Shown: one piece after another, positions 1-64,000 of the stretch
Layout of the letters: the number at the start of each line of letters is the position of its first letter
How positions within the stretch are numbered: the first letter of the stretch is position 1
Origin: Symbiodinium natans
Taxonomy: Eukaryota > Sar > Dinophyceae > Suessiales > Symbiodiniaceae
Assembly (NCBI GenBank): GCA_905221605.1
Contig: CAJNDS010000180.1
Location: 685,001 to 749,000, forward strand
Reading direction: 5' to 3'
DNA: 64,000 nt
The notes under the pieces: generated by a model
What the model saw: the letters and a program-made list of their open reading frames with translations, nothing else
Told to the model about the DNA's origin: nothing
Database searches by the model: none
Position numbers and translations under genes: made by a program

Positions 1-10525: not shown

Positions 10526-11320
10526 CTCTTACTTCAGCTGGCCACTACTAAAACGATTACGTACCACTACTGCCACTACAGCAGCACCGCTACACTGTGA
10601 CGACGACTACTGTGCTGCTACCGCTCCTGCTGCTGCTGCAACATCTGCCTGCTAAGCAAACACACACAGTGGAGGACTTTCGCAAAAGTATGGCTTTGCA
10701 ACGCAGCTGGCTTGGAAGTCAGCCACCGAGGACGTTCAAGTCGGTCAGTTGATTGCTCGCCAGTGCAATGTGCACCGTAGTGTAGCCATTGGCATCTGCA
10801 GGTCGCCTATTTTATGGGTATTTCCCAAAATAGGGGTCCGTTTTATACCCAAATGGAATCGAATCCCCTTGAAGGGATCCTCAAAAACCCATTTTCGGAA
10901 AACCCCAACTATGTAAATCGTCAGGAGTTCACCGTCTCCGCTGGACGCGATCCGGTCTCTGGTCTGGCAGGAAGCTTATCTGACGGTACTCGTACCCGTC
11001 GTGTCTCCTTGCCATGAGAATCTGCACAAGCTACACTCTACAAGCCTTTACATTCAATTATTAAGGAGCTGGCAAGTTGAGAGACACATAAGCCTCAAGA
11101 ACTTCCTCTTGTGCGACATGTCGCACCGAGCTTGAGATGCATGAGGAAATGCTGGAAGTTGCGGGGCTGCTGCTTCTGCACAATTTGAAGGCTGCAGGGA
11201 GAGAGCGCCTGTAAGAGTCCCCAAATTCCCCAAGGCCGTGACGGAGAACGACACCTTTGCGTTCGGCTCCGGGACCAAGCCCTACACAGCCTCTTGGCAT
11301 CAGAAGCGTTTGTCAGAATA

Positions 11321-11426
11321 TGGGGCCTTCCGAAGTAGGGGGGTACTTTTTTTAGGGTCCTTATGAAAAAAAAGGGGATCCTACTATTTGGGGGGTCTGT
11401 ATTAGGGGCACCCCATATCAGACGAC
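11321..11426 (+). mobile_element. Family D element
   Basis: Bounded by ATATGGGG and CCCCATAT. The core holds TAGGGGGGTACTT, GGGTCCTTATGA and GGATCCTACTATTTGGGG in the same order as other D copies. Confidence 0.65.
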
Positions 11427-11542
11427 CTGTCAAATGACAAGCGCTCAAGCTTTTTTTTGTCAACTCCAGATGTCCATCCTACTTGCGTTAAATGGTCCTT
11501 TTGATGTGCTCCTCACCATTTTGGGTGTTGATCCCTGCCCTA

Positions 11543-11618
11543 CCCCTAAACCCTAAACCCTAACCCCTAAACCCTAAACCCTAAACCCTAAACCCTAAAC
11601 CCTAAACCCTAAACCCTA
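11543..11618. repeat. Telomere-like array that is the copia insertion target
   Basis: About ten CCCTAAA units. The copia element begins directly after a CCCTA at 11614-11618, and the array sense resumes after the right LTR at 21525. Confidence 0.92.
11614..11618. repeat. Left copy of copia target-site duplication (CCCTA)
   Basis: CCCTA immediately precedes the left LTR, and the same five bases immediately follow the right LTR at 21525-21529. Five bp is the usual Ty1/copia duplication. The host site is itself repetitive, so a chance match is possible. Confidence 0.75.
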
Positions 11619-11839
11619 TGCGGAGCTGCAACTGGTATTGTAGAAAAGAGTTGGTGATGGGAGTTGAAGGGGTCAATGAACCCGGATATTTTTGGCTCAA
11701 GAAACGTGGGCAATGCGCCCTACGGAAAAGGTGTGTTTGGTTGTGCTTTGGGTTTTGTCTTCGGTTGTTCCAGGGGAATCAAGGGCTTCTGTTGGGGCTG
11801 ACTGTTTTGTTCCCTGTCCTCCTTCGGTTGCCCCCCGTA
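11619..11839 (+). repeat. Left LTR, 221 bp
   Basis: Starts TGCGGAGCTG and ends CCCCCCGTA, so the ends are TG...TA instead of the usual TG...CA. It is identical, as far as read, to 21304-21524. It carries a spliced-leader-like stretch at 11689-11701. Confidence 0.93.
11689..11701 (+). promoter_or_regulatory. Spliced-leader-like sequence inside the LTR
   Basis: TTTTTGGCTCAAG matches 12 of the last 13 bases of the conserved dinoflagellate spliced leader (which ends ATTTTGGCTCAAG). The position, about 70 bases into the LTR, would fit a U3/R boundary if a trans-spliced transcript had been reverse transcribed. The second copy is at 21374-21386. A chance match cannot be excluded. Confidence 0.45.
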
Positions 11840-11851
11840 GGTTATGAGCCC
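11840..11851 (+). promoter_or_regulatory. Primer binding site, initiator tRNA-Met anticodon arm
   Basis: GGTTATGAGCCC directly follows the left LTR and is complementary to GGGCTCATAACC. That is the anticodon stem-loop of tRNA-Met types, with CAT as the anticodon. Copia-group elements are known to prime from a half-tRNA cut in the anticodon arm, so the position and sequence agree. Confidence 0.75.
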
Positions 11852-11901
11852 AAATTAGGCTTCCTGCGGAATTGGTAAAGATTTTTCGTTTGTTTAACGC
11901 C

Positions 11902-12855
11902 ATGGACATGATGCGGCGTCGCTCTGAGCCTGGACTGTCGCCAACGGCCAATGAAGCCGAAGGAAATCGTGGTGATGGGGGTGAAGATCGACAACAAATG
12001 GTACAAGCACTGACAGATGGTAGGGAGGTTGCAATGATACAACCAACGCCTCAGGTGGAAAACGAAGTGGTTCCGGTTCAAGCAGCAAATCCTTTCTGGA
12101 GCGAGCGGGCTCAAGAAGAAATGAGACTTAGGCAGTCAAGGCCGGCAAGTCTTCCCGCGAGCGGAGGGGATAGGAGTGGTGAAGGTACGAGGAGACCGCC
12201 TTCGCTGCAAGATCTTTTGGGTCAGGAACCTGCACCTGTTGAGAGACCATCGTCAGGCTTAATGGGACAAATGGAACGAGGTACTATTGGTGGAGTGCAA
12301 GCCGACGAAGAACTCATTCCTGATGTTAGTGGTGAAGAGCAAACTGAAGATATGGCGGTGGTGAAGCGTGCGCTGAAAGAGTTGCTTGTGCAGACAAAGG
12401 AGCTGGGGAACAGGTTGCATCGGGTGGAGGAGAAAAGCTATACCTCTGCTGCATCTGGGTCAGCTTCAAGGGCACGGAGCTCTGGAGTGGTGGACGCAAA
12501 CACGGCATATCCTCTAGGAATGACTCCAGAGAAGCAGTACCTGCCAGGACAAGTTTTCTACACGGATGGTATGGGTGGTTTTTGGACTGTGTTGCCTGAT
12601 GGGACATGGCTGCCTATTGAGGGCTACGACCTGCCAAAGGGTTGTGATCTTCAATCCTTGCCTGGGTCCAGGAAGGGGGATGTTCAAGTGGAGGATGAAA
12701 AAGAAGTGCCAATGATGCATGTAGCTGAAGGGAAGAAACCCTCCAGATTGCCTCCATTGAATTACCCCACGGGAGGTCCTGCAAGTGGTGGATATGCAAG
12801 TGGACCCGCCTGGTTTAACACATGTTCCGATTACTTCCGTGCCGTCAGGTGTTGA
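11902..12855 (+). CDS. Copia gag, N-terminal part (frame 1)
   Basis: The first ATG of this frame is at 11902; an upstream TTG at 11872 is open but unlikely to be used. The product is acidic and low in recognisable domains. A segment around 12340-12440 looks coiled-coil (KRALKELLVQTKELGNRLHRVEEK), as expected for a gag assembly region. The frame closes at 12855 while the next frame has been open since about 12785, so gag continues by a +1 shift in the window 12785-12850. With identical LTRs, this is either a recent one-base change, a programmed shift or a base-calling error. Downstream gag carries the zinc fingers. Confidence 0.7.
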   Translation: MDMMRRRSEPGLSPTANEAEGNRGDGGEDRQQMVQALTDGREVAMIQPTPQVENEVVPVQAANPFWSERAQEEMRLRQSRPASLPASGGDRSGEGTRRPPSLQDLLGQEPAPVERPSSGLMGQMERGTIGGVQADEELIPDVSGEEQTEDMAVVKRALKELLVQTKELGNRLHRVEEKSYTSAASGSASRARSSGVVDANTAYPLGMTPEKQYLPGQVFYTDGMGGFWTVLPDGTWLPIEGYDLPKGCDLQSLPGSRKGDVQVEDEKEVPMMHVAEGKKPSRLPPLNYPTGGPASGGYASGPAWFNTCSDYFRAVRC

Positions 12856-15800
12856 TGGTTCTGCCGCACCTGTGGGGAACCAGCCCGGTTTTGTTTCAGC
12901 TCGGGAAACTGCAACGCAAGAGAACTCAGCAGGATCGGGTGGATATACAATGGTGGATGATGTTCCGTATCGGTGGAAAATGGTCGCTGGGAAGTTGGAA
13001 TTAGAAAAGGTTCCGCTCACAGCTGTTGCGCCCGGTATAGGACATGGACTACCTCAAGGGCCTGGTGGTAGGGTCAGTTTACCTCCTGGAGCAGTGGTGC
13101 CACGTGGTATGCCAATCACTGGTGATAGTTCTGGAACCGAACGTCCGGAGGCTCTCGGGAAGCATGTGATGAGCCTTCCAACTTTGGCAGACTACACACC
13201 AAGCAATCCGACGGCACTGGGTGATTGGATCGCAATGATCGAACCAATGTTGTCTTCACTGACAGATACAGGAAGAGTGTGGTGGCAATGCGTCTACTCA
13301 AAGGCATATCAAGCGTATGGCAAATGGTTGAGTGTTTCTCCGCTGGAAAGGTTGGGCATCAAGGCTGAGCTGGAAGGGCTCAAAGTGGTTCAAACTGTGC
13401 ATGTTTTGTTGGAGCAGAGAGCGGTGTCTTTGCTGCTACAGGCGATCCCGGAGAGATTGAAGACCGAGATCGTTTCCACTCGAATGTTGGGGTCAGTGAT
13501 GATATTTTACAAATTGCTGACGGTCTACCAACCAGGTGGAGCAAATGAGCGCAGCACAATGTTGAACTTCTTGGTGCAACCATCTCCAGCAACCTCGATC
13601 TCAGAGGCCATAAAGGGAGTGCGTCAATGGGCGCAATGGCGTTCCCGATTGAGGGAGTTGAGAGCGGCTGAGCCGGACGCTACCTTGCTTATCAAGGGAT
13701 TGGATGGTTTGTCATCCGCGTTGCTGGCGAAACACCCTACGGTTCATTTCAGAGTGGCATCCTTTCGGGAGAAATTGGGGGTGGACTACTCGCCGACCTC
13801 TGAAACTGCGACAAAACTAGCTGAAATGTTACAGGCAGAGTTTGAACTGCTATTGCATAGTGCTGGTGAACAAGAGGTGAAGCAGGACTCGGACGCCAAG
13901 AAAAGGGCCAGGTTAAACAAGGCCCAAAAGAGAACTGGTGACGAGACAGAGGAGGGTGACAAAGGCAAAGGGAAAGGAAACAGGTACAGCGGAGATGGTG
14001 AACGTCCTTTCTGTTGGATATATGGGAAGACCGATGCGGGGTGCAAGTTCGGAACCCGCTGCAAATTTCGCCATGACAAAGACTCCCTTGAACGAGGAAG
14101 ATGTTTTGAGTGTGGGGCCGTTGGCCATCTGCAGCCGCAATGTCCATATAAGGATGGTGCAAGTTCCAATGTGGACTCAAATCCTGAGAGGAGTAGATCT
14201 AAAGGGAATTCTCCCAAAGGGGGAAAGGGCGGCAAAGGTGCGAAATGGGGAAATGCCAAAAAGGCAGAGGTAGCTGAAGGGGGAGATGAGACGGCTAATG
14301 CGGGATTGGATAAAGGTTCTGCAAGTCCCTCATCGCCATCAACGGCCAATCAGGTCCTTGTTGAAGCGTTAGAGGTGCTGAAATCTATGAAGCTGTCATC
14401 AGAACAGTCGGCATCAAACGGGGATCCCAGTATTCGAATGTTATGTGGCTCTGGGCTGCTTCAGCAGGAAGGGAGAGTGGCGTTGGTGGATACAGCTGCT
14501 ACGCATCTTGTGCGGACGCTTTTTCCATGGGAATGTTTACCAGACACTACTGTTATGGTGCAAAGCGCGCTTGGTGGTGTGGAGATTACAGAGAAAGGGA
14601 CGTTGATTAGGGAAGACAATGGGCCCCTGATTATCCCTCTCTGGTTGATTTTGGAGTTTGGGGCGAACCTCACTGTGATCAATGGGATGTGTCACGTGGG
14701 GGCAAAATCTTCGCTGGACCAGCTCTTGTGGTTTGAACATGGCTGTTTGGTTATGGATTACAAAACAGCTGAAAAAATGGTTTTGCATGCTGAAGGGCAG
14801 CGTGTATCTTGGTCCCATTCTCAATGGAGGAATGGAAGGGCGGACTGTGGAGTCGGTTCGTCGGATGCCACGTTGTTGCCGAAGCAGGGAGAAGGCCGAG
14901 GAGTATGCGTTCTACATGTGGCCAGGGTTTCTGACACCAATGAGTGTTCGGGAATGGGCATGTTGGACTCGGGAGCATCACATCCTCTCAGATCACTTCG
15001 TCCTGGAGAACAGCTTCCGCAGCAAAAGGTGTTGGTGTCTTTAGCTGTTGGATCTCGGGAGATGTGTATTACCCCAGGTGGGACCCTGGTAACTCCTGAA
15101 ATGGTAGATCCACTAGTGCCAATTGGCAAAGCGAGCGCCTTGGTTGGTCTCAGAGTTCAGTGGCGTGGTGGCAAGTGCACAGCCTCACATCCTGTTCTGG
15201 GGGAACTTCGCGTTCGTGATCTGAATGGGTGCCCTTGTTTAGAAAAGGAGGTGGCGCTTCAGATCATTGATGAAATGGATTGGTGCTCCCCAAAGCAAGC
15301 TTTGAAGGTGGCACGTATGGTTCAAGGGTGTCCGAATACGGACAACGAGGTGGCTGTAAAAACGTCGTTGCAAAGCGCAGCGCGGACAGCGTCAGCGAAT
15401 GAGGAGGAGTTCGTCCAGGCATGCTGGCGATTTCTTCGGTGGTATTATGGGGATCTACCAGAAAATATGCTGATGGAGCTGTTGCCACGTGGAGATATTG
15501 CGGCGTTGCCTTTCAACCGTCATAAAAGGAGACGGCTGGCACGAGCAAAAAGGGTGGTGGTACACCTATTTTCGGGGAAACAAAAATGGCATTTTCCCAG
15601 TCGGGATGTGGAGGTACTGGAGCTGGATTTGACAAAAGGCGGTGACCTACATAATTCGAGCGTCTGGAAGTATCTTCTGCATCTGGCGGCTGAAGGAAAG
15701 GTGGTTGCTGTGGTTGGAGGACCTCCATGCAGGACAGTGTCAAGGTTGAGAGGTGAAGACGGTGGTCCACCTGTATTACGCCGGCGCTGTGGGCCTGAAC

Positions 15801-15889
15801 GGTTGGGAGTTAAAAAGTCTTCCTTGGCCACATCAAGAATTAGCTCAAAAGGATGGTGTTTTACTTCTGAAGATGCTTTTCCTATATGA
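12785..15889 (+). CDS. Copia gag-protease-methyltransferase segment (frame 2)
   Basis: The frame is open from about 12785, and the first ~20 codons probably overlap frame 1. Core gag is followed by a CCCH finger (about 14015-14075) and a CCHC knuckle CFECGAVGHLQPQC (about 14103-14145). Then come two related protease-like blocks. The first has DTAATH (about 14488), where the catalytic glycine is alanine; the second has DSGASH (about 14966), a canonical retroviral aspartic protease motif. The end of the ORF holds HLFSG (15563-15577) and GGPPCR (15717-15734), resembling motifs I and IV of cytosine-C5 methyltransferases with the catalytic Cys present. The frame is lost at about 15785 and continues in frame 3. 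Confidence 0.82.
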   Translation: MVDMQVDPPGLTHVPITSVPSGVDGSAAPVGNQPGFVSARETATQENSAGSGGYTMVDDVPYRWKMVAGKLELEKVPLTAVAPGIGHGLPQGPGGRVSLPPGAVVPRGMPITGDSSGTERPEALGKHVMSLPTLADYTPSNPTALGDWIAMIEPMLSSLTDTGRVWWQCVYSKAYQAYGKWLSVSPLERLGIKAELEGLKVVQTVHVLLEQRAVSLLLQAIPERLKTEIVSTRMLGSVMIFYKLLTVYQPGGANERSTMLNFLVQPSPATSISEAIKGVRQWAQWRSRLRELRAAEPDATLLIKGLDGLSSALLAKHPTVHFRVASFREKLGVDYSPTSETATKLAEMLQAEFELLLHSAGEQEVKQDSDAKKRARLNKAQKRTGDETEEGDKGKGKGNRYSGDGERPFCWIYGKTDAGCKFGTRCKFRHDKDSLERGRCFECGAVGHLQPQCPYKDGASSNVDSNPERSRSKGNSPKGGKGGKGAKWGNAKKAEVAEGGDETANAGLDKGSASPSSPSTANQVLVEALEVLKSMKLSSEQSASNGDPSIRMLCGSGLLQQEGRVALVDTAATHLVRTLFPWECLPDTTVMVQSALGGVEITEKGTLIREDNGPLIIPLWLILEFGANLTVINGMCHVGAKSSLDQLLWFEHGCLVMDYKTAEKMVLHAEGQRVSWSHSQWRNGRADCGVGSSDATLLPKQGEGRGVCVLHVARVSDTNECSGMGMLDSGASHPLRSLRPGEQLPQQKVLVSLAVGSREMCITPGGTLVTPEMVDPLVPIGKASALVGLRVQWRGGKCTASHPVLGELRVRDLNGCPCLEKEVALQIIDEMDWCSPKQALKVARMVQGCPNTDNEVAVKTSLQSAARTASANEEEFVQACWRFLRWYYGDLPENMLMELLPRGDIAALPFNRHKRRRLARAKRVVVHLFSGKQKWHFPSRDVEVLELDLTKGGDLHNSSVWKYLLHLAAEGKVVAVVGGPPCRTVSRLRGEDGGPPVLRRRCGPERLGVKKSSLATSRISSKGWCFTSEDAFPI

Positions 15890-18800
15890 CGTGGCGGTGC
15901 ATTCAAGGTGTGGAACTGCTGAAGTCATCAATGGAAGTTCTGTCTTCTTTGGCATGGAAAGCCCTGGGGACCCTGAACTCATAGGGAAGGATTTCTCTCA
16001 GAACGGCAAAACGGTCTTGAGTGCTGAGGATCTGGTGGATGGTTCTCAGGAAGGGCTCTCAAGTCCTACCTTCTGGAGTTGGCCAGAGGTGAAAAGCTTT
16101 TGTGAGCGTTATGGAATGTACGCTGCACACTTTGATCAAGGAGCATTGGGACATGCTCTGGTGAAACCTACGACTTTCCTGGTGTCTGATATGGAACTAT
16201 GGGAATCGTTGGAACAGGTTCGCGTGGTTGTTCCGTGGTCGGCAACATTCGCTTCTACCCTGGAAGAGCGTATTGGACAATCCTCTATATGGGCGCGATG
16301 GGCGTTTGGATTGGTTAAAAGAATACGTCACAGGTTGGCACAATGGTTGCATGAGAGCGATGCTGAACGGGAAGCTATGGTGTTAAAAAAAGAAGAACGA
16401 GAAGGGACGTTACGGAGGTTGACGACTGAGGAGCGAGCTTTCCGTGACCATTGCCTAAGGGGGCATATTCCTTTCAGACGTGATTGTCAAATCTGTGTGT
16501 CTGCCGCTGGAAAAGAGCGTCGCCATTTGAGGCGAAAGCATGGGGATGCTTACACTTTATCATTGGACTTAGCGGGTCCATACAAGTGTTCGAAGGATGC
16601 TCACCAGCAGAAGCCACGACACGCTGTTATTGGTGTGTGTCAATTTCCAATGTTGGATCCCAATGTGGGTCGCCCTCCAGAAAAGGAGGAAGATGCGGAT
16701 GAGGTGGAAGATCACGTGGCAGATGAAGGTGCTGGTGTTGGAGAATGGTTAGGCGATGCAGTCGCGAACTTCGAGGAGGAAGGCTCTGCACCGGTGGAAC
16801 CTGCGCCAGTTCTGGAGGCGGAGGTGTTGAAAATTCAAGCTTCTGAGAAATCCTGGAAGGAACTGAAGGACCACTTGACCCAACCTGTCCGTATGATCAA
16901 CTTCGTTATGGTGGAGCCGATTGTGGATAAACAGCAAACAACTGTTTTGTCGGCAGTTCAAAGGATGATGGTGCGCTTGCAGAGACATGGGTATCCGGTG
17001 TTGAGAATCCACTCAGATCGAGCGGGGGAGTTTGTCAATGCACGCTTCCGGTCCTTTTGTGAAACTCGTCTGATATATAGGACCACTGGTGATCCTGGAG
17101 TCCCGCAAACAAATGGGCGCGCTGAAGCATGTGTGGGTTTATTCAAACGTGGTGTCAGGTCGCTCTTAAAGGAGGCGCGACTCGGGCCGGCGTACTGGGC
17201 ACTGGCTGCTCGCCATTGGTCAATGTTACGGTGGCAGAAAGCTGAAAGGGAGTTGGGGTTAAATCCTAAAGCATTGCTTCCTTTTGGTGCTCAGATTCAA
17301 GTCAAACGTCGTCCGTGGGAGTTGCTGGGTCCGGATGGAACAAAGAAAGGTCGGCAATGGGTCGATCGTACGCAGCCTGCGCTTCTTTTGGGTCCATGCG
17401 ATGACCTACCTGGTGGTTATTGGGTGGAAGCTCAAGGGACTGCAAAAGATCCGGATGAACTGGTGTTATTTCCCTGCACTACGATTTTTTCCAATATAAA
17501 GGAACCGCCTGAATTGGAGCTGGAAGGGGTGGTAGAAGAACAGGAGCCTTCTCCTCCAGAGCATCGTCTCAAGGGGAAAAAACCGGCGCTTCGGTTTGCT
17601 GATGAGGAAGGACCTCCTTTACCTCCGCCTCGCGATCCTCCAGTTCGCCATCGGTTGATGGAGAAAAGCCCGGCCTCTTTACTGCGTGGTCATGTGGGCT
17701 CCTTGCGCTTGCTTCGCAAGCGGGGGGAGAGTCCGCCCTTAGAAATTTTCGAGGATGACATGCAGGGTCTGGGGGAGCTGGAAGAAAATGCAGATGTTGA
17801 GGACAATGTTCCTGGTGATGAGTATTGGCCGACTTGCTGTTCTCCTCATGAAAATGCTTATTTGGTCTGCAAAAGTGAGACTGCTGGGGATGGAACACAG
17901 TTGGAAAAAGAAGAGCAAAAAGCCAAGTCAATGTATGAAAGGTCTATGTATGATTACGTGGACTGCGAGGAGCTTTTGGAAGGGATTGTATACCCAAAGA
18001 GGGTGAATCGAAGAGGTGGTATCAACAATTGGTGCGCAAGTACGCGAGCTCTGGTGTTGGGCCACTATACTCATGGCGGAGTGTGTGGTATCACAAAAGA
18101 GACTCATCGAAGACCATGGCTATGTCGTTATTTGGCATCATTCGTGAGGCACCACAATCCTGAAGCCAAATTTTCTGCTCTTCAGATCTCGTGCAATGCT
18201 CCGGTGTCATTGCATAGGGATAGTCACAATGAAAAGCATTGCTGCAATTATGTGTGTGGCTTTGGTGACTATAAAGATGGTCAGCTGTGGGTTGAGGATG
18301 AAAAGGTTTTAGAGGAAGGAGCTGAAGTGGTGGAGCAATCCTATGGGAAGAAAGTCCTACCTGGAAAATTGGTGGATATCCACTGGAACTTCATGTCGTT
18401 CTTTCCGAGAAAGCTGCATGGTCCTATGCCTTGGAAAGGGAACAGGGTATCCTTGACAGGGTACACACCTGTTTTTATGGAGCATTTGAGCTACAAGGAT
18501 AGGTGCTATCTTCTCCAATGCAAGTTTCCTCTTCCGGAACCACAGGCTGAAGAAGGTGAAAAAAGGAAGTGGTTAAAAATGACGTTGAAAGAGACCTCGC
18601 TGGACGACCTTGCAGAAGAAGTCGACTACGCTGTGTTCGAAGCGCATCAATGGGCTCTAGAAGAGCATTTGAGTATTCGACGCCTAATTGCTGAACAGGA
18701 ATGTTGCATCTTGGACGAGTTCCATGGATCGGCCAATGAGTCGAGTGAAGAAAAAGGATCAGAGACTAGAGAATGGCTGGTTAAAGCGAAAAGGGCTGAG

Positions 18801-19220
18801 GAACAGCTCTCGAAGTTTTTGGTCAAAGCAGCTCAAGTTCAGCAAATGGTACAAGAAAATACCGCGCTTGAGGCAGCAGAGGAGGTTGAGTTCCTGCAAA
18901 CAAAAACAATCCCTACACAAGAAGCCATGCAAGAGCTGGAAAAGTGGAGGGAATCATTGTCGGACGAGGTGACGTCTTTGGTAAAAGAGTTGGAGGTGGT
19001 GGAACCAACAACTCAAGAAAAGCTGGACAAATTGGCGGAAGAGCCTAATGCACCGGTGATTGAGTACGTTCCCAGTCTGGTGGTGTTTACCCGGAAGCAA
19101 GGGACAGGGAGGCGACGTGCCCGTATTTGTGCATGTGGAAACTTCATTTCGTCAACGGAGCTACAGAATATGAAGGGCCGAGGTCACTCAGTCGTCACTC
19201 GCTGTACGCTCCAGGTTTAG
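15753..19220 (+). CDS. Copia integrase and 2OG-oxygenase-like segment (frame 3)
   Basis: The useful sequence starts about 15790, continuing the methyltransferase-like domain: an ESP at 15958-15966 in the motif VI position, and a FDQGALGH...KPTT block at about 16130-16180. The integrase follows, with an HHCC finger (H-C...H...CQIC, about 16450-16500) and the DDE residues in LSLDLAGP (~16563), IHSDRAGEF (~17011) and NGRAEA (~17115). An acidic spacer leads to a region with LHRD (about 18208), RKLHGP (about 18413) and a GNRVSLTG arginine (about 18440). This is the HxD...H...R order of Fe(II)/2OG dioxygenases. A coiled coil (about 18770-19020) precedes the start of RT (ARICACGNF). The ORF stops at 19220 after frame loss near 19160. 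Confidence 0.82.
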   Translation: MKTVVHLYYAGAVGLNGWELKSLPWPHQELAQKDGVLLLKMLFLYDVAVHSRCGTAEVINGSSVFFGMESPGDPELIGKDFSQNGKTVLSAEDLVDGSQEGLSSPTFWSWPEVKSFCERYGMYAAHFDQGALGHALVKPTTFLVSDMELWESLEQVRVVVPWSATFASTLEERIGQSSIWARWAFGLVKRIRHRLAQWLHESDAEREAMVLKKEEREGTLRRLTTEERAFRDHCLRGHIPFRRDCQICVSAAGKERRHLRRKHGDAYTLSLDLAGPYKCSKDAHQQKPRHAVIGVCQFPMLDPNVGRPPEKEEDADEVEDHVADEGAGVGEWLGDAVANFEEEGSAPVEPAPVLEAEVLKIQASEKSWKELKDHLTQPVRMINFVMVEPIVDKQQTTVLSAVQRMMVRLQRHGYPVLRIHSDRAGEFVNARFRSFCETRLIYRTTGDPGVPQTNGRAEACVGLFKRGVRSLLKEARLGPAYWALAARHWSMLRWQKAERELGLNPKALLPFGAQIQVKRRPWELLGPDGTKKGRQWVDRTQPALLLGPCDDLPGGYWVEAQGTAKDPDELVLFPCTTIFSNIKEPPELELEGVVEEQEPSPPEHRLKGKKPALRFADEEGPPLPPPRDPPVRHRLMEKSPASLLRGHVGSLRLLRKRGESPPLEIFEDDMQGLGELEENADVEDNVPGDEYWPTCCSPHENAYLVCKSETAGDGTQLEKEEQKAKSMYERSMYDYVDCEELLEGIVYPKRVNRRGGINNWCASTRALVLGHYTHGGVCGITKETHRRPWLCRYLASFVRHHNPEAKFSALQISCNAPVSLHRDSHNEKHCCNYVCGFGDYKDGQLWVEDEKVLEEGAEVVEQSYGKKVLPGKLVDIHWNFMSFFPRKLHGPMPWKGNRVSLTGYTPVFMEHLSYKDRCYLLQCKFPLPEPQAEEGEKRKWLKMTLKETSLDDLAEEVDYAVFEAHQWALEEHLSIRRLIAEQECCILDEFHGSANESSEEKGSETREWLVKAKRAEEQLSKFLVKAAQVQQMVQENTALEAAEEVEFLQTKTIPTQEAMQELEKWRESLSDEVTSLVKELEVVEPTTQEKLDKLAEEPNAPVIEYVPSLVVFTRKQGTGRRRARICACGNFISSTELQNMKGRGHSVVTRCTLQV

Positions 19221-21118
19221 ATTCAACTACATTCAGGTGTCAAGTGAGGCACGCAGCATATATGGTGTGGATCATCGCTGGCTTAGACATTTCCAAAGCT
19301 TTTCTGACGGCGCCGATGAATAGGGCGCAAAGAGAAGGGCGTTTGGTGGTGGTGCAGCCCCCAAGGGCGGCGGTGAAATTGGGTCTTTGCACAAAGGAGG
19401 AGCGGTGGATTGTGAGAAAGGCCTTGTACGGTTTGGCCGAAAGTCCTGCAGCATGGGTGGAGTGGCGAGACCAACGTCTTCAAGGTATGTCTTGGGTGTC
19501 AAAGGATGGACAAGCAATGAGCTTTCAGAGGTCCAATGCAGACCCAAGTCTGTTCCTTATTATGGCACAAGAAAAGCCGGAAGGTGCAAGCAAGTTGGTA
19601 GGGACAATGGGTCTTTACGTGGATGATTTTTTGATGGCTGGGACTATGACAGTGCTCCGGGAGGCCTTGGAACAGATTAGGAAGGAGTGGAAAACTTCTG
19701 AACCCGAGTTCTGTGGTCCAGGCTGTGGTGATGGATTCCTGAAGTTTTTGGGTGTCCAAATCTGGTATCGAAATGGCAGCTTCTTTCTCAACCAGGAGGA
19801 CTTTGTGAGAGATTTGCTGAACCGACGAGGGTATCAGATCGATGAAACTGGAAAAGGGAGTAACCTGCCAATGGTGAAAGAAACTCCAGGTGAAGAAGAG
19901 GAGGTGGATATTCCTTCCTTGCGAGCGGCTCAAGGTGCCGTAGGGGAGTTCCTCTGGGTGGCAATCAAAACTCGACCTGATTTGGCGTTCTGCACGAGCC
20001 AGTTGTCTTTGTGGACATCCCGAAGGCCACGATTTGTGGTTAAAAAGGCTGAGGAAGTTTTCCGATACCTTGCTGCAACTCCAACGTTAGGCTTGACGTT
20101 CGGAGCAATCGCAACATGCGAAAAAGAAAGAAATGAGGTGTTGCGTTATGGACGAGGCGTTAAGGTGGTGGAGTCCTACGCGGATGCCAGCTTTGCAGCA
20201 GGTGAAAATGAAAAGAGCCACTCAGGAGCGGTGGTGGTGTGGGGTGACTGTCCAGTGATGTGGGCAACACAAAGACAATCAACGGTGGCTTTAAGTACAG
20301 CTGAAGCTGAATTACATGCGTCCATAGAGGGAGCAACGATGATTCAGTCGTGCACCCCTATAATTGCCGCTTTGGTTGGAACAGGTGAAGAATCGCTGCA
20401 AAAAGTGCTGTATACAGATTCGGTTTCAACGTGCTCGATCATTCAATATCCTGCTGGAAGCTGGAGAACAAGACACCTGAGAATTCGAGCAGCCGGTGTC
20501 AGGTCTCTGGTGGACCGTGGTTATATGGTGATAGCGCACCTTCGCGGTGAGTATATGATCGCTGACCTGTTGACTAAGTTAATGAGTGGACAGGTGTACG
20601 CAAAGCAAAAGGCACTTTGGGGTCTCAGACTGTTGGTTCAAGGAACTGACTTGAAAAAAGCCTCGCTTGCAATGGCGGTCATGATGGTGGCTGCATCTCT
20701 GCAAGGGATGGCAACTGGTGGCGAAGAAGTGTCCACGGCTGGATTCTTTTGCTCAGAAGAAGGGGTGTGCAAGGTCGCCAACACGTCTACGGTGATGGTT
20801 CTGGCTCAAGGTATTGAAATGGTTGTCAACAATTCAGACCTTGTTGCGTATTTGGTGGCAGCAATTATACTCTGGGAACTGGCATGGTGCCTCTTTCGAC
20901 GGCTGTATAAATGGCTGTGGATCAAGAAAGCGGTGGTTATTCCTGCGAGTGCCACTTTGTATACAACAGTGGGTGGGAACTGTATGCACGCAAGCAGTGA
21001 CTGTGATGTTCTGCGATATTCACAGCCCAGGGCTAAGACGCTTTGTAAGCATTGCCTCAAGGATGGCTGGGTGGTGAATGCTGAGTTCCTTGGTGAGGAA
21101 CGGGCCGCTGGAACGTGA
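19127..21118 (+). CDS. Copia reverse transcriptase-RNase H with membrane/Cys tail (frame 2)
   Basis: The useful part begins around 19160. RT motifs include GLDISKAFLTAP (about 19285), KALYGLAESPAAW (about 19420) and the catalytic YVDDFL (19616-19633). The RNase H domain starts at SYADASF (about 20173), with STAEAEL (about 20295) and DSVS (about 20420) carrying the other acidic residues. Beyond RNase H are about 180 extra residues: a hydrophobic segment (LVAYLVAAIILWELAWCLF, about 20842-20900), a basic stretch, and a Cys/His cluster (CMHASSDC...LCKHC, about 20983-21055). Such tails are common in dinoflagellate copia elements as I recall them; their role is unknown. Confidence 0.88.
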   Translation: MCMWKLHFVNGATEYEGPRSLSRHSLYAPGLDSTTFRCQVRHAAYMVWIIAGLDISKAFLTAPMNRAQREGRLVVVQPPRAAVKLGLCTKEERWIVRKALYGLAESPAAWVEWRDQRLQGMSWVSKDGQAMSFQRSNADPSLFLIMAQEKPEGASKLVGTMGLYVDDFLMAGTMTVLREALEQIRKEWKTSEPEFCGPGCGDGFLKFLGVQIWYRNGSFFLNQEDFVRDLLNRRGYQIDETGKGSNLPMVKETPGEEEEVDIPSLRAAQGAVGEFLWVAIKTRPDLAFCTSQLSLWTSRRPRFVVKKAEEVFRYLAATPTLGLTFGAIATCEKERNEVLRYGRGVKVVESYADASFAAGENEKSHSGAVVVWGDCPVMWATQRQSTVALSTAEAELHASIEGATMIQSCTPIIAALVGTGEESLQKVLYTDSVSTCSIIQYPAGSWRTRHLRIRAAGVRSLVDRGYMVIAHLRGEYMIADLLTKLMSGQVYAKQKALWGLRLLVQGTDLKKASLAMAVMMVAASLQGMATGGEEVSTAGFFCSEEGVCKVANTSTVMVLAQGIEMVVNNSDLVAYLVAAIILWELAWCLFRRLYKWLWIKKAVVIPASATLYTTVGGNCMHASSDCDVLRYSQPRAKTLCKHCLKDGWVVNAEFLGEERAAGT

Positions 21119-21291
21119 ATTTTCCAAGTACGAGGTGAAGAAATCCTCAATGGTAAAGGATTCAGCCAATGAGCTGAAGGTTCGTCCTGGATGACGTTAA
21201 ACCATAATGTGCATTTCAAGCAGCTGGCTGCTGCCTAAATGGCGGTTTTTGGCCAAAGAACGGCATCTCCAATGTGTCCTAGGAAATCCTA

Positions 21292-21303
21292 GGACAGGGG
21301 GAG
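21292..21303 (+). promoter_or_regulatory. Polypurine tract
   Basis: GGACAGGGGGAG directly abuts the right LTR and would prime plus-strand DNA synthesis. Confidence 0.7.
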
Positions 21304-21524
21304 TGCGGAGCTGCAACTGGTATTGTAGAAAAGAGTTGGTGATGGGAGTTGAAGGGGTCAATGAACCCGGATATTTTTGGCTCAAGAAACGTGGGCAATG
21401 CGCCCTACGGAAAAGGTGTGTTTGGTTGTGCTTTGGGTTTTGTCTTCGGTTGTTCCAGGGGAATCAAGGGCTTCTGTTGGGGCTGACTGTTTTGTTCCCT
21501 GTCCTCCTTCGGTTGCCCCCCGTA
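21304..21524 (+). repeat. Right LTR, 221 bp
   Basis: Same sequence as 11619-11839, and followed by CCCTA (21525-21529), the right target duplication. Confidence 0.93.
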
Positions 21525-22055
21525 CCCTAAACCCTAAACCCTAACCACCCCCCCCCCCCCCCCCCCCCCGCCCAAGGCGGTCTTAGTTCTCAAGTTGGTC
21601 GCCGAGGGAAAAGTCCAGCTCCCTGGCCTTCAACAGCTGAGTCGCGTTCAACTGGGGAATCATTTTGCCCATCTGCCCGATTTACAGATATACATACACA
21701 TGCATATACACATACATATACATATACATATACATATGTATATATATATATGTATATCTATATGTATATGTATATGTATATGTAAATGATGTAAATGATG
21801 TAAATGATGTAAATGATGTAAATGGAAGAGAGGAGGAGGGGCGAAAAGCTACCGGGCAGCACGAAGCCAACTGGCAATTAGTTCGTCCATGCCAGCCTGT
21901 TGCCGTACAGCGCCAGGAACCTACAGGCCCTATACTATGATTACGGGATGTGGAACATGGCTTCGCCGTTTGTGTGTCAGACGTTGTGACGACAAACACA
22001 CAGGCACACACACACACACACATCTGTCTTGGAGCCATTAGACCCCAAAAGGGTG
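21525..22055. repeat. Telomere-like remnant, poly-C run and microsatellites
   Basis: Three CCCTAAA-like units are followed by a poly-C tract (about 21547-21569). Then come an ATACAT-type microsatellite (about 21683-21783), five GTAAATGAT units (about 21784-21823) and a CACACA run (about 22005-22022). No gene is supported in between. Confidence 0.8.
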
Positions 22056-22559
22056 ATGAAAGTAGATGCCGAGACTGCACTCATGCGCGGAGCTTTGAGA
22101 TTTGCCCTGTGGGCCTATGCCTGGCAAGGAGGCGCTAGTGCGCTGAGCTGGCAGGACTGTGGGCTGCTTGCAGATGAGAGGGGGCTTGAGCTTCTGGAGT
22201 ATCACCATGAGCCGGATCCGATTGTGCTGGGCCAACCCTACAGCATCACCAGGCGCTTCCGTTCTCTTCTCGACCGCCCCATCCGCAATCTCACAGAGAA
22301 GTTCCAGGCCTACAATCGAAGCGGTGAAGCCTGGTCTCCAACCTTCGCGGCCGGGCCCTTCTCACGATGCGGGGACCAGCAATTCCAGACAAAATGCCCT
22401 TTGGAGCCCAAGGCGGAGTTCTCGTTCCACGAGCGCCACCCTACCACCCATGCTCAGCTCGGCGAGCACCGGGCCGTGGAGCACTACTTTGCTGATGGTG
22501 CCTTTGTGGGCTGCGCGGTCGTCGTCTACCGCTACGTGCCCGGCATTGTGCTCGCATAG
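22056..22559 (+). CDS. Probable ML-domain (NPC2/MD-2-like lipid-binding) protein, possibly only the 3' exon
   Basis: The ATG at 22056 opens a GC-rich frame of 167 residues; the frame is open a little further upstream from a TTG at 22029. The C-terminal two thirds read like an ML domain: DPIVLGQPYSITRRF, a spaced Cys pair (GPFSRCGDQQFQTKCPLEP), LGEHRAVEHYF and GAFVGCAVVVYRY, with cysteines where the family has its disulfides. ML proteins bind lipids in the lumen or outside the cell. No signal peptide is visible at this ATG, so the true start may lie in an upstream exon beyond the microsatellites. The call rests on motif memory; an unknown protein is the alternative. Confidence 0.45.
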   Translation: MKVDAETALMRGALRFALWAYAWQGGASALSWQDCGLLADERGLELLEYHHEPDPIVLGQPYSITRRFRSLLDRPIRNLTEKFQAYNRSGEAWSPTFAAGPFSRCGDQQFQTKCPLEPKAEFSFHERHPTTHAQLGEHRAVEHYFADGAFVGCAVVVYRYVPGIVLA

Positions 22560-23060
22560 GCAGCTATGCCGTTTGGTTGGGGCAGCCAGCCTGGTCGAAC
22601 TCAAAGGGTGCGGCTGCCAAACAGTGTACATACCAGCACCCATCTTCTTCAAGCCGAGATAGGGGGGGTTGACGCTCTACGCTTGTGTTTGAAAAGGCTC
22701 ATGCACAGTGAGTCCGTGAGCATCTACGGTACCGCACGAGTATAATGTAACTGTTGCGAGGCATGCCAGGTGGGTTTCGTATGACCTCAGGATTCAGCCT
22801 TCTTGTGTTGTGTCCTAATCCTGAATTTAGGTGTGGCTAGCATGAAAGTGCCCTCTGTTTGCCCCAATGTGCCTGAACGTATTATTATTATTATTATGAT
22901 TATTATTATTATTATTAATTACTTGCACAGTCTGCCGACATCCCTAAACCCTAAACCCTGAACCGTAAACCCTACATTTTGGTTATGTGCAGGCTGGACA
23001 AGCCTGCGGCCACGTACGTGGATGGCGTCCTTCAGCGCTTGAGCCTCGTCTGCAAACTCG

Positions 23061-23118
23061 GTTTAGGGTTTAGGGTTAGGGTTTAGGGTTTAGGGTTTAG
23101 GGTTTAGGGTTTAGGGTT
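23061..23118. repeat. Interstitial telomere-like array (TTTAGGG)n
   Basis: About eight units. Confidence 0.88.
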
Positions 23119-24280
23119 CTCTACATCACAGCTCCTTCCTGGATACCCAAAATGTCAGGCTCCATAAGATCATGAAGGGGATATAATCGAAAGAGGACTG
23201 CCTCCTTGCCTCCAGAACCGCGTTTGAAGAGGCGACGCCCTGCGCGAAGCTCTGGGGAGCGATGACGATTAGTGCTGGGAAGGGAATCCTCCTCGCAAGC
23301 AACCGAGGCAAAGAACGTGAGCCCTGGACCATTTTGTTCTCGCCACTTTAGTCGCTGCATGGTGTTTCACCTTGTCGAATATCTGCTAAGACTACCCCCC
23401 TCCTCACATAGTGGACCGAGAGCGGGCAGTGCTGTAGCAGCTGCCGACACACTGCTATCGGAGGACCTTGGGCTTTGTTTGCCTCGCTTGGCTTGGCGGA
23501 GCGTGAGCGATCTAACCCCAAAACCCTTTTGCAGCAACCTTAAACCCTAAACCCTCCTATAACCCTAAACCAGCGTTGCTTCCCCAGCCCTAAATTCCTG
23601 AAGCCCGACGAAGCGCCTACATAAACCCTAAACCCTAAACCCTATACCCTATACCCTATACCCTATAAACCCTAAATCTACAGTCACAGGAATGGCACCT
23701 CCATGGTGGGACTGTTCGGGCAGGAGGCAGCGCAAGTCACCGTGGGCCATCTCCTGCGTGCCTCGTTACCTTGGGATTAGGGTTTAGGGTTTAGGGTTCA
23801 GAGGTCCGTGTTAAAAAAAGGGTTTAGGGTTATTTAGGGTTTAGGGTTCAGGGTTGGAGCATGCAACAAGTAGTCGGAACGAAAGACTGACACCCACCTC
23901 CATCTTGAATCTGGCTAGTCCTCAAGCCCAGTTGCAAAAAAGGGTTGAGGGCTTCCGGGCGAAGTGGCAAGCCTGCTGCAAAAAGCAGCGTTGAGGATTT
24001 CAGGGCTCATGTGCGTCTTGTCTGCGCTCTCTCATCACCAGCATTTGGCCGATGTTGGCTGCTGTCCACATGGGTGGTCGTCAACATCATGGACCCTTTC
24101 TGGATCCCTACTACAATACGGCACCTAGTATTTCCAAAAGGGATCAGAATTTCGACAACCCCCCACATGCTCAGAGCAGAAGCCTTAAAGACCCCGATTC
24201 CAAGGCATGCAGAGTGGCCTCAATGATTTTGACGTCCCGGACTTTGACAAGGCAGCATCCTGGCTCCCGAAACCCTAAAC

Positions 24281-24373
24281 TTGGGATGTTCCCCCTTACA
24301 CTGACAGTCCTTAATAGGGAATTATAATAGGGGGTACTATTGAGGACCGTTAGCATAAGGGGGAGCATCCCAA
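24281..24373 (+). mobile_element. Family J inverted-repeat element
   Basis: A 93-bp element with inverted ends TTGGGATGTTCCCCCTTA and TAAGGGGGAGCATCCCAA. It is flanked on both sides by CCCTAAAC-type sequence. A second copy is at 31239-31337. Confidence 0.75.
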
Positions 24374-25199
24374 CCCTAAACCCTAAACCCTCTTGTGTTG
24401 CCTCAGCTCCCTACAGGTGGCTCTCACAGATGAAGCCTCCGCCCATGTGCTCAGCTACTCTCCAAGATGTGTCAAACATTTTGGAGAGGGTTTCCAGAAA
24501 CGAGCGTCCCCCTTCATGGGTCTAGGGTTTAGGATTTAGGGTTTAGGGCGCAGGGTCTAGGGTTTATAGGGTTTAGGGATGTTTAGGGTCTGAAGGTAGA
24601 AGAATCACCTCGTCACAGGGCCCCCCCCACCGGCCTCGAGTTTTCGGAGCCTGCCCTCGCCCATTTCAGCCCAAAACCCTGAACCCTAAACCCTAAAACC
24701 CTAAACCCTAAACCCTAAACCTTCAGCACAGTGGAAGGCCCTCCTTCAGCATGGCGACACGCTGCATAGCCCCATGGAGTTCTTGCAGCTCGGCGCGGCT
24801 TTGGAGAAGGGCTTAGGGTTTAGGGTTTAGGGTTTAAGATGCAGAGTGAAGACGTTCAGCCATGCGATGCCTACACATGGGGTGGTCACTGTGCAGAAAG
24901 ATACTAGTTGAACCCCTTCAAGGAGACGATGGCACTATTGTGGCTGATGTTGTTGTCATGCATGCCGCATCAGAACTTGTCCTTGCCATGCCTTGTCTGT
25001 CTGACACTCGCCTGCTGCGAAAATTTTCAGGGCTTGAATGCCGCTTGAGGATCCACTCCTAAACTTCACACATGTAAGGCCACAGCTGACGGCCCAGCAA
25101 AGCACAAGTGCGTACAAGGTATAGGGGACAATCTCGACATACAGTCCCTCTTAAAGCAGCGTTGCTTGAGAGGAACCGCGTAGGCGGTGCTTTCCCCTC

Positions 25200-25201
25200 A
25201 G
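25200..25201 (+). promoter_or_regulatory. Candidate spliced-leader trans-splice acceptor (AG)
   Basis: A pyrimidine run CTTTCCCCTCAG ends 14 bases before the chosen ATG at 25216. In dinoflagellates mRNAs receive a spliced leader at such an AG. Here it would leave a very short 5' UTR. This is inference from position and composition. Confidence 0.35.
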
Positions 25202-25215
25202 CAAGTTCCGTAGCA

Positions 25216-28200
25216 ATGAAGTTGACGCTGTTCCACGCGCTGTTGACCTTGGCAGCCGCAGGGAAGTTCCACACTCGTCGGACGATTCTCAGTGTGGACA
25301 CATCTGTCTCGGTCAACGAGAGCAACGTCGCCCAAGCCTGGCTCCACGCCCCAGGCAACCTCCCGAAGTGCCATGAGAAGAAGGTTGTGGGCTCCAGTGA
25401 TGACAAGTTCCTGCAGTGCCCGAAAGAATGCCCAATCTATGCCGATGACCGTGCGGATGGCACTGACTGCAACTTCGAGTGCGTGGAAGCAACTCCGAAG
25501 GCGTGCACGGCCGTGAACGCCAAAGAGCCTGTCCCTGACAAGGAGCGGGGCATTTGCCGAGCTTGCATTATCTATGGCTGTAAGGCCTGCACCAGCGAGG
25601 GCCAGGACACCTGTGCTGTCTGTGAGTCGGGCTTCAAGTTGAACGCGGCTGGCAAGTGTGACAGTACAAACACGTACTACTGGTACGCACTCTTTGCTGT
25701 GCTTGGAGTTGTGGCGCTCTTCATCGTCGGCTGGGTTGTTGACATCGCTCGCCGCCCGATTGTCAATGCTCAGGGCCTCAAGGGTGCGCTTGATGCTCGG
25801 TCGCGCTCCAAGGTACACATGCCGAAACAGTCCGGCTCTGACGCAGGACGAGATCTTTACCCTTTGCACACCAACCTCCTGAAGACGCCGGTGGCCGGCA
25901 TTGGTGTGCAGCTCCACTTCAACTTCCAGTTCTTCCTTATCGTTTGGTCGTTGGCTATCGGTTTGGCGTGGCTGATTCTTGCCCTCTCCGTGGACGATGC
26001 GCTACTCATCCTCGGCACTCGTCGCGCCAAGACAGCTCGACAGAACTGCATCCTTGTGGCCTGGGGCTTCGAGACGCAGCAGCGCCTGATGTGGACCAAG
26101 ATCGACTTTGTGGCGTGTGCATACCTACTCACCTTCTTGGGCTGCTTGGCCTTTGGCGTGCGTCAGCTGCGTATCTTCCAGAAGGTGGACATGCAGAACT
26201 CCACGCACAAAGATTACGCTGCCCGGGTGAGGAACCTCCCATTAATGGATGGAACGGAGCCTGTGGAGGAGGAGCTGAAGAAACGCATCGAGGATACCAC
26301 TGGTCAAAAGGTCGTGGGCGTCTCTGTGTGTTGGGATTTTCAAGAGCATGAGGACGAGCTTATGGAACTCATTGAGAGTAAGCTTGTTGAGAAGGAGGAG
26401 ATGCTGCACCCCCCGGCCAGTCAGGAGGAGCACCCCGAGCCAGAGAGCTTCTTCGCCCGAATGGAGCGCTCGATGCTGGCAGCTGATGCAGAGAAGGTCG
26501 TGGCCAAAGGCGAGATGACTGAGGAGGAGCAGGAGCATGCGAAGAAGGATGCTGCTGCGCACCCAGAGGAGGAGCACGTGGAAGAATGCAAGGAGGTTGA
26601 CATCGTGGGCATCCTGAAAAGCATCAAGACGTGCCCCGACGCCTATGCGATTTTCGAGACAGAAGCTGCTCGTGATGCTGCGGTCGAGGCTGTCCACGGC
26701 GGAGGCATCGAGTTTGCGGGAAACACCATTACCTTGAACGCCTCCCGCGTGGAGCCGCAGACAGTGAACTGGCGGAACTGTGCCAACACAGACCTGATGG
26801 TAAAGGCCAAGCGCATCGGCTTTGGCTTCCTGATCATGCTTGCAGGTCTCACATTGTGGGTGGTGGCTTTCTACTTGCCCTATGCCTGGTTCACCTTGAC
26901 GTTCAACTATTCATATGGGCAGGAACCAGGCTTCGTGGCAGGGATGACTTTCTCCATGGTTGTTGTGGCTGGGAATGCCTTGATGTACCTGGTCTGCAGT
27001 GAAGTCGCAGATCGCACGCGCTTCATCTATGTGGATGACCGGGAGGTGTGCTACATGTTGCTCTACTGCTTCGCGTGTGTGTTCAACGTGGCGCTGGACC
27101 TGATCACCACTTACATGGTGGCATACCGTATCAACGTGGGCTTGCGCATGAAGACCTACGACGGCACCCTCCTGGAGAACCTCCAGCACTTCTCCGACCG
27201 TTTCGAGTCCTATGCCATGCAGCGCCTGCTTGCGAATAACCTTTACGCCTACGCCTTCCCTGCCACGTTCCTCATCCCTTTCTTGATCGAGCCAGTCGCC
27301 ACCATCTATGCTCCTTACAAGATGATGCTGGCCATTGTGCGGACACAGCCGTGCATGAAAGGCTTCATGGCCGAGCGCTTGTTGGGAAGTCTGGTCTTTG
27401 ACCTCTCCCGCTACGCCGATCTCATGTTGGATGTTATGATTGCTGTGCTGATTTTCTTCTTCCCCGGTGGCTTCAACATTCAGATGTTTGTTGGCCTTGC
27501 CGGTTCGCACTTGTACCTATATCCCCCTTGGGAATCATTTTTTATTTGGGTTTATAAAAAAGCCAAGAGGATATTCCACATATTATTTATGAAGGTTCTA
27601 AGGGGAGTATAGGTACATCTACTTCTTCGACCACTACCGCGTCCTGCGATCCATCCAGAGCTGCAACTACGCAGACAAGATGGTTGATTGGTGGTCTCAG
27701 TGGATGATGTGCATTCCCTGTGCCTTCATGCTGGCTTGTGTGGTGTTCAAGGCCAACTGCCAGGCAGGCTACCCGTGCGTGGACGGTGACACCATGATCA
27801 TTGCCTGCGTGGTTGCATTTTTTGGCCACATCGTACTACACACACTTGCGCTCAAGTTTGTTGTGCCAAAGCTCGGCCTCTTTGGGGAGTCGGATGGCGC
27901 AGAGACCAACACCTACCAAGATTGCTCCAAGCGCATCCCATGCTCTTGGTTCACTGCAAATCCGGTATACTGCCTGCGCTCACAGTACATCTACAAGCAC
28001 AGTCCCCCCTGCACTTTCTGCCTGCCAGGAAAGGAGCACCTCCTGGAAGTGAACGAGGATATCGGCCTCTACTTCAACGATGCCCCGGCCAAGGAGGAGG
28101 ATTACGATGCGCCGCACGTGGATGTTGAGGCTGTGAAAGCAAACCTCCAGGATCTCCGCGGCAAGGCATCAGAAAGCTTCGAGCAGCTCAGGGGAAAGGC

Positions 28201-28510
28201 CAGCGGGCAGTTGGAGGAACTGCGAGGCAAGGCATCGGGACACTTCGAGGAGCTGAACAAGCAGATGTCTGGGCACTTTGAGGATTTGCAGGGCAAGATG
28301 TCCGGGATGTCTGCCGGCATGTCCAGCACACTAGGAGACATGCAAGGCAAGATGTCCGGAATGTCAGCTGGAATGTCCAGCACCTTCGAAAATTTGCACG
28401 GCAAGATGTCCGGCTCCTGGTTCGCGAGCAAGAAGGAGGAGACTGATGCTGCTGGTGAGACCGGCGAGACCGGCCAGAGCGGAGAGAGCGGCGAGAGTAG
28501 CAGCAAGTGA
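25216..28510 (+). CDS. OSCA/CSC1/TMEM63-family (DUF221) membrane channel, two exons joined across an introner
   Basis: Exons 25216-27512 and 27613-28510 join in frame to 1064 residues. I chose the ATG at 25216 because it opens a signal peptide (MKLTLFHALLTLAAAG); the frame is open upstream only from a GTG. A Cys-rich lumenal region (about 60-150; CRAC, GCKAC, CAVC) leads to a first membrane segment (about 153-175). The DUF221 core follows, with two more segments, the conserved KDYAARVRNLP and a long cytosolic loop (about 345-515). At least seven further segments follow (from about 535 to 850), including SHLYIYFFDHYR across the splice junction. Family members are mechanosensitive or osmosensitive cation channels. 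The tail (about 938-1030) has 11-residue repeats of the LRGKASGHFEE/MQGKMSGMSAG type and a final GETGE-rich stretch. Without splicing the protein would stop at 27612. Confidence 0.85.
27513..27612 (+). mobile_element. Family A introner: 100-bp GT-AG intron with terminal inverted repeats
   Basis: The intron starts GTACCTATATCCCCC and ends AAGGGGAGTATAG, and exon 2 resumes with GTAC. The first four bases therefore equal the first four of the next exon, a target duplication. The remaining 96 bp have inverted ends CTATATCCCCCTT and AAGGGGAGTATAG. It is AT-rich against a GC-rich exon background. Removal restores the reading frame and the family motif at the join. Related copies are at 42962-43059 and 40720-40817. 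Confidence 0.9.
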
Positions 28511-29937
28511 GAATCCGTTGAGGGCGAAGCCTGCTAGTAACCATCCAGTTTTACCAGGACCTTGAACCAAGAGCCTCGCCCGCGTGCGCTCGTGTGAAAG
28601 TCAAAACGGCTGAAAGCCTCAGTCTCTTGATCGCGTGTGTCCAGATGTTGGGACCCTCAAAATAAAACAGGAGCCCAAAGAATTGCCCAACTTTGTCCCC
28701 CCTTGTGTTGCATACTCCCTCGAATACCCTATATGAGGCGCAATAGACAAAGTCCCTTGTTCAAGAGGCCCCTCGAATATCCGAAATCCAGGCATGGGGC
28801 GGCCAAGCAGAGTCCGGTCTTCCTTTGCAACCCGGGCAATTGCACGAGCTACACCAGAATCTCGAGTGAAATGGCGGGGGGGGGGGGGGGTGGCCAACGT
28901 TGGCCCAAGCGTTCATTGCATTCCTTTTTTGACCGAACCCTGCAAAGCACGAAATGCGCGTGAAGTGTCTGCGATGTGCCGAAGTGGCGAAGATGTTGCA
29001 TTCGGGAGTTCGTGTGTGGAGCACTTTTCATCTACCTTGCTCCTAAACCCTAATAAACCTAATCCTCTGACCTCTTTAAGGCACCAACTACATTTTGGCT
29101 GGCTTTGTGGCGTTGGGTGCCGCTGGTGGGGAAACTGCTGACTGGTCTGCGCTGGACCAGAGCCAGATCTTCCCCAAGCCTGCACCGGGTCCGAATTATT
29201 GGTTAGGGTTTAGGGTTTAGGGTTTAGGGCCTAGGGTTTAGGGTTTAGGTATTCACGACAACGTGAGATCAGACGCATTGGTATCGCAGAACTTGGTACA
29301 ATAGTTAGTTATACTAGGACCCAGAGTAGATAAACCTCTGTAGACGGAAAAAAGGGTACCCTTGTTGTTCTTACGCTTATTAGGTCCCTACACCCTAAAC
29401 CCTAAACCCTAGTATAGGGACTAAAAGGATCCAATGGCACTTCAATCAGGGTCTGCGTCGACTCCCGATGTCTGCAGGTCGGCGCGAAGTATCAGCACTG
29501 TACCTTTGCAGACAAGGGACAGCTGAACAAGAGCCTGACCATCGCAGGCCTCGGGTGTGGTGAGGCATTCAGGGTTTAGGGGTAAACAGGTTTAGGGGTA
29601 AACGGGTTTCGGGGTAAACGGGTTTAGGGTTTAGGTTTTAGGGTAAACGGGTGCAGGGTGTAGGGATGACTTCTCTCCAAAATGCATCCCATCATTGATG
29701 GGTTCAGCAATGCTGGTTCCCATTCCATGACAGGGAGGTTTCTGAGAGGAGCGGAGTGAGCAGGAGAAAGTAGGTTCTGAAACCCTAAACCCTAAACCCA
29801 AAACCGTAAACCCTAAACCCTAAATGCATGTCGCGGCATCCTTGCCGTCAGGCGCCTCGGGCGGTATTTTCCGACACACGCGCGTGGCATCCCAGGATGC
29901 GTCCATCCTTGGCTGGACCCAGCAACAGACTAGGGTT

Positions 29938-30049
29938 TAGGGTTTAGGGTTTAGGGTTTAGGGTTTAGGGTTTAGGGTTTAGGGTTTAGGGTTTAGGGTT
30001 TAGGGTTTAGGGTTTAGGGTTTAGGGTTTAGGGTTTAGGGTTTAGGGTT
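29938..30049. repeat. Interstitial telomere-like array (TTTAGGG)n
   Basis: Sixteen perfect TTTAGGG units. Confidence 0.95.
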
Positions 30050-30454
30050 CGGAAGGGTGCGCTGTGAGGCCTGCGTTTTCGACATGCTTCTTCTCAAATG
30101 AGCCGGGTTGTCGTGCAGAGGCTGTATACTCAACCTTTGACTGGTTAATTCGTTAGCCTACTAAATGGTTAGGCTTATAGGGTTTGCTTTGAGTTTTGCC
30201 TGAGGGATTAGGATTGAATGAGTTCAAGCTGGCCTGCTGCTTACTGCCGAAGGTGCTTGTTATTTTATGTTTCTCCCCGCCTGTCGGATGTCTACTTTGA
30301 AGAGCCCTAAAAACCCTAAACCCTAGAAATCCTAAGCTTACAACTAAAGTCATTCTTTGGGATGTTCCAGCTTATTTTGGTGAGAACATCCCAAAAAGTC
30401 AGTGTGGTATCAGAGGCTGCCCGGGAGGGGAAACCTGTCAGTGAGCTTGGAGGT

Positions 30455-30670
30455 TCATAGGTACTTATAACCCCCCACTAGAAGTATACTGAGAACCTAC
30501 TTAGGGAACTTAGGGGGCTTGTAAGCAGACTTGTCATTCCTTGGGGACGAGATGAACCCTAAAAGGGTTTATGGTTCATATGCTAAGGCATAGGGATTAT
30601 AGTAGTATAGGGTATATGACCCCAATTTTAGGGTTCATTTGGTCCCCAAGGTTGGGGTTATAAGTACCCT
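30455..30670 (+). mobile_element. Family E element interrupted by a family C element
   Basis: The E ends AGGTACTTATAACCCC and GGGGTTATAAGTACCCTGAACC flank a complete family C element at 30540-30650. This is a second case of nested insertion. Confidence 0.65.
30540..30650 (-). mobile_element. Family C inverted-repeat element, reverse orientation
   Basis: Ends CTTGGGGACGAGATGAACCC and GGGTTCATTTGGTCCCCAAG, with a core that is the reverse complement of 7501-7610 (GGATTATAGTAGTATAGGG). Confidence 0.8.
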
Positions 30671-30770
30671 GAACCTCCAAGAGGACCTGCGGCAACTTGA
30701 TTTCACCGGCCTCGGCTGCTGCGGCACCTCGGGGCAAAGTCCATTGTACTTTCATTAGGGTTGAGGGGGG

Positions 30771-30836
30771 TTTAGGGTTTAGGGTTTGGGGTTTAGGGTT
30801 TAGGGTTTAGGGTTTAGGGTTTAGGGTTTAGGGTTT
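30771..30836. repeat. Interstitial telomere-like array (TTTAGGG)n
   Basis: About nine units with one TTTGGGG variant. Confidence 0.9.
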
Positions 30837-31238
30837 GGGCTTAATTAAGGATTTGCCGTGAAGGGGTTTTGAGAGACTGAATGAGTCTGGGTGCAGCATT
30901 CCAGCGCCTGACCTTTGTTGGGAGCAGGTCAAGAAATTTCAAGGGCCATTTTAGGAGTGTTTTGGTCCCCCCGCCCGGGGGGGGCCAAGAGCATACACAT
31001 TAAGAAATTGTTTTTACTAACCCTAAACCCTAAACTAAACCCTCAGCCCTACACCCCAAGCCCTATAAACCCTAAACCCTTCCCTTAACCCTTCCATGGA
31101 TCAAAGGGAGGTTCAGTTGCCAAACTCTGTCCCTTCCTCGCTGCATGCCTGTTAACTCTAACCCAGTTACCAGAATTGGGTGATGTAGCAAAGAATGTCG
31201 TTTCCTGATTTTGGTATCTTGGCTCTTAATGGTAAGTT

Positions 31239-31337
31239 TTGGAATGCTCCCCCTTCTTCTAACAGTCCTGAATGGGTATAGTACCCGCTATGAGAATCCC
31301 TATTAAGGATTGGTTGAAAAGGGGGGGAACATCCCAA
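31239..31337 (+). mobile_element. Family J element
   Basis: Inverted ends TTGGAATGCTCCCCCTT and AAGGGGGGGAACATCCCAA. The core has a pair of CCTGAATGGG and CCCTATTAAGGATT stretches, as in the copy at 24281. Confidence 0.7.
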
Positions 31338-31405
31338 GGCAAGTTCAGGGAACAAGACTCCTCCCTGACGCTGCCCGCAAGTTCACTGACCTCTGTGCCT
31401 GTGCC

Positions 31406-31457
31406 CCTAAACCCTAAACCCTAAACCCTAAACCCTAAACCCTAAACCCTAAACCCT
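31406..31457. repeat. Interstitial telomere-like array (CCCTAAA)n
   Basis: Seven to eight perfect units. Confidence 0.92.
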
Positions 31458-31538
31458 TGAACCCCGGAGTCCACTTGGACTCTAAAGTTCTCGAAAGGTT
31501 CCCGGTGGGAACCCCGAGCTAAAGCCCAAGATTGCAGG

Positions 31539-31612
31539 GTTTGGGGTTTAGGGTTTAGGGTTTAGGGTTTAGGGTTTAGGGTTTAGGGTTCAGGGTTCAG
31601 GGTTCAGGGTGC
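31539..31612. repeat. Interstitial telomere-like array (TTTAGGG)n
   Basis: About ten units ending in TTCAGGG variants, opposite in sense to the array 80 bp to the left. Confidence 0.9.
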
Positions 31613-31943
31613 AGGTTTGGGGTACGTAGTACAGGTCCATGGACTCTTTGGGGGAAGATGCCGGAAGCAGGCAAACTGAATCTGACGAATGCTTCTGCCT
31701 CATGGTTCTAAGGCCCTCATCAAGATGCATAGTGTTTCTCAGGGTTACATAACAGATCATAGCAGGGGACCCAACTTAAGACCCCATACTTCGGCTCCCC
31801 TCATGGCTCATGGTTGAGAAAGGAGTTTTTCTATGACCTGCTGCTTGCCAAGCGGATCATTCCGGGAGACATGGTCGATGCCATGCAGGCCTGCAGCTCT
31901 GTTGGCCTCTGATAGGCAGCCGAAGTGCAACATGGGGGGTCGG

Positions 31944-32045
31944 AAGAATGACGAATAGTATTGCCTTAGGGTCCCTTCATAATGATGCTAAAAAACAACC
32001 CCCCCGAAGCCCTGTTCCATTGATTAAGGGCCCTATATTATCCCA
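31944..32045 (+). mobile_element. Family H element
   Basis: GAATGACGAATAGTATTGCC and TTAGGGTCCCTTCAT on the left with AAGGGCCCTATATTAT on the right match 8091-8182. Confidence 0.5.
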
Positions 32046-32164
32046 GCATCCCAGAGACCCAAGTTCAACAAGCCAACCGAACCGCCCTCTTCAGAAAAGT
32101 GGAGCCGCGCAGGACGTATCACTTCTGACCGTCCTACGGCAGAAACGAAGAGGGGGGTTGACGG

Positions 32165-32236
32165 AAACATAGGTTCTCAGTGTTTCCTTTATAGTCAGGA
32201 CCCCAATAAGGTACCCCTAGTTTCGGAAATTTCCGT
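32165..32236 (-). mobile_element. Family D element, reverse orientation, partial
   Basis: Read on the minus strand it gives GGAAATTTCCGAAACTAGG, GGGTACCTTATTGGGGTCC and the AT-rich core of family D. Confidence 0.6.
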
Positions 32237-33984
32237 AAGACTGCAAAAAAGATCAGCCCGTCCATGCCTGTGGAGGACTGGCGGCCTCTGAGCGTCGGAT
32301 GGGCAAAGGGTCAGATCCAGTATGGCACAGGCCTGATGATCCAGTGGCTCGGCTCACACTCACTGAGACACAGCGTGTTTCAAGAGTTGAATCCGCGGAT
32401 ATCCGCGGGTTCATGACTCTCTCCCCCCTATACCACTTCAAAAGCAGACAGGATCACAAAGGCTATGCGTCATGGCGCTGCTCATGAGTGACATGGACCC
32501 TCCAATAGACTGCAGGATTTCGAGGGCGGCTTGCAGGTTCAGGTTTGTGGGGGCTTGTCAAGGCAGACCAGCTGGAATGCAACCTACCCGCCGGTCCTGG
32601 GCAGTTGGGGATCCTACGTGGGACATGGAGGTGGGTCTGCACTGAGTCCCATGCACACCACTTGTGATAGGATTGCTGCGAACCCCTCCACTGCTACAGT
32701 TACTGCTACATGCTTTCTGCGATTTCCAGGGCGGGGGAAGAGTGGGTTCCCCTTAATCCTCGAAGGAGACACTTATGGCTTCCTATCGGAGAGTGGCATC
32801 CTCCCGCAGTTCAACGCGTCCTTCTCAGCCATTGCGAACCAGGCAGATGCCGGTTTTTGTTCCAGGGGGGTCGGACTACTTACTTCGCCTTTAGCTGAAC
32901 TTTAAATTTTTTGGGTTTCCTTTTTTAGCAGCATTAATACTAAAGCTTAACCTTTTTTCCCCTTGGTTATTGGAGAAGTAAGACTATGAGATGTTTGCCA
33001 GGCTTGTACTTCTGCGTAGCTGCACCCCAAGTCGGCTGCCTCTTCGACCCCGCGTTGCTGCCGAACGCCATGGCCCCCCGAACTGCTTCAGTTCCTAAAC
33101 CCTAAGCCCTAAACCCTAAACCCTAAACCCTAAGATGTGCTGTGCCTAGACCGGGATCGACACTGCAGAGTCTAGGCTCTCGTCATGGTGCTGGCGAGCG
33201 TTGCCGACCCAAAGTGAAAGTAGACTTTCTTCACCGGCCTTCTCCAAATCGTGGCCGGCGAACCCTAAGCCCTCAGTGCGGATGGCAAAAATTCAAACCC
33301 TAAACCCTAAACCCTAAACACCAAACCCTAAACCCTAAACCCTACAGGACTACATGGGAACCTTCGTGAAGAACCTCCTGGTTTGCAGCATCATCGAAGT
33401 GGCAGCCCCTTTCTTACGCATATGCCAGACATGTCTTCCACAGCTTGGCTGAATCTGGCCGCCCTGGGGTTTAGGGTTTAGGGTTTAGGGTTTAGGGTTT
33501 AAGGTGCATGACTAGTGCTTTTCGTGAGAAAAGCCAAGGCTAAAGTGCTCTTGGACCAGGACATCTACTTGAAGCCAGGGCCAGAGAGGGAGTTTGCTTT
33601 GGAAGTGCGCACAAAAACCCCACACCCTAAACCCTACAGCAAGACCATGGGACAGAGTGTGCCTCGCCTGGCGTGTCCGAGCGTGAGTAAATTACACCCT
33701 AAACTCTAAAACCAAAAAACCAAGGCTTGCATTATGAGAGTGAGCTATAAACTGTAGTGCTTTGCAGCGAGCGGTCCAGTCTGGGCCTTAGAAAAGCACA
33801 GGATTTCGGGCCAGGGTTTGGGGAGTTCTTGGCTGAGGTGTGGCCTCCAGCCCTTGCTCTCCGAAATAGTTGTGTGAGTCCAAAGACGAGTGCCACGTCT
33901 CACAGATGGTTAGCGTTCGATGAGAATTCTCGGCCTCTTTCTTCGGTTCAGCTTGCTGGAGTTAGGGTTCAGGGTCCAGGATAT

Positions 33985-34052
33985 CAAGCCCTAAACCCTA
34001 AACCCTAAACCCTAAACCCTAAACCCTAAACCCTAAACCCTAAACCCTAAAC
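33985..34052. repeat. Interstitial telomere-like array (CCCTAAA)n
   Basis: Nine to ten perfect units. A family D element (34065-34156) separates this array from the next one of the same sense. Confidence 0.92.
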
Positions 34053-34064
34053 ACCAACCTTGGG

Positions 34065-34156
34065 GGTTCTACGATCTTAGGGGATGCCTTATGGGGGTCC
34101 TTCTTATCAAGGCATGGGGTCTCTATTGGGGGTCCCTTCTTGTCGTAATCCCCCCC
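34065..34156 (+). mobile_element. Family D element between two telomere-like arrays
   Basis: Left GGGGGTTCTACGATCTTAGG, middle GGGGGTCCTTCTTATCAAGG, right GGGGGTCCCTTCTTGTCG and TAATCCCCCCC. Arrays of identical sense lie on both sides, so the element may have inserted into one array. Confidence 0.65.
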
Positions 34157-34167
34157 CCATTTGTGCC

Positions 34168-34275
34168 CCAAACCCTAAACCCTAAACCCTAAACCCTAAA
34201 CCCTAAACCCTAAACCCTAAACCCTAAACCCTAAACCCTAAACTCTAAACCCTAAACCCTAAACCCTAAACCTAA
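34168..34275. repeat. Interstitial telomere-like array (CCCTAAA)n
   Basis: About fifteen units with one CTCTAAA variant. Confidence 0.93.
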
Positions 34276-35513
34276 AGTCAGTTGGATGATTTGATTGCTT
34301 GGCTCCTGTCGTTTCACAGCACAGCTCCGGCGCTGCGGCTTGCGCGCGCAGGCTGTGCCACCCATGTTAGACAGGTCCCCCGCGCTTTCAGCGCACTCTT
34401 TTGTGAGCTTCGCTTTCATGTTGTGGGCACGGAGAGGCTTGTGGTGTTTGAAGCTCTTACGGCTTTTTGCACTTCCATTTGTAGAAGCTCATGCCTCAAT
34501 GTCATGGCGATCGCCACATTGAGCCGTACAGGAGCATTACAAAAAGGACCATGGTTCGGGATCCTTCCCTTGGTCGAAGTACACTAGCTATCCTGGTGGC
34601 TTCTGGGCATCTCCTACGAGCGATAGCAATGCCAGCATCTTGCATGTGCATCTACGCTGTGCACGCATCAGCCATGAATGACTGCTCTATGCTACGCAGG
34701 CCGGTTCCAGAGACTGAAACACAGGTCTACCGCACGCAGAGCACGCTGCCAACTAGGTGATACCCTCCGACCCCAGTGCTGCTAGCTTTCCGATTTCATG
34801 TCCTGTCATCAGAGTCACTAGGAAGGAGGTGTTGTGTAAATGAAGGTCATGCAAGCTCATCTCCTCCCTAGCAGGACGGGCTGTTATACACTATAAACCC
34901 CTTCAACAGGGCCCGTTAGAGGGTTGAGTATGGGGATTATAGGGCCTCTTTTCGCCCATCCTGGTAGATTCCGGCTGTTCGGCTTTGGGCTTGCGGGCCG
35001 CCTGCCCGCCAACCACGGCCATGGCAAGTCAGCTGGCCAGTGCGCAGAAACGTCTGCGCCGGCTTCTGTCGGCGGGATTTTGCGGGCATTCATACATAAC
35101 CCTAAACCCTCATTCTCCAGAATACTGCCTGCTAACATGTTCTTGCAGTCAAATCTGATTGAGGGCCGGGAGAGAACGTCCAGCCCGTACGTGTTGCCGA
35201 AACAAAAGCGTTGAACCTTACGCTGTAGTGGTAGGGCACCCTAAGCGTATGAGAGTCTGTCGCTCTCGTTTACGTCAAGCCAGCATCTTGTTTTCAATTA
35301 CGGTTCTAAGGGCAGTAGAGCAGCAGGCAGACACCCTAAAGAACCCCTTTAAAGAGCACGTGACGCAGATCAACCCAATTAGGTCATACGTCCCGTTAAC
35401 CCTAAACTGGAGAGTTCGGGAATGTTGATCGGTGATTGTTTCCTATCTACAGTATACTGTGGCTGGAAACAAGACGGGAGGCATGATGGATGAGCACAAT
35501 TGCTTTCTGGGAC

Positions 35514-35613
35514 CCTAAACCCTAAACCCTAAACCCTAAACCCAAAACCCTAAACCCTAAACCCTAAACCCTAAACCCTATAAACCCTAAACCCTATAAA
35601 CCCTAAACCCTAA
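35514..35613. repeat. Interstitial telomere-like array (CCCTAAA)n
   Basis: About thirteen units, with two CCCTATAAA variants. Confidence 0.92.
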
Positions 35614-35743
35614 ACGATCCTCTTGCATGTTGCCTGTTTCTGGGTGATGGGCCATGCCTCCCTTGCGTCCAAGACGGGTCATAAACTTGCAACCCTGAAC
35701 CCCTGAACCCTGAACCTTAGTGGAGTCCCCCGAGGCTCTACAA

Positions 35744-35803
35744 CAACCCTAAACCCTAAACCCTAAACCCTAAACCCTAAACCCTAAACCCTAAACCCTA
35801 AAC
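35744..35803. repeat. Interstitial telomere-like array (CCCTAAA)n
   Basis: Eight to nine units. Confidence 0.9.
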
Positions 35804-36135
35804 CCCAAGGACTATCATACTGTGGACCTACTGCCTCGCCTTTGTACTGTCCGAGTGGGAGTGATGAACCCTGAGCCTTAGTTCTTGAAGAGTTATAAGG
35901 AGGGAGCGCTAGAAAAAAAAAAAAAAACTTAATCTTCTTCCCCTATATCCCTAAACCCTAAACCCTAAACCCTGAACATATATATATATACATATATATA
36001 TAAAACCCCTATATAGACACCTATTGGTCACTCCTTAAGGCCTTTGAGTCCTGCAGGCCAATCCAGCCCTCAAGAGTGCTGCCGTGTTGGCGACCAAGGG
36101 CGCTGTGGGTGCCTAAGACCACCTGGAGGGGTTGG

Positions 36136-36212
36136 CTTGGGTTTAGGGTTTAGGGTTTAGGGTTTAGGGCTTAGGGTTTAGGGTTTAGGGTTCAGGGTTT
36201 AGGGTTTAGGGT
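36136..36212. repeat. Interstitial telomere-like array (TTTAGGG)n
   Basis: About ten units that run directly into a family E element. Confidence 0.9.
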
Positions 36213-36330
36213 ACTTATTCACCAATTATAACTGTACTTCTAACCCCAATTATAACCGTATTAGGGCACTTCAGGGGCTTATAAGTGGGACATAAGTACA
36301 GTTAGAATTGGTCAATAAGTTCCCTGAACC
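36208..36330 (+). mobile_element. Family E inverted-repeat element, intact
   Basis: Ends GGGTACTTATTCACCAATTA and TAGAATTGGTCAATAAGTTC are inverted copies. The core has CTGTACTTCTAACCCCAATT and TATAAGTGGGACATAAGTAC. It lies immediately right of a TTTAGGG array. Confidence 0.75.
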
Positions 36331-37196
36331 TTCAAGCACACGTTGTGGCTAAGCTCAGTGCGGTTGAGGGTTTGGTGCTTCGATCTCAGGGCGGTGTAGG
36401 CAGTGGTGAGGGTTTAGGGTTTAGGGTTTGGGGTTTAGGATTTAGGGCTTTGGCTTCTTGATTGCAGTGTTCATGGGATGTTCACCATGCGAGTTCTGAG
36501 GAGCATGGCTGCAGTATCCTGGGCTGCCAGGTTGCCACGTGAAAAACAGAACGTGTTTGGGTAGCATCTGCAATCATGCTATGTACATGCGCATGTTCAT
36601 GGGCTGTTCTTGCACAGTATCATAGTTTAACATTTTTATGTATTAGCCTACGTATATGACTTCTCTACTACTTTTTCCTAATGTTATGTGTGCCAAGCCC
36701 AAAGAACCCTCAAAACCCTAAAGCAAAAAATCCGCTAAACCCTAAGAAACCCTAAGCCCTTTCAAAGCCCACATCGATACGAGAAAATCTCAGAGGCAGC
36801 CACCGCAGCCGGCGGCTTGGGCTTAGCCCTTGGGCTGCGGGAGGCGAAAAGGATGCCTGATGCCTAGAGCGGGGATTTGTCTATCTTGGGGTTTAGGGTT
36901 TAGGGTTTAGGGCCCTCAGCATTCCGGCAACGCCCTCAGTCCGGCTGCAAAAAGGGTTTAGGGTTTAGGGTTTAGGGCGGAAAGGGGGTCCACGAAGTGG
37001 TTCCATTCCTCCTCATGCTGCAAAGCTTCCTTCATGCTCAGATATCACAGATGATGAGCTGTGGTCGGATGTGATCCTGCCTTAGTATTCCTGATGTGGA
37101 AGGAGTATCGCGTAGTGTCTACTTGGTCCATCCTGCCGAGCAGGTGGACTCATAGTGTTCTTCGGTTTGCGGGTCTGTCAAGGGATTCAGACTCGT

Positions 37197-37312
37197 ACCC
37201 TTAAGGTTGTACCCCTAAAGGTTCCCCCTAATATACTCCTAATATGGCCCTCATATTCCCTTAAGGATCCTTAAAAAGGGGCCCCAAAACCCAAGGGTAC
37301 AACCTTAAGGGT
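37197..37312 (+). mobile_element. Family I inverted-repeat element with perfect 18-bp ends
   Basis: A 116-bp element bounded by ACCCTTAAGGTTGTACCC and its exact reverse complement GGGTACAACCTTAAGGGT. The core is rich in TAATATACTCC and TTAAGGATCC. This is the only copy seen in the window. Confidence 0.75.
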
Positions 37313-37676
37313 CCAAGGTAGAACCCCTAGAGTCTGCTGGTCTCTGACTAGGGGGGCTCAGTCCTGGCATGAAGCAGCTTCCAGGTTCATTTAGGGTTTA
37401 GGCGGCATGACGTTTACACCTCGAGTGTCTCGGGCTTGGGCTGAACCTCTCCCCCTCTTAAACTTTGGGGAAGCTGCTCCCCCCCTCCCCCCCCCCCCCC
37501 CCCAAATACCACCCCCCCCCGCCCACCCCGCCCAAAAAACACCCCCCCCCCAACCCCACTCCCCCCAAAAAGCCCCCGCACAACTCAAGATTCAGCACCA
37601 GAGGCTGCAGCACGAAACGCCCATCGACTTCTGGCAGGAGGTCTCCGTGGATGCTTTGCCCTCAGATCCTTCCCCG

Positions 37677-37796
37677 GCTTGGTAGCCGAGTGGTGCCCTT
37701 TACCCTTTTCTGGGTTCTTGGTTCCCTTATGAAGTAACCAACCCCCCAAGAAAGGGTGCCCTTATTTCATATGGTTACTGGACTGCTAAGACAAAG
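37677..37796 (+). mobile_element. Family F element, candidate GC-AG intron
   Basis: GCTTGGTAGCCGAGTGG...GACTGCTAAGACAAAG lies between two exon-like pieces that join in frame, and a GCTTG repeat is at both borders. The core shares GTGCCCTTTACCC, GGTTCCCTTATG and AAAGGGTGCCCTTATT with the introns at 43162 and 43669. Confidence 0.6.
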
Positions 37797-37879
37797 AGCT
37801 TGAAAAGATATGAGAGGTTCTTCACAAAGGAGCTGCTCTCTACGAACTTCACCTTCGCACCCCCAGCACTATAAGGGAC

Positions 37880-37952
37880 ATAAGGGGGTTTAAGATATTA
37901 GGGGTACCTTATCGGTTTCCTTATTGTAAGGAATTCCTGTAAACCCCCAGAA
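37880..37952 (+). mobile_element. Family D element, short copy
   Basis: TAGGGGTACCTTATCGG, CCTTATTGTAAGGAATTCC and TAAACCCCCAG correspond to the family D core and right end. Confidence 0.55.
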
Positions 37953-38024
37953 TACTTCGCATGTGCAGCGCAGGCCCAACCAACAGCCGGCAAGACCTTG
38001 CAGCTTGTAGACACCCTACGTAGT

Positions 38025-38115
38025 AGCTGAGCAGGTAGCCTTTGACCTTTTCGGGGCAAATTATAGTCCTACCATATTTGAAAGGTCAACCTTCTTTTGG
38101 CCTAGGGTACTCAGC
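38025..38115 (+). mobile_element. Family B element
   Basis: Ends GCTGAGCAGGTAGCCTTTGA and CCTAGGGTACTCAGC are imperfect inverted copies. The core shares CCTTTGACCTTTTCGGGG and AAAGGTCAACC with the intron at 44425-44534. Confidence 0.6.
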
Positions 38116-38546
38116 AACTAGGCGTAATACCCATCTGCCGTGACAACTGCCCAAAGCCTTAAATGGTTCGTCCAGCTGTGCAGGTGGCGAAAGAAACTCT
38201 TTGTCTGTCTATCCGCAACTCTCCCTAAACCTTAAACCCTAAACCCCAAACCCTAAACCCTAAACCCTAAACCTCGAAGGTCAGAAGCAGTGCGGGCGCC
38301 GTGGGCCTACAACCTTCACCTTCATGTTGCGCCCTCTCGCTACTCACGGCCGGCTTTTTGCATCCTCGCTTACATCCACCGCCAGTGTGTGGAATTAATT
38401 ATGTGTGTAGAATATCATACGTGTGATGTTATGTGTGTATATAAATATCTGTATTTATGTAGAGAGATACGTCTTTGAAAAAAATGGTTCCCCCGAAATA
38501 CTGCAACCTTCCCCTCCTAAATTCTCAGATTGTCCTCCGGTCTGTC

Positions 38547-38672
38547 CTACTTATTAACCAACTATAGCTGTACTTTTAACCCAAATTATAGCCATATTAG
38601 GGCGCTTCAGGGCCATATAAGTGGGTTATGAGTACAGTTATAATTGGTCAATCAGTACCCTGAACCTCCAAG
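38547..38672 (+). mobile_element. Family E inverted-repeat element, intact
   Basis: CTTATTAACCAACTATAGCTG on the left is inverted relative to AGTTATAATTGGTCAATCAG on the right. GTACCCTGAACCTCCAAG follows the right end, as in the copies at 30650 and 36330. Confidence 0.72.
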
Positions 38673-40719
38673 AATCTGTCTCCATCTATCTCCCTCGCTT
38701 TCACGCATATGACTCTCACTCCTCACAATGCAGTTCGAGGGTGCATGGTCCACTGGTCTGTTCTGTTCCCAGGCTTCGCGGTCTTCTGCCTCTGCCGCAG
38801 CGTCAATACCGGATCTTTGTGCCGGGCTCTTGGGGCTTGTAGGGCTTCCGGGTATGCGTTGTCCTAGCAGGCTTACAGCAGGTGCTCGAAGGTCAGAGCA
38901 AGGCTCGCATGGGTGCTGAGATGCCGCTGACGTGTTGATCGGTTGCGTCGTTTCTCAGCCATGAGTCATGAGCACAAACTGTCGCATCTCCCAGTGTTGT
39001 CCTGGCCTGCTTAGATATTGGGGTGCCGCGGCACCCTCAACCCTATAAACCCTAAACAGTGCTCCAGTGCTCCCTGAGGCCAGGAATGCCTTGAAGGAGG
39101 AGGAGTTTTGGGGCGCTGCCTCCAGGCCACCTTTCCCAGAACCTGCGATTTTGACCCAGCGCGTGTTGTTTAGGGTTTAGGTTTAGGTCCAAAGCTACTC
39201 GGCAGGCTATTGGGACATTTTATCTTTTCGCTTTTTGGGTCCTCTTACAGACATTTTTCATAGATTGTCAGTAAGTTAGGATCCGGCTGAGCATGGAGTC
39301 AAAAACGGGTCTAAGAGGATCATGTCCAGGAACATTTTTGTCAGAGGGTTTTAATAGGGCCATCCTGGGTTCGGAGAAGTGGGTTTAGGGTTCAGGGTTT
39401 AGGGTTTAGGGTTTAGGGCGTATGTGAGGAAGGATATGGGGGCTTCCGTGTTGTGGGGGGGTTTCCTAAGTGTCGGTGTTGTTGGTACGGGGGGACCCCT
39501 GTTTTGGGAGATGCCCATCTTAGGCCACATTCTTCAGAGGTTCCAGGGCCAACCTAGCAACGTCTTTCGGGAAGTACCCAAAACCCAAAACCCTTGTTCA
39601 GTGTGGACACTCTGAAGTAGTTCCGGCGGTGTGCGCGAGTGCTGGGCGGGTGGCAAAACCCTAAACCCTAAACCCTAAACCCTAAACCCTAAACCCTGAA
39701 CCCTAGATAGCGCCGAGTAAACCCGAACCCTAGACCCGGTCGAAACCCGATAAACCCTGAACCCTTCACCCCAGCTTCACAGGCTTCGTCCCCTGGAGCT
39801 CCAACTTCAGGAGCTCCATGCGCAGGACCTTATCAGGGTTCAGGGTTTAGGGTTTAATGTTCAGGGTTTGGGGTTTGGGGTTTATAAGGGTGAAATGGTT
39901 GTAAGGGTTAATTACAAGGATTGTCAGGGTAAAACGGTCTATGAGGGTTTTAAGGCTGATGAGGATGACAAGGATTAAGTGGGCGACAGGTCTGTAGGGG
40001 TTGCAGGGGTTTCGACTGTTTGTAACTTCTGCCGCCGCCCTGGCGAAGAGCCTGCTGAGCATTAACTAGGAGCCTTCGAGCGAGGTCGTGTGCAGTTTGT
40101 TCGAGAATTCTGGCATGCCGCGGGTATGGCAAAGTCTGCAAAGTGTCGAGTGGTCTTGAGATTTTTCTCGAAGCCCCAAATACTAAACTCGGATGTCGCA
40201 TCGTTCGGAAAGCTGTTGGGTTGTGTTGTTGTGTTTCTCTACTGAGTTTGCTCGTACTGAACTCCTTCGTGAACTCCTCATACCTCATGTGAAGGCAGAG
40301 ATTACTCATATTTACAGATGGATAGAGGTAGTTTCCCTTCAGCCATGCACTACATGCTGTTGTGTTGTAGGCGTTGGTTTTCGGTTGATCGCTTGTGATC
40401 TAGATGTGAGGAGCGTGAGGAGCAGATGGCACGTCGAGGGAGCACGGCTAACTTGTTACTGTGTGTCGTCAGTGGTTATGGAAGACCCTGAACCCTAAAC
40501 CCTAAGCCCTAAACCCTAAACCCTAAACCTAAACCCTAAACCTAAACCCTAAACCGCTGCGGGTGAGCTTGTGTATGTGGTACTTTGGCTGAAGCCTGGG
40601 CACCTCGGGAGTTTGCTGTGGGCGGGCAGCAGCAAACCCTTGAGGCGCAAGGCCTATCGCGAGCTGACCTTCGAGCAAAGGAGGACGAGCTGGTGAAATC
40701 TTGGAAGGCCAGGCTTTTT

Positions 40720-40817
40720 CTATATCCCCTTGGGATTTGTTTTTTTTAAACTTTTTGTTCAAATAAAATCCAAGAGGATATTGAAACTATTTTTTTAAGG
40801 TTCCAAGACAAGTGTAG
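40720..40817 (+). mobile_element. Family A element, third copy
   Basis: CTATATCCCCTTGGGATTTG on the left and AAGGTTCCAAGACAAGTGTAG on the right, with the same middle CCAAGAGGATATTGAAA as the two verified introns. It sits after an exon-like frame (QQQTLEAQGLSRADLRAKEDELVKSWKARLF would be its reading). The flanking repeat here is TTT, which gives no G-starting splice donor, so I do not claim it is spliced. Confidence 0.65.
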
Positions 40818-41251
40818 TTTGTGGGATGGCCAGATGCATGTAGTCTATGCTACCTGGGCCTGCAGTCACGAAACACTCAGCCCTCTACCCCTCGTAGACT
40901 CTAAGGGCAGTTATATGGGCCCTTAACAGGGGACCCTTATATACCCCTTAGATACCCCTTGAATACCCCTTCTATACCCTATAAAACCCAAGGGCCCATA
41001 CTTCTGAACCTCCATACTTCTGAACCCTTCAAAGAAGGTAAGCACCACATGCAGGGACCATGTAACTACCCTTAGACTTGAAACTCGAAACCCCAAACCC
41101 TCCTCAATCCTATTGAGAACATGTAGCCTCTCGGCCCGGAAATGGCGCGAGGCAAACCTTGAGCGGGTTCCTGTGATGCTAGCCTTTCTTTTCGAGTCCC
41201 TAGCTTCCACGGGTGGGATGTCATACAGTGATCACTGGCAGAGTTTAGGAA

Positions 41252-41547
41252 AGGTTAGGGTCTAGGGTTTAGGGTTTAGGGTTTAGGGTTTAGGGTTTAG
41301 GGTTTAGGGTTTAGGGTTTAGGGTTTAGGGTTTAGGGTTTAGGGTTTAGGGTTTAGGGTTTAGGGTTTAGGGTTTAGGGTTTAGGGTTTAGGGTTTAGGT
41401 GTTTTAGGGTTTAGGGTTTAGGGTTTAGGGTTTAGGGTTTAGGGTTTAGGGTTTAGGGTTTAGGGTTTAGGGTTTAGGGTTTAGGGTTTAGGGTTTAGGG
41501 TTTAGGGTTCAGGGTTCAGGGTTTAGGGTTTAGGGTTTAGGGTTCGA
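41252..41547. repeat. Longest interstitial telomere-like array, (TTTAGGG) about 40 units
   Basis: Nearly 300 bp of TTTAGGG with a single TTTAGGTGTTTTAGGG interruption near 41396 and TTCAGGG variants near the right end. Confidence 0.95.
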
Positions 41548-42267
41548 CTGGAATTGCTGCATTTCTTGTGGCAGCCAAAATCGTCGGACCCGAATTCGCG
41601 CGGCCTGTGTGGATTCCCTTCCACCAAAGCCCTAACCCCTAAAACCCTAAACTGAGCGGTTCGTCCAGCCATGGGTGTGCCAAAAACCCTTAAAACCCGA
41701 AACCCTAAACCCGTAAACCCTAACAAAACAGGAACGGGGCTACTTTGACCCGAACCTCCTGGCCCGCGACCGCTCGAAACTCTTCGGCCAGAAGCTCTGC
41801 TTTTGAGGGCATCCTATATAGTCTGGCTTTTGGGGTTTAGGGTTTAGGGGTTAGGGCTTAGGGTTTAGGGTCAAGGTGGGCAGCTAGGCACCTGCGGCAT
41901 CCGAAGTCTCCCTTGAGACACAGCGTAAGTCTAAGCCGGTTTACACCGTTTTTGGACGCCACCGTCTCTCTTGAGCTACCCCACAGCTCCCCGATACAGC
42001 AGTGCCAAGATTTTTGAAGAAGGTCTGACCGCGCTTGTGTCTCGCGTCGCGAGTCTGGCCCCCCCCAAAACTTGCCCGAAACCAACCCTAAACCCTAAAC
42101 CCTAAACCCTAAACCCTAAAAAAAAAACCTAAGCTTCCTCTTCTCTGGAGGCCGGCGTCTCACCAGCGATGGGCAAGGAGTGGACATCGGCGTCCTGGCG
42201 CCGACGTATCTTCCACGGAGCGCACCCAAAGCAGGCCGAGCCGCAGTGTTTGTTGCCAGCTTCCTGG

Positions 42268-42377
42268 GTTTAGGGTTTAGGGTTTAGGGTTTAGGGTTTA
42301 GGGTTCAGGGTTAGGGTTTAGGGTTTAGGGTTAGGGTTTAGGGTTTAGGGTTTAGGGTTTAGGGTTTAGGGTTTAGG
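42268..42377. repeat. Interstitial telomere-like array (TTTAGGG)n
   Basis: About fifteen units ending 100 bp upstream of the first possible ATG of the aminotransferase gene. Confidence 0.92.
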
Positions 42378-42642
42378 GGCCTTGCTCGAAACCCTGGTTT
42401 CCAGATCTCGCCTGCTCTTGCTGGGGCAAGAAGACTTGAAGGGTCCCAGAAGTTGGCCGAACAAGTAGCTTGGCTCTGTCATGCAGGTTGGACACTCGGA
42501 CACACGCACAGCATGCGAACCCCAGCTGTTGCAACGAAAGAGGGCGGACCCCTGCCAGCTGGACAGCACAGCACAGATCTTCGAGAGGCAGAACTCTTCG
42601 CACCCAAGTTGTGTAAACACAAGAACAGCACCCCAACTTGCA

Positions 42643-44954
42643 ATGGCTGAAGCCGCCTCTGGCTACGCTGGAGATCAAGGGGATGCACCTCCGGGCCTTC
42701 ACTCCCTTGCCCGCGATTTCCCGCATAAGCCTTCCGGGTGTCTGAACCACGGATCCTTTGGGGCGGCCCCCAGCTGCGTCTTGGAGTCGCAGCGAAGCTA
42801 TCAGAGGCGCTGGGCCGAGCGACCTGACGAGATGTTCTTCCGAGGTGAGCTCTTCGATCGTCTGCGACTTGCGGCCGCCAGTTGCATCCCCCTGCTCACG
42901 CGCAGCCCTGATCAAGTCCTTCCTACGCAAGTGGCCTTGATAGAGAATGCTTGCGCCGCAACTATATCCTGCTTGGGAATCAATTTTTGATTCTTGTTTA
43001 TATAACACCCAAGAGGGTATTGAAATTAGTTTTTCTGAAGGTTCTAAGGGGAGATACAGGCAACTGCCATGATAGCACACCGCTGGTCCAAGCTGGTCCA
43101 TCCGGGTGATGTGGTTTTCGTTCTTGACTGCGTGTACGGGGCTTGTCGGATGTGTCTCCGCGAATCTTGGTAACCCTGTGGTACCCTTTGCCCCCTGTTT
43201 TTTGGGGGGGGTTCAAGGTTCCCTTACAAACTAGCCAAGCAAAAAAGGGGTGCTCCCATTATAAGATGGTTGCTGGGGTACCAAGGAATACTGCTGCGCC
43301 GATCCCCGCATCGGTGGGGAGTTACTTGCCCTGAGCATCTTCGAGGACTACGGGGCTTTTCCCAGGTCCTCCGCAGAGATCCTTGGGGAGCAAAGGAACC
43401 CTAAAAGTTGGGGTCATAAACCCTATGCCTACACTACAAAAATCCCTATTAAAGTATATGAGCCGTAAACCCTATAGTTACTACTAGAATTCCCTATTAA
43501 GGGTAGTATGAACCCTAAACCTTATGCTACCATAGTTTTCCCTATTCAGGGTAATAGGAACCATAAACCCGTTTTGGGTTCATTTCGTCCTCAAGGATAG
43601 CGGAACGGTTCCGCAGCAGCCTGGCCAAGCAAGTCGAACGTCTTAGGCAGGCAGTTCATTCAGAGGCTGAGCAGCCCAGTGGCACCCTTTTACCCTTTTT
43701 GTTGGTAGGGTGTAGGGTGTAGGGTTTAGGGTGTAGGGTTTAGGGTTTAGGGTTTAGGCTTTAGGGTTCCCTTTACTTGAAAAGTAACGGGTGCCCTGAT
43801 TATAATATGGTTAATGACTGGGCTACTTCGGAGGAGGAGGGCCAAGCACTGGCCCAGAATCAACCAGCTCCGCCAGAGCGAAAGGTGTTCTTCTTCTTGG
43901 ACTATGTGTCGTCCCAGCCCGCCTTTGTTCTGCCTGTTGCAGAGATGTTGCGAGAAATCGGAGCTATCCTAAGCACAGACAGTGCAGGTTCCTCATGCCT
44001 GTCGTTGGGTGAGATCTGCATCGATGCTGCACATGCATTTGCAGTGGAGGGGCTTGATGTCGTGAGGCAATTCGAGGGCTTGTCTCCAGAACTGAGACCG
44101 CACTGGTGGTTTGCAAACCTGCACAAATGGGCCTTTGCCGCCCCAACAGCGACCGTGGTGTACGCCAAAGACTCAGAACTCATGAGTCAGACTTCTCATC
44201 CGATGGTCAGCTGGTTTTATGGCAAAGGCTTGCATGAAGAATGTCTGTGGGCAGGAACTCGCGACTACAGCGCCCTGCTTAGTGTGCCGTCGGCAGTGCG
44301 ATTCTTTCAGACATGGCGTAGCAACCCGGACGCTGGAGCCCATGAAGGACTAAGTCCTGCAGCATTCTCAAAGGCAAAGATCCTTGAAGCCGGCAGATAC
44401 CTCGCAGAACTCTGGGGGACAACCGATACTTAGTAGTAGAGTAGGTAGCCTTTAACCTTTTTTGGGGTATGAGACTTCCTTTGTAATCCCAAGGGTTAAC
44501 CTTTAGTCCCCCAAGGATACTGGACAACTTTAAGGATACCCTGCCACATCCAGAGCTGGTGTGTGCTTTGATGATGGTGGAGCTCCCACGAGACCTTGAC
44601 ATGGGAGCGGCAGATATACCAGGTCTTCCCACGGCAGACACGAAGCTTAGAGATACTTGGGAAATAGTGCTTTGTGTTTCAGTTTTTGGGGCACCTGAAT
44701 TCCTACGAACGGCCACGTTTTTTTTCCTTTTGCTAGGGTTCCCAGTTCAGTAGAGGAAGGAGAGGCGGAGCGTGCGATCGATGCTCAGGGACGACTACGG
44801 GGTCGAAGCTGCTGTGGGCACTTTCGGGCCCTGCGGCAACTTCATCCGCCTCTCCTACGCGGTCTACAACACCTGGGATGACATCCTACAGCTGGGGCAG
44901 GGGGTCATGGACATCCTGCGTGCGCAGCGCAGCAGCCCGAAGCTCAACCCTTGA
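42643..44954 (+). CDS. Class-V PLP-dependent aminotransferase (isopenicillin-N-epimerase-like), seven exons
   Basis: Exons: 42643-42957, 43060-43161, 43286-43377, 43596-43668, 43834-44424, 44535-44651 and 44760-44954. They join in one frame to 494 residues. Landmarks in order: LNHGSFGAAP near the N-terminus, VALIENA, VLDCVYGACR, FLDYVSSQPAFVLPV, ICIDAAHAFAVEGLDV (a D-A-A-H cofactor-binding segment), WWFANLHKWAFAAP (the PLP lysine in HKW), HPMVSWFYGKGL, LWAGTRDYSALLSVP, MMVELP, and the C-terminal YGVEAAV...IRLSYAVYNTWDD. These fit the class-V family whose members act on amino acids such as cysteine or penicillin precursors; the substrate here is unknown. The frame is open upstream from another ATG at 42481, so the start is uncertain. 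Five of the six introns use GC or GA donors and carry duplicated flanks; boundaries of introns 4 and 6 are the least certain. Confidence 0.85.
42958..43059 (+). mobile_element. Aminotransferase intron 1: family A introner, GC-AG
   Basis: Begins GCAACTATATCCTGC and ends GGGGAGATACAG. Exon 2 starts GCAACT, repeating the first six bases of the intron. The middle (GGGAATCA, CCAAGAGGGTATTGAAA, GAAGGTTCTAAGGGGAG) matches the 27513-27612 intron. Exon 1 ends on a whole codon, and splicing gives ENACAATAMIAHRW, the family's expected segment. Confidence 0.88.
43162..43285 (+). mobile_element. Aminotransferase intron 2: family F introner, GA-AG
   Basis: Intron GAATCTTGGTAACCC...GGGGTACCAAG, with GAAT repeated at the start of exon 3. 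Inside the GAAT the ends are CTTGGTA and TACCAAG, a perfect inverted pair. Only this GA donor joins MCLR to EYCCADPRIGG in the frame that later gives FPRSSAEI. GA donors are reported for dinoflagellates. Confidence 0.78.
43378..43595 (+). mobile_element. Aminotransferase intron 3: family C introner, GA-AG, with internal duplications
   Basis: Starts GATCCTTGGGGAGC, ends TTTCGTCCTCAAG, and exon 4 starts GAT. At 218 bp it is twice the length of other C elements because an internal TACTA...CCCTATTAAG block occurs three times. Splicing joins SSAE to IAERFRSSLAKQ in frame. Confidence 0.82.
43669..43833 (+). mobile_element. Aminotransferase intron 4: family F introner containing a telomere-like array
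   Basis: GAGCAGCCCAGTGGCACCC on the left and GACTGGGCTACTTCGGAG on the right, with GAG duplicated. The core CCCTTTTTG...GGTTCCCTTTAC is split by about 60 bp of TAGGGTG/TTTAGGG repeats (about 43706-43768). The exact boundary is ambiguous by one GAG unit. Confidence 0.7.
44425..44534 (+). mobile_element. Aminotransferase intron 5: family B introner, GA-AG
   Basis: Starts GATACTTAGTAG, ends GACAACTTTAAG, and exon 6 starts GATACC, a 5-bp duplication. Splicing joins LWGTT to DTLPHPELV; without it there is a stop at 44431-44433. The core CCTTTAACC/GGTTAACCTTT is the family B signature. Confidence 0.85.
44652..44759 (+). mobile_element. Aminotransferase intron 6: small element-like intron, boundaries uncertain
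   Basis: An in-frame GA...AG choice (44652-44759) joins TKLR to ERRSVRSMLRDDYG. Inside are inverted stretches ACTTGGGAA and TTCCCAGT and a T-run. No other copy of this family was recognised in the window, so element origin is inferred. Confidence 0.55.
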
Positions 44955-45715
44955 GGGAGGCGCAAAAAAGAGCGCTGCCGGTTCCTGAGGATCATACGTC
45001 ATACTCAGGAATATTTTTCAGAGGGGTTTTAAGGCCCATCCTAGCTAAGCTACTGCATTGCTTAAGTCAATGAGCACTCGAAAACCCAGAACATGTATCT
45101 CAATGCGGTGCCGAGGACTCGTTCCTTTCGGCATATCGAGGCGTTGCTTCAGGATGGGGTTTAGGGTCTAGGGCTTAGGGTTTAGGGTGTAGGGCTTAGG
45201 GTTTAGGGTGTAGGGCTTAGGGCTTAGGGATCTAGCTTCTCGTTAGAATGTGAACTATACTCACGGGCTTCAGCGTGCACAGCTTCCCGAGTCACCCTAC
45301 ATAAACCCCTGAACCCTTAAACCCTTAGTTTAGACCTTTAACCCCTTAAACCCTCAACCCTAAACTGGCAGTGTGGCTGGTCTGCGGCGGGTGGCAAACA
45401 CAATGCCCTAAACTGGCCTTGCTAGGTAGACCCGTGGAATATCGTAAATTTCATATTCAGGAAGATTTTCCCTAATCCCTAAACACGAACCCTAAACCCT
45501 AAACCCAAACCCTGTTCAGGAACACTAAACCCTAAACCCTAACCCCTAAACCCTAAACCCTAAACCGGAGGCTTTTAAGGGCCATCCTACCCTTGGGCCC
45601 GGAAGAGATGCCAGGAGAGGCGAGGCACAGCCCACCGGCCACAACTCCCGCCCAGTGGGGCCAAGACCTCTTGGATCACAGCTCGAAGGCCGCGCTCTGG
45701 GTTGCAGATTTTTAG

Positions 45716-45770
45716 GGTTTGGGGTTTAGGGTTTAGGGTTTAGGATTTAGGGTTTAGGGTTTAAGGTTAC
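45716..45770. repeat. Interstitial telomere-like array (TTTAGGG)n
   Basis: About seven units, including TTTAGGA. Confidence 0.85.
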
Positions 45771-46589
45771 TCGAAGGGCTTAGGGGTGGCTGGCTGATGG
45801 CAGTTTACGGGTGTGCTGGGCTTTTGGGGCTGTCGAGGTCTCATCGCACACCATGTGCCTAGAATCCCCAAGCCCCAAACCCTAAACACCACAAAACCCC
45901 AAATTCCAAACCCCAAACCCCCAACCCTAAACCCTAAACCCTACATCCAAGGGTCACTGCAGACATGAACCTACCAACCGATGCCTTGCCGGCCATGTGC
46001 GAGTGTGAGAGTCGAAACCCAAGGGATCTTCAGGAGTTCAGTCTTTGATAGGCCCTGGAGACATGGGGCTGCGTGCTGCTCCGCGGACTTCTGCTCCCTG
46101 AGGTGACATGGACAAGAGTTTCGGGGCCATGTCCTCACTTCCAGTAGTATTCGTGTGAACTGAGGGTTTAGGTTTAAATCTGGGTTTAGGGTTTAGGGTT
46201 TAGGGTTTAGGGTTGCAGCCTCGGGCTTCTACAAACGGAGCGGTTTCTTGTTGCTCATTTCTCTTGCTGCCGTGCTGCCTGGTGATGCTTGCCAGCTTCG
46301 TAGACATGCCGCTCGACGGAAATTTTCTCCCCAGCCTGAAATACAAACACATACAAATATGTGAACAAATAAACAAATATCTATATTTATGCATGTGTAA
46401 GAGTTGTGAATGTAAAAAACCACATAGATAAATATGTATATATATGTAGACACATAAACATAGATGTACATATATGTACACACCCTAAACCCTAAACCCT
46501 AAAACTATCCACTTCCGAATCCCGAAAGCAGAGGACGTCCTCGCCCTGCGAAAAGCTCTCGGGCTGGGAGGTCACCAAGGGCACCTCCG

Positions 46590-46696
46590 AGTCGTTTAGG
46601 GTTTAGGATTTAGGGTTTAGGATTTAGGATTCAGGATTTAGGGTTTAGGATTTAGGGTTTAGGATTTAGGGTTTAGGATGCAGGGTTTAGGATGTA
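46590..46696. repeat. Variant telomere-like array with alternating TTTAGGG/TTTAGGA
   Basis: Units alternate TTTAGGG and TTTAGGA for about 100 bp. This higher-order 14-bp pattern is not seen in the other arrays and suggests local amplification after mutation. Confidence 0.85.
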
Positions 46697-47249
46697 GGAC
46701 GATCATCGGGAGCTGACTCCACTGGTTCCTTCTTAGGCTTATTAGGATTCAAAAAGTCGGGTTCAAAAAGGTTCGCGTTGTTTTTTTTTCTCGTGATGTA
46801 GTGCAGTTATGTTTAGTCTCCTGAAGTATAGGGCTGTTTATAGGGTTTTCGATTGTGTGCGTTTCTCGGGAATTGGGAATGCTGTGTAATCTACAGAGTG
46901 TAGGTGCGTGGGTTTACAGGACGTGAGTTTGTTCCGTTGTGAACTTCCTCTATTTCGGACATCTGAGTTTCAGCTGACCTGTGTATTTGCGGAAGCTCCA
47001 TGGTGTCCCCCAAGCGGCACCGCAAACGTGACCCCTCCAGCAACTTACTGTTGGTTAGTAGGGAGTGAGGGAATGAGGTACCCTATATAACCCCTTAAAA
47101 GGTATACATGTACATACCCACAACAAGCAAAGGCCCCGTGGATTTGAGCCGCCACGCCGGGCTGCCGAAGTTGGGCTTTGGGTGCACCTTGGGTCGATTT
47201 GGGTTTCTTTTCCAAACATCGGGTTTAGGGTGTAGGCTTAGGGTTTAGG

Positions 47250-47312
47250 GGTTTTCCGAAAATAGGGGTACCCTTTTTGGGGTTCCTATAGTAGGGATTC
47301 AACTACTTTCGG
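47250..47312 (+). mobile_element. Family D element, partial, at the viral border
   Basis: GGGGTTTTCCGAAAATAGG, GGGTACCCTTTTTGGGG and GATTCAACTACTTTCGGGG match the family D core. It is the last host-type repeat before the AT-rich viral DNA. Confidence 0.55.
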
Positions 47313-47369
47313 GGTATATTAAGTTAGTTATGGTCATGCCCCTTGGAAGATAGGAACAATCCATACACC

Positions 47370-47736
47370 CCCCCCCCACGCCCATACATCATTTTTCACT
47401 CATTTTTCACACATCCTAACTCATAGCCTTCTTCATTATCACATTTTTCACCAAAAACACGCATCGCACCTTATCCATTTTCCAAATCTATTTTTTCTCA
47501 ATTTTTCCAGCATTTTTTGAAAATACATTTTTTCTCAAAAAATATTGTTGTATCTTAGCGAATTTAAAATCTATCAAATCTTGTCATATAGCCTTATTCA
47601 TTTTCATTTATATCTCGTCTTATTCGTTTTTTCTTTTCAATCCTCCTTATTCGTTTTTAAATCGTTTAGCCTCACTCGTTTTAAATTTTCCTCAAATTTC
47701 TTAAATTTTATCGTTGATTATTAGCGGGTCTTTCAT
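47370..47736. other. AT- and pyrimidine-rich left flank of the viral element, no gene
   Basis: A poly-C run (about 47366-47376) is followed by TCATTTTTCAC-type repeats. No open frame of note. It may include the viral terminal repeat, which cannot be confirmed without the other end. Confidence 0.5.
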
Positions 47737-47973
47737 TTATAAAAATTCTTCCGGAAAATTATCTAAAATCGTATCTTTCCAATGGGCGTGATGGGGTTCA
47801 TTCATTTTATCAAAATTATTCAATAATGTATTGTAATCTTCTGGATGGGCGTGAGGGGGTTGATAGAATTTAGGGTATTTTGGGTGGTTCGCGTATGCTA
47901 CACGAAACTTCGTGTTCGGGGCTTGGAGCAGTAGATGATACAAGGTTTTGTTAATATAAAGGAATATTAACAA
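47737..47973 (-). CDS. Hypothetical short ORF with an internal HAH-x-KD/ED repeat
   Basis: The frame has no early ATG (it opens with TTG), so it may be a fragment or a 3' exon. Two similar segments occur: PPHAHPEDYNTLLNNF and PHHAHWKDTILDNF. That regularity hints at real coding. No function can be named. Confidence 0.25.
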   Translation of the reverse strand: MLIFLYINKTLYHLLLQAPNTKFRVAYANHPKYPKFYQPPHAHPEDYNTLLNNFDKMNEPHHAHWKDTILDNFPEEFL

Positions 47974-48105
47974 AATCTGTTTATCAATTTATTTTAGAAT
48001 AGATTGTATCAATTACTGTTTCCTGGAAACAAATTAAAAATACTTCTCATTCTCTGCATCATACTGCGAATTTGATTGAGGGCTGAATGATTTAAAAAAA
48101 TCCAG

Positions 48106-48416
48106 TAGAGCATCCGGCCCGATGCCCTACAGCATCCAGCCCCATGCCCTAGAGCATCCGGCCCAATGCCCTACAGCATCCAGCCCAATGCCCTAGAGCA
48201 TCCGGCCCAATGCCCTAGAGCATCCGGCCCGATGCCCTAGAGCATCCGGCCCAATGCCCTAGAGCATCCGGCCCAATGCCCTAGAGCATCCGGCCCGATG
48301 CCCTAGAGCATCCGGCCCAATGCCCTAGAGCATCCGGCCCGATGCCCTACAGCATCGCGCCCGATGCCCTCCCTACTCCCGCCCGATGCCCTCCCTACTC
48401 GTGCCCGATGCCCTAC
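48106..48416 (+). repeat. 22-bp GC-rich minisatellite, about 14 units
   Basis: The unit is near AGAGCATCCGGCCCGATGCC with CCT completing it. CATCCGGCCCGATG is an imperfect palindrome. Variants alternate A/G in the CCCRATG position. The last three units diverge. It stands out as GC-rich inside AT-rich viral DNA. Confidence 0.9.
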
Positions 48417-48525
48417 AAAATCAAGCCCCGATTTTGGAAAAACTCAGTGTCATGGTAGTAAAAATATGGTTTTTAGGAGTTTTGTAAATAATTAATACAA
48501 TATTTTTGAGATATTATTGTATTAA

Positions 48526-49203
48526 TCATTCATATTCATACACACTACCACCATCACTATCACTATCACTATCATTATCACTATCACTATCGGTATTAAA
48601 CCAATATTCATTAATGATATTTAGTAGAGAAAAACCAAAATCGCAATCATATAAATAGTGATGAGTTTCAACAATACTTCCGTGGTTATTATCCATAATA
48701 TAAAAAATGACTTCTTTCAGTATGTTATAGTATGCATTTAATATATGGGGGTTTTTACGATAATATAAATGCTTAAAATCAAAAAACATATCAGCATTAT
48801 CTAAATTATCATACAACCATTTCAACTTCTTATGTTGAAACTCAGTATATGTAATTAATCCCTTCAATATTTCATTTGTGATAAACTCATAAGAAGGAAA
48901 TGGATTAAACTTAATAAAATAATATGTTTGAATTTCCATTAATGAATAGTATTTCCAATCAATACAATTTCCAATTACAGAGGTTATTTTAATGCACTTT
49001 GAACATGAAAAGAAATTACACACAGAAGCAATTGTATTATCATTTAAATTAATCTTGAGTTGTTTTTTTAATCCCAGTCGCATTTTCTTACATTCTTGGC
49101 AGTTATTAACAATTGACATTACATAATTCAGACTATTCATTAAATCATCCTTACAACAATGTTTGGGAATATCAGAACTGGTAGCGCTTTCTGTATCACT
49201 CAT
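48526..49203 (-). CDS. Hypothetical viral protein with an acidic Ser-Asp tail
   Basis: I chose the ATG at 49203 (MSDTESATSSDIPKHCC); the frame also opens upstream with a TTG only. The product is about 225 residues with Cys pairs near the N-terminus (KHCC, NCQECKK, FFSCSKC) that could bind zinc. A mostly helical middle follows, then a C-terminal SDSDNDSDSDSD run. A TATATATAC motif sits about 13-20 bases upstream. I recognise no family. Confidence 0.6.
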   Translation of the reverse strand: MSDTESATSSDIPKHCCKDDLMNSLNYVMSIVNNCQECKKMRLGLKKQLKINLNDNTIASVCNFFSCSKCIKITSVIGNCIDWKYYSLMEIQTYYFIKFNPFPSYEFITNEILKGLITYTEFQHKKLKWLYDNLDNADMFFDFKHLYYRKNPHILNAYYNILKEVIFYIMDNNHGSIVETHHYLYDCDFGFSLLNIINEYWFNTDSDSDNDSDSDSDGGSVYEYE

Positions 49204-49264
49204 TTTCACACTAGTATATATACCTGTTATTTCTTTAAATGCTTTCTTCCTTGAATGGTTCAAA

Positions 49265-49428
49265 CCCGTGAGGATTAAACCCCCTAGGGTTAGCTTTCAA
49301 ACCCCTAAGGGTTAGCTTTCAAACCCCTAAGGGTTAGCTTTCAAACCCCTAAGGGTTAGCTTTCAAACCCCTAAGGGTTAGCTTTCAAACCCCGAAGGGT
49401 TAGCTTTCAAACCCCCAACTCCTAGAGT
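49265..49428 (+). repeat. 22-bp tandem repeat, about 7 units, palindromic core
   Basis: Unit AAACCCCTAAGGGTTAGCTT plus TC. The core AACCCCTAAGGGTT is an imperfect palindrome. Ends abruptly where the next array begins. Confidence 0.9.
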
Positions 49429-49672
49429 TTGCCCATAAACTCCTAGATAGTGCCCATAAACTCCCAGAGTTTGCCCATAAACTCCTAGAGTTTGCCCATA
49501 AACTCCTAGAGTTTGCCCATAAACTCCCGGAGTTTGCCCATAAACTCCCGGAGTTTGCCCATAAACTCCCAGAGTTTGCCCATAAACTCCTAGAGTTTGC
49601 CCATAAACTCCTAGAGTTTGCCCACAAACTCCTAGAGTTTGCCCATAAACTCCTAGAGTTTGCTCAGAAGCA
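49429..49672 (+). repeat. 21-bp tandem repeat, about 12 units, palindromic core
   Basis: Unit ACTCCTAGAGTTTGCCCATA plus A. ACTCCTAGAGT is an inverted repeat around CTA. On the minus strand all units keep one frame open (49378-49689), encoding GVYGQTL repeated; this may be a by-product of the 21-bp period. Confidence 0.9.
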
Positions 49673-49764
49673 AACGCAAGAGAAAACAAGTAAAAAGAAA
49701 AAATGAATAAACAAAATAAAGATAAACATAATTAATACAAATATTTAAGGTCATATTGTATTAA

Positions 49765-50310
49765 TTATTTGCTTAGTAACTCTTGATGCTTGGCAGTTCT
49801 CTTATGTGAAGCCATATTCCGCGTGGATACATAACATCCACATTCACATAGCCTTTTCTCTTGTAATTTCATTGTAAGGGTTTCTTTGTGGTCTTCTCTA
49901 TACTTCTTATCTACCTCATGTTTGTGTTCCTTTGTTCTCTCTCGGTATTCTTTTTTTTGTGCCTTGCTATGTTCTATTGTATCATAATAGTGTTGTTTTT
50001 TGGTTCTACCCATAATTTTTCTATTCACACATGTTGTGTTTCGGATGTGGTAACCCTCTCGCGCTTCAAGTTCTGTTCTATTCTGACATGGGTACATTTC
50101 CAGTAATTCAATTTTGCAGTTTTCCATCCCGAATTCGTTAAACAAATGGAATGCAGTGGTGAGATTTCCATTATTGTATAAATATTGTTTGTATTTATCT
50201 CGGTGTTTCGTCATTCGCTTTGATAGTTCTTCAACAGTACTACCAATGTAGCATTTCGTATAATTACTATCCCAAATAGCATATATTTTACCTTTCTGGA
50301 AGTCTGGCAT
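49765..50310 (-). CDS. GIY-YIG endonuclease with C-terminal zinc-finger-like segment
   Basis: A 181-residue protein from the ATG at 50310. The GIY-YIG core is clear: KIYAIW (residues 8-13), YIGST (21-25), the conserved Arg in LSKRMTKHR (R32) and a glutamate in ELEAREGYHI (about 84). A basic linker (YRERTKEHKHEV) precedes a CECGC...H...H segment (about 153-174) that may bind DNA with zinc. Such nucleases cut DNA in homing and viral recombination. It sits next to the integrase gene on the same strand, 36 bp from its end. Confidence 0.85.
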   Translation of the reverse strand: MPDFQKGKIYAIWDSNYTKCYIGSTVEELSKRMTKHRDKYKQYLYNNGNLTTAFHLFNEFGMENCKIELLEMYPCQNRTELEAREGYHIRNTTCVNRKIMGRTKKQHYYDTIEHSKAQKKEYRERTKEHKHEVDKKYREDHKETLTMKLQEKRLCECGCYVSTRNMASHKRTAKHQELLSK

Positions 50311-50345
50311 TAGTTGTATAACCGAATATACCTTTAATTACCTTT

Positions 50346-51257
50346 TTACACCTTCAACAACTCAAAACGTAAATAGCCTCTGCTCATACCTTCCACATAA
50401 TAATATTTTTGCCCTAATTTCTCCTCTATTTTTTCTACTGTATATACGTTCTTTGAGAAATTTCCTATGCGTTCTTTTTCATTGGGCTTTCTTTTCCTAA
50501 ATATTTTAACCTCGTCTCCTTTGTCCAACTCAGGATATACCTTATTTTTCTTTGCCTTCTTGGCTAAATTCAACTTAACCTCTAGCTCATTTGACGGCTT
50601 TCTCGCCTCTTTTGGTGTCATTTCGGTGGCGGAATGTTTCATAACATTATTGTAGGTCAGCAGTATTTCAAATATGTAATTCATCCACTGAATATTTTGT
50701 TTCCCCTTTTTCTCATCTGCTTCAACCCTCCTATACAACAAATCTTTAAACGTCCGTATCGCCCTCTCACTGAAGTTGGGGTGTGCTCTTGTTATGTGGT
50801 GTTGTATGTTTTGCTCTTTGAAATATGTTTGTATTGCTTCCTTGCTCAGAGCTCCTTCATCATCGGTATAAACGACCTTTGGTTTCTTCCCCATCTTGTT
50901 TAAGCTTTCTATAATACCACTGGCTAAATCTTCTTCTGTTTTACCCTTAATAGGTACAACATGCATGAACTTATCAAACACATCAATCGTTAGCATTCCT
51001 ACTCTAAATTTTTGGTCCTCCATATCATTAATAAAGAATAAGTCTATTTGATACTCGTATGCCGAGTGAGGAGCCACAAAACTGTTTCTGCCTGGTGGTC
51101 TTCGTTTTTGCTCTACATTCTTCCTAAAAAACTCATTGATATCATCTGCTGTTATACTTTTATCTTTCCTCCTTGCTTCTTGTAAGGTCCGCGCCCTACT
51201 GCCGAAACCGCTCCTATCAAAATACACTTCGCTAATAATATCTTGTTTAGAACTCAT
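50346..51257 (-). CDS. Retroviral-type (rve) DDE integrase
   Basis: From the ATG at 51257 (MSSKQD) the protein is 303 residues; an earlier in-frame ATG at 51293 overlaps the stop of the polymerase gene and would add a hydrophobic dozen residues. The catalytic core shows D72 (EYQIDLFFI), D132 (VVYTDDEGAL) and E164 (NFSERAIRTF). The C-terminal SH3-like part (GDEVKIFRKRK...VYTVEKI...YLRFELLKV) follows. Polinton/Maverick elements and some Polinton-like viruses and virophages use this enzyme to insert their DNA, with a short target duplication. N-terminal HHCC residues are not evident. Confidence 0.88.
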   Translation of the reverse strand: MSSKQDIISEVYFDRSGFGSRARTLQEARRKDKSITADDINEFFRKNVEQKRRPPGRNSFVAPHSAYEYQIDLFFINDMEDQKFRVGMLTIDVFDKFMHVVPIKGKTEEDLASGIIESLNKMGKKPKVVYTDDEGALSKEAIQTYFKEQNIQHHITRAHPNFSERAIRTFKDLLYRRVEADEKKGKQNIQWMNYIFEILLTYNNVMKHSATEMTPKEARKPSNELEVKLNLAKKAKKNKVYPELDKGDEVKIFRKRKPNEKERIGNFSKNVYTVEKIEEKLGQKYYYVEGMSRGYLRFELLKV

Positions 51258-51289
51258 TATAATAAACAAGATATTATATATTCTCACCT

Positions 51290-54200
51290 TCATTTAGAGC
51301 TACAGTTACAGTAATGACAATAGGCTATACAATTAGCTTTAACATGCGCCATCTCATTATTTACGCGCTGGGCTGTTAGATTACTAACCAACTCCCCGCA
51401 CTTAACATCAAATTCAAACCCGCATCCGCATTTATTGCACCTTGAATTAATCCTATCATACAGCCACTTAGCATTAATATAATCGGCATCTTCTACATTC
51501 CTACCTGCCTTTAAATCTTGTATCTTGTAGCGCTTAACCTTGTTCTCTAAATATCGCATTAATGTAGCCTCGTTTAATTCATCATCCTTTTCTTCAGACT
51601 TGTAAAACATAACTTTATTAATATCAGTAGCCCTTGTGATGCTCGTATAAAGCCACTCTCTCGTTATTAAGTGTTGCTTCTGCCATTCATGTATAGTGAT
51701 GGACTTATCAACTGAACTACCCTGTGACGAATGACATGTAGCGCAGTAAGCATACCTAAAATGCTCATTAAGTGTAGCTATGCTCGTATGATATAATTTG
51801 TTCGTGTGTATGTTCTGTAGCACTACCCCATCGGCTCCGATGCTCTTAATCTGATACTTAAAATTGACATTAAAAGTGCTCTCCCCATCCTTCTTATATT
51901 TCCTACATATCATATACTCACCGACTTCATACCTATCCTTCTTGCTCAGATTTTTTCTAATCGTGTTTGATACATACAAGCACCGTTTATTCGTGTATGC
52001 TATGTTGTGTTCAGATGCCATTATATCGTCAGTTGTTTTAAAGTATTTATCCACAATCTGCTCAATTGGTAGTTTATGTATCCAGATGTCGTCATAAATT
52101 CTCTTAAGTTTTATTCTGTCGCTCCTCTTCTTAAGTCTCTTGGATATTTTAAGATATATTTTATGTTTAAATATTTGGTTGATGCATTCATTCAAGTAGG
52201 TCTCGTGGTCTCGTGTGTTGGTCATATCCTTTATTGGTGGCAGTTGCTTACCGTCCGCGGTGGCTATGATGATTTTGTCCTTGGAGTGTGTATTAACAAA
52301 CTCCCTTATTTTTTTTAATACATACATCCCTCCCATACCTACCTCATCAAATACTATACAGTCATAGGGACTGTGGTCAAAAGTTTCCATTCTATCTCCC
52401 TTCTCCATGGGTATAGCAAAGAATTTGTTGTTAGTCGTTGCGTCAGTTTGTGTGTTTTGTAGCAGTTGGTTCGTAGGACATACAAACAAGACATTATACC
52501 CTAAATTCTTCATATACTCGCCTATATAGCTCTTTCCACTTCCAGCATATTTAGCCTTTATTATTACAGGGTTCTTCTCTATTATTTGCTTGCAGATTGC
52601 ATCGGCATTCCATTCGTCCTCTACCATTATCCGTTCGTTCTCAAATGTCGGGATTTCAACCAACTCACTTGGCTTCATCTCGTAATTGTCGGTTGGTGGT
52701 CTGTATTGCTTATCCTTCTCTACTCTCCAGCCCCCTATCTCGTTGGAGAAGTCAAGCCGTCTTTTAGCGCGCCACAGGTCGCTAGTATCTATCAGAAAGG
52801 CATCGGTCTTGACATAATGAACCTTTATTCCTGCTTGTGTTAGTTTGCAATAATCCTCATACATCCTGAAGTTGTGGATTTGCAGTAGCAGTTCCTTAAT
52901 GTATCTATAGCCGTTGGTCAGTTCGGCTTTCGCTGTGACCGTCAGCATGTAGTATTTTTTCTCCGTTTCTTTCTCAACCTTCTCAATATCATAATATTTA
53001 CCGTTGATAATCCTATACTGTCTCAGCTCATCATCCTCTAATTGGTTCTTATCTTCATCGGTCATCTCTCTTAGTATCTCGTCGTCATACCATCCACTCA
53101 CCTTGTTTATCCTACCACCGAACAGGCTCTGATGATAGACCGTTTCGGACAGAGTGTCAAAGACTAAGGTTTTCTGTGCTTTGTTCGTGCCCTTCTCCAA
53201 CAGTCCTATATTTACATTGGCTATGAGCTTCTTAATATTAGTGTCTTCATGTAGTTTGTTTGATATACTAGTTTCCCAAAGTTTCTCAACGATGTTTTTA
53301 TAATTGACCTTGTATGTGTGAGAAGGGAGTTTATAATACAAAATCTGACATTTCCCAGATAAGTGTTTTAAAAACTTACCGTATATTAACATATAGGGCT
53401 TATTGAAGAACATCGGTGCCTCATCAACTGCCCTCACGAGAAAAAGGCCCAAAACCCCAAATTCCTTGTAATCGTGCTTATCATAATCATAAGGCTTCCA
53501 GATGTCAAACTCGTTGAATACGGGAACTTCTACAATCTGATTGTATGCCCAAGTGTAAGCCTTACTCCTATCAATCTCTATGTGCATATCGTCCCTACTA
53601 TCATGAAGCTGAAGGATGTTTCCAGAAGGTGCTATACTGTGACACTGTCTGAAAATTTCCCTATCAGCTTCATTATAATAGGATTTGTGCAGTGGATTAA
53701 ACAGCTCCTGATTGAATTCGTGCATCGCCTTTGACATGTTGTTATATGTTGCTTCAGCATCCCTCAGAAAATCCTCTTCGGCATTCTCTATCGTTATACT
53801 TCCGTCCATGGATGTGGTTATTAGGTTCTGCGTTTTGACCCTATACTTGATTTCCTTATACTTTCTTTTAGTGAGCTTCACCTTAAACTTGAAATTCAGT
53901 TCCGATATCACTCCCGCCATAAACTTGATGTATGGCTCGTATCCTGCTTCCCTGCTTTGGTAGTATAACGTGGCTAAGTTGTTGTGGCTGTAAATCATCG
54001 TGTATTCCTCCTTCTCTGTGTATTTGAGGAGGTCGTCTATGTGCTCTATCATTCTACATTCAACTGGTTCGTCTCGCTCGTTAATGTGATAATCACTTGA
54101 AGCCTTAACATTGATGTTATGCTCTCTCTCTACCGCCATCAGCCGTTGCAATGCTTTTATATCTGTATTTATAGTATAAATATGGTCGTTTTTCACTAAA

Positions 54201-55234
54201 GCATAGAAGGTTTTATGATGATGGTCTCTTTTAGGAGGGTCGTAGGTAAAAATTAGGTTCTCCATGTCGTCAAATATTCTAGCGGTTATACGATACTCTT
54301 TAAAGACCTTTGCCATATCCTCTATTGATGCTCCAACGGTTTTAAATTCATCTTCTGTGGTTCCTATCAGCTCAAGCACTGCTTTTCTCGTCATCGGCTT
54401 CTTTTTCTTATCGCTCATGAGACTGTCCATATAAAAGTCAGTTAAGGTATTTATCCAGCACTCGTGCTTGACATAATGCTTGACCCGTATGGCTTCAGCG
54501 AAGGTCTCGTATTCGGGGTCTAGCTCAGTTTCTATGAACCTGTGATAGATGCCTATGTTGTCGGAGTTTCGTAGTTTTCTATTTTTGGGGTCATACTTCT
54601 CACCGTCGCCATCAACGGGAACGGCATTTAAAATCTTAAGGGCATCAATATTATATTTTTTGGAAATGAAGTCCTGAATATCATCGTCCTTTTGTAGCTC
54701 AAGTGTCGTTTTTACATACAGGTCTGGGTGGTCATATTTGATAATCCGTTTGCCGACATTATCCTCTACATCCTTAGTAGTTTTAATGTTGGCTGTTTTG
54801 GGCTCTCTGGTTAGTAGGTATAGAGGCTCTCCCCTGCTGTCTGAAAATGCCTTTTTCGTTTTACTACCCTCTTCCTTTTGGTAGGTGTAGAACAAGACAT
54901 CAATAGAATAGCTTCGTTGGACGCTTCGTTTTCTTCTTTCCGTGTTCTCCTTCTGGCTTCTTTCCATCCTCACACCTAACGGTTCTTTCTCCTCATGTTT
55001 CTCTACGAGCTTGTCGTAGTTTCTCGTAGCCTTCGCTTTGTCCTTGGTCGTGGTTGCGCTAATCAGCTCGTTTATAATCTTAGATGCGGTGGTGACTTGT
55101 GCTATTTTACGGTCGTCATACAGGTTTATGATGTTTCTGATTTTGGCTCTGGTGTCTGTTGATACTCTGTTCCTATTTACTCGTAATGTGCTTTCTAAGG
55201 CACTCAGATTTCTTCGTATAGCTTTTCGTGTCAT
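51290..55234 (-). CDS. PolB-like DNA polymerase fused to SF1 helicase, zinc-binding C-terminus
   Basis: One 1314-residue frame. The polymerase half shows EIDRSKAYTWA with D555 (motif A), NIGLLEKGTNKAQK near 671-688 (motif B region) and YVKTDAFLID with D811 (motif C as TDA instead of DTDS). The helicase half has Walker A AGSGKS (898-902), Walker B FDEVG (D963 E964), HSSQGSS (about 1170) and YTSITRAT (about 1198), as in Pif1/RecD-type SF1 enzymes. Four Cys pairs (CNKCGCG...C...CHYCNC, about 1262-1312) end the protein. The N-terminal third is unassigned, but Cys259 (HECWINTL) and His351 (KNDHIYTIN) are spaced like a papain/OTU-like fold. No clear 3'-5' exonuclease motifs were found. It probably replicates the element. 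Confidence 0.78.
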   Translation of the reverse strand: MTRKAIRRNLSALESTLRVNRNRVSTDTRAKIRNIINLYDDRKIAQVTTASKIINELISATTTKDKAKATRNYDKLVEKHEEKEPLGVRMERSQKENTERRKRSVQRSYSIDVLFYTYQKEEGSKTKKAFSDSRGEPLYLLTREPKTANIKTTKDVEDNVGKRIIKYDHPDLYVKTTLELQKDDDIQDFISKKYNIDALKILNAVPVDGDGEKYDPKNRKLRNSDNIGIYHRFIETELDPEYETFAEAIRVKHYVKHECWINTLTDFYMDSLMSDKKKKPMTRKAVLELIGTTEDEFKTVGASIEDMAKVFKEYRITARIFDDMENLIFTYDPPKRDHHHKTFYALVKNDHIYTINTDIKALQRLMAVEREHNINVKASSDYHINERDEPVECRMIEHIDDLLKYTEKEEYTMIYSHNNLATLYYQSREAGYEPYIKFMAGVISELNFKFKVKLTKRKYKEIKYRVKTQNLITTSMDGSITIENAEEDFLRDAEATYNNMSKAMHEFNQELFNPLHKSYYNEADREIFRQCHSIAPSGNILQLHDSRDDMHIEIDRSKAYTWAYNQIVEVPVFNEFDIWKPYDYDKHDYKEFGVLGLFLVRAVDEAPMFFNKPYMLIYGKFLKHLSGKCQILYYKLPSHTYKVNYKNIVEKLWETSISNKLHEDTNIKKLIANVNIGLLEKGTNKAQKTLVFDTLSETVYHQSLFGGRINKVSGWYDDEILREMTDEDKNQLEDDELRQYRIINGKYYDIEKVEKETEKKYYMLTVTAKAELTNGYRYIKELLLQIHNFRMYEDYCKLTQAGIKVHYVKTDAFLIDTSDLWRAKRRLDFSNEIGGWRVEKDKQYRPPTDNYEMKPSELVEIPTFENERIMVEDEWNADAICKQIIEKNPVIIKAKYAGSGKSYIGEYMKNLGYNVLFVCPTNQLLQNTQTDATTNNKFFAIPMEKGDRMETFDHSPYDCIVFDEVGMGGMYVLKKIREFVNTHSKDKIIIATADGKQLPPIKDMTNTRDHETYLNECINQIFKHKIYLKISKRLKKRSDRIKLKRIYDDIWIHKLPIEQIVDKYFKTTDDIMASEHNIAYTNKRCLYVSNTIRKNLSKKDRYEVGEYMICRKYKKDGESTFNVNFKYQIKSIGADGVVLQNIHTNKLYHTSIATLNEHFRYAYCATCHSSQGSSVDKSITIHEWQKQHLITREWLYTSITRATDINKVMFYKSEEKDDELNEATLMRYLENKVKRYKIQDLKAGRNVEDADYINAKWLYDRINSRCNKCGCGFEFDVKCGELVSNLTAQRVNNEMAHVKANCIAYCHYCNCSSK

Positions 55235-55384
55235 ATTTAGATTTAGATATTAATTTAATATAGTTATCATTTCTTTAAAAGGGTTTTCCTTGAATTGTTG
55301 CTTATCATTTCATTTTGAATAATTTCTCTCTGTGCGTTTAAGGTATTTAAAGGAATATTTACATATTATGTTATAATAGGAATA
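55235..55384. promoter_or_regulatory. Divergent promoter region between polymerase and a small viral gene
   Basis: AT-rich 150 bp between two outward-facing starts. On the polymerase side TATCTAAATCTAAAT lies just upstream of the ATG. Confidence 0.5.
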
Positions 55385-55663
55385 ATGGTTAAAACTTCAA
55401 TCTATCACGATGTAATTAAGGATTTAAACCCTGATGAATACACAATGGAAGAAATCAAAAAGCAGATGGCCATATACAACAGGCTGTATTACTTGAAGCT
55501 CAAACAGCAGGAAGGGTATATGGAAAGCAAGAAGGAGAAGGTGAAACGGGCCTACCGCCAGAAGGCAATAGCGCAGATGATTAAGGACGACAACATCAAT
55601 GTAAATGAGCTTTCTAGCCCTCAGGAATTATTGGACGCTCTTTTAAAAAAGCCTAATAATTGA
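55385..55663 (+). CDS. Hypothetical small basic viral protein
   Basis: 92 residues from an ATG, highly charged and probably all helical (ESKKEKVKRAYRQKAIAQMIK). It is the only plus-strand gene within the minus-strand block and faces the polymerase gene divergently. No family recognised. Confidence 0.6.
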   Translation: MVKTSIYHDVIKDLNPDEYTMEEIKKQMAIYNRLYYLKLKQQEGYMESKKEKVKRAYRQKAIAQMIKDDNINVNELSSPQELLDALLKKPNN

Positions 55664-55710
55664 TAATATTATTGCTAAATAATATTATTAATTATTTTAT
55701 TTACTTTTTA

Positions 55711-56526
55711 CTAAGAACTTACAGACTGAATACTTGAGCGCCTTGAACTGGTTCTGCTTCTTATGTATTCTATTGTTTCTTGCGAGCGCCTTGAGCTTAC
55801 AACACTTTGTGGGGGTGTAGCTTCATCAACATATTCAATTGTCCTATCACTATTAATAGAACTTTGAACTGATACAGGTGGCGAAGAACGAACATATTCA
55901 CTTAATGCCTCTTCTTCAATAGGTAATAAAGCACTCCTGTTTGAACTTCTTCTGGAACTTGATGAAGATGATGATGAAGGCTCATAAGATTTTTTAACAT
56001 TCATAGGTAAACTATCGTCGCTCTCTTCACTTTGTTTTTTCTCTACATAAGCTTCATGTAAATCTTCTTCTTCTTCTATTTGTTGCCTTCTACTTCTCAT
56101 TTCCTCTCTTTCTTCTTTAAATTCATCCTCTCCGAACATAGCATCATACATTCTCCTCATTATTGATTTACCTCTTTCTCTTTCCCTTTGTGGTTCGCGG
56201 TCGCGTTCGCGTTCATGTTCCTTTTCTACACTTGCTTCGCTTTCATCTGTTTGTCTCTCTTTAACTTCTTCTTCAATTGTTTTCATACTTTCACTTTCTG
56301 TTATGCTTGGTGTAACATCAAAATTATCGGTTTGTGTTCCCTTATCAGGGTTATCATTTAACAAAACTGTTTTCCTGTCATAATTATTCAAATCAAAGTC
56401 ATCAAAATCAACATCATCTAACAATATTCCTTGTTGTGTTCTTTTCTGTTTCTCTGGTAATATTTTTAGTCTGTGTGTTCTCGCTTCTCTTTCAATTTGT
56501 TCAAATGTTGGGCGAAGTTTTAGCAT
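55711..56526 (-). CDS. Hypothetical viral protein, disordered, with N-terminal LKLRPTF motif
   Basis: 271 residues. The N-terminus MLKLRPTFEQIE matches the N-terminal part of the next gene (ELKLRPTYDEMI). The rest is low-complexity: acidic runs, an ERERDREPQRERER block, poly-Ser (SSSSSSSSRRSS) and SSRRS motifs. Composition suggests a virion-internal or scaffolding protein, but this is inference. It shares strand and tight spacing with the neighbours up to 59764. Confidence 0.65.
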   Translation of the reverse strand: MLKLRPTFEQIEREARTHRLKILPEKQKRTQQGILLDDVDFDDFDLNNYDRKTVLLNDNPDKGTQTDNFDVTPSITESESMKTIEEEVKERQTDESEASVEKEHERERDREPQRERERGKSIMRRMYDAMFGEDEFKEEREEMRSRRQQIEEEEDLHEAYVEKKQSEESDDSLPMNVKKSYEPSSSSSSSSRRSSNRSALLPIEEEALSEYVRSSPPVSVQSSINSDRTIEYVDEATPPQSVVSSRRSQETIEYIRSRTSSRRSSIQSVSS

Positions 56527-56541
56527 ATACTAATAATTAGA

Positions 56542-57567
56542 TTAAATTAAACTCATAACAGCACTTCTAGCCCCTGCCACGACAGCCTCCTTTACAGCCT
56601 CTTTTCCTGCTTCTAAAACAGCACCACCTACGGCTCTAGCTCCACTAGCAATAGCAGAACCTATACCACCTGAACTAGAACTAGCTGATTTAGCCTTCTT
56701 CATGTTTCTCCATTCTTTTGTTCTTTTTCTTAACAGTTCGTCATTCACCATTGTTTGCCATTCGTTCTCTTCTGGTTCTGTTCCTATGAGATTTTCAATA
56801 ATTCTTAATAAATACAATTTCTTTGATAGTTCATCAGGTAGATTTTCAACATCAGTTTCCATTTTGTCTGTTAGCTGTCCTCTGATATACAACTGAAATA
56901 ATAAGTCATCATAATTTATTTTCTGGTTCGTCTTCATTTTTTCAATATCATTGTTCCAAAATAACAACCCCCTTTGATATGGATTAGGGTCTGTATCTTC
57001 TGCTGGTATTAGTTCTTCTTCTGAACTCTCTTGTTGTATCGGTTCTAGAGGTGGCATATCATCTTCCCCATCAATATTAACTCCGGCGGGTAATGATTGT
57101 CTATGTGCTTCATCTAAATCAGTTTTTGCTGATGATGCTGATGCTTGTTGTGCTTCTCGTTGTCGCTGTTGATGTTTTTCCATTTCCGCCTTTATCATCA
57201 TAATTTGCTCATCTGACATATTAACATCATTTGTAGGTGTTTCAAAGCCGTCGGCAGTGTAAGCACCTATAGGCGTTCTACCTCCATAACTTAGGACACC
57301 CATTGATGAGCCGGTAGCCATTGCCGTTTGTCTCAACTGTGTTTGTCTTATTTCCTCTTTTACCTTGTCTTCCTCTTGCTTCTTCAAGCCTAGAAAATCA
57401 ATATTATCAAACTGACTGCCGAACTGATTATTTCTAAATATTGTTGCTCGTCTGTCAATCACTTGTTCTATTGATGGTCTGTTGGGGTCTCCTTGACTTT
57501 CAATCATTCCTATCATTTCATCGTATGTTGGGCGTAGTTTTAATTCAGACTTTAATGTTTTAATCAT
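56542..57567 (-). CDS. Putative virion protein with LKLRPTY motif and C-terminal amphipathic Ala/Gly tail
   Basis: 341 residues. Near the N-terminus SELKLRPTYDEMIGMIE repeats the motif of the downstream gene. A Gln-rich helix lies in the middle, and the C-terminus (SSSSGGIGSAIASGARAVGGAVLEAGKEAVKEAV) is a small-residue amphipathic helix. Such tails occur in capsid-internal, membrane-active proteins of adeno- and Polinton-like viruses, so that role is possible. No enzyme motif is present. Confidence 0.65.
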   Translation of the reverse strand: MIKTLKSELKLRPTYDEMIGMIESQGDPNRPSIEQVIDRRATIFRNNQFGSQFDNIDFLGLKKQEEDKVKEEIRQTQLRQTAMATGSSMGVLSYGGRTPIGAYTADGFETPTNDVNMSDEQIMMIKAEMEKHQQRQREAQQASASSAKTDLDEAHRQSLPAGVNIDGEDDMPPLEPIQQESSEEELIPAEDTDPNPYQRGLLFWNNDIEKMKTNQKINYDDLLFQLYIRGQLTDKMETDVENLPDELSKKLYLLRIIENLIGTEPEENEWQTMVNDELLRKRTKEWRNMKKAKSASSSSGGIGSAIASGARAVGGAVLEAGKEAVKEAVVAGARSAVMSLI

Positions 57568-57588
57568 TATTATATTTAGAATTAGATT

Positions 57589-57909
57589 TTAATTTATTTC
57601 TGCCATTATATGTTTTAATTCATCTTGCTTCTTTTTCAGTTCTTCTTTTGTTCTTACTGGCATCATTGGACGCTCTAACTGTCTGTTAATATCATCTAAT
57701 TGACCTTGATACAACGACTTCTTTTGATGTTGTATCCAGTCATTCCTTAACCTAATGTTTTTGGCTCTGTTCTCTGCTTCTTCAATTCTTAATTTCATGT
57801 CTTCAATTTGTTTCCTTCGTGAAGCAACACCGAAGGTATCTTCAACATCATACGTCTGGCTAACCATCGGCATACGCTTGAACTCAGGCTTACTCTTAAA
57901 CATACTCAT
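57589..57909 (-). CDS. Small viral coiled-coil protein
   Basis: 106 residues, mostly charged heptad-like helix (RRKQIEDMKLRIEEAENRAKNIRLRNDW). The N-terminus SMFKSKPEFKRMP is a weaker form of the K-x-P-[TE]-[FY] motif of the two following genes. TAATCTAAATAATA lies just upstream. Confidence 0.6.
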   Translation of the reverse strand: MSMFKSKPEFKRMPMVSQTYDVEDTFGVASRRKQIEDMKLRIEEAENRAKNIRLRNDWIQHQKKSLYQGQLDDINRQLERPMMPVRTKEELKKKQDELKHIMAEIN

Positions 57910-57940
57910 ATTATTAATATTATTTAGATTAAAAATATTA

Positions 57941-58288
57941 TTAGTAATTAATTTTTGACTTCATTATCTCAACTGCTTCTTCAGGAAAATCAATAACATA
58001 TTTGTCAATCTCATTCAACATCATTTCAGACAGGTTGTAAGTGCCGAGTTCGGTTTCAGTTCTTGCATTGCGAACAGGGAATATGTTTTCAGTGTTTCTT
58101 AAATGCTCCTTTAGTTCATTTAAAGGCATTAGTTGTTTTGGAACAGTAGTTTCACATTTTACACACGCCTCTAATGTAGCGATTTGTTTTAATAGTTCAT
58201 CATTAACATCAAGACCTTTATCACGCATTACATAAAAACCATAATTAAATATTAAACTGCCTTTTTCCTCTTTTGTTAATTCTTTCAT
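57941..58288 (-). CDS. Hypothetical viral protein
   Basis: 115 residues with no recognised motif beyond a Cys pair (EACVKCE). It lies in the same strand series as the capsid genes, with a TATATATTATAT stretch upstream. Probably a minor structural or accessory protein. Confidence 0.55.
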   Translation of the reverse strand: MKELTKEEKGSLIFNYGFYVMRDKGLDVNDELLKQIATLEACVKCETTVPKQLMPLNELKEHLRNTENIFPVRNARTETELGTYNLSEMMLNEIDKYVIDFPEEAVEIMKSKINY

Positions 58289-58304
58289 ATAAGTATATAT
58301 TATA

Positions 58305-58889
58305 TTAAAACATTTTTGATTTAAAACTGTTAATCTTTTGTATATGTTCCTCTCTTTTTGCTCTTCTTATTTCGTTATAAGATGCTTCTAGTAATTCTCT
58401 TGCTGTTAGTTGCCGTGGCACACTTGGCTTTGCTTTCGTTTTAACTTCAATAGGTTCGGAATAATTAACAACTTCATTTTGAGCGTTTTTATCGTTTTCT
58501 TTGATTTCATATTTTGCTTTCATTTCCGCTTCAATTTCTTTCCTTAGTTTTTCTTCAACCTTGGTCCCGTAACTTGCCTTCTGCTTATTCACTGGTAATG
58601 TTTCCGTTGGCTGTCCCTTGCAATAATGTGGGTGGGTGTTTCTTAGAGATTTGGGTAACATCTTTTTATTACAAGCCTGACATTCAACTAACTCTACTAC
58701 TTTAACACTTCTCGCTAATTTCTTGGGAGTTGCTTTCGCTTTTGGTTTTGTTTGCTCTTTAGATGTTTCTTCAGTAGCTTCTTTAATTTGTTCTGTTGGT
58801 GCTTCTTCAGGCGCTTCTTCAATAACTTCATTAGCCACTTCTTCATTAGCTTCTTCATTTTTAACCTCCTCAACTGCTTCACTGCTCAT
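58305..58889 (-). CDS. Viral protein with acidic N-terminus and C2HC zinc finger
   Basis: 194 residues. The first 50 are Glu-rich (EEVKNEEANEEV). A C2HC finger follows, with C70, C73, H86 and C90 (ECQACNKKM...THPHYC). The C-terminus is basic and helical. It may bind nucleic acid or a capsid partner. ATCTAATTAG and TATATACTATA lie upstream of the ATG. Confidence 0.65.
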   Translation of the reverse strand: MSSEAVEEVKNEEANEEVANEVIEEAPEEAPTEQIKEATEETSKEQTKPKAKATPKKLARSVKVVELVECQACNKKMLPKSLRNTHPHYCKGQPTETLPVNKQKASYGTKVEEKLRKEIEAEMKAKYEIKENDKNAQNEVVNYSEPIEVKTKAKPSVPRQLTARELLEASYNEIRRAKREEHIQKINSFKSKMF

Positions 58890-58927
58890 TAATTAATATA
58901 GTATATATTTTTCTAATTAGATATTTA

Positions 58928-59764
58928 TCAACCCCTGAAAAATGTTAAAGTGAAAGAGATATCAACATTATTTAAATTAACCGTCTGATTTAAATTATTA
59001 CTAAGTCTAAAATTCAATCTGCGAAGCATTTTGTTACTAACATCAATATAATCAACACTGCTTAATTCATTGTCGTTTATAATTCCTAAATAGGGAACTG
59101 TTACGTTAATGTTCTTCACAATTGATGAATTACCCGCTACTGTTAATTGGTTGTAGTTGCTAATTTCATTACAATGTAAATACAAACTCTTGAAGGGGAC
59201 AAGGCCAATAAAATTAGTAATGTAAGGAACAAGATTAGTGTAAGCATCGGGCGCGGGTGTTGTATTACCCATTACGCGATTAATTGAATTCAAATTATTA
59301 ACATCAACATCATCTAAAAATGAACCGACAAAAGGCGCAACTTCAGCATCCGTTAAGACAACGAATATAACAGTAGCATAATTAACAGCAATCCTAATTT
59401 TGTTGGTTGTTGCGTTATACCTTACTGTGTATGTATCAGGTCTATCCACTGTATCAAAATAGTTATTTAGTTGCGTTTCTAATTCAGTTGTTAATTCAGA
59501 GGCGGTGTAATTACCTTCGGGAATTGGTATTTTACGATAATAAGCACCCGCTACCAGAGCAGGAGGTAATACTTGATGTCTGAAGTATAAATTATTATTT
59601 GTGCTGTTTATTGAATACCACGAATGGGGAATGCTTACCTCGTGAATTTGACATAGCATATTGTCTTCTAACTGCACCGTTTCAGGTAAATCAATCGTGA
59701 ATTCAGATGAAGTGCCACTCACTTTATAACTACTATCAATATATACTTTTTTAAATTTGAGCAT
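58928..59764 (-). CDS. Minor capsid protein, penton-like
   Basis: 278 residues rich in beta-strand patterns. The N-terminus VYIDSSYKVSGTSSEFTIDLPE, then SIPHSWYSIN and IPEGNYTASELTTELETQL, resemble the penton/minor capsid proteins of Polinton-like viruses and virophages, which form the five-fold vertices as a single jelly roll. It is transcribed away from the lipase gene across only 40 bp and lies near the major capsid gene, as is usual in such viruses. Assigned from pattern memory, not by search. Confidence 0.72.
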   Translation of the reverse strand: MLKFKKVYIDSSYKVSGTSSEFTIDLPETVQLEDNMLCQIHEVSIPHSWYSINSTNNNLYFRHQVLPPALVAGAYYRKIPIPEGNYTASELTTELETQLNNYFDTVDRPDTYTVRYNATTNKIRIAVNYATVIFVVLTDAEVAPFVGSFLDDVDVNNLNSINRVMGNTTPAPDAYTNLVPYITNFIGLVPFKSLYLHCNEISNYNQLTVAGNSSIVKNINVTVPYLGIINDNELSSVDYIDVSNKMLRRLNFRLSNNLNQTVNLNNVDISFTLTFFRG

Positions 59765-59804
59765 TATTAATTAAATGATAAAATAATTTATAACTTATTT
59801 TATA
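59765..59804. promoter_or_regulatory. 40-bp divergent promoter between capsid and lipase-like genes
   Basis: The whole spacer is A/T-only or nearly so and close to palindromic (ATTATTAATTAAATG...CTTATTTTATAAT). Both genes must use it, so it is probably a bidirectional late promoter. Confidence 0.5.
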
Positions 59805-60446
59805 ATGCATAAACATAAAAGAAGAAATGAAGGAATAATATATGAAGCGCCTAATACAAGAAATAAAATACATGACGATGTTAGGGAAGAATTAGCAGGT
59901 GCCGAAACGTTCTTAACGGACACACAAGGACTTAAATTAGCATACGAAAATCCTGACGGAATATATCAGAATGGCTCTATTCTATATATAGCAGGAACTA
60001 AAAGTGGGAGAGATGTTTATGATGATTTAAAATTACCGTTATATCAAACAAGAAACACGAAGAGATACAAAGACGTTGATAAGTTCATTGAAGACGGAAC
60101 TATAGAAGTTGATGGTAAAAAACTTACAGGAATTACTGATATCATTAGCCATAGTTTAGGTTCAGCAGTGGGACAACAAATAAATACTGATTATGGTAAT
60201 ATTTTTAGAAGTCGCAGTTATGGGTCTCCTTTTGTTTCAAATCAAAGACCGCAAGACACAGGAACAAATTTAAGAATACGAAAGGCTGGTGATGTTGTTA
60301 GTATGTTTGATAGAGGAAGCACAACATTAAATAAGGGAACTTTAGACCCTTTGCAAAATCATTCCTATCAAGACATAGGAAATGTTCATAATAAACCAGG
60401 CAACTTACCAATAACACAAGAAGAGTTTATGCAACAATTTAATTAA
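59805..60446 (+). CDS. Lipase-like alpha/beta-hydrolase
   Basis: 213 residues. SHSLGSAVG with Ser117 is a nucleophile elbow (G-x-S-x-G with the first Gly replaced by Ser), preceded by a TDII strand and followed by YGSPFVS. A possible triad is completed by Asp169 (DVVSMFD) and His186 (LQNHSYQD). The layout is like class-3 lipases, which occur in several Polinton-like viruses and could act on membranes during entry or release. The N-terminus (HKHKRRNEG) is basic. Confidence 0.65.
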   Translation: MHKHKRRNEGIIYEAPNTRNKIHDDVREELAGAETFLTDTQGLKLAYENPDGIYQNGSILYIAGTKSGRDVYDDLKLPLYQTRNTKRYKDVDKFIEDGTIEVDGKKLTGITDIISHSLGSAVGQQINTDYGNIFRSRSYGSPFVSNQRPQDTGTNLRIRKAGDVVSMFDRGSTTLNKGTLDPLQNHSYQDIGNVHNKPGNLPITQEEFMQQFN

Positions 60447-60465
60447 TTTCTAAATAATAATAATA

Positions 60466-60660
60466 ATGTTTCATAAAAAGGCAACAACATACGAACAGAT
60501 GGAGAAGACGACACCAAAAGAGAAGAAGTTTAAGCAAAACAGTTATGAAGAAATAAGGAAACTTGTGGAAGAAAATGAAGGAAATAATATAGTTAAAGAT
60601 ATTAAGAACAAAAAGAAAAATAATAAAGAAATTTCATATAATTTTAAATTATTTGATTAA
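60466..60660 (+). CDS. Hypothetical small lysine-rich viral protein
   Basis: 64 residues, strongly basic (KKEKKFKQN, KNKKKNNKE). TTTCTAAATAATAATA lies directly upstream. Position between lipase-like and capsid genes suggests a late gene. A DNA-condensing role is conceivable but unsupported. Confidence 0.5.
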   Translation: MFHKKATTYEQMEKTTPKEKKFKQNSYEEIRKLVEENEGNNIVKDIKNKKKNNKEISYNFKLFD

Positions 60661-60716
60661 ATATAATATTAACAATTATATTTAATTAAATTTTTCTATA
60701 GTAAAATATATATTAG

Positions 60717-62150
60717 ATGGAAACTTTTAGCCCGGAAGATATTCTAATTGACAGCCTCTCGTTTAAATTAAACAAAGGTTCAAGTTATATTAATGATAGA
60801 AGAAGTGTGTCATTCTGGCCGAATGGGTCAAATATTTACAAAAGTGATAGTGGGAACCGTGTTTTAAAATTTAGTTTAAACGGAGAAGATAATAGTTGGT
60901 TAGACCCCCAATCAGTTCGTATTTTCTTTACATTAAAAAATCTTGATATTGGAGCATTTGATAATAAAGTCCGTCCATTATCTCCTCCTTATTGTTTCTT
61001 TAGAAGAATGAGAATTATAGCAGGAAATCAGGTTGTAGAAGACTTTGATAATTATAACCGAGTTCACCATATGTTTTCTAAAATGATGTCTCAAGGAGCA
61101 AGAAAAGATGAAGCAAATGAAGGTTTTGGACAACGATATGATGATGAAGTGAAAACATTAGTTAATAAAGTTGGAACAGAATTATCACACGAAGTAAACG
61201 GTTTTACTCTTCAAGGTTTCAGAGATACAATGACAGTCGGATTTAAACCATTATGTGGTTTATTCAGTCAGTTTAAGTATTTACCACTAAAGTATATGGG
61301 AAATTTAACGATTGAATTAGAATTGGTAACGAATGCTACTGATTGTATTATTGATTATAGAAGCTATCAACTTAATGATGATGTGGGTAATCGGTTTGTT
61401 CATAATGTAGACACTGGTGTTGAAGCAGATGCACAAATTAGAAATACAAGCATTCAGTGGGAAATTAATAATGCAAGAGTTGTCTGTGATGTTTGCACAC
61501 TTGACAATAATTTAAATAATGAATATGTTAAGCATCTGTTAGAAGGAAAAGGACTTCCCATTACTTACACAACATATATTACACAAAGTCAAACTATCAG
61601 CAATACAGATAATATAAGCATTCCGGTTATTCGTTCTGTTTCTAAATTAGTAGCATCTTTTATTACATTTTACAAAGCAGGAGACCCAAGCACAGGATTT
61701 GAATATTGTGATAAAGAATTTTGTAGATTTTATCACCCAATGCAAACTTCTGACGAAGCAGTTGATGGTTTATATAGTGAAAATAAAGATTTAGAGTTTC
61801 AAATTCAATTGGGTTCTAAGCTTTATCCAGAATATCCATGTCGCTCAATGACTGAATGCTATTATCATTTACGAAAGGCACTTAATTTACCTATGTTTCA
61901 TCAACATTCAATGAGTGTAAGTTTTAGACATTATAGAGACCGTCAATTCATCTTTGCCTTTTCATTTGAAAAAGTGCCCGATAGTAGTTATACAGGGATT
62001 AACACGCGTAGCGGACAGCAAATGTTAGTTAAAATTAAACCAGTAGGAACATCAATTCCAACTTTTGATATGCCAGAAAATATTTATATCACGATGCTTT
62101 CAGAACAGATACTAGAAATACGCGATTTAGGACTAAAGGTATTTGATTAG
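60717..62150 (+). CDS. Major capsid protein, double-jelly-roll type
   Basis: 477 residues. Segments RRSVSFWPNGSNIYKSDSGNRVLKF, WLDPQSVRIFFTLKN, RPLSPPYCFFRRMRIIAGNQVVEDFDNYNRVHHMF and PLCGLFSQFKYLPLKYMGNLTIELEL resemble Polinton-like virus major capsid proteins, where two jelly rolls form the capsomer. Length fits. AAAATATATATTAG directly precedes the ATG. The gene is intact with no stop or shift, implying that the element was recently able to make capsids. Confidence 0.8.
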   Translation: METFSPEDILIDSLSFKLNKGSSYINDRRSVSFWPNGSNIYKSDSGNRVLKFSLNGEDNSWLDPQSVRIFFTLKNLDIGAFDNKVRPLSPPYCFFRRMRIIAGNQVVEDFDNYNRVHHMFSKMMSQGARKDEANEGFGQRYDDEVKTLVNKVGTELSHEVNGFTLQGFRDTMTVGFKPLCGLFSQFKYLPLKYMGNLTIELELVTNATDCIIDYRSYQLNDDVGNRFVHNVDTGVEADAQIRNTSIQWEINNARVVCDVCTLDNNLNNEYVKHLLEGKGLPITYTTYITQSQTISNTDNISIPVIRSVSKLVASFITFYKAGDPSTGFEYCDKEFCRFYHPMQTSDEAVDGLYSENKDLEFQIQLGSKLYPEYPCRSMTECYYHLRKALNLPMFHQHSMSVSFRHYRDRQFIFAFSFEKVPDSSYTGINTRSGQQMLVKIKPVGTSIPTFDMPENIYITMLSEQILEIRDLGLKVFD

Positions 62151-62196
62151 AATTTAATATTAACAAAATAATAATCTATTTTATTAATATTAACTA

Positions 62197-64000
62197 ATGC
62201 CATTAACACTTAATAATACAAATACATTAACAGCAGATAATATTGTTGTAAGTGGAACAGATTTAAGCGACTTATATGCAACAAAAACAGAATTAGGAGA
62301 CATCAACACAGCAAACACTTCAAACATAGCAACAAACACAGCAGACATAGCAGTTTTAAACACAAAGCAATTACAAAACTTCCATAATATTAGTTCTGTA
62401 TCACATATTTTAAATACTACTTATCAAACTAATTTACAACTATCAACAAATTTTTACAACAAGGTAGAAATAGACACGACTTTTACCAATTACTATACAC
62501 AAACACAGATAGATACAAATTTATCTACTAATTACCAGACTAACACCCAATTAGGAACAAATTATTATAATAAAACCGAGGTAGATGCCTTAGTAGGTGG
62601 TGGTGGTGGTTATAGTGATACAGATATTGATAATTTATTAGATTTACGTGTTCCCAAATCAGATTTTATTGATAGATTTAGCCCCAATCCTATTATTGAT
62701 TGCAGTGCCCCGACTGTTATTCATAGTGGATTAACATTAAACAATTCAACAATAAATATAAGTCCAGTAGCGGGATTATTATTTAGCAACCAAACAGGAG
62801 GAGGTGATAAAGTATTAGCAGAGTTTAAAAACGCAACTAGTTATATAACTTTACAAGGTGATAAAATATTTTGTAATAATACATCTGATAACGCAATAAA
62901 ACAATTAGATTTATCAAATAATAATGCAGGATACAAAATGTCAGGAAAAATAGAAGCGCCGACAGGTGGGTTAGTTGTAGAAAATACAGCAGATGGTAAT
63001 TTATCATTTACAGTTAGAAATACTGATAATTATATTACTTTTAATAATGATAATATTGATTGTTATAATTCAGTTGGTGATACAGGTAGGATTTTAAATT
63101 TAAATAACAATGCTAATCAATATGTTAAATCACACTCCTTATTAGTAGATACAGGAGCAAATACATTAACGGGAGGATATACATTAGATGTTGTTGATAG
63201 TGCTATTGTTAGACAAAATTTAAAAGTAGATGGTAATTTTGATTTAACAAATGATTTAAATTTTGATGGAGAAAATGCGAATGTTAATAATTCTAATGGA
63301 TTAACATTTTATAAAAATACAACAGATGCCAGTAATGTTTTAACAATAAAGAATGCACAAGGGTATTTAAAATTTAATTCATTTAATATTAATGCTTATA
63401 ATACAAGCAATGACAGTTCTTCATTACTTTTATTAAATACTGCAAATGGTAATGGTGTCTATTGTTTAAGTTTAGGCATCGGAGCAATTCAAGGTGCAAA
63501 TAAATTAAATGTAAGCGGTGGGAATGCTAATTTTGGTGGCACTTCATCATTTCAAAATACATCAACATTTAATGGAGATATTTATGTTAATAATTCAGGT
63601 AGAATATTTCAAAGAGCGGACGTCAATAATTCATTAAATATTATTTCAACAAATGAAATTAATTTTTCATTACAGTCAAATAGAACAACCGACCCTACAA
63701 CCGGAACAATAGCACTGCAACTAAACGACACTAATGGAATTACTATTAATAGAGCAGTTACAAATAATCAAACATTTAATAGTATTGGTAATATCGTTGG
63801 TGAGGCAGACATTATTAGTTGGGGACGTTTTATGTTTCAAAACAGTAGTGAATTTAAGGAAGTGTTGGATACACAATATAAATTATATATTAGAAATGGA
63901 GACACAGCAGGGGAAATGAATTTAACAATAGGCTTGGAAAATAGCACACCAGAAATACAATTAACTGATGGTAAAGTTACTTTATTAGGAAATTTAGAAA
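62197..64000 (+). CDS. Viral fibre/attachment-like protein, 3' end outside the window
   Basis: An ATG at 62197 opens a frame that stays open for 601 codons to the window edge. It is Asn/Thr-rich. The first 135 residues contain repeats of the phage-fibre type: YATKTELGDI (28-37), FYNKVEIDT (87-95), YYTQTQIDT and YYNKTEVDA (about 123-131). They predict a trimeric coiled coil. A five-Gly hinge follows (134-138), then long beta-type repeats (LKVDGNFDLTNDL, LNVSGGNANF). It resembles tail-fibre proteins of phages and large viruses and may bind the host cell. It directly follows the major capsid gene. Confidence 0.75.
   Translation, partial: MPLTLNNTNTLTADNIVVSGTDLSDLYATKTELGDINTANTSNIATNTADIAVLNTKQLQNFHNISSVSHILNTTYQTNLQLSTNFYNKVEIDTTFTNYYTQTQIDTNLSTNYQTNTQLGTNYYNKTEVDALVGGGGGYSDTDIDNLLDLRVPKSDFIDRFSPNPIIDCSAPTVIHSGLTLNNSTINISPVAGLLFSNQTGGGDKVLAEFKNATSYITLQGDKIFCNNTSDNAIKQLDLSNNNAGYKMSGKIEAPTGGLVVENTADGNLSFTVRNTDNYITFNNDNIDCYNSVGDTGRILNLNNNANQYVKSHSLLVDTGANTLTGGYTLDVVDSAIVRQNLKVDGNFDLTNDLNFDGENANVNNSNGLTFYKNTTDASNVLTIKNAQGYLKFNSFNINAYNTSNDSSSLLLLNTANGNGVYCLSLGIGAIQGANKLNVSGGNANFGGTSSFQNTSTFNGDIYVNNSGRIFQRADVNNSLNIISTNEINFSLQSNRTTDPTTGTIALQLNDTNGITINRAVTNNQTFNSIGNIVGEADIISWGRFMFQNSSEFKEVLDTQYKLYIRNGDTAGEMNLTIGLENSTPEIQLTDGKVTLLGNLE

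Follow-up and report, generated by a model that had tools for sequence, protein, structure and literature searches.

The introners of Micromonas and Aureococcus are reported to be short DNA transposons with one splice site derived from the target site duplication (TSD) (Huff et al. 2016). They belong to other lineages than the organism studied here and are similar to its introns in the TSD-supplied splice site. In Symbiodinium microadriaticum, introners duplicate 4 bp of the target and have inverted ends; the element brings along the 3' splice site, and the 5' splice site derives from the TSD (Gozashti et al. 2022, PMC9860276). In Polarella glacialis, 15 families were found, each of which comprises 100 introns or more (Roy et al. 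2023, as related in the review PMC11453091), and this review puts GC/GA-AG borders at 25-74% in Symbiodiniaceae. The introner elements of Amoebophrya are characterized as repeated introns with direct repeats over their borders and inverted repeats near their ends (Farhat et al. 2021, PMC7789003). Introner elements were also reported for Prorocentrum cordatum (PMC10666404) and a search for such elements was described for the Suessiales (PMC10522408).

Here, we analysed a stretch of 64,000 nucleotides from Symbiodinium natans (contig CAJNDS010000180.1, positions 685,001 to 749,000), in the following referred to as the window, which encodes a class-V PLP-enzyme-like gene of seven exons and 490 amino acids (42643..44954, forward strand). 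With a probability of about 90%, we consider all six introns of this gene to be introners, i.e. DNA-transposon-like insertions that turned into introns on landing. As is typical of introners, similar introns occur in several genes up to the splice borders, the TSDs have a fixed length, terminal inverted repeats are present, and one splice site is provided by the element and the other one by the TSD. The architecture is the same as that given for S. microadriaticum in PMC9860276, from which the locus differs in a family with 3-bp TSDs (family C), GA donors in five out of six introns and many copies outside recognised genes; the likeness is one of architecture and not of sequence families shown to be the same. 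With P. glacialis, as summarised in the review PMC11453091, the locus shares the occurrence of many families in one dinoflagellate genome, a likeness by family number and not by identity. In contrast to Amoebophrya, whose borders are very diverse and non-canonical (PMC7789003), the borders of the gene are all GA or GC...AG|G; variable borders of the Amoebophrya type were not found, since all six introns fit G[A/C]...AG|G. The mechanism is thus already published, and the gene represents a clear example of it rather than a new phenomenon.

An earlier note on this DNA had proposed that several introner families had hit this gene, which it considered unusual. Indeed, we found an element together with a TSD at the borders of all six introns, and five families are represented (A, F twice, C, B and G). 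That this is unusual is not supported, because many families have been published for dinoflagellate genomes, a figure that applies per genome and not per gene.

Each intron consists of one element and its target site duplication

Splicing of the seven exons in silico (42643-42957, 43060-43161, 43286-43377, 43596-43662, 43834-44424, 44535-44641 and 44756-44954) yielded 490 codons in one frame with a single, terminal stop codon, and a premature stop resulted when any single one of the six introns was kept. The in-frame join of seven exons had already been suggested in the earlier note, in which the lengths of 102, 124, 218 and 110 bp proved exact, whereas 165 bp for intron 4 and 108 bp for intron 6 had to be corrected.

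With these corrections, each intron, all six of which were read by hand on the forward strand, is equivalent to one element plus its TSD, which comprises 4 bp for the elements of families A, F, F, B and G and 3 bp for that of family C. Intron 1 (42958..43059, 102 bp, family A) is flanked by GCAA (42958-42961/43060-43063), with a GC donor and an AG|G acceptor. Intron 2 (43162..43285, 124 bp, family F) is bordered by GAAT (43162-43165/43286-43289) with a GA donor, and its element has the termini CTTGGTA...TACCAAG. Intron 3 (43378..43595, 218 bp, family C), also with a GA donor, carries the 3-bp TSD GAT (43378-43380/43596-43598) around an internally expanded element, CCTTGGGG...CCTCAAG; on the reading that family C makes 3-bp TSDs, this explains its weaker-looking repeat of three bases. 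Intron 4 (43663..43833, 171 bp, family F) shows the TSD GAGG (43663-43666/43831-43834), intron 5 (44425..44534, 110 bp, family B, GA donor) the TSD GATA (44425-44428/44535-44538) and intron 6 (44642..44755, 114 bp, the low-copy family G, GA donor) the TSD GAAG (44642-44645/44756-44759). Accordingly, introns 1 to 6 begin with GCAA, GAAT, GATC, GAGG, GATA and GAAG and are directly followed by GCAA, GAAT, GATA, GAGG, GATA and GAAG, so that all six start with GA or GC, end with AG|G and have a TSD at the border. The donor is located within the first TSD copy in every case, and the acceptor AG is provided by the element in all introns except intron 4.

The element of intron 4, which was missed by the end patterns of our copy scan, ends with TCG where family F ends with AAG; the scan also misplaced the 3' end of the element in intron 1, hence the reading by hand. 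Since the intron 4 element thus ends in CG and not in AG, its acceptor had to be deduced: the first AG past the mutated end falls into the second GAGG copy, resulting in an AG|G acceptor and most likely in an intron of 171 bp with the acceptor AG inside the 3' TSD copy, as judged from the sequence and the homologues. This length makes the exon as long as in the homologues P0002 and P0003, P0001 being one residue shorter. A 168-bp intron ending with CG|G would also keep the frame, but it lacks the AG and adds one residue compared with P0002 and P0003, and the 165-bp variant was replaced after the homologue alignment. For intron 6, the 108-bp variant leads to two extra residues that are absent from P0001-P0003, whereas the borders 44642-44755 restore DTKERRSVR, identical to P0002, with the GAAG repeat at either side. 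The border repeats noted before for introns 1-3 and 5 were confirmed; those of introns 4 and 6 had only appeared weak because the borders had been misplaced, and are in fact GAGG and GAAG.

The elements in introns 1-5 are 85-91% identical to the family consensus strings over the aligned positions, and therefore the insertions do not look recent. It is highly improbable that the introns are old spliceosomal introns in which mobile elements were nested later. Growth inside introns does occur, as seen from the TTTAGGG-type array that expanded intron 4 and from the enlarged family C copy in intron 3, but nesting predicts leftover intron sequence outside the element and TSDs internal to the intron, whereas the elements span the introns end to end with TSDs on both splice borders in six out of six cases.

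The host gene is conserved and present in a single copy

A protein search revealed 118 relatives among 7,994 scored candidates, with P0001-P0003 showing 70-76% identity across 96-98% of the query, and the 490-residue model aligned with P0002 without gaps across all six exon junctions. Pfam did not recognise the sequence of the enzyme itself; its relative P0007 matches Aminotransferase class V (Aminotran_5), and a profile built from eight sequences of the enzyme family matches the C-S lyase Egt2 (E 1.3e-21), the closest relative with a solved structure. The gene product is perhaps an Egt2-like class-V PLP enzyme. The Pfam run, the homologue search and the first homologue alignment were based on a 492-residue model with the 108-bp intron 6, and the paralogue search, the splicing check and the junction alignment with P0002 on the 490-residue model. 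In the assembly searched (759 Mb in 2,543 contigs), one match with 31% identity was obtained beyond the gene's own locus, i.e. neither a close paralogue nor an empty site was detected. We regard the gene as real and single copy.

A decaying pseudogene struck by transposons that are not spliced would likewise contain elements each of which, if retained, introduces a premature stop; however, once the elements are taken out, the joined exons contain neither stops nor frameshifts and are 70-76% identical to nearly full-length homologues, of which P0002, a 497-residue protein on a 1,794-bp contig, appears to be encoded by an mRNA-like sequence, so that we regard a pseudogene as barely conceivable.

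The 21-base dinoflagellate spliced-leader pattern had 205 exact matches in the genome versus none for the reversed control, and it was absent from the window even when up to three mismatches were allowed. Together with the named relatives of a second gene of the window (see below), these matches by themselves point to a dinoflagellate host, most likely from the Symbiodiniaceae. Scans of the window for Rfam families (gathering threshold) and tRNAs gave no match.

Element families in the window and in the genome

The recurrence of families A, F, C and B in the window, as claimed in the earlier note, was reproduced; the best family A match (27517-27612) is situated inside a second gene. A genome-wide copy check for each intron, which had been proposed as a test, revealed further copies for every family including family G (intron 6), for which all 11 candidates were scored, one of them being the query itself. 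The 10 other family G copies are 71-81% identical, seven of them nearly full length. For the remaining families, 40 of 375 (A), 40 of 393 (C), 40 of 1,534 (B) and 40 of 925 (F) genome candidates were scored, and the query for family C was shifted by 13 bp relative to the final borders of intron 3. The family models were built with telomere-like arrays masked; introns 2 and 4 are weakly related in the raw sequence (E about 0.02), and their assignment to one family is based on the model of family F.

When copies of 70 bp or more were counted in 15 stretches of 10 kb each, family A was represented once, family B twice, family C 21 times and family F three times. This scales to roughly 5,000, 10,000, 106,000 and 15,000 copies per genome, respectively; the intervals are wide (128-28,208 for A and 65,813-162,519 for C, the latter being too narrow because the C matches were confined to 5 of the 15 stretches).

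The families have terminal motifs in common (CT...AG, often CTTRG) and may therefore be mobilised by related enzymes. Inverted ends are clear in families A, B and F (8.0-10.3 of 12 bases, ungapped count) and weak in family G (mean 4.8 of 12, ungapped count); the low ungapped count of family C (5.4) is attributed by us to a one-base offset, and one C copy (7501..7610, forward strand), which adjoins TTTAGGG arrays, forms a near-perfect hairpin (z -6.45). RNA hairpins as a splicing principle were rejected: introns 1, 2, 5 and 6 fold unremarkably (z -1.47, -0.83, 0.91 and 0.71), so that a hairpin is no general feature of the folded introns of the gene, and the intron at 27513 in the window has a z of -2.36. 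The window was also screened de novo for TSDs of 4 bp combined with 12-base inverted ends starting with CT and ending with AG; this screen, which is too strict for diverged copies, detected three places at 10 matches versus 0 in each of five shuffles and three places at 9 matches versus 1, 1, 0, 0 and 0.

Elsewhere in the genome, family F segments form a tandem array, most units of which are about 104 bp apart (G000 C1871:463262-464471), and two neighbouring family C elements (L040, 3500-3608 and 3712-3872) lie in what seems to be one gene with a DUF1800 match.

Surroundings of the gene

Interstitial telomere-type repeats were noted across positions 1-47000 of the window and in L039-L053, and one such array (43706-43769) is located within the family F introner of a coding gene, i.e. 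intron 4. The density of TTTAGGG/CCCTAAA units over 150 kb of sampled stretches amounts to 12.0 per kb, compared with a random expectation of about 0.12 per kb, and about 9% of the bases are masked by a loose telomere-like array pattern. An AT-rich block with long frames (48500-62150, 29-40% GC) has matches to GIY-YIG, an integrase core (below cut-off), the C-terminus of a UvrD-like helicase and DUF5901 (below cut-off) and resembles an integrated element of viral or Polinton-like type. Long frames with integrase-core (below cut-off) and RVT_2 reverse transcriptase matches at 11872-21118 resemble a Copia-like retrotransposon.

The elements are found in further genes

The second gene of the window contains a family A introner (27513..27612, forward strand) with the TSD GTAC (27513-27516/27613-27616), the removal of which leads to a stop-free frame of 1106 codons from position 25090 that appears to encode a membrane-protein-like product. 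Its junction is gap-free in the eight relatives (77-98% identical) that hold the search string, out of 21 examined; the named relatives are from Durusdinium trenchii (95%, partial), Effrenium voratum (89%) and S. microadriaticum (83%).

Furthermore, six fragments were chosen by eye from 20 joined copies for Pfam analysis, and in four of them domains span the junction. In the family G fragment L078 a BTB domain (above cut-off) and in the family C fragment L026 Sulfatase and SGSH_C (the sulfatase above cut-off) extend across the junction. The DUF1800 match of L040 (family C) is above cut-off and begins just four residues ahead of it, and in L010 (family A) an EF-hand pair model crosses it below the curated cut-off, with single EF-hand models above. 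The two remaining fragments gave matches below cut-off, sulfotransferase-like in L013 and the only match in L073. Thus, families A (this gene, 27513-27612 and L010), C (this gene, L040 and L026) and G (this gene and L078) occur in more than one gene, and no domain match corroborated a second gene for families B and F. On the basis of these predicted junctions, the second window gene and the four fragments obey the same splice-border rule as the class-V enzyme gene.

Target site duplications and the first base of the target

Both ends were recognised in 115 copies outside the gene. Among these, exact 4-bp TSDs flank 20 of 31 copies in family A, 12 of 24 in family B, 13 of 28 in family F and 5 of 10 in family G, compared with 0.99, 0.63, 0.60 and 0.61 expected by random end re-pairing. 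For family C, 9 of 22 copies have exact 3-bp TSDs (expected 2.28), a count that is favoured by the choice between two near-palindromic readings; the TSD length of this family was picked after inspection of the copies. In 56 of the 115 copies, the repeats are diverged or absent. The copies (n = 120) originate from similarity-fetched loci or the surroundings of such hits (92), from the 15 stretches (17), which we chose on contigs already known from hits, and from the window (11). Before counting, copies were dropped if only one end was recognised, if the two ends together had more than nine mismatches or if the flank was shorter than 160 bp, and L001 and L009 (window duplicates) and L004 (inside L040) were removed as well; L038 was omitted from part of the copy analyses.

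A G as the first TSD base (G-first) is present in all six introns of the gene versus 16 of the 50 exact-TSD copies of families A, B, F and G outside it (Fisher p 0.002; 5/5 versus 16/50 when family C is left out, p 0.006). The other 34 of these 50 copies, most of which were picked by similarity, have non-G TSDs. The G-first copies are associated with gene-like surroundings: no TTTAGGG-type repeat was located within 200 bp of 9/16 G-first copies versus 3/34 others (p 0.0006), and an open frame of 100 codons resulted from the removal of TSD and element in 5/16 versus 0/34 (p 0.002). The G-first idea first came from family A copies; for families B, F and G alone, telomere-like repeats were absent from 4/11 versus 1/19 (p 0.047) and the joined frame was open in 3/11 versus 0/19 (p 0.041). 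Family C was excluded from this test because its near-palindromic ends, together with a de-duplication that prefers exact TSDs, favour G-first readings. In the published literature, to the limited extent that we covered it, we did not find a test of the first TSD base against non-genic copies, from which we derive no claim of priority.

As the elements begin with CT and end with AG, antisense splicing would depend on a C at the end of the TSD. Splicing in both orientations obtained no support: among the 34 non-G copies, those with a C as the last TSD base showed no excess of gene-like features over the others (1/10 versus 2/24 without telomere-like repeats; 0/10 versus 0/24 open).

The simplest reading of these results is that the elements land on many targets, of which only G-first landings give introns tolerated by genes. 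A family A copy outside recognised genes (40720..40817, forward strand) has the TSD TTTT/TTTG without a first G and thus no donor. Spread at the RNA level by reverse splicing and back-copying of intron RNAs, as in the model for fungal introner-like elements, would fit family copies sitting exactly between splice borders, but its probability is practically negligible in view of the fixed-length TSDs in five families, the inverted ends in A, B and F, the hairpin in one C copy and the position of 31 of the 34 non-G exact-TSD copies among telomere-like repeats, since TSD-bearing copies outside genes point to insertion at the DNA level.

Proposed mechanism and implications

For the preferred reading of the introns as DNA-transposon-like insertions, we propose that short non-autonomous elements, probably mobilised in a cut-and-paste manner by an unseen transposase, would insert into exons and duplicate 3-4 bp of the target. 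A target consisting of G followed by A, C or T would then provide the donor in the first TSD copy of the transcript, and the element-terminal AG would normally serve as the acceptor, followed by the G of the second TSD copy. Actual splicing, i.e. the excision of TSD and element from the transcript, would bring back the original coding sequence. Dinoflagellate splicing takes GA and GC donors, and therefore many landings should be spliceable, whereas landings at non-matching targets would persist mainly outside genes, with selection presumably acting as the filter.

Five families and two TSD lengths following one rule lead us to the tentative suggestion, which we hold to be rather less than an even chance, that being an introner is a property of host splicing and not of special families. 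If this is true, the rule would demand a target that begins with G and continues with A, C or T, together with an element that has AG at its end, other landings remaining ordinary mobile repeats outside genes. It would apply to a family with 11 matches altogether (G) as well as to one with perhaps 100,000 (C). About one third of the landings would yield introns straight away, and the rule would be open to any new element that ends with AG. In this conserved gene, each intron can be explained to the base by an element, the duplication of its target and the choice of splice sites, and the sister copies outside genes represent a built-in control. Together, they make it possible to test in coral-symbiont dinoflagellates whether the element or the host accounts for introners.
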